Shown in pieces: positions 1 through 35,682 of a DNA stretch of 35,682 nt. Position numbers and translations under genes: made by a program. Position 1 is the first letter of the stretch; the number at the start of each line of letters is the position of its first letter. The notes beneath the pieces are model-generated. The model was given only the letters and a program-made list of their open reading frames with translations. It searched no databases and was not told the origin of the DNA. Source of the DNA: Bacillota bacterium (GTDB lineage Bacteria; Bacillota; DTU030; DUMP01); NCBI GenBank assembly GCA_012839445.1, contig DUNI01000236.1, positions 1 through 35,682 of the forward strand. Direction: 5' to 3'.

Positions 1-98
1 CCTGGCGGAACCGTTCCTTTTCTGAATTTACTTAGGGGACATTTTGTCAGTCCAAATGAGCATGTTTTGGGGTGACATTTTCACTGTCCCTTGACACA
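1..98. repeat. Repeat region resembling a transposable-element terminus (IS21-like or dispersed repeat), overlapping the 3' end of polC
   Basis: On the minus strand two related units, GGGACAGTGAAAATGTCACCCC (69-90) and GGACTGACAAAATGTCCCC (35-53), are spaced about 35 nt apart, preceded by TGTGTCAA (91-98) and followed by GGAACGGTTCC (about 10-20). Multiple short direct repeats beginning with TG are typical of IS21-family ends. No transposase lies in the window. Confidence 0.5.
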
Positions 99-3000
99 GC
101 TTTTTTACTAAATAAATTAAGTTGGTCGTCAACCGGTAAATGGTTAAGGCATCCAGCCTCTTGCAGTATCGATATCAGTGTCCGAGATAGACGCCCACGC
201 TGACGTAAGTCTTCCTGGGAAGAAAATGGACGCTCAGCTCGAGCCGCCACAATATTCTCTGCTGCCGTCTCACCTAATCCTGGTACACTCACTAGCGGCG
301 GTAGCAATCCTCTATCAGTAATTAAAAACCTAGTTGGATGCGAGTGATCAATGTTAAGAGGCGTAAAACGCAACCCACGAGCAAACATTTCTCGTACTAC
401 TTCCAAGACCGTAAGTAAGCCCTTTTCTTTCACAGAAGCATCGTTACCTTTAGCCTCTAATTCTGAGATATAAGCTTTTACATATTCCGGCCCTTTTAAA
501 ACAATTTCTAAATCAAAATCATCTACACGTGCCGAAAAATAACTGGCGTAAAAAGCTTTCGGATAATAAACTTTGAAATAAGCAATACGAAAAGCCATCA
601 TTACATATGCGGCCGCATGAGCTTTAGGAAACATGTATTTTATTTTTAGGCACGAGTCTATATACCACTCGGGCACATCATTTTCTCTCATCAAGGTTTC
701 CATCTCGGCAGTAAGCCCTTTACCTTTACGCACAGACTCCATAATCTTAAATGCCCAGGATGCATCTAAGCCTTGTTTAATCAGAAATAACATAATGTCG
801 TCACGCGTACAAATGACTTCAGGCAATGTAGCTTGTCCGGTACGTATCAAGTCTTGGGCATTATTGAGCCAAACATTTGTTCCGTGCGATAAACCCGAGA
901 TCCTGACTAGTTCACTAAATGTTTTTGGCTTAGTGTCCACCAACATCTGACGCACGAACCGGGTACCGAACTCCGGTAAACCTAAGGTGCCTACTTCGGT
1001 TCCAATCTCCTCAGGTGTCACACCAAGAGCAGTGACCCCAGAAAATAGTCCCATAGTAGTGGCATCGCCAAGCGGTACCGAGCGCGGATTTACACCTGTC
1101 ATTTCCTCAAGCATTTTTAGAACTGTAGGATCTTCATGACCGAGAAGATCTAATTTTAATAGCCGATCGCTGATGGAATGGTAATCAAAATGGGTGGTCC
1201 TCACATCACTCTTAGTATTAGCTGGGTATTGCACTGGTGTGAAATCCAAAACATCTCGGTCAGCCGGAACAATCATTAGTCCTCCCGGATGTTGACCGGT
1301 AGTACGGCGCACTCCACAAAGTCCCGCCACCAGACGATCTATTTGCGCCCGCCGAAGTCTCAGGCCACGAGAGTCGCCGTAAGCCTTTACAAAACCGTAG
1401 GCTGTGCGCTCAGCAATTGTAGAGATAGTACCAGCACGAAAAACATGATCGCGACCAAAAAGATGTTCTGTATAGCGATGGATCTGTGCCTGATATTCAC
1501 CTGAAAAGTTAAGATCAATGTCCGGCACCTTATCACCCTCGAAACCAAGAAACGTCTCAAACGGTATGTCTTGGCCATCTTTTAATAAAGTAGTACCACA
1601 ATGTGGACAATCTTTGGCCGGAAGATCATAGCCCGAGCCAACAGTCCCTTCTGTAACGAAATCACTGTAACGACACTTTGGACAACGGTAATGTGGTGGC
1701 AACGGATTTACTTCAGTTATTCCACACAAGGTAGCCACCAAAGATGACCCTACTGAACCTCGTGAACCTACTAAGTAACCATCTTCCAATGACTTATTTA
1801 CTAACCGGTGTGCAATAAGGTAGATAACAGCATAGCCATTATTAATGATTGAATCTAGTTCCTTATCCAAACGCTTGGCCACCAGATCAGGTAAGGGCAC
1901 ACCATAAAGTTCCTCAGCCTGTTCTCTGGCCATTTGCTCAATTTTCGTTCCAGCACCGGAAATATGAGGTGCCGAGAGTTCACTAGGCACCGGTTGCACA
2001 TCTTCTACCAATTCAGCTATACTCGCTGGCCCTTCAACCACCACCTGATAAGCCACTTCCTCACCTAGGTAGTTGAACTCTTCCAGCATTTCTGCAGTGG
2101 TCTTAAAATATAACGGCGGCTGAAGATCCGCATCACTATACTTTTGTCCGGCCAGTAAAATCCGACGCAGGATCTCATCGTTAGGATTAAGGAAATGGAC
2201 ATCACCGGTGGCTACCACCGGGCGCCCCAAATTCTTACCCAAGTTTACCAGAGATCTGTTGATATCCAATAGTTGTTCTTCGTTAAGTCTACCTTCTCGA
2301 ACCAAGAAAGCATTATTACCTCGTGGTTGGATCTCGAGAAAATCATAGAAACTGGCCCGGTGCCGGAGCTCTTCTTCTGGGGCGTCATGCAAAATAGCTT
2401 GAAACACTTCGCCAGCTTCACAGGCCGACCCTAATATGAGACCTTCACGGTGCTGCTCTATCAAAGAGCGCGGTAACCTAGGTACCCGGTGAAAATATTT
2501 GAGATGGGACAGGGTAACTAAACTGTACAGGTTTTTGAGTCCTGTCTGGTTCTTAACCAAAATGATAATATGGTACACTGGTGCTTTATCTCGTAGCGGA
2601 TCGCTTTCGTCATCCACTAGATAACCTTCCATCCCGTATATTACCTTAATGCCGTAACGGTGGCCTAGTTCATATGCTTCCGGAAAGGCTTGCACTGAAC
2701 CATGGTCAGTAATGGCCACAGCCCGATGCCCCCATTTGGCTATCAGCTGAAATAGATCCTTGAGCCGGGTAGTGGCATCGAGCGAGCTCATCTGAGTATG
2801 TAGGTGAAGTTCTATCCGCTTATCTTCCGCCGTGTCCTGGCGCATTTTGGGCGTTATTATCTCAATTGCTCGCGCCCAGACAATCTCTTCACCGGCAAAG
2901 CGATCAAAGGTCAGCTCCCCTTTTACCCGAAGCCAAGTCCCCACACCAACAGCTTCAGCCGCCTGTTCTTCTGTTGCTTTGCGAAGCAAGGTTTTTACCG

Positions 3001-3781
3001 TAACAGCATCGCCCTCATCGGCTAAATCAAAAACAAGTAGTGTCTTGCCTTTTTTGGTCTTTCGGATTTCCCACTTGGTAACATGTCCTTCAACTAACAC
3101 CTTGCTTCCTAGTTCCTCTAAAGATGTAATGGGTTGAACGGTACCTGTGATAGTTTCGCCAACTACTATGCAGTTGGTAACTGATTTTTGCTGTGGCTTT
3201 TCATCGATTTCTTCTAAGTACTGGCGTAGTTCCTTATCCTTGGCCGCTTCGATTTCCGCTTCGGTTTCAAGGGCCATGGTTTCATCATAATCTACCATCA
3301 CAGCAATTCCATTATAACCATTGGCGGCCCAAAAGCATTGTATTGCTCTATCGATTCTTTTAGCCTTTACCAGATGGGCCGTGAATTCATTGCCCAAAGT
3401 GATTTTCAAAATCCCATCGTTTAACTCAAAATATGCCTTTTCCAGCCAAGGTTCCAAAAAAGGAAACTCTGTGCTTAGGGTCGCAATCGTAGCCATCCAT
3501 AAATCCGACGGAGCCAGTGTCTTATCATGTCGGCTTAACTGCTCCACAGTTACTGCCGGTCTCGTGCTAGTGCACTCAGCAATACGTTGCTCGATAGTCT
3601 TGATTGTTGAAAGTGGCAACAATGTACTGGTGTCAACAACAATGTTCCAGTGCTGTCCAGTGGCTGAAACCTCCACTTCTTTAAGTCGCGTATCTTGAAG
3701 CCAAGCTTTAATATCTGATGGCAACTGCAACTTGTTAATCAGATAACTCCAGGAGTCATTGGTATTAACTTTAGTGCTCAT
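47..3781 (-). CDS. polC: DNA polymerase III alpha subunit, PolC type, lacking the internal DEDD exonuclease domain
   Basis: 1244 aa. OB fold, PHP (IELHLHTQMSSLDATT, AITDHGSVQAFPEAY), zinc motif (RCPKCRYSDF...CPHCGTTL), palm (PDIDLNFSGEYQ; LKLDLLGHEDPTVLKML) and the clamp motif QLNLF near the C-terminus. YLVDD joins directly to YHIIILVKNQTGLKNLYSLVTLSH, with no DVETTGL-type exonuclease. Confidence 0.96.
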   Translation of the reverse strand: MSTKVNTNDSWSYLINKLQLPSDIKAWLQDTRLKEVEVSATGQHWNIVVDTSTLLPLSTIKTIEQRIAECTSTRPAVTVEQLSRHDKTLAPSDLWMATIATLSTEFPFLEPWLEKAYFELNDGILKITLGNEFTAHLVKAKRIDRAIQCFWAANGYNGIAVMVDYDETMALETEAEIEAAKDKELRQYLEEIDEKPQQKSVTNCIVVGETITGTVQPITSLEELGSKVLVEGHVTKWEIRKTKKGKTLLVFDLADEGDAVTVKTLLRKATEEQAAEAVGVGTWLRVKGELTFDRFAGEEIVWARAIEIITPKMRQDTAEDKRIELHLHTQMSSLDATTRLKDLFQLIAKWGHRAVAITDHGSVQAFPEAYELGHRYGIKVIYGMEGYLVDDESDPLRDKAPVYHIIILVKNQTGLKNLYSLVTLSHLKYFHRVPRLPRSLIEQHREGLILGSACEAGEVFQAILHDAPEEELRHRASFYDFLEIQPRGNNAFLVREGRLNEEQLLDINRSLVNLGKNLGRPVVATGDVHFLNPNDEILRRILLAGQKYSDADLQPPLYFKTTAEMLEEFNYLGEEVAYQVVVEGPASIAELVEDVQPVPSELSAPHISGAGTKIEQMAREQAEELYGVPLPDLVAKRLDKELDSIINNGYAVIYLIAHRLVNKSLEDGYLVGSRGSVGSSLVATLCGITEVNPLPPHYRCPKCRYSDFVTEGTVGSGYDLPAKDCPHCGTTLLKDGQDIPFETFLGFEGDKVPDIDLNFSGEYQAQIHRYTEHLFGRDHVFRAGTISTIAERTAYGFVKAYGDSRGLRLRRAQIDRLVAGLCGVRRTTGQHPGGLMIVPADRDVLDFTPVQYPANTKSDVRTTHFDYHSISDRLLKLDLLGHEDPTVLKMLEEMTGVNPRSVPLGDATTMGLFSGVTALGVTPEEIGTEVGTLGLPEFGTRFVRQMLVDTKPKTFSELVRISGLSHGTNVWLNNAQDLIRTGQATLPEVICTRDDIMLFLIKQGLDASWAFKIMESVRKGKGLTAEMETLMRENDVPEWYIDSCLKIKYMFPKAHAAAYVMMAFRIAYFKVYYPKAFYASYFSARVDDFDLEIVLKGPEYVKAYISELEAKGNDASVKEKGLLTVLEVVREMFARGLRFTPLNIDHSHPTRFLITDRGLLPPLVSVPGLGETAAENIVAARAERPFSSQEDLRQRGRLSRTLISILQEAGCLNHLPVDDQLNLFSKKAVSRDSENVTPKHAHLD

Positions 3782-4427
3782 CGCTGGTCACTCCATGCAC
3801 GCCTTCTAGTTGAGCTAATTGTGCTAGCACGTGATCTAAGGACACTGGCGGTGGCAACTTTAGTGTAAGCCACACTGCTAGCCGTCCACTTGCCGACTCT
3901 TCTTCTATCTGCACATCTTTGATGCTCACAGTTAGCCGACCTAAACACTGACACACCTGGCCCAACCGTCCTGGTTTATCTTCTAAATTCAACCGCACAG
4001 CCCTTCGTTCCGGTCTGATAAAAGGAACCAAGTTCTCCAAGCGCGACAACGGGCCAAGGGCAATTACCGCCAATATAACAGTAAGGCCAGCCCCTAGAAA
4101 AAACCCGGCACCGCAGGCTAATCCGATGGTTGCCACCACCCATAAACTGGCAGCCGTGGTTAGGCCGCGGACGGTAAAACCTTCTCTTAATATGCTGCCG
4201 GCACCAAGAAATCCTACTCCACTCACCACTTGTGCACCTAATCGAGCAGGATCAGCCCCAGGTATGGCTTGCGATAAAGACATAACCAGGGCTGAACCAA
4301 CACAGACCAAAGTATGGGTACGAAAGCCGGCAGGACGATGAGCGCTCTCCCGCTCCAGTCCCACCACTGCTCCTAATATAAACGCGGTCCCTAACCGTAT
4401 TACCAAATTAAATTCAGCATTTATCAT
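3771..4427 (-). CDS. MgtC/SapB family membrane protein with C-terminal ACT-like domain
   Basis: RLGTAFILGAVVGLERESAHRPAGFRTHTLVCVGSALVM is the MgtC/SapB signature. C-terminal LEDKPGRLGQVCQCLGRL is ACT-like. 3' end overlaps polC by 11 nt. Confidence 0.9.
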   Translation of the reverse strand: MINAEFNLVIRLGTAFILGAVVGLERESAHRPAGFRTHTLVCVGSALVMSLSQAIPGADPARLGAQVVSGVGFLGAGSILREGFTVRGLTTAASLWVVATIGLACGAGFFLGAGLTVILAVIALGPLSRLENLVPFIRPERRAVRLNLEDKPGRLGQVCQCLGRLTVSIKDVQIEEESASGRLAVWLTLKLPPPVSLDHVLAQLAQLEGVHGVTSDEH

Positions 4428-5077
4428 TTATTTCGACTCCGTGGTAATTTTAGACTGGAAATAATCTCATGATACATTTTGAGCCGTGCACCAAAGCCTT
4501 TAGCCAAACCAAGTTTCTCTTCTTTCATTACATGGGTAACATCATGCCAAGGTACATGCACTACAGCAATATCTTGTTCGTGCACATACTGGGTTAGTGC
4601 CACTTCCACCCCAAAACGACTGACGTCTAATTCCGGTATACTCTCTAGTAAATCACGTTTAACGGCTCGCTGGCCAGAAAGAAAGGGGGCTATCTTCTGT
4701 GCCAGATCAGTGGCCAAACGCCCCTGAGCAAACACAGCTACTGCCATAAGTGTACCACCTGTCAGCACCGGCCGCAGTAAACCCCTAACATGTTTTGGTG
4801 TGAGGCCTACCAGATCGGCGTCCAGAAATACCAACGCAGTTGCCTTAGTGGCGTGGACACCGGCTAAAAGAGCAGCTCCTTTGCCTTGGTTAGATGAAAG
4901 CTCCAATACCTTAACCTTTGGCCCAGCTTTTCTGGCTACCTCAGCCGTGCCATCGGTCGAGCCATCGCTGACTACAATAATTTCTGCTATTTCGTCTACA
5001 GCACAAACAGCGGATAATACATCCCCTATGCGCTCTGCTTCATTGTATGCGGGAATAACAGCTGCTACAAACTCCAT
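4424..5077 (-). CDS. Glycosyltransferase family 2 protein
   Basis: AAVIPAYNEAERIGDVL, VVSDGSTDGTAEVA, FLDADL (DxD). ATGA overlap with mgtC. Confidence 0.88.
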   Translation of the reverse strand: MEFVAAVIPAYNEAERIGDVLSAVCAVDEIAEIIVVSDGSTDGTAEVARKAGPKVKVLELSSNQGKGAALLAGVHATKATALVFLDADLVGLTPKHVRGLLRPVLTGGTLMAVAVFAQGRLATDLAQKIAPFLSGQRAVKRDLLESIPELDVSRFGVEVALTQYVHEQDIAVVHVPWHDVTHVMKEEKLGLAKGFGARLKMYHEIISSLKLPRSRNK

Positions 5078-5093
5078 GCCTTACAACCTCCAG

Positions 5094-6836
5094 TTACAGT
5101 TGCCGCTGTGGTTGATGGGCCATTAGTTCCGACTGTACTTTGGCCACAACTTCTGTCTTATCCACCAGCCAAGTGGTACCGTCGGCCCTTAACCGTATTT
5201 CGACCTTGTTTTCCTTCAAAGAACGCGGTCCCACGGTAATACGCAGCGGGAAACCCATGAGGTCAGAATCCTTAAACTTAACTCCGGCTCGTTCATCGCG
5301 GTCATCGATAATCACTTCTATGCCTGCTGCTGTAAGTTGGTGATACAGTTCTTCAGCCCATTCTCGCTGCTCATCATTATTATAATTTACCGGCACAATA
5401 GATACGTGATAAGGAGCAATAGGAACAGGCCAAATAATTCCGTCTTCATCGTTAGACTGCTCTACTGCAGCTGCCATGGTACGGGGGATGCCAATGCCAT
5501 ATGAACCCATAATTATATATTGGGCTTGACCGTTTTCATCTAAATAAGTGGCATTTAGTGCCGAGCTGTATTTTGTTCCCAGCTTGAAAATATGCCCTAC
5601 TTCAATTCCTCGTGTGGTATCAAGAGGAGCATTACAGTGAGGGCAGGGATCGCCTGCAACCACATTTTTCAGATCCAGCACCTTAGCAGCTTTCCAGTCA
5701 CGCTCGTAATTTGAATTGATGAAGTGGGCATCTATTTCATTGGCCCCAACCACGGCATTTGCAATAACTGTCACTTCCGGGTCGGCTAAAATAGGCACGT
5801 CCTCTAGTCCTATAGGTCCAGCAAAGCCCACAGGAGCACCTGTTATCTCTTCTACAGCTACAGCATCTGCCAGCTCCACCTCTAATGCATCCAATGCATT
5901 CTTTAATTTAATTTCGTTTACATCGCGATCTCCTCTAACTGCTACTGCTACCATCTCTTGACGCTCACGGTAAGTAATTCGGTAAATAAGAGTTTTCACT
6001 AACTTGGTAGCGTCAACCCCAAGAAAACCGGTAACATCCTCAATGCTATGCTTATCAGGCGTAGACACTTTCTGAATGGGCAGTTGCTGCTCATCGGATT
6101 CATTCTTAATTGTCGCATCCGAAGCAACGGCTCGCTCCAAGTTAGCAGCGTACCCACAAGAATTGCAATAAGCTATAACACTCTCTCCAGTATCAGCCAG
6201 CACAGTGAATTCGTGTGATCCAGTTCCGCCGATAGCACCGCTGTCAGCTTCTACGGCTTTAAATGTTAGGCCGCACCGGGTAAATATTCGTCGGTAAGCC
6301 TCATACATAGCCTGGTAACTGTCCTCAAGACCCTCTTCATCCCGGTCAAAACTGTAAAGATCCTTCATGATAAATTCACGGCAGCGGATAAGGCCTAATC
6401 GAGGCCGAATTTCATCCCTAGCCTTGGTTTGTATTTGATACAACCGTTTGGGCAAATCTCGCCAAGAATTAATCTCCCCGCGCACTAAAACCGTTATGAC
6501 TTCCTCGTGCGTGGGGCCTAGACAAAAATCACGCTCATGACGATCCTTAAGACGAAACAGTTCCTTTCCATAGACATCCCAACGACCTGATTCTTGCCAG
6601 ATTTCAGCTGGTTGCAAAGCCGGTAGCAACACCTCTTGCCCTCCGGCCCGGTCCATTTCTTCCCGTACTATCCCCTCAATTTTGCGTAGTACCCGCCAAG
6701 CCAAAGGTAGGTAGCAATATACCCCAGCAGCTGTTTTTCTTATGTACCCTGCGCGCAGCAGATATTGATGGCTAATTACCTCAGCCTCTGCAGGCACTTC
6801 TCGCAATGTAGGCGCAAATAGTCTCGACATACGCAT
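5094..6836 (-). CDS. proS: Prolyl-tRNA synthetase (bacterial type with INS editing domain)
   Basis: MRMSRLFAPTLREVPAEAEVISHQYLLRAGYIRKTAAGVYCYLPLAWRVLRKIE; GPTHEEVIT; C-terminal anticodon-binding domain. The start at 6836 is preferred over the track start at 6857 because AGGGGG lies about 9 nt upstream of it. Confidence 0.96.
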   Translation of the reverse strand: MRMSRLFAPTLREVPAEAEVISHQYLLRAGYIRKTAAGVYCYLPLAWRVLRKIEGIVREEMDRAGGQEVLLPALQPAEIWQESGRWDVYGKELFRLKDRHERDFCLGPTHEEVITVLVRGEINSWRDLPKRLYQIQTKARDEIRPRLGLIRCREFIMKDLYSFDRDEEGLEDSYQAMYEAYRRIFTRCGLTFKAVEADSGAIGGTGSHEFTVLADTGESVIAYCNSCGYAANLERAVASDATIKNESDEQQLPIQKVSTPDKHSIEDVTGFLGVDATKLVKTLIYRITYRERQEMVAVAVRGDRDVNEIKLKNALDALEVELADAVAVEEITGAPVGFAGPIGLEDVPILADPEVTVIANAVVGANEIDAHFINSNYERDWKAAKVLDLKNVVAGDPCPHCNAPLDTTRGIEVGHIFKLGTKYSSALNATYLDENGQAQYIIMGSYGIGIPRTMAAAVEQSNDEDGIIWPVPIAPYHVSIVPVNYNNDEQREWAEELYHQLTAAGIEVIIDDRDERAGVKFKDSDLMGFPLRITVGPRSLKENKVEIRLRADGTTWLVDKTEVVAKVQSELMAHQPQRQL

Positions 6837-6869
6837 AATGGAAATCCCCCTATACATCTAGTTTATTAC

Positions 6870-6875
6870 ATTATA
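6870..6875 (-). promoter_or_regulatory. Possible -10 element (TATAAT) upstream of proS
   Basis: Perfect TATAAT on the minus strand, 34 nt from the proposed proS start. No good -35 at 17 +/- 1 nt. Confidence 0.3.
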
Positions 6876-6955
6876 TCTCCTGGGCTTTTCTTTTTGTTCT
6901 TCTCCAAGCACTTATTGTCTCTCACCGACGCAGCCACTAGGATAAGCATAGCATG

Positions 6956-6982
6956 AAAAAAGTTAATCTGCACTTAATGCAG
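6956..6982 (-). terminator. Possible weak intrinsic terminator overlapping the ispG stop codon
   Basis: Minus strand: CTGCA-TTAAG-TGCAG-ATTAAC-TTTTTT. 5-bp stem, with the T-run 6 nt after the stem. Confidence 0.3.
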
Positions 6983-8030
6983 CTTTTATTTCTCCAAGCA
7001 AAGCCGCAGCCAGCTGCTCTTCAGGTACTTTTCGTACAATTTGGCCCCGGCGAAAAACAATCCCAGCTCTATGTCCGCCGGCCACGCCAAAATCAGCCTC
7101 TGCTGCCTCCCCAGGTCCGTTGACAGCGCAACCCATAACAGCAATTTTAATGGGGGCTTTGATATCAGCTACAGCGGCCTCCACTTCTTGCGTCAATTTT
7201 ACTAGATCGATTTGGCAGCGGCCACAAGTTGGACAAGAAATTATCACCGGTCCACATTGCCTAAGCTCAAGGGACTCTAGAATCTGGTAACCGACTCTCA
7301 CCTCTTCGACTGGATCCCCTGTGAGAGACACCCTAATAGTATCACCAATCCCATGATACAAAAGCACACCTAACCCCACCGCAGACCGAATGCTGCCACG
7401 CCAAACGGTTCCTGCCTCGGTAATACCTAAATGCAGGGGATAATCGCATTTCTCTGCTGCCAGCCGATAGGCAGCCACAGTGAGAGGCACATTTGAAGCT
7501 TTAAGCGATAAGATAATTGCACTATGACCGACTTCTTCCAACAGCGCTGCTTGCTTAAGTGCGCTTATTACCATGGCTGCGGCGCTAATCCCACCGTATT
7601 GATCCCGAATATCTTTTTCCAAGGAGCCAGCATTAACTCCAATGCGAATAGGTATTCCACGTTCTTTAGCCGCCAAGGCAACTTTACGAACACGCTCAGG
7701 ACCACCGATATTGCCCGGGTTTAGTCGCAGGGCCGCCACTCCCGCTTCAACTGCCATCAAAGCCAAGCGGTAATCGAAATGAATATCTGCTACCAGTGGT
7801 ACCGGCGAACTACGACAGAGGGATGGTAACACCTGGGCTGCCTCTCGATCCGGGACAGCCACCCGAACTATGTCACATCCGGCATCAGAAAGCTCTACAA
7901 TCTGACGCATTGTGCTCTTTTCATCTCTAGTATCTGTGTTGGTCATGGACTGGACACTGATAGTCGCTTCTCCACCTACAACCACATCACCAACCCTAAC
8001 TTCCCTACTCTTGCGACGCAGCGCTAACAT
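6963..8030 (-). CDS. ispG: 4-hydroxy-3-methylbut-2-enyl diphosphate synthase (GcpE)
   Basis: VGGEATISVQSMTNTDTRD, LRLNPGNIGG, ISCPTCGRCQIDL, VMGCAVNGPGEAAEADFGVAGG. Confidence 0.97.
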   Translation of the reverse strand: MLALRRKSREVRVGDVVVGGEATISVQSMTNTDTRDEKSTMRQIVELSDAGCDIVRVAVPDREAAQVLPSLCRSSPVPLVADIHFDYRLALMAVEAGVAALRLNPGNIGGPERVRKVALAAKERGIPIRIGVNAGSLEKDIRDQYGGISAAAMVISALKQAALLEEVGHSAIILSLKASNVPLTVAAYRLAAEKCDYPLHLGITEAGTVWRGSIRSAVGLGVLLYHGIGDTIRVSLTGDPVEEVRVGYQILESLELRQCGPVIISCPTCGRCQIDLVKLTQEVEAAVADIKAPIKIAVMGCAVNGPGEAAEADFGVAGGHRAGIVFRRGQIVRKVPEEQLAAALLGEIKAALSAD

Positions 8031-8033
8031 AAC

Positions 8034-9056
8034 TCACACCCCCAAACCTAAGCGTTTCAGATCCTGATAAGTAGCTAGAATTAAGAGTGCCAGCAATAAG
8101 AGAACTCCGATTAACCTAAAAGCTCCCTCGTGCTCCGGACCTAATTCCTTGCCTCTAATGCCTTCCCAGGCAATAAGCATAAGTTGCCCACCATCGAGCA
8201 AAGGAATGGGAAACAAGTTAAATAATCCTAGATTAACACTCAGTAATGCAGCCAGAAACAGTAAATTCACAAACCCGGTACGAGCCACTTCACCTACAGC
8301 TTGCATGATTCCTACCGGGCCTGCTACGTCCGTAGGTTGTCGCTGGATTAGCATTTCTACTACACGGGAAAGTATAAAACTGGTGGTACCCACAGTCTGT
8401 CGAATTCCCCAATATAGCGAAGACAGAGGGCGATGCTCTTTCATGGCACGTTGAATACCAATAATTCCACGGTCTCCTTCAGGTGTAGGCTCTGGAATAA
8501 CAGTAAAACTGATGGTCTCAGCACCCCTCATTATTGTTACGCTGGTTTCCTTCCCGGCACGGGGCGCAATTTTTTCAATTACTTCAGCCCAAGTCTTCAC
8601 TCCTGCTCCCCCGATATTCACGATCACGTCGCCAGGTCTAATTCCAGCTTCAAAGGCCGGTGTCTCCGGAAGCACTACTCCCACTTCTGCTCCTGGTACT
8701 GGCACACCTACTAGAAAGAAAATAACAGCAAATAGCAAGGTGGCTAAAACAAAATTCATAAATGGGCCTGCACCGATCACCATCAATCGTTTAGCCGGTG
8801 GTTGCCGCCGAAACGATCGCTCGTTGTCAAAACCGTTGTCATCATCTTCGCCTAGCATTTTGACAAAACCACCTAAAGGAAATAAACGGACAGAATAGAC
8901 CGTCTCACCATAGCAACGGCCCCAAAGCTTCGGTCCAAAACCGATGCCAAACTCTTCCACAAATATCCCTGCTCTTTTGGCCACGATAAAATGGCCTAGC
9001 TCGTGGAAAATGGTCAGTAGCCCAAACACAAATATGAACGCTAGTGCCGTAGTCAA
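8034..9056 (-). CDS. rseP: Site-2 protease, RIP zinc metalloprotease
   Basis: HELGHF near the N-terminus, PDZ domain, NLFPIPLLDGGQL. TTG start with upstream AAGGAG. Confidence 0.95.
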   Translation of the reverse strand: MTTALAFIFVFGLLTIFHELGHFIVAKRAGIFVEEFGIGFGPKLWGRCYGETVYSVRLFPLGGFVKMLGEDDDNGFDNERSFRRQPPAKRLMVIGAGPFMNFVLATLLFAVIFFLVGVPVPGAEVGVVLPETPAFEAGIRPGDVIVNIGGAGVKTWAEVIEKIAPRAGKETSVTIMRGAETISFTVIPEPTPEGDRGIIGIQRAMKEHRPLSSLYWGIRQTVGTTSFILSRVVEMLIQRQPTDVAGPVGIMQAVGEVARTGFVNLLFLAALLSVNLGLFNLFPIPLLDGGQLMLIAWEGIRGKELGPEHEGAFRLIGVLLLLALLILATYQDLKRLGLGV

Positions 9057-9063
9057 AAGAAGC

Positions 9064-10215
9064 TCACTCCTTAGACATAACCTGCATCACCTGATCACGA
9101 GCCCAAGTATCAACAGCAAATATTGTCTCTAGTGTGGGATTAGCTTGGCTCTGATGTAACGACAAGACTTGTTCCACTACCAATGGAATCTTGGAAAATG
9201 CTAGTCGCCCACTCAAAAACTCAGCCACGGCCACTTCATTGGCTGCATTTAGAACAGTAGGTGCTGTCCCACCTACTTCACCAGCCTGACGGGCCAATCT
9301 GAGACTGGGAAAACGCTCGGTATCCGGCTCTTCAAACGTCAGCGTTTTCCCAGTTAGTCCAAGTCGCGGCCAGGGAGCTTTTAAACGTCGTGGATATGTA
9401 AGAGCTAACTGAATCGGAAGACGCATATCAGGCAGACCAAGTTGCCCAATAACAGCTCCATCAACAAACTCTACCAAAGAATGTACAATGCTTTCTGGAT
9501 GAACCAATACTTTAATTTGCTCTAAAGGCAACTCAAACAACCATTGGGCCTCTAAGACTTCTAGCCCTTTATTCATTAAAGTGGCCGAATCAACGGTAAT
9601 TTTCGCCCCCATATCCCAATTTGGGTGTCTAAGGGCTTCCTTTATCGTAACTTGAGCCAAATCTTTTTTCGACCAGGTACGAAAAGGGCCTCCAGATGCA
9701 GTCAAAATTATGCTCTGAACCTCTTCTTTCCGACCGGATCGCAAGGACTGCCAAATAGCTGAATGCTCACTATCCACCGGCAAAATCTCGGACCCACTTT
9801 TTTTCCTCTCCTGCTGGACAATACTACCGGCTGTCACCAGAGTTTCTTTGTTGGCCAATGCCACCCGTTTCCCTTTTTGCACTGCTGCCAAGGTAGGCTT
9901 AAGCCCAGCGATACCAACGATCGCTGCCAGTACAGTCTGGCTTTCGGGGCCAGCGGCTACGTAATTTACGCCTTCTTCCCCGGTTAGCACTTTGATACTA
10001 GTTGCGGACAAAGCTTGCTTTAATTCAGTATACCGTTCTTCGTCAGCAATAGCGACTACTTCCGGGCGAAACTTCAAGGCCTGTGCCGCTAACAATTCCA
10101 CATTTCTCCCGGCAGCCAATGCTGTAACCTTAATCTCTTCTGGCAGCGCCTCCACTACCTGAAGAGCTTGACACCCAATAGAGCCGGTAGACCCTAGGAT
10201 TCCTAAGGTATTCAT
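9064..10215 (-). CDS. dxr: 1-deoxy-D-xylulose-5-phosphate reductoisomerase
   Basis: LGILGSTGSIGCQALQV, LPVDSEHSAIWQSL, VDSATLMNKGLEVLEAQWLF. Confidence 0.97.
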   Translation of the reverse strand: MNTLGILGSTGSIGCQALQVVEALPEEIKVTALAAGRNVELLAAQALKFRPEVVAIADEERYTELKQALSATSIKVLTGEEGVNYVAAGPESQTVLAAIVGIAGLKPTLAAVQKGKRVALANKETLVTAGSIVQQERKKSGSEILPVDSEHSAIWQSLRSGRKEEVQSIILTASGGPFRTWSKKDLAQVTIKEALRHPNWDMGAKITVDSATLMNKGLEVLEAQWLFELPLEQIKVLVHPESIVHSLVEFVDGAVIGQLGLPDMRLPIQLALTYPRRLKAPWPRLGLTGKTLTFEEPDTERFPSLRLARQAGEVGGTAPTVLNAANEVAVAEFLSGRLAFSKIPLVVEQVLSLHQSQANPTLETIFAVDTWARDQVMQVMSKE

Positions 10216-10225
10216 GTTTCCTCAC

Positions 10226-11263
10226 CTACATCTTTGTCAAATCACCAAAAATCTCCATTCTAATTAGTGACCTAAAAATAATTGCCATTAGTGGCCCAAC
10301 AATAATTCCATTAGCTCCAAAAAGTCTAATGCCTACATAAAGCGATACCAATACCACCAACGGGTGCAAACCTGTACGGGAACCTATAATCTTAGCCTGC
10401 AAAAGCTGGCGCACAATATTCATTGTTATATAGACAGCCAAAAGCCCTATTGCTAAAGCTACCTGACCACTTACTAAAGCCACCGCGATCCACGGTAGAA
10501 AAATAAGGCTAGGCCCTAAAACAGGTACAATATCAAGTAAGCCGCTTATTAGCCCAATAAAAACTGGATAACGCACTCCCAGAAGCCATAAACCCGCCAT
10601 GGCCACCAGTGTAGTTATTGTAACCAGTATCAGTTGGGCCCAAACTAATCCAACCAAACTGCTGGTCACTTCTTGCCCCAGCGTTCGAAAGCGTTCTGCA
10701 CTCTCCAATGGTAATAAACGACAAACAGTAGCAGTTAGTTGGGACCGATCCCGGCTGATGAAATAGGCCGCTATGAAACTTAGAAATAGGCCAAGCAATA
10801 AGTTTGGCAGTGCTTTAAGAGACCCGAGCAACCTGCCTAAGATAGTCCCGGCAATATTGTACAGCTGTCGTACTCCTTCCTCTGCTGTTTGCAAAAGTGG
10901 TTCCGGCAGTCGCACATAAAAAGCCTCGGTTTCCATAGCCCAATCTTGGATAGTCTTAACCATAGTACTACTGTACACAGGAAGCTGATATGTTATGTCT
11001 CTTACATCTACCGCCACGCTAGCCGTGAGCAATACCAAAGCTAGGGCACTGATACCAACCGCGCTTAATATAGTGACCCCCGTTGCTAAAGAACGAGGAA
11101 CGTGCGCCTTGCGCTGTAAAAAACTCACAGCCGGTTCCAACATTAAAGCCAAGAAGGCACCGAAAGCAAATGGCAAAACCAGCGGCAATAAATAGCGGAA
11201 ACCTAAGTATAATAATACAAGAAACATTACCGCAGCTACTAAGTATGCGTTCTGCCGTTTCAT
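10226..11263 (-). CDS. AI-2E/PerM family transporter
   Basis: Multi-pass membrane protein with the family C-terminal pattern DIVPVLGPSLIFLPW. ATG at 11263 (MKRQNAYL) has GGGGAG upstream; the track start at 11287 is probably too early. Confidence 0.87.
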   Translation of the reverse strand: MKRQNAYLVAAVMFLVLLYLGFRYLLPLVLPFAFGAFLALMLEPAVSFLQRKAHVPRSLATGVTILSAVGISALALVLLTASVAVDVRDITYQLPVYSSTMVKTIQDWAMETEAFYVRLPEPLLQTAEEGVRQLYNIAGTILGRLLGSLKALPNLLLGLFLSFIAAYFISRDRSQLTATVCRLLPLESAERFRTLGQEVTSSLVGLVWAQLILVTITTLVAMAGLWLLGVRYPVFIGLISGLLDIVPVLGPSLIFLPWIAVALVSGQVALAIGLLAVYITMNIVRQLLQAKIIGSRTGLHPLVVLVSLYVGIRLFGANGIIVGPLMAIIFRSLIRMEIFGDLTKM

Positions 11264-11277
11264 GAGATCATCTCCCC

Positions 11278-12054
11278 TTAGCGCCATAGCCTCAGGATAA
11301 AGTATATGGTGGGAGCAACAAGAAGCAAGGCATCGAAACGATCCAGGACCCCTCCATGCCCCGGCAAAATACGGCCGGCATCTTTCACCTGAGCCAAACG
11401 TTTCAGTGTTGACTCAAGTAGGTCCCCCACCATGGCTGCTATACCTCCAGCCACACCCATGACAACTGCTTTCCACAAAGTAACCCCTATACTCGATGCT
11501 GCAAAAAGTGCAACAGCTACACTTCCTAGCAGTCCAGCCAAAGCTCCCGCCCACGTCTTATGGGGACTTAGTTTCGGTGCCAGATGACATTTACCAAATC
11601 GAGATCCAACCAAAAAAGCAGCACTGTCTACAGTCCATGTAAGAACAAAAACAAGTATAGTGATGCGTTCACCCTGAGGTAGACTCCTTAGTGACAGCAA
11701 ATAGCTAAAAAACAGTGGGATATAGCACACTCCTAAAAGCGCTACTCCTGCTTGATAAAAACTAAAACAGTCGAACCCAATCATTACCAAAAACAATAGC
11801 AGCGCTATCCAGGTCGTAAACGCTAACCAGCTATAATTTATTACCCCTTGGGTAAAAACATTAAGAAGAATAGCTGTAGCGAATAAATAACCCCAACAGC
11901 GCAGCAATCGAGGTACATGGGTTAGCCGATAATACTCAAACAGACCGGTTATTGACAACGCCAACACTAGCACAAAAAAAGGCCTGCCACCCAAAAGAGA
12001 GAGTAATATAATGGTAGGAACTCCCAACACAGCTGTAACAATGCGTGCTGTCAC
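11278..12054 (-). CDS. cdsA: Phosphatidate cytidylyltransferase
   Basis: Multi-TM protein with LSPHKTWAGALAGLLGS and VGDLLESTLKRLAQVKDAGRILPGHGGVLDRFDALL (CDP-DAG synthase signature). GTG start. Confidence 0.95.
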   Translation of the reverse strand: MTARIVTAVLGVPTIILLSLLGGRPFFVLVLALSITGLFEYYRLTHVPRLLRCWGYLFATAILLNVFTQGVINYSWLAFTTWIALLLFLVMIGFDCFSFYQAGVALLGVCYIPLFFSYLLSLRSLPQGERITILVFVLTWTVDSAAFLVGSRFGKCHLAPKLSPHKTWAGALAGLLGSVAVALFAASSIGVTLWKAVVMGVAGGIAAMVGDLLESTLKRLAQVKDAGRILPGHGGVLDRFDALLLVAPTIYFILRLWR

Positions 12055-12059
12055 TTAAA

Positions 12060-12812
12060 TCATCCTTTGTCCGGAATTCCGCCAAAACGTCGTTCGCGCT
12101 GCCTGTAAGAGGACAATGCCTCTGTGAGATCTTCTTCGGTAAAATCCGGCCACAGCACTGATGTAACGTAGATCTCAGAATACGCTAACTGCCATAACAA
12201 AAAGTTGCTCAAGCGTTGCTCACCACTAGTACGGATAAGTAAATCGGGATCAGGTAGTCCGTGGGTAAAAAGATGGCTTTCTAAATCGGCTTCTGTAATA
12301 TCTGCAGCCTTTAACCCGCCGGTTTCAACCCTGGCTGCCAATGCTTGGACCGCTCGTACTATTTCTCCACGTCCTCCATAGTTTAAAGCAATACCAAGAT
12401 TTAGGCGCTTACCGGCAGAAGTCTGTTGCTCACAATGAGCCATTACCTTTACAGCTTCAGGAGGAAGTCCCTCCCTATTGCCGAAGAATCGCACCCGTAC
12501 TCCTTGCTTGACCAACTCGGTGGTTTCTTTGTCTACATATTCTTGAAGCAAAGTAAAAAGTCCTTCCACCTCAAGACGGGGTCGCCGCCAGTTCTCAGTA
12601 GAAAACGCATAGAGGGTTAAATACTTTATACCATAATTAGGTGCCGCTTTGACTATACGTCGCACCGTCTCTAGCCCTGCTCGATGACCAAAGAGACGAG
12701 GCCGACCTCGTTTCTTGGCCCACCGACCATTCCCATCCATTATTATGGCCACATGTTGGGGATTAGTCCTGACACAACTAATCCTATCTTTTCTTTTTCC
12801 CCTGGTCATCAT
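12060..12812 (-). CDS. uppS: Isoprenyl transferase (undecaprenyl diphosphate synthase)
   Basis: HVAIIMDGNGRWAKKRGRPRLFGHRAG, LTLYAFSTENWRRP, PDLLIRTSGEQRLSNFLLWQLAYSE. Start uncertain (12812 or 12809 favoured by GGGGGG; the track uses TTG at 12830). Confidence 0.95.
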   Translation of the reverse strand: MMTRGKRKDRISCVRTNPQHVAIIMDGNGRWAKKRGRPRLFGHRAGLETVRRIVKAAPNYGIKYLTLYAFSTENWRRPRLEVEGLFTLLQEYVDKETTELVKQGVRVRFFGNREGLPPEAVKVMAHCEQQTSAGKRLNLGIALNYGGRGEIVRAVQALAARVETGGLKAADITEADLESHLFTHGLPDPDLLIRTSGEQRLSNFLLWQLAYSEIYVTSVLWPDFTEEDLTEALSSYRQRERRFGGIPDKG

Positions 12813-12840
12813 ATCCCCCCCATAAGGCAAACGCCCCCTC

Positions 12841-13070
12841 TTATACAGGGGGCACCTTGCCTACTGGCTCCCTCGGAACCTTTACTGTCACTAACTCCAC
12901 TGCTTCCCCGCGAACCTTTACTCGTGCAACACGTGGCTCGTGGCCTGCCAGCTCCTGGTCAGGTAAGAAAGCCTCCCTTATACAAAATGCCAGATTGGCC
13001 CGCTCAAGTTCAGCTACGGCTTCCTGAAGTGGCCAGGCTAACACATCAGGTATTGCTTGCATGTTAGCCA

Positions 13071-13071
<1 letters not shown>
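12841..13071 (-). CDS. Small PASTA-like domain protein (76 aa), hypothetical
   Basis: IPDVLAWPLQEAVAELERANLAFCI resembles the PASTA pattern (PDVxGxxLxEAxxxLxxAGL). Tightly packed between frr and uppS. Confidence 0.7.
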
Positions 13072-14400
<1,329 letters not shown>

Positions 14401-15003
14401 TCATTCTAGCATTTCTCCAAGACGAAAACGGACAAAACGGCGTATAACCATATTCTCACCAATGCGAGCCATTTTTTCTGTTAGTAAGTCACTGACTTTC
14501 TTGTCTGGGTCCTTGATAAACGGTTGTTCTAATAGGCAATTCTCGCTATAGAACTTCGCTATCCGGCCCTCAACAATTTTGTCCGCAATTTTTTCGGGCT
14601 TACCTTCGTTTAGAGCCTGCGCACGAAGGATCTCCTTTTCCTTGACCAAGACTTCTTCCGGAACATCTTCCTTGGACAAGTATAGAGGATTGGTAGCAGC
14701 TACCTGCATAGCAACGTCTCTGGCAAACTCCTGAAATTCCTCTGTACGAGCAACAAAGTCGGTCTCACAATTAACCTCTACCAGAACACCCAGCTTGCTA
14801 CCTAAGTGAATATATGATTCAATAATCCCCTCGGCTGCTGTCCGTCCAGCACGCTTGGAAGCTGCTGCTAATCCTTTTTCTCTTAGGTGTTCCACAGCCT
14901 TGTCCATGTCACCGTCTGCTTCTTGTAAAGCACGCTTGCAATCCATCATACCGGCACCGGTTTTTGTTCTTAGTTCTTTTACCATTTTGGCAGTAACCGC
15001 CAC
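14401..15003 (-). CDS. tsf: Elongation factor Ts
   Basis: [53 protein letters not shown] start with GGGAGG upstream. Confidence 0.97.
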
Positions 15004-15026
15004 TTTTCGTACCTCCCCACCATAAT

Positions 15027-15077
15027 AAAAAGGTAAGGGTTGGTAAGGGTTATCATCACCCTGCCTCTACCCCTACC
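15027..15077 (-). terminator. Terminator/attenuator-like hairpin in the rpsB-tsf gap
   Basis: Minus strand GGTAGGGGT AGAGGC AGGGT GATGATA ACCCT TACCA ACCCTTACC TTTTTATT: a 9-bp outer stem with one G-U pair, an inner 5-bp stem, then a T-run. Confidence 0.5.
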
Positions 15078-15084
15078 TCCTCTT

Positions 15085-15792
15085 TCATTTTACTTCTTCT
15101 GTAGTCTGCTCTCCTTGCTTACCTTCCAGTACTGCATCAGCCATCTTAGAAGTCAGCAACCGAACTGCCCGAATAGCATCGTCGTTACCGGGAATAATGT
15201 AGTCTATTTCATCGGGATCACAGTTAGTATCTACAATAGCGATAATAGGAATGCCCAGTTTGCGGGCTTCCGCTACAGCAATACGTTCCTTGCGCGGATC
15301 AACGACATAAACAGCCTGGGGCAGTCCCGGCATCTCCTTAATGCCACCCAGGAACTTGTTCAAGCGTTCTTTCTCAGCCATAAGCTGCATAACTTCTTTC
15401 TTCGGCAAAACAGAAAACATGCCTTCTGCTTCCATCTTCTCCAGTTCGTCCAAACGCCCAATACGTTTCCTAATTGTTTGCCAGTTAGTAAGCATTCCAC
15501 CTAACCAACGTACATTGACATAAAACATTCCACAGCGCTCAGCTTCTTCTCTAATAGACTCCTGGGCTTGCTTCTTGGTTCCTACAAACAAAATAGAGCC
15601 GCCTTGCGCTGCCAAATCACGGACAAAATCATACGCTTCTTCTATTTTCCGTACTGTCTTTTGAAGGTCAATGATATAAATACCATTTCTCTCGGTAAAA
15701 ATATAATCCGCCATCTTAGGATTCCATCGCCGGGTCTGATGGCCAAAGTGAACCCCGGCTTCTAGCAGTTGCTTCATGGTAACTACTGCCAT
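15085..15792 (-). CDS. rpsB: 30S ribosomal protein S2
   Basis: [66 protein letters not shown]. Confidence 0.98.
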
Positions 15793-15894
15793 TTACTAAC
15801 CTCCTTAAGTTTTGCCTCCGCTCCCATCAACCCCATCCAGAACCATTAAAGGCACACCTAGCTAGGTCAAGAAGCGTGTGTTTTAGCCTGAAGT

Positions 15895-15923
15895 AGTATA
15901 CCATAGATTGTCAGCCTTAGCAA
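15895..15923 (-). promoter_or_regulatory. Candidate sigma-A-type promoter for rpsB
   Basis: Minus strand TTGCTA (15923-15918), exactly 17 nt spacer, TATACT (15900-15895), about 100 nt upstream of rpsB. Confidence 0.6.
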
Positions 15924-15957
15924 TACGCAATACATTATATTGGCCTATTCACCATTT

Positions 15958-16413
15958 TTATTGCCGAGCTAAATTCAAAACCAGCTGAACCTCACCTTGC
16001 CCCATGTCAAGCTCCTTAGCTATTTCCGTACTACTTTTTCCTTGTTTATCTAAGGTTACCACTTGGTTCCACAGCTTGGAAGAAACACCGGAAGGCTCAT
16101 TTTGACTATGCGCTCTTAAAATGGTCTTTGTATCTATAGCTTGCCCAAATTGGCCAGTATCACTTAAGAACTCCTCACTTGGCATATTTATAATCTTATT
16201 TTCTCTAAGCTTCTTTATTAGCTGCTCTACTCGGCGTCGTTCATCAACTAGTTGTTCACAGCTTTTTGCCGCTACAAACGTAAGTTCTGACAGTAGTTCA
16301 TCCATAGCTCCCCGCAACTGTGTTTTTTCTTTCTCTTGCGCTCGAACCAATGCCAGGCATCCCCCCAGATAGCCTGCAGCCAACGCTGCTAAAAGTAGCA
16401 CAATGGTTTTCAT
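15958..16413 (-). CDS. SwrB-like / DUF6115-type membrane-anchored protein (by position and architecture)
   Basis: N-terminal TM helix, coiled middle and C-terminal HTH-like segment (VVTLDKQGKSSTEIAKELDMGQGEVQLVLNLA). Same position as swrB in Bacillus (between sigD and rpsB). Confidence 0.65.
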   Translation of the reverse strand: MKTIVLLLAALAAGYLGGCLALVRAQEKEKTQLRGAMDELLSELTFVAAKSCEQLVDERRRVEQLIKKLRENKIINMPSEEFLSDTGQFGQAIDTKTILRAHSQNEPSGVSSKLWNQVVTLDKQGKSSTEIAKELDMGQGEVQLVLNLARQ

Positions 16414-16428
16414 AGGTGCCCTCCTGTC

Positions 16429-16737
16429 TCAGGTGCGAACATCTAATTGCCCCCCACGTCCTGGAATAGAAACATCTGTTTCTTGATCCTTCTTAGCCGG
16501 TGAACCAGGTTTTTGTTGTTTTGGAGGCCGGTGCCGTTTCTTATCGTGTCGGTCAGGGTTATCGACTCGATTTTCCGCCGACTTAGTGGTTTCCGGCACA
16601 CTCTGGCGTTTAGCTTGGATTTGCTGGTTGAGTTGCAAAACAAAACGCTCCGCAGCTGTCCCTTCATCCGCAATTCTTTGGATCCGGCCCATGTGATCAA
16701 CTTTAGGCATAATCTGCTCAACGCCTTTGATGCTCAT
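16429..16737 (-). CDS. Hypothetical small basic, low-complexity protein
   Basis: 102 aa. Lies in the sigD to swrB-like gap with operonic spacing. Basic, disorder-rich C-terminus (RHDKKRHRPPKQQKPGSPAKKDQE). Confidence 0.6.
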   Translation of the reverse strand: MSIKGVEQIMPKVDHMGRIQRIADEGTAAERFVLQLNQQIQAKRQSVPETTKSAENRVDNPDRHDKKRHRPPKQQKPGSPAKKDQETDVSIPGRGGQLDVRT

Positions 16738-16738
16738 A

Positions 16739-17551
16739 TCATCTCACCTGCCCTGCCGCTCGTTTTTTCTTCTTTGTTAATCGTTCAGCCAATTCAAGTT
16801 CTTCACTGTAGCAAAGCAGGTGGCCTCTTAATCTCAGCAATGAACGAGTGTGTAGTTGAGAAATCCTGGATTCAGTTACACCTATGATCTCGGCAATTTC
16901 CTTGATATTAAGGTCTTCATAATAATATAGCGACACTACCAATTGCTCTCTTTCCGGTAGGGATTGCACTGCCTGTGCTAAAAGCTCCCGTTTTTCCGTT
17001 TCTTCCAAAGCCTTTATAGGATCTCCCTCTTGAGTGGCAATTTTCATGCCTAAAGGTACTTGCTCACCATCCTCGGTCGCTTTCAAGGGAGCATCAAGAG
17101 ATAGGAAAGTAGCCTGACTGATCTGGCATTCCAACTCGTGTAATTCCTTAAGCTCTATTCCTAGTTCAGCACTTACTTCAATATCTGTTGCCGGACGCCC
17201 GAAACGTCGTTCTAAGGTGCCATACGCTTGAGCTATCTCCCGTTCGCGTTGGCGTAACGAACGAGGTGCCCAATCTGCTGCTCTAAGGCTGTCTAAAATG
17301 GCTCCCCTAATGCGAGTGGTGGCAAAGGTCTCGAACTTTACTCCCCGCTCCGGTTCAAACCGTTCAATGGCTGTCAGTAAGCCAAAAACTCCATTCCCAA
17401 CTAAATCGTCATAATCCACATGAGCTGGCAGTAACAGCCGCAACCGGCCGGCCACATGTTTCACTAGCGAGGCATATTGCCCCACTATTTTTTCCCAGGC
17501 CGCACGATCCTGATTTTTTTTATATCGGCCCCAAAGTTCATTCATATCCAT
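16739..17551 (-). CDS. sigD: Flagellar sigma factor, FliA/WhiG/SigD family
   Basis: YDDLVGNGVFGLLTAIERFEPERGVKFETFATTRIRGAILDSLRAADWAPRSLRQR; region 4 ESRISQLHTRSLLRLR. Confidence 0.95.
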   Translation of the reverse strand: MDMNELWGRYKKNQDRAAWEKIVGQYASLVKHVAGRLRLLLPAHVDYDDLVGNGVFGLLTAIERFEPERGVKFETFATTRIRGAILDSLRAADWAPRSLRQREREIAQAYGTLERRFGRPATDIEVSAELGIELKELHELECQISQATFLSLDAPLKATEDGEQVPLGMKIATQEGDPIKALEETEKRELLAQAVQSLPEREQLVVSLYYYEDLNIKEIAEIIGVTESRISQLHTRSLLRLRGHLLCYSEELELAERLTKKKKRAAGQVR

Positions 17552-17614
17552 AGGGCCACCACCTCCTGCGAGCCATGCTGTTTTAATTGACTCTACCGAC
17601 TTTGTTACCGTTTA

Positions 17615-18097
17615 CTACAGAATCTTTTCCCCACGAGCAATAGTCCTTACCAAGAACTCACCTGTTCCGGTATCCAATTCTACTGTGCGCCCCCAATTAC
17701 CACCAGTATCTTTAGCCAACACGGGAATTCGTGCATTTTCCAACCATTGTAATATGGCTACAGCGTTTCTCTCACCAATCCGCATAGTCTCAGTGGGTCG
17801 ATCCAGTCTAAACATCTGAGCTCCGCCTGCTAATTTTGCTGTAAGACGCCGGTGTACTGCTCCGCATTCCTGCATTTTCGTTACCAATAGTGGCAAAGCT
17901 GTGTCGGCAAACTTAGCAGGATTAGAAACGAATGGCCCATTTGACTTAGGCAACATTATGTGTGCTAAGCCTCCTACTTTAGCTCTTTGATCATAAAGAG
18001 CCACCCCAACACAAGAGCCCAATCCTATGGTAACCAATTTCATGGGTGAAGAGGCCACCGCCAAGTCCGCCATTCCCACCCGGCGTATTTCCTTCAC
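17615..18097 (-). CDS. cheD: Chemoreceptor glutamine deamidase CheD
   Basis: TIGLGSCVGVALYD (catalytic Cys), GLAHIMLP (His), KLAGGAQMF. Confidence 0.95.
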   Translation of the reverse strand: MKEIRRVGMADLAVASSPMKLVTIGLGSCVGVALYDQRAKVGGLAHIMLPKSNGPFVSNPAKFADTALPLLVTKMQECGAVHRRLTAKLAGGAQMFRLDRPTETMRIGERNAVAILQWLENARIPVLAKDTGGNWGRTVELDTGTGEFLVRTIARGEKIL

Positions 18098-18708
18098 TCA
18101 AAGCCCACCCCCAGGGCAGCAAAAATGGCTTTTAGGGCATCCGGTTTTGGTACCAAGAAAAAGTAACTATAAATATCCCGGCCTAAAGCTAAAAATTCAG
18201 TCTCGATAAGCAATACCTGGTCTGCCACTTGGCCAAACTCCGCCAATACATAATCCAAAACGGCTCCAGCCATATCAACCGCCATTGCCGGCACCATAGG
18301 AACAAACGTCAGGCCGGTAAAAGCACTAAGAGAAGTTAAGTACGATCCCGCCAAAATATTGCCCACTTCTTTTAGAGCCGACATGCCTATTTCATCCATG
18401 ACGTTAGAGCTGCCTTGTGGCCGATCAAAAAGTATGTCTAACAAAAAGCAGGCTTGCTCTAACGGAAATACTACTAAAATAGTTGCCGGAGCCTGGCTGT
18501 CTATGTCTAAAAGAATTCCGGCCACAGGATTTTCCGGTCCGCCCAAACGAGTAGCCACTTCATCCAAGGGCAACCACATTACAGCCGGTACTTGCATATT
18601 TATCTGTTGGCCAAGCAAGTCTGCCAAAGCTGTAGCAGCATTCCCAGCCCCTATGTTACCCACTTCCTTTAGGACATCAAGATGCATTTCGGACCATTCT
18701 TGACCCAC
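18094..18708 (-). CDS. cheC: CheY-P phosphatase CheC
   Basis: Two ExxN motifs: LDVLKEVGNIGAGNAATAL and MSALKEVGNILAGSYLTSL. Confidence 0.94.
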   Translation of the reverse strand: MGQEWSEMHLDVLKEVGNIGAGNAATALADLLGQQINMQVPAVMWLPLDEVATRLGGPENPVAGILLDIDSQAPATILVVFPLEQACFLLDILFDRPQGSSNVMDEIGMSALKEVGNILAGSYLTSLSAFTGLTFVPMVPAMAVDMAGAVLDYVLAEFGQVADQVLLIETEFLALGRDIYSYFFLVPKPDALKAIFAALGVGFE

Positions 18709-18710
18709 TT

Positions 18711-19193
18711 CTATACACCTTCCTGTACCGCTTTCTGAGTCACTTCCTTTGTCGCTGCCACTTCATCAAGACCAAGAATTCGATCCATGTTAAGGAGAAT
18801 AAGGAGCCTGTCTTCTAACTTACCAATAGCTTCAATGAAACTGGCCTCAATGCCGGCAACTAACGGTGGTGGAGGTGCGAAAGCATCCGCTTCCAGCGTT
18901 ATTACTTCTGATACAGCATCCACGGTAATGCCTACTGTTATGTCCTGCACGTTCACAATCACTATCCGGCTTTCATCGGTAACTTCGGCCGCCTTTAGAC
19001 TAAAGCGCTTGTGTAGGTCGATAACGGGAATAACATTCCCCCGCAGATTAATGACGCCTTCCACAAAATCTGGCGCATTGGGCACTCTAGTGATTTCAGT
19101 AAGTCGTTTAATTTCTTGAACCTGCAAAATATCTACTCCGTATTCTTCTTGTCCCAAACTAAACACCACAAGTTGCCTTTCTTTTTGTGGCAT
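18711..19193 (-). CDS. cheW: Chemotaxis coupling protein CheW
   Basis: LVVFSLGQEEYGVDILQVQEIKR, VINLRGNVIPVIDLHKRF. Confidence 0.96.
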   Translation of the reverse strand: MPQKERQLVVFSLGQEEYGVDILQVQEIKRLTEITRVPNAPDFVEGVINLRGNVIPVIDLHKRFSLKAAEVTDESRIVIVNVQDITVGITVDAVSEVITLEADAFAPPPPLVAGIEASFIEAIGKLEDRLLILLNMDRILGLDEVAATKEVTQKAVQEGV

Positions 19194-19259
19194 TGTTGAC
19201 CCTCCTCATCTTTGACCTCTAATTCATCCTAGATCTGACTACTCAAAACATATACAGAT

Positions 19260-21293
19260 TTACCGATAAGGTGGTGATGCCTGTTTGGCTGGGTTCCATT
19301 GGCGTTTTTCAGCCAGATTAATTATCCCGGCAGGGTCAATGATTAGAGCCACTCGCCCATCACCCAAGATAGTTGCTCCGCCAACACCAGGTAGGCTTCC
19401 GATGAACCGGCCTAAAGACTTAATCACAATCTCTCGCTGTCCTAGTAAATCATCTACAATCAGCCCAGCCCTACTGCCATCACCTCGTACAACTACCACT
19501 GGTAACTCCTTTGCCGGTTGATTGTTTTTATTGCAGTCGAGCAGCGATCCCAGCCGTACTAAAGGTACAACCTCACCCCTCAATACCATTACTTCCCTAG
19601 CCCGCACCCTCTTAATTTCCTCTTTTTGCAGAACCTGGATTTCTTCCACTGTTTCTAAGGGTAAGGCATACATTTCTGATCCTAACTCAACCATCAAAGC
19701 TTGGATGATAGCCAACGTGAGCGGCAATCGGATGCTAAAACGCGTGCCCTGGCCAATACTACTAGTCACTTCCACATTTCCGCCTAATGACTCGATTTTG
19801 CTTCGTACCACATCTAGTCCAACGCCGCGACCTGACACATCGCTAACAGCCGAAGAAGTAGAAAAACCAGGTAAAAAGAGCAAGCGATAAACCTCATCGT
19901 CGCTTAACCTTTGCGCTTGCTCAGCAGTAATCAATTCTCTTTCTCGCGCCTGGGCTAGTATTTTCTCAGGATCGATACCTTCACCATCATCTTCCACAGC
20001 AATAACGACGTTATTCCCCTCGTAACCGGCACTAAGTCGCACTCTGCCTTCAGCTGGCTTGCCTTTGTTCTGCCTGTCTGCAGACGATTCCACGCCATGG
20101 TCAATGGCGTTGCGCAATAAGTGCACCAACGGATCTCCAATCTCATCAATGACGCTTCGGTCAAGCTCTGTTTCCTCACCTTCAATAGTAAACTCTACTT
20201 GTCGCCCCAGTTCGCGGGTCAAATCCCGCACCATACGAGGAAACCGGTTGAACACTTGAGCTAGCGGTACCATGCGCGCTTTCATTACAGCGTCCTGTAA
20301 TCCGCCTGCTACCCGCGACAGAGATTGTAACGTCTCTTCAATATCGGGCGAACTGTGTACCATAAGAAGCTGCTCCAAGCGGGTCTTTGTAATCACAAGC
20401 TCACCTACAAGATTCATCAAGCTGTCCAAGCGGTGGATATCAATGCGAACCGTCTGGGTAGTTAAGTGTCGAAAGCTTTTTTTCACTGCCGGTGTACTTG
20501 GACCGGTCGTGGCCTTGCTCTTTTTGTCGTCCTTAGCATTTACTGCTACAACTTCCGCTGCCACCACATCGCTAACTTCATTAATAAGAGTCTGGATCGC
20601 TTGCTTACTTAGCTCTGAGATGTAAAGTAAGCGGAAACTGTCCTTGAATTTTTCCTCTTCCAAATCCTCAACAGGAGGCTCAGCCCGTAAAATCTCGCCC
20701 TCAGCTTGCAGTCGTTGGAAAATTAGAAACACCCGAACAGCCTTCATCAAACAATTAGGGGACAGTCGTACCGTAACAAAGTAGGCACGATAACCACGTG
20801 CCCAGGCCTCATCTACCACCTGAAGCTCGTGCTCTTTTAATTCATCACTACTTAATGGCTTTGCCGTCGATATTATTCCCTCTGAATTAACCGGCTGTTG
20901 ATTTTCGCCAGCAGTCCAACTATTAAGTTCTGCCAGTAGATTGGCAATTGACTCCTCTGCTGGCTCTGTCCCTGCCTGTGCATGGCCTAAGATACTCTCC
21001 AGAGCGTCAACTCCCTTAAACAACAAATCTGACAGCTGTGGAGAGAGCTGAAGTGCTCCGGAACGCATGTTATCAAGCACATTCTCCAAGTTATGAGTAA
21101 GCATGGTAGTGGTGTTAAATCCCATAGTGGCTGCCATGCCTTTAATGGTATGAGCAGCTCGAAAGACCAGGTTTATAGCATCTTGGTCATCAGGATCTTG
21201 CTCCAGAGCAAGAAGTCCATCATTTAGAGCCTGCAAATGCTCTTGGGCCTCAGCAAAAAATACTTCTTGATATCGTGACATGTCGTTTGTCAT
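19260..21293 (-). CDS. cheA: Chemotaxis histidine kinase CheA
   Basis: Hpt FRAAHTIKGMAATMGF, dimerisation domain, HLLRNAIDHGVES, EDDGEGID, GRGVGLDVVRSKIESLGG, CheW-like C-terminus. ATG at 21293 has a GGGGAG SD; the track start at 21323 is likely too early. Confidence 0.96.
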   Translation of the reverse strand: MTNDMSRYQEVFFAEAQEHLQALNDGLLALEQDPDDQDAINLVFRAAHTIKGMAATMGFNTTTMLTHNLENVLDNMRSGALQLSPQLSDLLFKGVDALESILGHAQAGTEPAEESIANLLAELNSWTAGENQQPVNSEGIISTAKPLSSDELKEHELQVVDEAWARGYRAYFVTVRLSPNCLMKAVRVFLIFQRLQAEGEILRAEPPVEDLEEEKFKDSFRLLYISELSKQAIQTLINEVSDVVAAEVVAVNAKDDKKSKATTGPSTPAVKKSFRHLTTQTVRIDIHRLDSLMNLVGELVITKTRLEQLLMVHSSPDIEETLQSLSRVAGGLQDAVMKARMVPLAQVFNRFPRMVRDLTRELGRQVEFTIEGEETELDRSVIDEIGDPLVHLLRNAIDHGVESSADRQNKGKPAEGRVRLSAGYEGNNVVIAVEDDGEGIDPEKILAQARERELITAEQAQRLSDDEVYRLLFLPGFSTSSAVSDVSGRGVGLDVVRSKIESLGGNVEVTSSIGQGTRFSIRLPLTLAIIQALMVELGSEMYALPLETVEEIQVLQKEEIKRVRAREVMVLRGEVVPLVRLGSLLDCNKNNQPAKELPVVVVRGDGSRAGLIVDDLLGQREIVIKSLGRFIGSLPGVGGATILGDGRVALIIDPAGIINLAEKRQWNPAKQASPPYR

Positions 21294-21331
21294 AAGCTTC
21301 TCCCCTTCTATTCGTGTACCCATTGTTGTAC

Positions 21332-21919
21332 TTACGGGGTCAGCACTGCCTCAGTTATGGCAGCGGGAATATCTGCTAGCGATACCATTTTTTCAACAGC
21401 ACCGCGTTCCCAAGCAGCCCTGGGCATACCAAACACCGTTGATGTAGCAGCATCCTGCCCTATAGTTACCCCCGCGGCTTGGCGGATTTTGAGCAATCCC
21501 TCAGCCCCATCACTGCCCATCCCGGTAAGAATAACCCCTATGCCCCGCTTCCCACAGGAATCCGCCACGGAAGCAAATAATGGATCTGCTGCCGGGCAAT
21601 GACCTCCAACTGGTGCGTCCTTACTCAATGTTACCTGCCATCTTACTGGAGACTCGTCTGTCGTTTGAACCAATAGGTGAACGTTAGGGGGCGCTATGGC
21701 AACAATCCCAGGCTCAAGAATTAGTCCGTCTGTTGCCACTTGGACTTGAAAACTTACCCCTTTAGCCAAATGTTCGGCAAAATATGTTACAAACTCCGGG
21801 AGCAAATGCTGAACTACCACATAGGCAGCCGGAAGCTGAGCTGATAATCCACGGAAAATATAGCTTAAAGCCTGCGGTCCACCAGTAGATGCGGCTAATG
21901 CCACTATTTTCATCATCAT
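21332..21919 (-). CDS. cheB: CheB methylesterase catalytic domain protein lacking the N-terminal receiver
   Basis: 195 aa starting at KIVALAASTGGPQAL. Catalytic Ser (ASTGGP), His (VQHL) and Asp (GMGSDGAEG) present. No receiver encoded upstream. Confidence 0.93.
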   Translation of the reverse strand: MMMKIVALAASTGGPQALSYIFRGLSAQLPAAYVVVQHLLPEFVTYFAEHLAKGVSFQVQVATDGLILEPGIVAIAPPNVHLLVQTTDESPVRWQVTLSKDAPVGGHCPAADPLFASVADSCGKRGIGVILTGMGSDGAEGLLKIRQAAGVTIGQDAATSTVFGMPRAAWERGAVEKMVSLADIPAAITEAVLTP

Positions 21920-22554
21920 AACAATCCTCGACGGCGTAATTCCCGTTGGCGCTCAAAAATAAACGCCATGATTTTGTCCTGATCAGCTTGAGTAATCTCA
22001 ACAAACTCAACTGCTAGGCGCACTTTTTCTAACCCTTGTTCTATATGCTCTACGCGTCTAACCTGGGCTCGACACCTTACCTTTTTCGGTAAGTCAATTT
22101 CCATTTCCAGCCATGTTCCTGGCTTCAGATCTCTAGGATAGACAAGTAACACTCCGCCACCACTAAGGTCCACTGTATGTGTTTTCACCTCTGTACCTGT
22201 AGGTTTGGAAAGAAGGCCACCAGTCAGCTCCCAAACCATAACCGGTACACTAGCCTCTAAACGAACGAATGCCCGTTTTTGCTCTTTGATAAAAACCCGT
22301 GGACGCTGTACTACTAGCAAAGGATGTGGGAATAGGCGACGCGATAACACTTCAGTTACAAACATCAGTGGCCACGCATAAACGCGAATCTTGTCACCTC
22401 GATTAAACAAGATTAACCTGCCATGATGCATGGGAGTGGCTAGGCTGATAGTGTCACCTTCCATGGCAGCTATGTAAGACGTGTAAAACTTACTATTTTG
22501 ATCAGACTCTTTTTGAATGGTAACTTTTTGATTGAGCTTTAGCTTAGACCCCAT
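21916..22554 (-). CDS. YcgR-like flagellar brake / PilZ-domain c-di-GMP binding protein
   Basis: RxxxR motif (EQKRAFVRLEASVPV) and DLSGGG motif. N-terminal YcgR-type barrel. Start 22554 assumed from the upstream AGGAGG. Confidence 0.88.
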   Translation of the reverse strand: MGSKLKLNQKVTIQKESDQNSKFYTSYIAAMEGDTISLATPMHHGRLILFNRGDKIRVYAWPLMFVTEVLSRRLFPHPLLVVQRPRVFIKEQKRAFVRLEASVPVMVWELTGGLLSKPTGTEVKTHTVDLSGGGVLLVYPRDLKPGTWLEMEIDLPKKVRCRAQVRRVEHIEQGLEKVRLAVEFVEITQADQDKIMAFIFERQRELRRRGLL

Positions 22555-22569
22555 GTAGCAGTACACCTC

Positions 22570-23430
22570 CTAACGAAACAAGGAACGCAGCCGGCCCAAA
22601 AAACCCCTCAACCCACTGCCATAAACTGACGGGCATACAGTACCTGCTAAAGAAGCTGCAATCACTCGTAGTTGCTCTGCCGCCGGAGCCGACGGAAACG
22701 ATAGTAATAAAGGTTGCTGGCGATGTACAGCACTTCTGAGCAACCGATCTTCCGGTATATAGCCTAAAGGATTAACAGTAACCGATAAGAAATCCTTTGC
22801 TACCCGACAAAAGTTAGAAGTCACCTGTTGAGCCTCTTTCTTATTTGAAGCACGATTAACCACCAAATGCAGAGTTAAGTTAGCATTTTTTCGAGTAAGG
22901 ACTTTAATCAAAGCATAAGCATCAGTTAAAGCAGTGGGCTCAGGCGTAGTTACCACTACTACTTCCTGTGCCGCTAAGGCCACACTGGTCACTTTAGGTG
23001 AAATCCCTGCTCCCGTATCAATAAGAAAAAAATCACTGTCTATCTGAGCGGCATCATGAAATAGATATAAGAGTTCACTATCTGGCAAAGTTGCCAGCTC
23101 CTCTAAGCCACTTCCGCCAGCCACTACCTTTACTCCGTAAGCACAATGTACAATATCAATCAAGCTGCATTCGCGCTGTACCACCTGTCCTAAAGTATAC
23201 GGCGGCGTAATACCGAGCACCACATCTAAATTGGCTAGTCCAAGATCGGCATCCAAAAGAGTGACTGCGTACCCCTGTTCATGAAGTGCTAAAGCTAAAT
23301 TGGCCGCTATATTGGTCTTACCCACCCCACCTTTGCCACTGGTAATGGCAATAGTCCGTTTCTTGCGGCGCCGTTCCCATTCCTGCACTAATTGGCGCAG
23401 CCGCTGCGCCTGATCAGGCATGGTTGGCAC
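22570..23430 (-). CDS. flhG: MinD/ParA-like ATPase FlhG (FleN/YlxH)
   Basis: N-terminal DQAQRLRQLV (FlhF-activating motif); TIAITSGKGGVGKTNIAANLALAL. Confidence 0.94.
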   Translation of the reverse strand: MPTMPDQAQRLRQLVQEWERRRKKRTIAITSGKGGVGKTNIAANLALALHEQGYAVTLLDADLGLANLDVVLGITPPYTLGQVVQRECSLIDIVHCAYGVKVVAGGSGLEELATLPDSELLYLFHDAAQIDSDFFLIDTGAGISPKVTSVALAAQEVVVVTTPEPTALTDAYALIKVLTRKNANLTLHLVVNRASNKKEAQQVTSNFCRVAKDFLSVTVNPLGYIPEDRLLRSAVHRQQPLLLSFPSAPAAEQLRVIAASLAGTVCPSVYGSGLRGFLGRLRSLFR

Positions 23431-24511
23431 CTCCCAAAATCAAGTTTGCCAGCAAATTTGGGTTAGCTGCTTTTAGGTCATCGGGAACATTTTGCCCGTT
23501 GGCAATAAACCCCACTGGTACCTGCATTAGATTCACTAAACTCAAGAGGGTACCTGCACTTTCAGTCTCATCTATCTTGGTAAAAACCACCTGGCACGGT
23601 GAGAAGATGCGAAATCGCTCGTAAATTAACTCTAAGTCTTCTGCTTTAGTGGTGGCACTAACCACCAAAGCAGTTTGAAGGTCGGGAATACTGGCTAATA
23701 GGTTTCTTAGTTCTGCCAAATGCAATCCCTGCTGAGGACTGCGACCGGCTGTATCCACCAAAATAACTTCTGCTTCTTTGTATTGGTCAAGTGCCGACTG
23801 TAAATCATCGGCTGTATAGACAACCGCCAAAGGAACATGCAAGATATTGGCATAACGTCGTAGCTGTTCAACCGCTGCAATACGATAGGTATCGGTAGTA
23901 ATAAGAGCTACTTTTTTCCCTTGCTGCAAACTATACACAGCGGCTAATTTTGCAACGGTAGTGGTTTTTCCTACTCCCGTAGGTCCCACAAATGCTATCA
24001 CGGGTCCAGTTAGACCCCCGCACTTTTGCGGTGGGAAAAACCCCATTACTACTTTTTTAATACTCTGAGTTAGTGCCTGGCTATTGCCTAACTCTTCGGC
24101 GGGTATGGTAGCCAGGGCCTGTTCCACTATGTTTCGTGCCAAGTCCACCTCTACACCACGATTTATCAAGCGTTCGGTATGATGACGAGCCAAGTTGTAA
24201 GGCACACGAAGGCGTTCTGGCATCAGCTCTTCTTCTACAACTGGAGATGCAAGCGGATTGGTGCGCCTAATACGTTGTACCGCCGGAACCGGCACCTGCT
24301 GAGTTATTGATGCCTGACGCAAAGGAACAGCCGGCGTCGGTGGTTGGGCCACAGCCGCCGTAACCTCAATACGTCGACGTTTTAGCCAACCCCAGAAGCC
24401 CGGTGCACGTATTCGCCGTACTTCTAAAATAATTGCATCGCGGCCTAAATCTCTTTTTACGCGATCTACCGCTTCTTCCAAGGTAGAAGCGACATAGCGC
24501 CTGATCTTCAT
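23414..24511 (-). CDS. flhF: Flagellar SRP-type GTPase FlhF
   Basis: MKIRRYVASTLEEAVDRVKRDLGRDAIIL; VIAFVGPTGVGKTTTVAKLAA; DTAGRSPQQ. Confidence 0.96.
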   Translation of the reverse strand: MKIRRYVASTLEEAVDRVKRDLGRDAIILEVRRIRAPGFWGWLKRRRIEVTAAVAQPPTPAVPLRQASITQQVPVPAVQRIRRTNPLASPVVEEELMPERLRVPYNLARHHTERLINRGVEVDLARNIVEQALATIPAEELGNSQALTQSIKKVVMGFFPPQKCGGLTGPVIAFVGPTGVGKTTTVAKLAAVYSLQQGKKVALITTDTYRIAAVEQLRRYANILHVPLAVVYTADDLQSALDQYKEAEVILVDTAGRSPQQGLHLAELRNLLASIPDLQTALVVSATTKAEDLELIYERFRIFSPCQVVFTKIDETESAGTLLSLVNLMQVPVGFIANGQNVPDDLKAANPNLLANLILGGANHA

Positions 24512-26574
24512 TTTAAGCTCACCCTTCCCAACACATCTACAGTCAAATCAGGATCCAACTCATTGTAGGAGACAACAACTAACTGGGGAAAGGCTCGCTC
24601 TACCAAGCGTTTAAAGTAGAAACGAACCAAGGGAGAAGCCAACACCACCGGTGGCCCTTGCCCTGGTGGAATTCGTTTAAGCTCTTCCTTTAGCGAAGCC
24701 AAAATGTGTTCTGCTACCTGGGGTTCCATAGCCAAAAACGTCCCTTGCTCTGTTTGCTGTAGGCTTTTTTCCACTGCTTCCTCTATTGATCGATCTAAAG
24801 TGAGAGCTTGCACTGGCCTCCCTTCAGGAGAAAGACTACGGGAAATCTGCCGTCCTAAGGACTGGCGTACGTACTCCGTAAGGGTATCCGTGTCTTTGGT
24901 TAAGCGACCATAATTGCCCACTGTCTCCAAAATAGTTGTCAGATCACGAACAGAAACACCTTCGTGAAGCAAGTTCCCTAAAATCTTTTTTAGATCTAAC
25001 GGGGCTATTATTCCCGGTACCACCTCGTTAACTAAAGCAGGGTTTTCCTTACGCGTAGTCTCTAGCATTATCTCCAGTTGCTGACGACTTAGAATTTCTG
25101 CTGCATGTTTCTTGATTACCTCCGTCAAGTGGGTAGCCAAGACTGTAGCTGGATCCACTACTGTAAAACCTTCCCGTTCTGCTTTCTCTTTTTCTGCAGC
25201 AGTAACCCACCAAGCCGGAAGACCAAATGCAGGTTCGCGAGTAGGAATACCCGGTTCTTTTGTACCGGTAAGTTCCCCCATAGCCAGATAGTAACCAGGA
25301 AGCACTTCCCCACGCGCGACTTCCGCACCTCGAAGTAAAATAATATACGTGTTCGGCGCCAAAGCTATGTTGTCACGAATCCGTACAGTAGGCACCAGCA
25401 AACCCAGTTCCAATGCCAGCTGTCGCCGTAACAATACCACCCGATCTAACAAGTCGCCACCCTGCTCAGCATCAGCCAATCCAATTAAACCATACCCTAA
25501 ATCAATTTCCAGTGGATCCAAAGGCAACAACGCTGCCACTGCCTCTGGCCGCCGTAACTCCTCAAGTCCTCTGTCGGGAACAACAACCTGCTCTGCCGGC
25601 ACTGTAGTAGCAGCTTGACTTAAACGATATCCCAAAAAAGCAAATAGTGCCGCCAAGGCCAGAAACGCAACATGCGGTAACCCGGGTATCAGACCTAACA
25701 CAGCCAGAAGACTGGCTGCCAAATATAGAATTCTCGGTTCACTAAAAACCTGGCCGGTTAAATCTTGTCCCAGATTTCCAGCGGAAGCAGCCCGAGTTAC
25801 TAAAATACCGGTGGCAGTAGAAACCAGTAACGCCGGAATCTGGCTTACAAGACCATCACCCACAGTAAGAATCGTATACTTTTGTAATACCTGAAGCGGT
25901 TCCAGCTGGCCTTGCATTACCCCGATAATAAAGCCGCCAATAATATTTACTATGGTAATAATTATACCTGCTATAGCATCGCCTTTTACAAATTTACTGG
26001 CACCGTCCATAGCACCATAAAAGTCTGCTTCCCGTCGCACTTCCTGGCGCCGCGACCGAGCTTCTTCTTCATCGATAAGGCCGGCATTTAAATCGGCATC
26101 TATGCTCATTTGTTTACCTGGCATTGCATCCAGGGTAAAACGTGCTGCTACTTCCGCCACCCGTTCTGCACCTCGTGTTATAACTACAAACTGAATAATA
26201 ATAAGGATAATGAAAACGATAAAACCTACTACCGCATTACCACCAACAACAAATTGTCCAAATGCTTGAACCACCCGTCCAGCGTACCCATGAAGTAAGA
26301 TAAGCCGAGTGGAGGAAACATTAAGGGCTAATCGAAACAAAGTTGCCAACAGTAATAGTGAAGGAAAAACAGAGATCTCTAATGGATGCTGTACATACAT
26401 GGTAACTAACAGTACAGTGAGGGCAAAGGTAATATTAAAGGTAAGCAAGAGATCTAATATGAACGTAGGCAGCGGTACTATCATCATTAGAACAACGGCG
26501 ACAACTGCCACTGCCACTCCCAGGTCGCTATAATTTACGCCCCGGGCTGAGGCTGTGCCCTCCACCTGAAACAT
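24508..26574 (-). CDS. flhA: Flagellar biosynthesis protein FlhA
   Basis: SVFPSLLLLATLFRLALNVSSTRLIL, RFTLDAMPGKQMSIDADLNAGLI, GDAIAGIIITIVNIIGG. Confidence 0.98.
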   Translation of the reverse strand: MFQVEGTASARGVNYSDLGVAVAVVAVVLMMIVPLPTFILDLLLTFNITFALTVLLVTMYVQHPLEISVFPSLLLLATLFRLALNVSSTRLILLHGYAGRVVQAFGQFVVGGNAVVGFIVFIILIIIQFVVITRGAERVAEVAARFTLDAMPGKQMSIDADLNAGLIDEEEARSRRQEVRREADFYGAMDGASKFVKGDAIAGIIITIVNIIGGFIIGVMQGQLEPLQVLQKYTILTVGDGLVSQIPALLVSTATGILVTRAASAGNLGQDLTGQVFSEPRILYLAASLLAVLGLIPGLPHVAFLALAALFAFLGYRLSQAATTVPAEQVVVPDRGLEELRRPEAVAALLPLDPLEIDLGYGLIGLADAEQGGDLLDRVVLLRRQLALELGLLVPTVRIRDNIALAPNTYIILLRGAEVARGEVLPGYYLAMGELTGTKEPGIPTREPAFGLPAWWVTAAEKEKAEREGFTVVDPATVLATHLTEVIKKHAAEILSRQQLEIMLETTRKENPALVNEVVPGIIAPLDLKKILGNLLHEGVSVRDLTTILETVGNYGRLTKDTDTLTEYVRQSLGRQISRSLSPEGRPVQALTLDRSIEEAVEKSLQQTEQGTFLAMEPQVAEHILASLKEELKRIPPGQGPPVVLASPLVRFYFKRLVERAFPQLVVVSYNELDPDLTVDVLGRVSLK

Positions 26575-26592
26575 TCTAGTTACTCCTTTCGC

Positions 26593-27711
26593 TTAGATTA
26601 GTCCCCGCTGGCGATATACATAGGCCAACACTTCGGCCACTGCTTGATAAAAAGAAGCCGGAATATCATCGCCCACTTCCACTGCACGAAATAATGACTG
26701 GGTCAAAGGCTTATTTTCGACCAATAGCACTGCATGCTGTCGGGCAATTTCCTTAATCCGTTCAGCGATCAAACCAGCTCCTTTAGCTACTACCTTTGGG
26801 GCCGACATGGTAGCAGCATCGTACTTAAGAGCAATGGCATAATGGGTTGGGTTAGTGATTACTACATCAGCTTGAGGAATTTGGTGCATCATGCGCGCAC
26901 GAGCTATCTGCTGTTGTCGTTCCCGTATATGCGCTCTTAATTCTGGACTGCCTTCCATTTGTTTAAACTCTTCCTTGATTTCCGGGATCGACATCCGCAA
27001 GCTCTTCTCATATTCCCAACGCTGGTAAGCATAATCAGCCACTGATAGCAGTAAAATAACAGCTCCACACTGCCATAGTAATCGCCAAACTAAAGTGCCT
27101 AGAGTAGCCATGTAGCCTGTCACACCAACAAGGGGAAGCCGTGGAATCAAGTCGTACTCTTTACTTAAACTCTTGTACGCCACAGCCGCGACTAAGCACA
27201 ATTTTAGGATACTTTTCGCTAAATTAGCTACAGATCGCCGTGAAAAGATACGCTGGAAGCCAGCGATGGGGTTAAGCCGGTCTAATCTAAAAGTCAACGG
27301 TTCCATGCTAAAGACAAAGCCCACCTGGGCCAAATTAGCGGCCAATCCAGCTACTACAGCAACACAAAATAGTGGTGCCATCAAACGCAGAAAGTCGATC
27401 ACGACCATAATTCCTAGTTGATTAGCAAAAGCCATATCAAAATTCTGATGGTCCAGCATGTACAATGTACGGGTTAGGGTCGTGATTTTATCTCGCCACC
27501 ATGGGATTAACCAAAAAGCTATGCTGCCAGCAGCCAGGAGATTTATTGCCGCCGTGAACTCAACACTGTGAAACACTTGGCCCTTTCGACGAGCTTCCTG
27601 CCGTCGGTGAGGAGTCGCCGGTTCCGTTTTTTCTTCTCCGGCAAAAAGCTGCAGATTTATATTGTGGGGTACAATCTTATCACGGTGGCATGAGAGTAAG
27701 AATGATATCAA
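26593..27711 (-). CDS. flhB: Flagellar biosynthesis protein FlhB
   Basis: GEEKTEPATPHRRQEARRKGQV; autocleavage NPTH (VVITNPTHYAIALKYD). Probable TTG start at 27711 with GGAGGTG upstream. Confidence 0.96.
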   Translation of the reverse strand: MISFLLSCHRDKIVPHNINLQLFAGEEKTEPATPHRRQEARRKGQVFHSVEFTAAINLLAAGSIAFWLIPWWRDKITTLTRTLYMLDHQNFDMAFANQLGIMVVIDFLRLMAPLFCVAVVAGLAANLAQVGFVFSMEPLTFRLDRLNPIAGFQRIFSRRSVANLAKSILKLCLVAAVAYKSLSKEYDLIPRLPLVGVTGYMATLGTLVWRLLWQCGAVILLLSVADYAYQRWEYEKSLRMSIPEIKEEFKQMEGSPELRAHIRERQQQIARARMMHQIPQADVVITNPTHYAIALKYDAATMSAPKVVAKGAGLIAERIKEIARQHAVLLVENKPLTQSLFRAVEVGDDIPASFYQAVAEVLAYVYRQRGLI

Positions 27712-28462
27712 GGGTTCGTTGCACCTCCGTGAGCACTATCCGTAAGAAAACACCGTAAGCGGGTAAAGAAATAGCCAATGTGAATAACCCCAACAAAGAT
27801 TTCATCGGTAAGCCCACCACAAAAACATTGAGCTGTGGCATAGTCCGAGCTAACACGGCCAAAGCCAAATCAGCTAAAAACAAGGCTCCTAAAACTGGAG
27901 TAGCAATTTCAATACCGGCGACAAACATCACCGCAACAACTCTCGCAACTTCCCATAGTAAATCCGGACTCCCCCAAGTTCCCCCTGGCGGTACTACTCG
28001 CCAGCTGCTCCAAAGGGCATGAAATAAGAAATGATGGCCATCGTAAGCAAGAAAAACAAGCATGGCGATCAAATAAAGGAAATTGCCTATTAAAGGTATC
28101 TGGTTGCCGCTTTGTGGATCTATTACGTTAATCATGCCGAATCCAACTTGCATATCAATAATTTGTCCTGCCACCTGAAACGCGGCGAAAATGATACTTG
28201 CTACATAGCCTAAAACCAGACCTAACCCCACTTCCCGAAGCAACGTGAAAGTGAAAGACCAAACATTAGCCGGTAACATCACATCCGTTACCGGAAATAA
28301 CGGAAGAAAAAGCAATCCTAGTAGTAAGCTCAAAAAGGCTCTTAGGCTAGGGTGTATGTTGCGGTTAGCAAAAAACGGGGCCGTGATAAGAAACCCACCT
28401 AAGCGCGCTACAAGAAGCAAAAATACCCAGTAGGCACTGCTCCAATAACCCAAATCTATCAT
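27680..28462 (-). CDS. fliR: Flagellar biosynthesis protein FliR
   Basis: RLGGFLITAPFFANRNIHPSLRAFLSLLLGLLFLP; six-TM export gate protein located fliQ-fliR-flhB. Confidence 0.95.
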   Translation of the reverse strand: MIDLGYWSSAYWVFLLLVARLGGFLITAPFFANRNIHPSLRAFLSLLLGLLFLPLFPVTDVMLPANVWSFTFTLLREVGLGLVLGYVASIIFAAFQVAGQIIDMQVGFGMINVIDPQSGNQIPLIGNFLYLIAMLVFLAYDGHHFLFHALWSSWRVVPPGGTWGSPDLLWEVARVVAVMFVAGIEIATPVLGALFLADLALAVLARTMPQLNVFVVGLPMKSLLGLFTLAISLPAYGVFLRIVLTEVQRTLDIILTLMPP

Positions 28463-28470
28463 GTTGTATC

Positions 28471-28740
28471 CTACTGCAGCACTGTGGGTATCACAGACAC
28501 AAGACGTACCGTAAAGTCACGCATTATCTTAAGCATCCACGGGCCAAAAATCACTAACCCTAGAAAAACAGTCACTATTTTGGGTACAAAAGACAGGGTC
28601 TGTTCTTGAATTTGAGTGGTAGCCTGAAAAATACTGACTAAAAGACCCACAGAAAGACTTAGCAAAAGTAAGGGCCCAGCCACCAATAACGCTGTATATA
28701 ATGCATCGCGTCCTAGGCTAAGAACAAATTCTTCACTCAT
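28471..28740 (-). CDS. fliQ: Flagellar biosynthesis protein FliQ
   Basis: 89 aa; GLLVSIFQATTQIQEQTLSFVPKI. Confidence 0.96.
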   Translation of the reverse strand: MSEEFVLSLGRDALYTALLVAGPLLLLSLSVGLLVSIFQATTQIQEQTLSFVPKIVTVFLGLVIFGPWMLKIMRDFTVRLVSVIPTVLQ

Positions 28741-28760
28741 ACACTACACTCCGTTTCTTC

Positions 28761-29522
28761 CTAAAAACTCTCCAGTAGAGACTGAACCACTAAATGCCAA
28801 CCATCAACTATAACAAATAACAACAGTTTAAATGGAAGAGAAATCATCACCGGTGGAAGCATCAACATACCCATGGACATTAATGTGCTCGCCACAACCA
28901 TGTCAATAATAAGAAATGGTATGTATATTAGAAACCCAATCTGGAACGCCGTTTTCAACTCACTAATGACAAAAGCGGGAATCAGAACATGGGTTGGTAC
29001 GTCTTCGTAATCCTCCGGTCGAGGGAGATCTGCCAGTTGAACGAACAGAGCTAAATCTTTTTCTCTCGTCTCTTTGAACATAAAAGAGCGTATCGGCTCA
29101 GCACCGCTTCTTAAAGCTTCTTGGGGTGATATTTGTCCACTTAAATAAGGTTGAAGTGCCTGCTCGTTAACCTGACTCCAATACGGAGCCATAATAAAAA
29201 AGGTAAGGAACAACGCCAACCCAAGAATTACCTGGTTAGGTGGAACCTGCTGAGTAGACAACCCACTACGGACAAAAGATAAGACTATAACTACACGAGT
29301 AAAGGAAGTGGTCAGTATAAGGATAGCTGGCGCTAACGAAAGCACAGTGAGTAAGAACAATAATTGTAAACTAAGTGCCACCTCTTGGGGCTCAGTAGCC
29401 GGGGTAAGGCCTAACTCTACCCTGGGAAAAACCAAGGGTTGGGCTGCAGCCGAATTACTAGCCCCAAAAACAATCAAAGTTATAATTGCACTCACACATA
29501 AACGACGTCTTGTCATCCTCAT
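28761..29522 (-). CDS. fliP: Flagellar biosynthesis protein FliP
   Basis: LSLAPAILILTTSFTRVVIVLSFVR, QQVPPNQVILGLALFLTFF, FVISELKTAFQIGFLIYIPFLIIDMVVASTLMSMGM. Confidence 0.97.
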   Translation of the reverse strand: MRMTRRRLCVSAIITLIVFGASNSAAAQPLVFPRVELGLTPATEPQEVALSLQLLFLLTVLSLAPAILILTTSFTRVVIVLSFVRSGLSTQQVPPNQVILGLALFLTFFIMAPYWSQVNEQALQPYLSGQISPQEALRSGAEPIRSFMFKETREKDLALFVQLADLPRPEDYEDVPTHVLIPAFVISELKTAFQIGFLIYIPFLIIDMVVASTLMSMGMLMLPPVMISLPFKLLLFVIVDGWHLVVQSLLESF

Positions 29523-30100
29523 TCGCCTTCTCCTTTATGTTCATCACCGCGCAAACGCATAACCTGATGCCTTATTAAGTCAGTTGCCTGTTGCCAATAA
29601 TTTGATTTAGTCGTTTGCGTTTGAGCTAAAACTTTGGCAAACTCAGGAGACTCCGGCGACAAAGCAGTCAAATCCGCGGATTCCAGCTCGGTAAGCATGG
29701 TAATACGGTCGCCACCTACACCCAGAAGATATTGTTTTTTGCCAGCCTGGACAATAAGTAAACCCTTCCCCGCCCCTAGCGGTAAGGTATCTAGCACCGC
29801 CAAATAATGAGCACTCCCTGGTGGCAAACCAAGACGACCGGCTACAATTTTGCCCACCAAAAACAGTAAGCCTAAAACCGCTACTAAACCCAGTACCATT
29901 TTCAGTAACAAGCGCCCAGGGTTAAAATCAGACCCACCACTGTCTCTTGCTGACTCAGTAGTATTAGACGAACCCATAAACGCCTCTTGTGACCCAGAAC
30001 CACTCATAGCATTGGCACTACCAGCAGTTCCCTTGAACACGATGACCACTAGCAGTAAAAACGCAATGACCACAGCTACTCTATCTTTAAAATGGCGCAT
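29519..30100 (-). CDS. fliO: Flagellar biosynthetic protein FliO-like
   Basis: Signal-like N-terminus plus a TM, then the FliO pattern (YLAVLDTLPLGAGKGLLIVQAGKKQYLLGV). Upstream of fliP. Confidence 0.85.
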   Translation of the reverse strand: MRHFKDRVAVVIAFLLLVVIVFKGTAGSANAMSGSGSQEAFMGSSNTTESARDSGGSDFNPGRLLLKMVLGLVAVLGLLFLVGKIVAGRLGLPPGSAHYLAVLDTLPLGAGKGLLIVQAGKKQYLLGVGGDRITMLTELESADLTALSPESPEFAKVLAQTQTTKSNYWQQATDLIRHQVMRLRGDEHKGEGE

Positions 30101-30113
30101 GTTATAAGACCCC

Positions 30114-30476
30114 TTAGGCCAAATTCTTGCGGACCGCCTCGAGAACTCTCTCCGGTTGAAATGGTTTCACGATAAAATCACGGGCACCGGCCTGGATAGC
30201 TTCTATCACCATTGCTTGCTGACCCATGGCACTGCACATTACAATGCGAGCATCTGGATCGAATTTACGGATCTCCTTAACAGCTGTAATTCCATCCATT
30301 TCAGGCATTGTAATATCCATAGTAACCAAGTCTGGGTGAGTCTCTTTGTACCGTTCTATGGCTAGCAGCCCATTTGGGGCCTCGCCGGCAATCTCATAGC
30401 CATTCTTGGCCAAAATGTCCTTGAGCATCATACGCATGAAGGCTGCATCGTCTACAATTAGAATTCTATTGCTCAC
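30114..30476 (-). CDS. cheY: Chemotaxis response regulator CheY
   Basis: 120-aa single receiver: ILIVDDAAFMRMMLKDIL, PDLVTMDITMPEMDG, MCSAMGQ, FIVKPFQ. Confidence 0.96.
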   Translation of the reverse strand: MSNRILIVDDAAFMRMMLKDILAKNGYEIAGEAPNGLLAIERYKETHPDLVTMDITMPEMDGITAVKEIRKFDPDARIVMCSAMGQQAMVIEAIQAGARDFIVKPFQPERVLEAVRKNLA

Positions 30477-30494
30477 TTTCTTAACCTCCCGCTC

Positions 30495-31622
30495 TTATTG
30501 CAACTGTTTTACCCTTTCCACCGGCGTGAGAACATCGGTTATCCGAACACCAAAATTCTCATCGATCACTACCACCTCACCCCGGGCTACCAGCTTACCA
30601 TTTACCACTACATCCACAGGCTCGCCAGCCAGTTTATCCAGTTCTACCACCGAACCTACACCTAGTTCCAGCACATCCTTGATTAGTCTCTTAGTACGTC
30701 CCAGCTCCACTGTTACTTCTAAGGGAATATCTAGTAAGAGATCCATATTAGTTCCTGTGGTCGGTTGCTTCTCCTCTGTAAGCGGCGCAAACGCCACCGG
30801 TTGGATTACTTTTTCTTTTCTTGAAGCTATGGCTTCTGGCATAGGCTTTACTGTAGCAGGCGTCTGTTCCTCTTGAGACGGATATGCAGCTGTCGGAGAT
30901 ACCGAAGGTGAACTAACAGGCTTTTCTTCCTCAGACTCCTGGTTGTCTTCAGAACTGTTAGCCAGCGAACCCACAAGCGTAGCTACCATCTCTTTAGCGA
31001 AACTGAGTGGTAATATTTGCATAATCTGACTGGTAGCAGTGCCAATAGTCATGGCAAACAATACTTGTACCAAAGGCTGTGACCCGCTGGCTGAAATCAG
31101 ATCGGTTTCAGCCAGATTCACATAATGAATATTAGGGGGCGAAATGGCAACCCTCTTATCAAATACGGTGGATATAGCCGTAGCTGATGAGCCCATCATC
31201 TGATTCATAGCCTCGCCTACCGCCGATAAGCGCATTTCATCCAACTTGTCTATATCTGCAGGCAATCCACTTCCGCCCATCATTAATTCTGAAATCAAAA
31301 TAGCATCTTCTTCTTTCACTACTAACAGATTGGTTCCTTCAAGGCCTTGGACATAACTCACCTCAAGCAGTACATAAGGATAAGGATAATTTTGCTTCAG
31401 ATCTTGCTCATTAGTAACTGATACTTTGGGAGTGGTTATTTTGACTTCCTGTCCCAGCAGCATGGAAAGAGTCGTAGCCGCTGTACCCATGGCGATGTTG
31501 CCAATTTCGCCTAATGCATCGATCTCTATATCGTCTAAATGCTGGATTTCATTTTCCGGCCCAGCCTTTAGAAGAGCATCTATCTCTTGTTGGCTAAGAA
31601 GCTTGTCATCCACTGCTTTCAT
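30495..31622 (-). CDS. fliY: Flagellar motor switch phosphatase FliY (CheC-like plus FliN domains)
   Basis: LSQQEIDALL N-terminus; DALGEIGNIAMGTAA and SAVGEAMNQMMGSSA; C-terminal SpoA/FliN (LDIPLEVTVELGRTKRLIKDVLELGVGSVVELDKLAGEPVDV). Confidence 0.95.
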   Translation of the reverse strand: MKAVDDKLLSQQEIDALLKAGPENEIQHLDDIEIDALGEIGNIAMGTAATTLSMLLGQEVKITTPKVSVTNEQDLKQNYPYPYVLLEVSYVQGLEGTNLLVVKEEDAILISELMMGGSGLPADIDKLDEMRLSAVGEAMNQMMGSSATAISTVFDKRVAISPPNIHYVNLAETDLISASGSQPLVQVLFAMTIGTATSQIMQILPLSFAKEMVATLVGSLANSSEDNQESEEEKPVSSPSVSPTAAYPSQEEQTPATVKPMPEAIASRKEKVIQPVAFAPLTEEKQPTTGTNMDLLLDIPLEVTVELGRTKRLIKDVLELGVGSVVELDKLAGEPVDVVVNGKLVARGEVVVIDENFGVRITDVLTPVERVKQLQ

Positions 31623-32598
31623 CTCCTTTATACGGGGCGCTAATTTTTAGGCCCAAACGACCATCAACACGACCTGGGCGGGCCCAAAATTTAGGCTCAG
31701 ACCCAATGAGGAGAAGGATATCTCCACCAGCCTGACTATCTAGCTCAACAACATCCCCTGCCTGGAGGTTAAGCAGCTCTCGAACACTAATCTTTGCCTG
31801 GCCAAGCTGTGCGCAAAGTGGAATCTTAGTGTGAATCAATCTGCGGCGTAAAACCTCTTGGTTGGCAGGCGGTACCCGCGGATCCAAAGCGGAAAACCAG
31901 TGATGGGCGCTAAGTTTAGGTGCAATTGGCTTTAACACCAAATATGGATAGCAAAAATTAAATAACCCCTCGGCAGCATCTACTTTGACCTGTAGCGAAA
32001 CTAAAGCAACCATTTCTGTAGGGGAAATAATTTGGACAAACTGGGGGTTGGTCTCCATACGTTCTAGCTTCAGCTTTAATGGGGAAACATGAGACCAGGC
32101 CTCGCCCAACACTTGTAACACCCGGCTGAGAAGACGCTCTATTACCGCCAATTCAATATCGGTTAGGGGTCTAAGATCAGTTAAGCCTTCTGCTTGACCG
32201 CCTAACAATCGTTCCAGCAAAGCAAAAGCCAGCCTTGGGTTAAGTTCGAATACAATCTGGCCCTTAAGTTCCTGAGGATGGGCCAACGCCATCACCGTGG
32301 GGTTAGATATAGAACGAGTAAACTCGTCAAAAGTCATCTCTTCAACTGACAACAAGTCCACTTGTGTTGGCGTGCGTAATTGAGCAGCAAAAAATGTACT
32401 AAGAAGGCGAGTAAAATTATCGTGTAACATGTAAAGCGTTCGAATTTGTTCTTTTGAAAAGCGATTAGGGCGACGGAAATTATAAGTGCGTATTCTTTTT
32501 TGCTTTTCCCCTTCTTTAATGTCCTCTACATCAACGCTGCCACTTGATAATGCCGCTAGAAGAGCATCTATTTCGTTTTGGGAAAGCACCTCTGTCAT
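31606..32598 (-). CDS. fliM: Flagellar motor switch protein FliM
   Basis: MTEVLSQNEIDALLAAL; YNFRRPNRFSKEQIRTLYMLHDNFTRLLSTFF. Confidence 0.97.
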   Translation of the reverse strand: MTEVLSQNEIDALLAALSSGSVDVEDIKEGEKQKRIRTYNFRRPNRFSKEQIRTLYMLHDNFTRLLSTFFAAQLRTPTQVDLLSVEEMTFDEFTRSISNPTVMALAHPQELKGQIVFELNPRLAFALLERLLGGQAEGLTDLRPLTDIELAVIERLLSRVLQVLGEAWSHVSPLKLKLERMETNPQFVQIISPTEMVALVSLQVKVDAAEGLFNFCYPYLVLKPIAPKLSAHHWFSALDPRVPPANQEVLRRRLIHTKIPLCAQLGQAKISVRELLNLQAGDVVELDSQAGGDILLLIGSEPKFWARPGRVDGRLGLKISAPYKGDESSG

Positions 32599-32611
32599 GG
32601 TATCACCTTCC

Positions 32612-33073
32612 CTACTGGACGATAAACTCGGTAAAGTATACTGCAGTTATCTGTCCGTTTTCTAAGACTGCGTTAAGCTCTTTCTGGATTTGCTCCTTTA
32701 GCTCAAGCACAGCAGTGTTTCCAGCCTTTAGATCAACTGCTTTTTTTTCGCGCAGTAATGCAATAACAATATCACGCGCCTGAGCCTTACGTTTTTCCAG
32801 TTCTGAAACAACTTTAGGCGAGCTAAGTTCAAAGGTTAATGTGGCCTTAAGAAAATGCCGACTATCTTGATCAGCTAAATTTACATTAAAGGTCTCCAGG
32901 GAATAATTAGGACCCGTTCCTTGAGGCTTAGCCGCCACCGAAGCCGGCTCATTCTGTTCCCGTAGCAGGAAAGTGACAATCCCTAATGTAGTCACAGCGA
33001 ATAGGATAAGCAGGAGGATAGCAATCAAGATCAGCTTTCGTGGAGTAAGTACCACTCCATTAGCATTATTCAT
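32612..33073 (-). CDS. fliL: Flagellar basal body-associated protein FliL
   Basis: Single N-terminal TM, C-terminal FliL pattern (LKEQIQKELNAVLENGQITAVYFTEFIVQ). ATG at 33073 (MNNANG) has AAGGAGG upstream; the track start at 33127 is too early. Confidence 0.9.
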   Translation of the reverse strand: MNNANGVVLTPRKLILIAILLLILFAVTTLGIVTFLLREQNEPASVAAKPQGTGPNYSLETFNVNLADQDSRHFLKATLTFELSSPKVVSELEKRKAQARDIVIALLREKKAVDLKAGNTAVLELKEQIQKELNAVLENGQITAVYFTEFIVQ

Positions 33074-33842
33074 CGGGCACACCTCCTTCCCTGTCCATCC
33101 TGCTAGGCGGCTCTTCCTGGCTAACACTAGAGCGCAAAATTACAATATCCACCCGCCGATTTTGAGCCCGTTGTTCAACTGTATCATTGGGAGCTACTGG
33201 GTGCCATTCTCCATAACCAGCAGCCGAAAACTGTTCGGGAGATAGGCCATGATGCTCTATGAAATACCGCACCACTGTGGTGGCCCGATTAGTGGAAAGC
33301 TCCCAATTTGACGGAAAGCGATAAGTATTTATGGGAAGATCATCAGTATGTCCTTCCACCCGGATTCGGTTAGGCATAGAGACCAAAATCTGGGCTACAT
33401 TGTCTAGAATCAACCTCGCTTCCGGCTTAAGATCAGCTTGTCCAAGATCAAACAAAGTAGTATCCAGAAAACGAATCATCAAGCCTCGTTCATCTAGCCA
33501 AACGCTGATCTTATTTCCCAGATCATTGGTATCCACATACTCCTTGATTTTCTCCATAGTCTCTTCTAGTCGACGTTGCTCGGCTTGCCACTGTAATGTT
33601 GCGTCGTCGTAAGCCCCACCGGGGAAAGCTTCGGGAGTAAGAGTACTGCCACCGTCTAATACTCCGAAAGCACCCTGTACCGAAATAATCACTTCTTGAA
33701 AACGCGCCACATCCACTTGGGAAAACGCAAACAGTAGCACGAACAAGCATAGCATATTGGTAACTAAATCAGCATAAGTGGTCATCCAGCCGGCAGCTTT
33801 TGGTAATGGTAAGTCATCGTTATTTCTTCGTCGACGTCTCAT
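33066..33842 (-). CDS. motB: Flagellar motor stator protein MotB
   Basis: GWMTTYADLVTNMLCLFVLLFAFS (TM with Asp), OmpA-like domain (VEGHTDDLPI...NWELSTNRATTVVRYF). Confidence 0.96.
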   Translation of the reverse strand: MRRRRRNNDDLPLPKAAGWMTTYADLVTNMLCLFVLLFAFSQVDVARFQEVIISVQGAFGVLDGGSTLTPEAFPGGAYDDATLQWQAEQRRLEETMEKIKEYVDTNDLGNKISVWLDERGLMIRFLDTTLFDLGQADLKPEARLILDNVAQILVSMPNRIRVEGHTDDLPINTYRFPSNWELSTNRATTVVRYFIEHHGLSPEQFSAAGYGEWHPVAPNDTVEQRAQNRRVDIVILRSSVSQEEPPSRMDREGGVPDE

Positions 33843-34648
33843 GGTCCTATTCCTCTTTGTCTCATACTGCCTAAAGCTTGACGTTTGACTGCCAAGGTAT
33901 CACGTGCTTTGGGAGGAAGAAAAGCTTTGAGTTTCTCTTCAACTAAGCGGGGGTTCTCGCCTGCCTGTAACGACAGTACTCCTTCGATTACAAGTTCTTT
34001 GAGCAGTACTTCTTCGCCGGAGCGAATCCTTAATTTCCCGGCAATGGGAATGCAAATGAGGTTGGCTATTAAGGAACCATAGAAAGTGGTAATCAGGGCT
34101 AACGCCATGGCTGGGCCAATAGATCGGGGGTCGTCAAGGCTTCTTAGCATAGCAATAAGCCCAATAATAGTACCTAACATTCCAAAAGCCGGTGCCAATG
34201 TGCCCATGGTGATAAACAGCCCTTGACTTGACTTGTGCCGCTCTTCTACAAAAGCCAACTCTGTCTCCAGAATGTTTCGCACCAGCTCCGGATCACTGCC
34301 GTCCACTACCAACTGTAGTCCCTTTTTAATAAATTCATCATCTAAAGCCTCTGCTTCTTCCTCTAAAGCTAATATCCCTTCGCGACGGGCCTTTTCAGTA
34401 AAGTACACCAGCTGCGCGATGACATCTTCCGGTGGCGGTAACTTACGGAGAAATACATGCTTTACTACTGTAAAGATGCTTAAGATCTGATCCAAGGGAT
34501 AATTAATGAAAGTAGCAGCAATAGTGCCGCCTACAGTAATCATGAGCGAAGGTGCATCCCAAAAAGCCCTTAACCCACCGGAACGTCCAAGCGCAGTTCC
34601 AAGAAGTACCAAACCGGATAAGATACCCACTACGGTAGCAATGTCCAT
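33839..34648 (-). CDS. motA: Flagellar motor stator protein MotA
   Basis: MDIATVVGILSGLVLLGTAL; TMGTLAPAFGMLGTIIGLIAML; ATTFYGSLIANL-type motif (ALITTFYGSLIANLICIPIAGKL). ATG 34648 with GGAGGTG upstream; the longer track ORF reads through a palindrome. Confidence 0.96.
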   Translation of the reverse strand: MDIATVVGILSGLVLLGTALGRSGGLRAFWDAPSLMITVGGTIAATFINYPLDQILSIFTVVKHVFLRKLPPPEDVIAQLVYFTEKARREGILALEEEAEALDDEFIKKGLQLVVDGSDPELVRNILETELAFVEERHKSSQGLFITMGTLAPAFGMLGTIIGLIAMLRSLDDPRSIGPAMALALITTFYGSLIANLICIPIAGKLRIRSGEEVLLKELVIEGVLSLQAGENPRLVEEKLKAFLPPKARDTLAVKRQALGSMRQRGIGP

Positions 34649-34663
34649 CCTCACACCTCCATT

Positions 34664-34693
34664 CGGGAAAGCAGGGCTAGCCCTGCTTTCCCG
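34664..34693. repeat. 30-nt perfect palindrome between flgE and motA
   Basis: CGGGAAAGCAGGGCTAGCCCTGCTTTCCCG equals its own reverse complement. Confidence 0.9.
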
Positions 34694-34707
34694 TACTGGA
34701 ACCAAAG

Positions 34708-35682
34708 CTAGCGTTTCATATTAACCAGCTCCTGTAACATTTCATCTGAAGCTGTTATGACTCTGGAGTTAGCCTGAAAACCGCGTTGAGTAACGATCAT
34801 ATCTGTAAATTCCTCGGATAAATCTACGTTTGACATTTCCAGCGAACTAGGTGCCACAGTTCCAGCCATACCCATGCCCGGTGAATTTACTTGGGGATCG
34901 CCACTGTTATTAGACAACGCATACAGTGAGTTCCCCAGGCCAATAAGTCCGCCGGGGTTAGTAAAAGCAGCAATGGCTACTTGCAACAGCGGACGGCTGG
35001 TTCCGTTAGAATAGCTGCCGGAAATCACCCCTTTGTCGTCCACCACAATTTCTTCCAAGTTACCGTACGTATAGCCATCCTGCTGCACTCCCATCACCGA
35101 CTCGCCCCGAGGATCAGCGTATTGAGTGATAGCAGAAAAATCAAATTCTTGGGTTGTGGTTCCGCCATCCGGTGCAACAAACCATAGTGGTACTGTTGTT
35201 ATGTGTTCAGTTGGTGGGTCGGTACCTAACGACACCCCTTTTAGGCTGCCATTCTCATTAAACTCTATTACACCAGTGATTGGATCTGTTGGTAGTTCAA
35301 CTGGTTTCTCATTATCTTCTCCTTTTGCAGCATGGTTTTCATTGGGAATACTCCACTTCCACTTGTTGGCCTCAAGACAGGAAAATTGTATCTGTACATC
35401 ATAGTCATTTCCTTTTTGATCGTACACTGTAAAACTCCGACTGAAAAGTTGACCAACTGGGGTGCCGTCATGCAAGTTGCCGGATAACACTACGTTAGCT
35501 GTGGCTTTAGGCTGTGCCAGCTGGTGGATTAACGCCAAATCCGTGGGCGGCGCCGCTGGGTCTAGAATGTCGCCATCTGGCCCTCTTAAGCGCTCCCCCT
35601 GTTCGTTCAAGTACCATCCCTGGACTTTAAGCCCGTCTGGATTGGTGAAATTCCCCTCCCGGTCAAAGCGGAAGGCCCCTGC
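34708..35682 (-). CDS. flgE: Flagellar hook protein FlgE (5' end truncated by the window edge)
   Basis: FNENGSLKGV; LSEEFTDMIVTQRGFQANSRVITASDEMLQELVNMKR. The frame stays open from 35610 to the window end (AGAFRFDREGNFTNPDGLKVQGWYLNEQGE). Confidence 0.93.
   Translation of the reverse strand, partial: AGAFRFDREGNFTNPDGLKVQGWYLNEQGERLRGPDGDILDPAAPPTDLALIHQLAQPKATANVVLSGNLHDGTPVGQLFSRSFTVYDQKGNDYDVQIQFSCLEANKWKWSIPNENHAAKGEDNEKPVELPTDPITGVIEFNENGSLKGVSLGTDPPTEHITTVPLWFVAPDGGTTTQEFDFSAITQYADPRGESVMGVQQDGYTYGNLEEIVVDDKGVISGSYSNGTSRPLLQVAIAAFTNPGGLIGLGNSLYALSNNSGDPQVNSPGMGMAGTVAPSSLEMSNVDLSEEFTDMIVTQRGFQANSRVITASDEMLQELVNMKR

Follow-up and report, generated by a model that had tools for sequence, protein, structure and literature searches.

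Loss of the DnaQ-like exonuclease insert from PolC in a Bacillota lineage and the PHP active site as its probable replacement in proofreading

The polC gene at the start of the window (the whole stretch of 35,682 nucleotides that was analysed) raises the question of whether a replicative polymerase has lost its proofreading exonuclease (exo) and, if so, what proofreads in its place. An earlier note on this DNA had read the gene as a PolC without the exo domain, with all other parts of the enzyme present in one frame of 1244 aa. The ORF was identified as PolC by NCBIfam, scoring 1570 bits against a cut-off of 873 for NF001688 and 1411 bits against a cut-off of 1043 for the PolC equivalog TIGR01405. 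The profile search placed NI, NII and a weak OB match in that order before the PHP domain, and the catalytic and CxxC columns of the polymerase core were invariant in alignment A1. The beta-clamp binding motif (Table 1) can be compared with the PolC consensus QL[S/D]LF (PMC3919608). These domain matches and the clamp motif agree with the earlier reading of an otherwise complete frame, and the motifs and coordinates given there were correct.

Table 1. Positions of polC, its parts and its upstream neighbour in the window
Feature	Position	Strand	Extent or role	Basis and details
polC	47..3781	minus	1244 aa from ATG	NF001688/TIGR01405 above cut-off; exo-less across family and class
PolC N-terminal domains NI and NII	3182..3742	minus	residues 14-200	PF14480, PF11490
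OB domain	2894..3100	minus	residues 228-296	PF01336 E=0.00099, under curated cut-off; aligned with G. kaustophilus PolC
PHP domain, first part	2609..2812	minus	residues 324-391	PF02811; ligands H326, H328, D335, H360, E385
Exo-loss junction, 9-residue loop ESDPLRDKA	2582..2608	minus	replaces ~195-209-aa exonuclease insert	108-PolC alignment; model
PHP domain, second part	2192..2581	minus	from residue 401	ligands H404, C454, D527, H529
Polymerase core: zinc-finger cysteines, fingers, (HhH)2	134..1945	minus	residues 613-1216	PF07733, PF17657, PF14579
Beta-clamp binding motif QLNLF	110..124	minus	residues 1220-1224	sequence; Q and F invariant in alignment A1
proS	5094..6857	minus	upstream neighbour of polC	NF006625/TIGR00409

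The surroundings of the gene are conventional: the window reads frr-uppS-cdsA-(ytvI)-dxr-rseP-ispG-proS-(GT2, mgtC)-polC and so keeps the usual proS-polC order, and in a single-contig genome of the same family (G003) polC is presumably followed by rimP- and nusA-like ORFs. Between proS and polC, which are usually adjacent, lie a glycosyltransferase family 2 gene and an MgtC/SapB-ACT gene (3771-5077, minus strand), and the MgtC-like gene overlaps polC by 11 bases. Elsewhere in the window, EF-Ts (tsf; 14401-15003, minus strand) has 200 aa and was matched in two stretches to a model of 293 positions. Directly upstream of rpsB-tsf-pyrH stands a large flagellar export, switch and chemotaxis cluster (16739-35682, minus strand) that includes FlgE-like, FliM, FliY-like CheC-FliMN, FliP, FliR, FlhB, FlhA, CheA, CheC, CheD and sigma-28 genes.

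At the site where an ordinary PolC carries a DnaQ-like exonuclease of ~205 aa, the window PolC has only the nine-residue loop; the earlier note had counted a linker of 11 residues at the same junction, and the difference is one of boundary placement alone. When the protein was aligned with full-length E. faecium PolC (PDB 9QPC), the alignment stopped at window residue 394 and chain residue 434 and restarted at 397 and 635, leaving ~200 residues of the chain without a counterpart. A hidden DEDD domain elsewhere in the ORF was rejected, as the profile search gave no RNase_T/DEDD match there at E<=1. We then compared the stretch from YLVDD to PVYH in 108 aligned PolCs, drawn from 80 GTDB genomes and 40 relatives: there were 39 exo-less sequences, with a stretch of 3-30 aa, and 68 exo-bearing ones, with 195-209 aa; the 108th is a contig-edge fragment with 128 aa in this stretch that falls outside both classes. 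Residues 205-1225 were modelled with AlphaFold2 (mean pLDDT 87, pTM 0.75), and at the junction the model links two PHP strands through a short loop. The top structural match of the model was the exo-deleted crystal form of G. kaustophilus PolC (TM 0.86), followed by 9QPC (TM-score 0.87 over the query), in which the exo sits between the third and fourth PHP strands (PMC12592400).

With 254 contigs in the assembly, of which the window is one, assembly or annotation might have dropped an in-frame segment of polC; this can be dismissed with near certainty, because the short loop recurs wherever the junction is readable in relatives from the window family and class, a single-contig genome among them, as well as in many unrelated assemblies. 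A second polC was not found in the window genome, which is 92% complete. None of the three findings that the earlier note had named as contrary to its view, namely a DEDD domain elsewhere in the ORF, a second polC or a dropped segment, came to light. The window lineage has thus lost the DnaQ-like insert cleanly and in frame from a polymerase that is otherwise complete and is the regular chromosomal PolC of a bacterium of clostridial type.

The earlier note had left open whether exo-less PolCs were already catalogued, and they were. Timinskas et al. 2014 found that 6% of PolCs, and 16% of those in PolC+DnaE1 systems, are without Exo; all were from Clostridia and Negativicutes, save one extra Thermotogae copy (PMC3919608). 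To assess their frequency in the phylum, we took an even draw of 150 genomes with a requested completeness of >=95% and classified their PolCs by frame length and span of match. PolC was present in 114 genomes (36 gave no PolC match): 65 were exo-less, 46 had the long insert and 3 were unclassified because of contig ends, so that exo-less forms account for 65/111 classifiable PolCs. An RNase_T match lay inside the polC frame in 45 of the 46 long-insert genomes, the exception being G131. The exo-less PolC is a kind on record since 2013, common and repeatedly evolved, and the window PolC belongs to it.

Core trees built without the insert imply 7-9 changes of exo status, up to 7 of which are forced by well-supported branches. 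A single clade of exo-bearing PolCs was rejected (AU p=3.7e-6). Exo and core identities/distances correlate with r=0.93, and the inserts are common in site and length. Because the exo-bearing PolCs do not form one clade and the exo and core distances track each other, several losses would fit best and be the simplest reading of these unrooted trees, with transfer of whole polC genes as a possible source of some changes.

Intermediate stages were found in genus g88. Within family f22, an intact exo was present in ten further genomes of five other genera (g26, g64, g132, g133 and g134). In g88, G131 (L160) and G169 (L161) hold an in-frame insert that aligns with the exo and has lost the catalytic residues: the DxE motif is gone (DIETTG has become ALATTG or ALGTTG), as are the HN..FD and HHRA..DDA motifs. 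A third member, G104 (L151), retains 30 aa at the exo site; outside this site its PolC shares 92% identity with that of G131. At E<=0.001 no RNase_T match came from any of these three g88 genomes, and each of their PolCs has an intact PHP. In the G131/G169 remnant pair, dN/dS was 0.36 for the insert, 0.13 for the PHP flanks and 0.10 for the core, compared with 0.09 for the exo, 0.07 for the flanks and 0.05 for the core in a control pair with intact exo; as single pairwise Nei-Gojobori estimates, these values are readable as relaxed constraint and no more. Genus g88 is thus a series of inactivation, decay and excision, with decay and excision side by side. An all-or-none pattern of exo loss fitted the first 68 exo-bearing sequences, but the degenerate inserts of G131 and G169 led us to drop this idea. 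Likewise, the earlier contrast of excision with decay stands for the window polC, where a domain was lost without decay of the gene, but it was drawn too sharply, given that the g88 exo decayed in frame before or during excision.

We next examined the PHP active site, taking the ligand columns in PolC from the table in PMC3666897. All nine metal-binding residues are present in the window PolC, and the same set (HHDHEHCDH) was found without exception in the 64 complete exo-less PolCs, as well as in the two PolCs with an exo remnant. The complete exo-bearing PolCs number 78: the full set is kept by 54 of them, and the other 24, all from Bacillales, have Asn at position 8. This Asp-to-Asn change occurs, among PolCs, only in exo-bearing ones, an association that comes from essentially one Bacillales clade and is not an independent-contrast test. 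A change in L146 lies at D359, the Asp of TDH, which is not a ligand; the true ligand is D335. Window D527 aligns with N743 of G. kaustophilus PolC, the Asn at position 8 in a PHP domain that is inactive (PMC3666897, PMC5636811), and M. tuberculosis DnaE1 is left without PHP exonuclease activity by the D226N substitution (PMC5636811). Judging from the order of the ligands, the Asp at position 8 of PolC would correspond to this D226.

The exo-less variant is marked by a co-occurring DnaE1 rather than DnaE3, and the window genome agrees: a DnaE1-like C-terminal half lies at the end of contig C182, and its neighbour, an ORF resembling pyruvate kinase, is the one seen in the single-contig genome of the same family; no N-terminal half of DnaE1 was recovered from the window genome. 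Possession of all nine PHP ligands is, within DnaE, a DnaE1 trait, and the DnaE1 proteins of 8 relatives keep all nine. The window family also has a second, shorter DnaE2-like polymerase (L122 in G003 and L123 on contig C167 of G000), and the PHP site of the G003 protein carries an Asp-to-Asn change; DnaE2 has been described as extremely rare in company with PolC.

What, then, proofreads for the exo-less PolC? Our main reading, to which we give a probability of roughly 0.7, is that the exo was lost in several lineages and that proofreading most likely falls to the PHP site of the same polypeptide, along with the PHP of DnaE1. The zinc-dependent PHP site of PolC would do the proofreading with help from the PHP site of the co-occurring DnaE1, and the DEDD exonuclease, made redundant, would be free to decay and then be deleted. 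PHP substitution is the best supported of the three consequences that the earlier note had considered, as neither the window PolC nor any other complete exo-less PolC that we examined has lost one of the nine ligands; its statement that the polymerase lacks proofreading in cis is probably wrong because PHP lies in the same chain. According to a 2026 survey, the proofreader that becomes inactivated in Pol III alpha subunits is PHP rather than DnaQ (PMC12926913).

Nevertheless, the role of the PolC PHP site as an active proofreader is inferred from its residues. Many exo-bearing clostridial PolCs also have an intact PHP, so intactness is no proof of use, and the ligands may be kept for fold stability instead. 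Some exo-less lineages do hold stand-alone DnaQ-like proteins, which counts against proofreading by PHP. We know of no PolC PHP domain shown to be an active exonuclease to date; the one tested, that of G. kaustophilus, was inactive but bears Asn. Proofreading by PHP alone has, as far as we are aware, been shown only for DnaE1. More broadly, we lean slightly towards the view that in many clostridial lineages the ancestral PolC PHP, rather than the DEDD exo, proofreads at the fork. Where PHP can take over, the DnaQ-like insert would have been repeatedly inactivated, decayed in frame and excised, and Bacillales would have made the reverse trade, losing the catalytic Asp of PHP and keeping the exo.

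A different, unlikely explanation is that DnaE1, with its own PHP intact, carries out bulk replication, so that PolC, as a minor polymerase without need of strong proofreading, lost its exo. Timinskas et al. raised this possibility for PolC+DnaE1 bacteria (PMC3919608), and both the intact DnaE1 PHP of the relatives and the sampled genomes of the phylum that gave no PolC match are in keeping with it. However, purifying selection on the core stays strong even in PolCs with a decayed exo (dN/dS about 0.08-0.10), the catalytic columns and those of the clamp motif do not vary, and the retention of the PolC PHP ligands in every complete exo-less case would be unexpected if PolC fidelity were unimportant.

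That a stand-alone DEDD (DnaQ-type) exonuclease binds the window PolC in trans, as the earlier note had suggested, is improbable. Some exo-less genomes do encode small RNase_T proteins, and stand-alone or helicase-sized RNase_T frames occur in exo-less lineages other than those that gave no match; their presence in only some exo-less lineages indicates that no single trans partner explains all. In contrast, no RNase_T match was found in the window genome, even at E<=10, or in seven of eight genomes of the window family, including a single-contig one. The same holds for an RNase_T-family exonuclease in 18/65 exo-less census genomes, four of them single contigs: G003 and three further ones, G027, G101 and G127. 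An RNase_H_2 (YprB-like) protein occurs in 5/6 lineage and comparison genomes searched, but also in B. subtilis, whose PolC bears the exo, and is missing from the exo-less G027; as a trans proofreader it was rejected as too widespread to be specific.

Very improbable, finally, is a PolC that goes unproofread in an organism that leans on mismatch repair or bears a high mutation rate. MutS is indeed present (864 aa), but in 6/6 genomes searched and most controls, so that it is nothing special; moreover, exo loss has lasted across whole families and classes, and no exo-less PolC has a degraded PHP site. The mutator lifestyle proposed earlier is thus not supported.

The genomes without any RNase_T exonuclease make it possible to ask, in a clean natural setting, whether PolC can be proofread by PHP alone, a matter that bears on replication fidelity in a group including gut commensals and on how essential enzymes lose domain insertions.

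Compared with known systems, the window PolC shares all other domains with the B. subtilis/E. faecium type (1157.9 bits to 9QPC), lacks its exo of ~200 aa between the third and fourth PHP strands and keeps the PHP Asp. In the engineered G. kaustophilus PolC (PDB 3F2B/3F2C/3F2D), the exo was taken out at the same site for crystallisation; unlike the window protein, it is man-made, has also lost the N-terminal domain, and has Asn as PHP ligand 8 and an inactive PHP. DnaE1 of Mycobacterium and Thermus, a DnaE form and not a PolC, has the same nine PHP metal ligands, and the proposed proofreading mode is alike, being demonstrated there and predicted from sequence for the window PolC. The exo-less PolCs of Timinskas et al. 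2014 (PMC3919608), known since 2013 without a mechanism, share with the window PolC the arrangement NTD-OB-PHP-Pol3-(HhH)2, the absence of an Exo insertion and a DnaE1 host, and the window PolC is no different in kind. To that record, our analysis adds further lineages and a series from decay to excision; it also shows that exo-less forms are more frequent in a sample drawn evenly across taxa, that their PHP site is retained in full and that some of their genomes are devoid of RNase_T.
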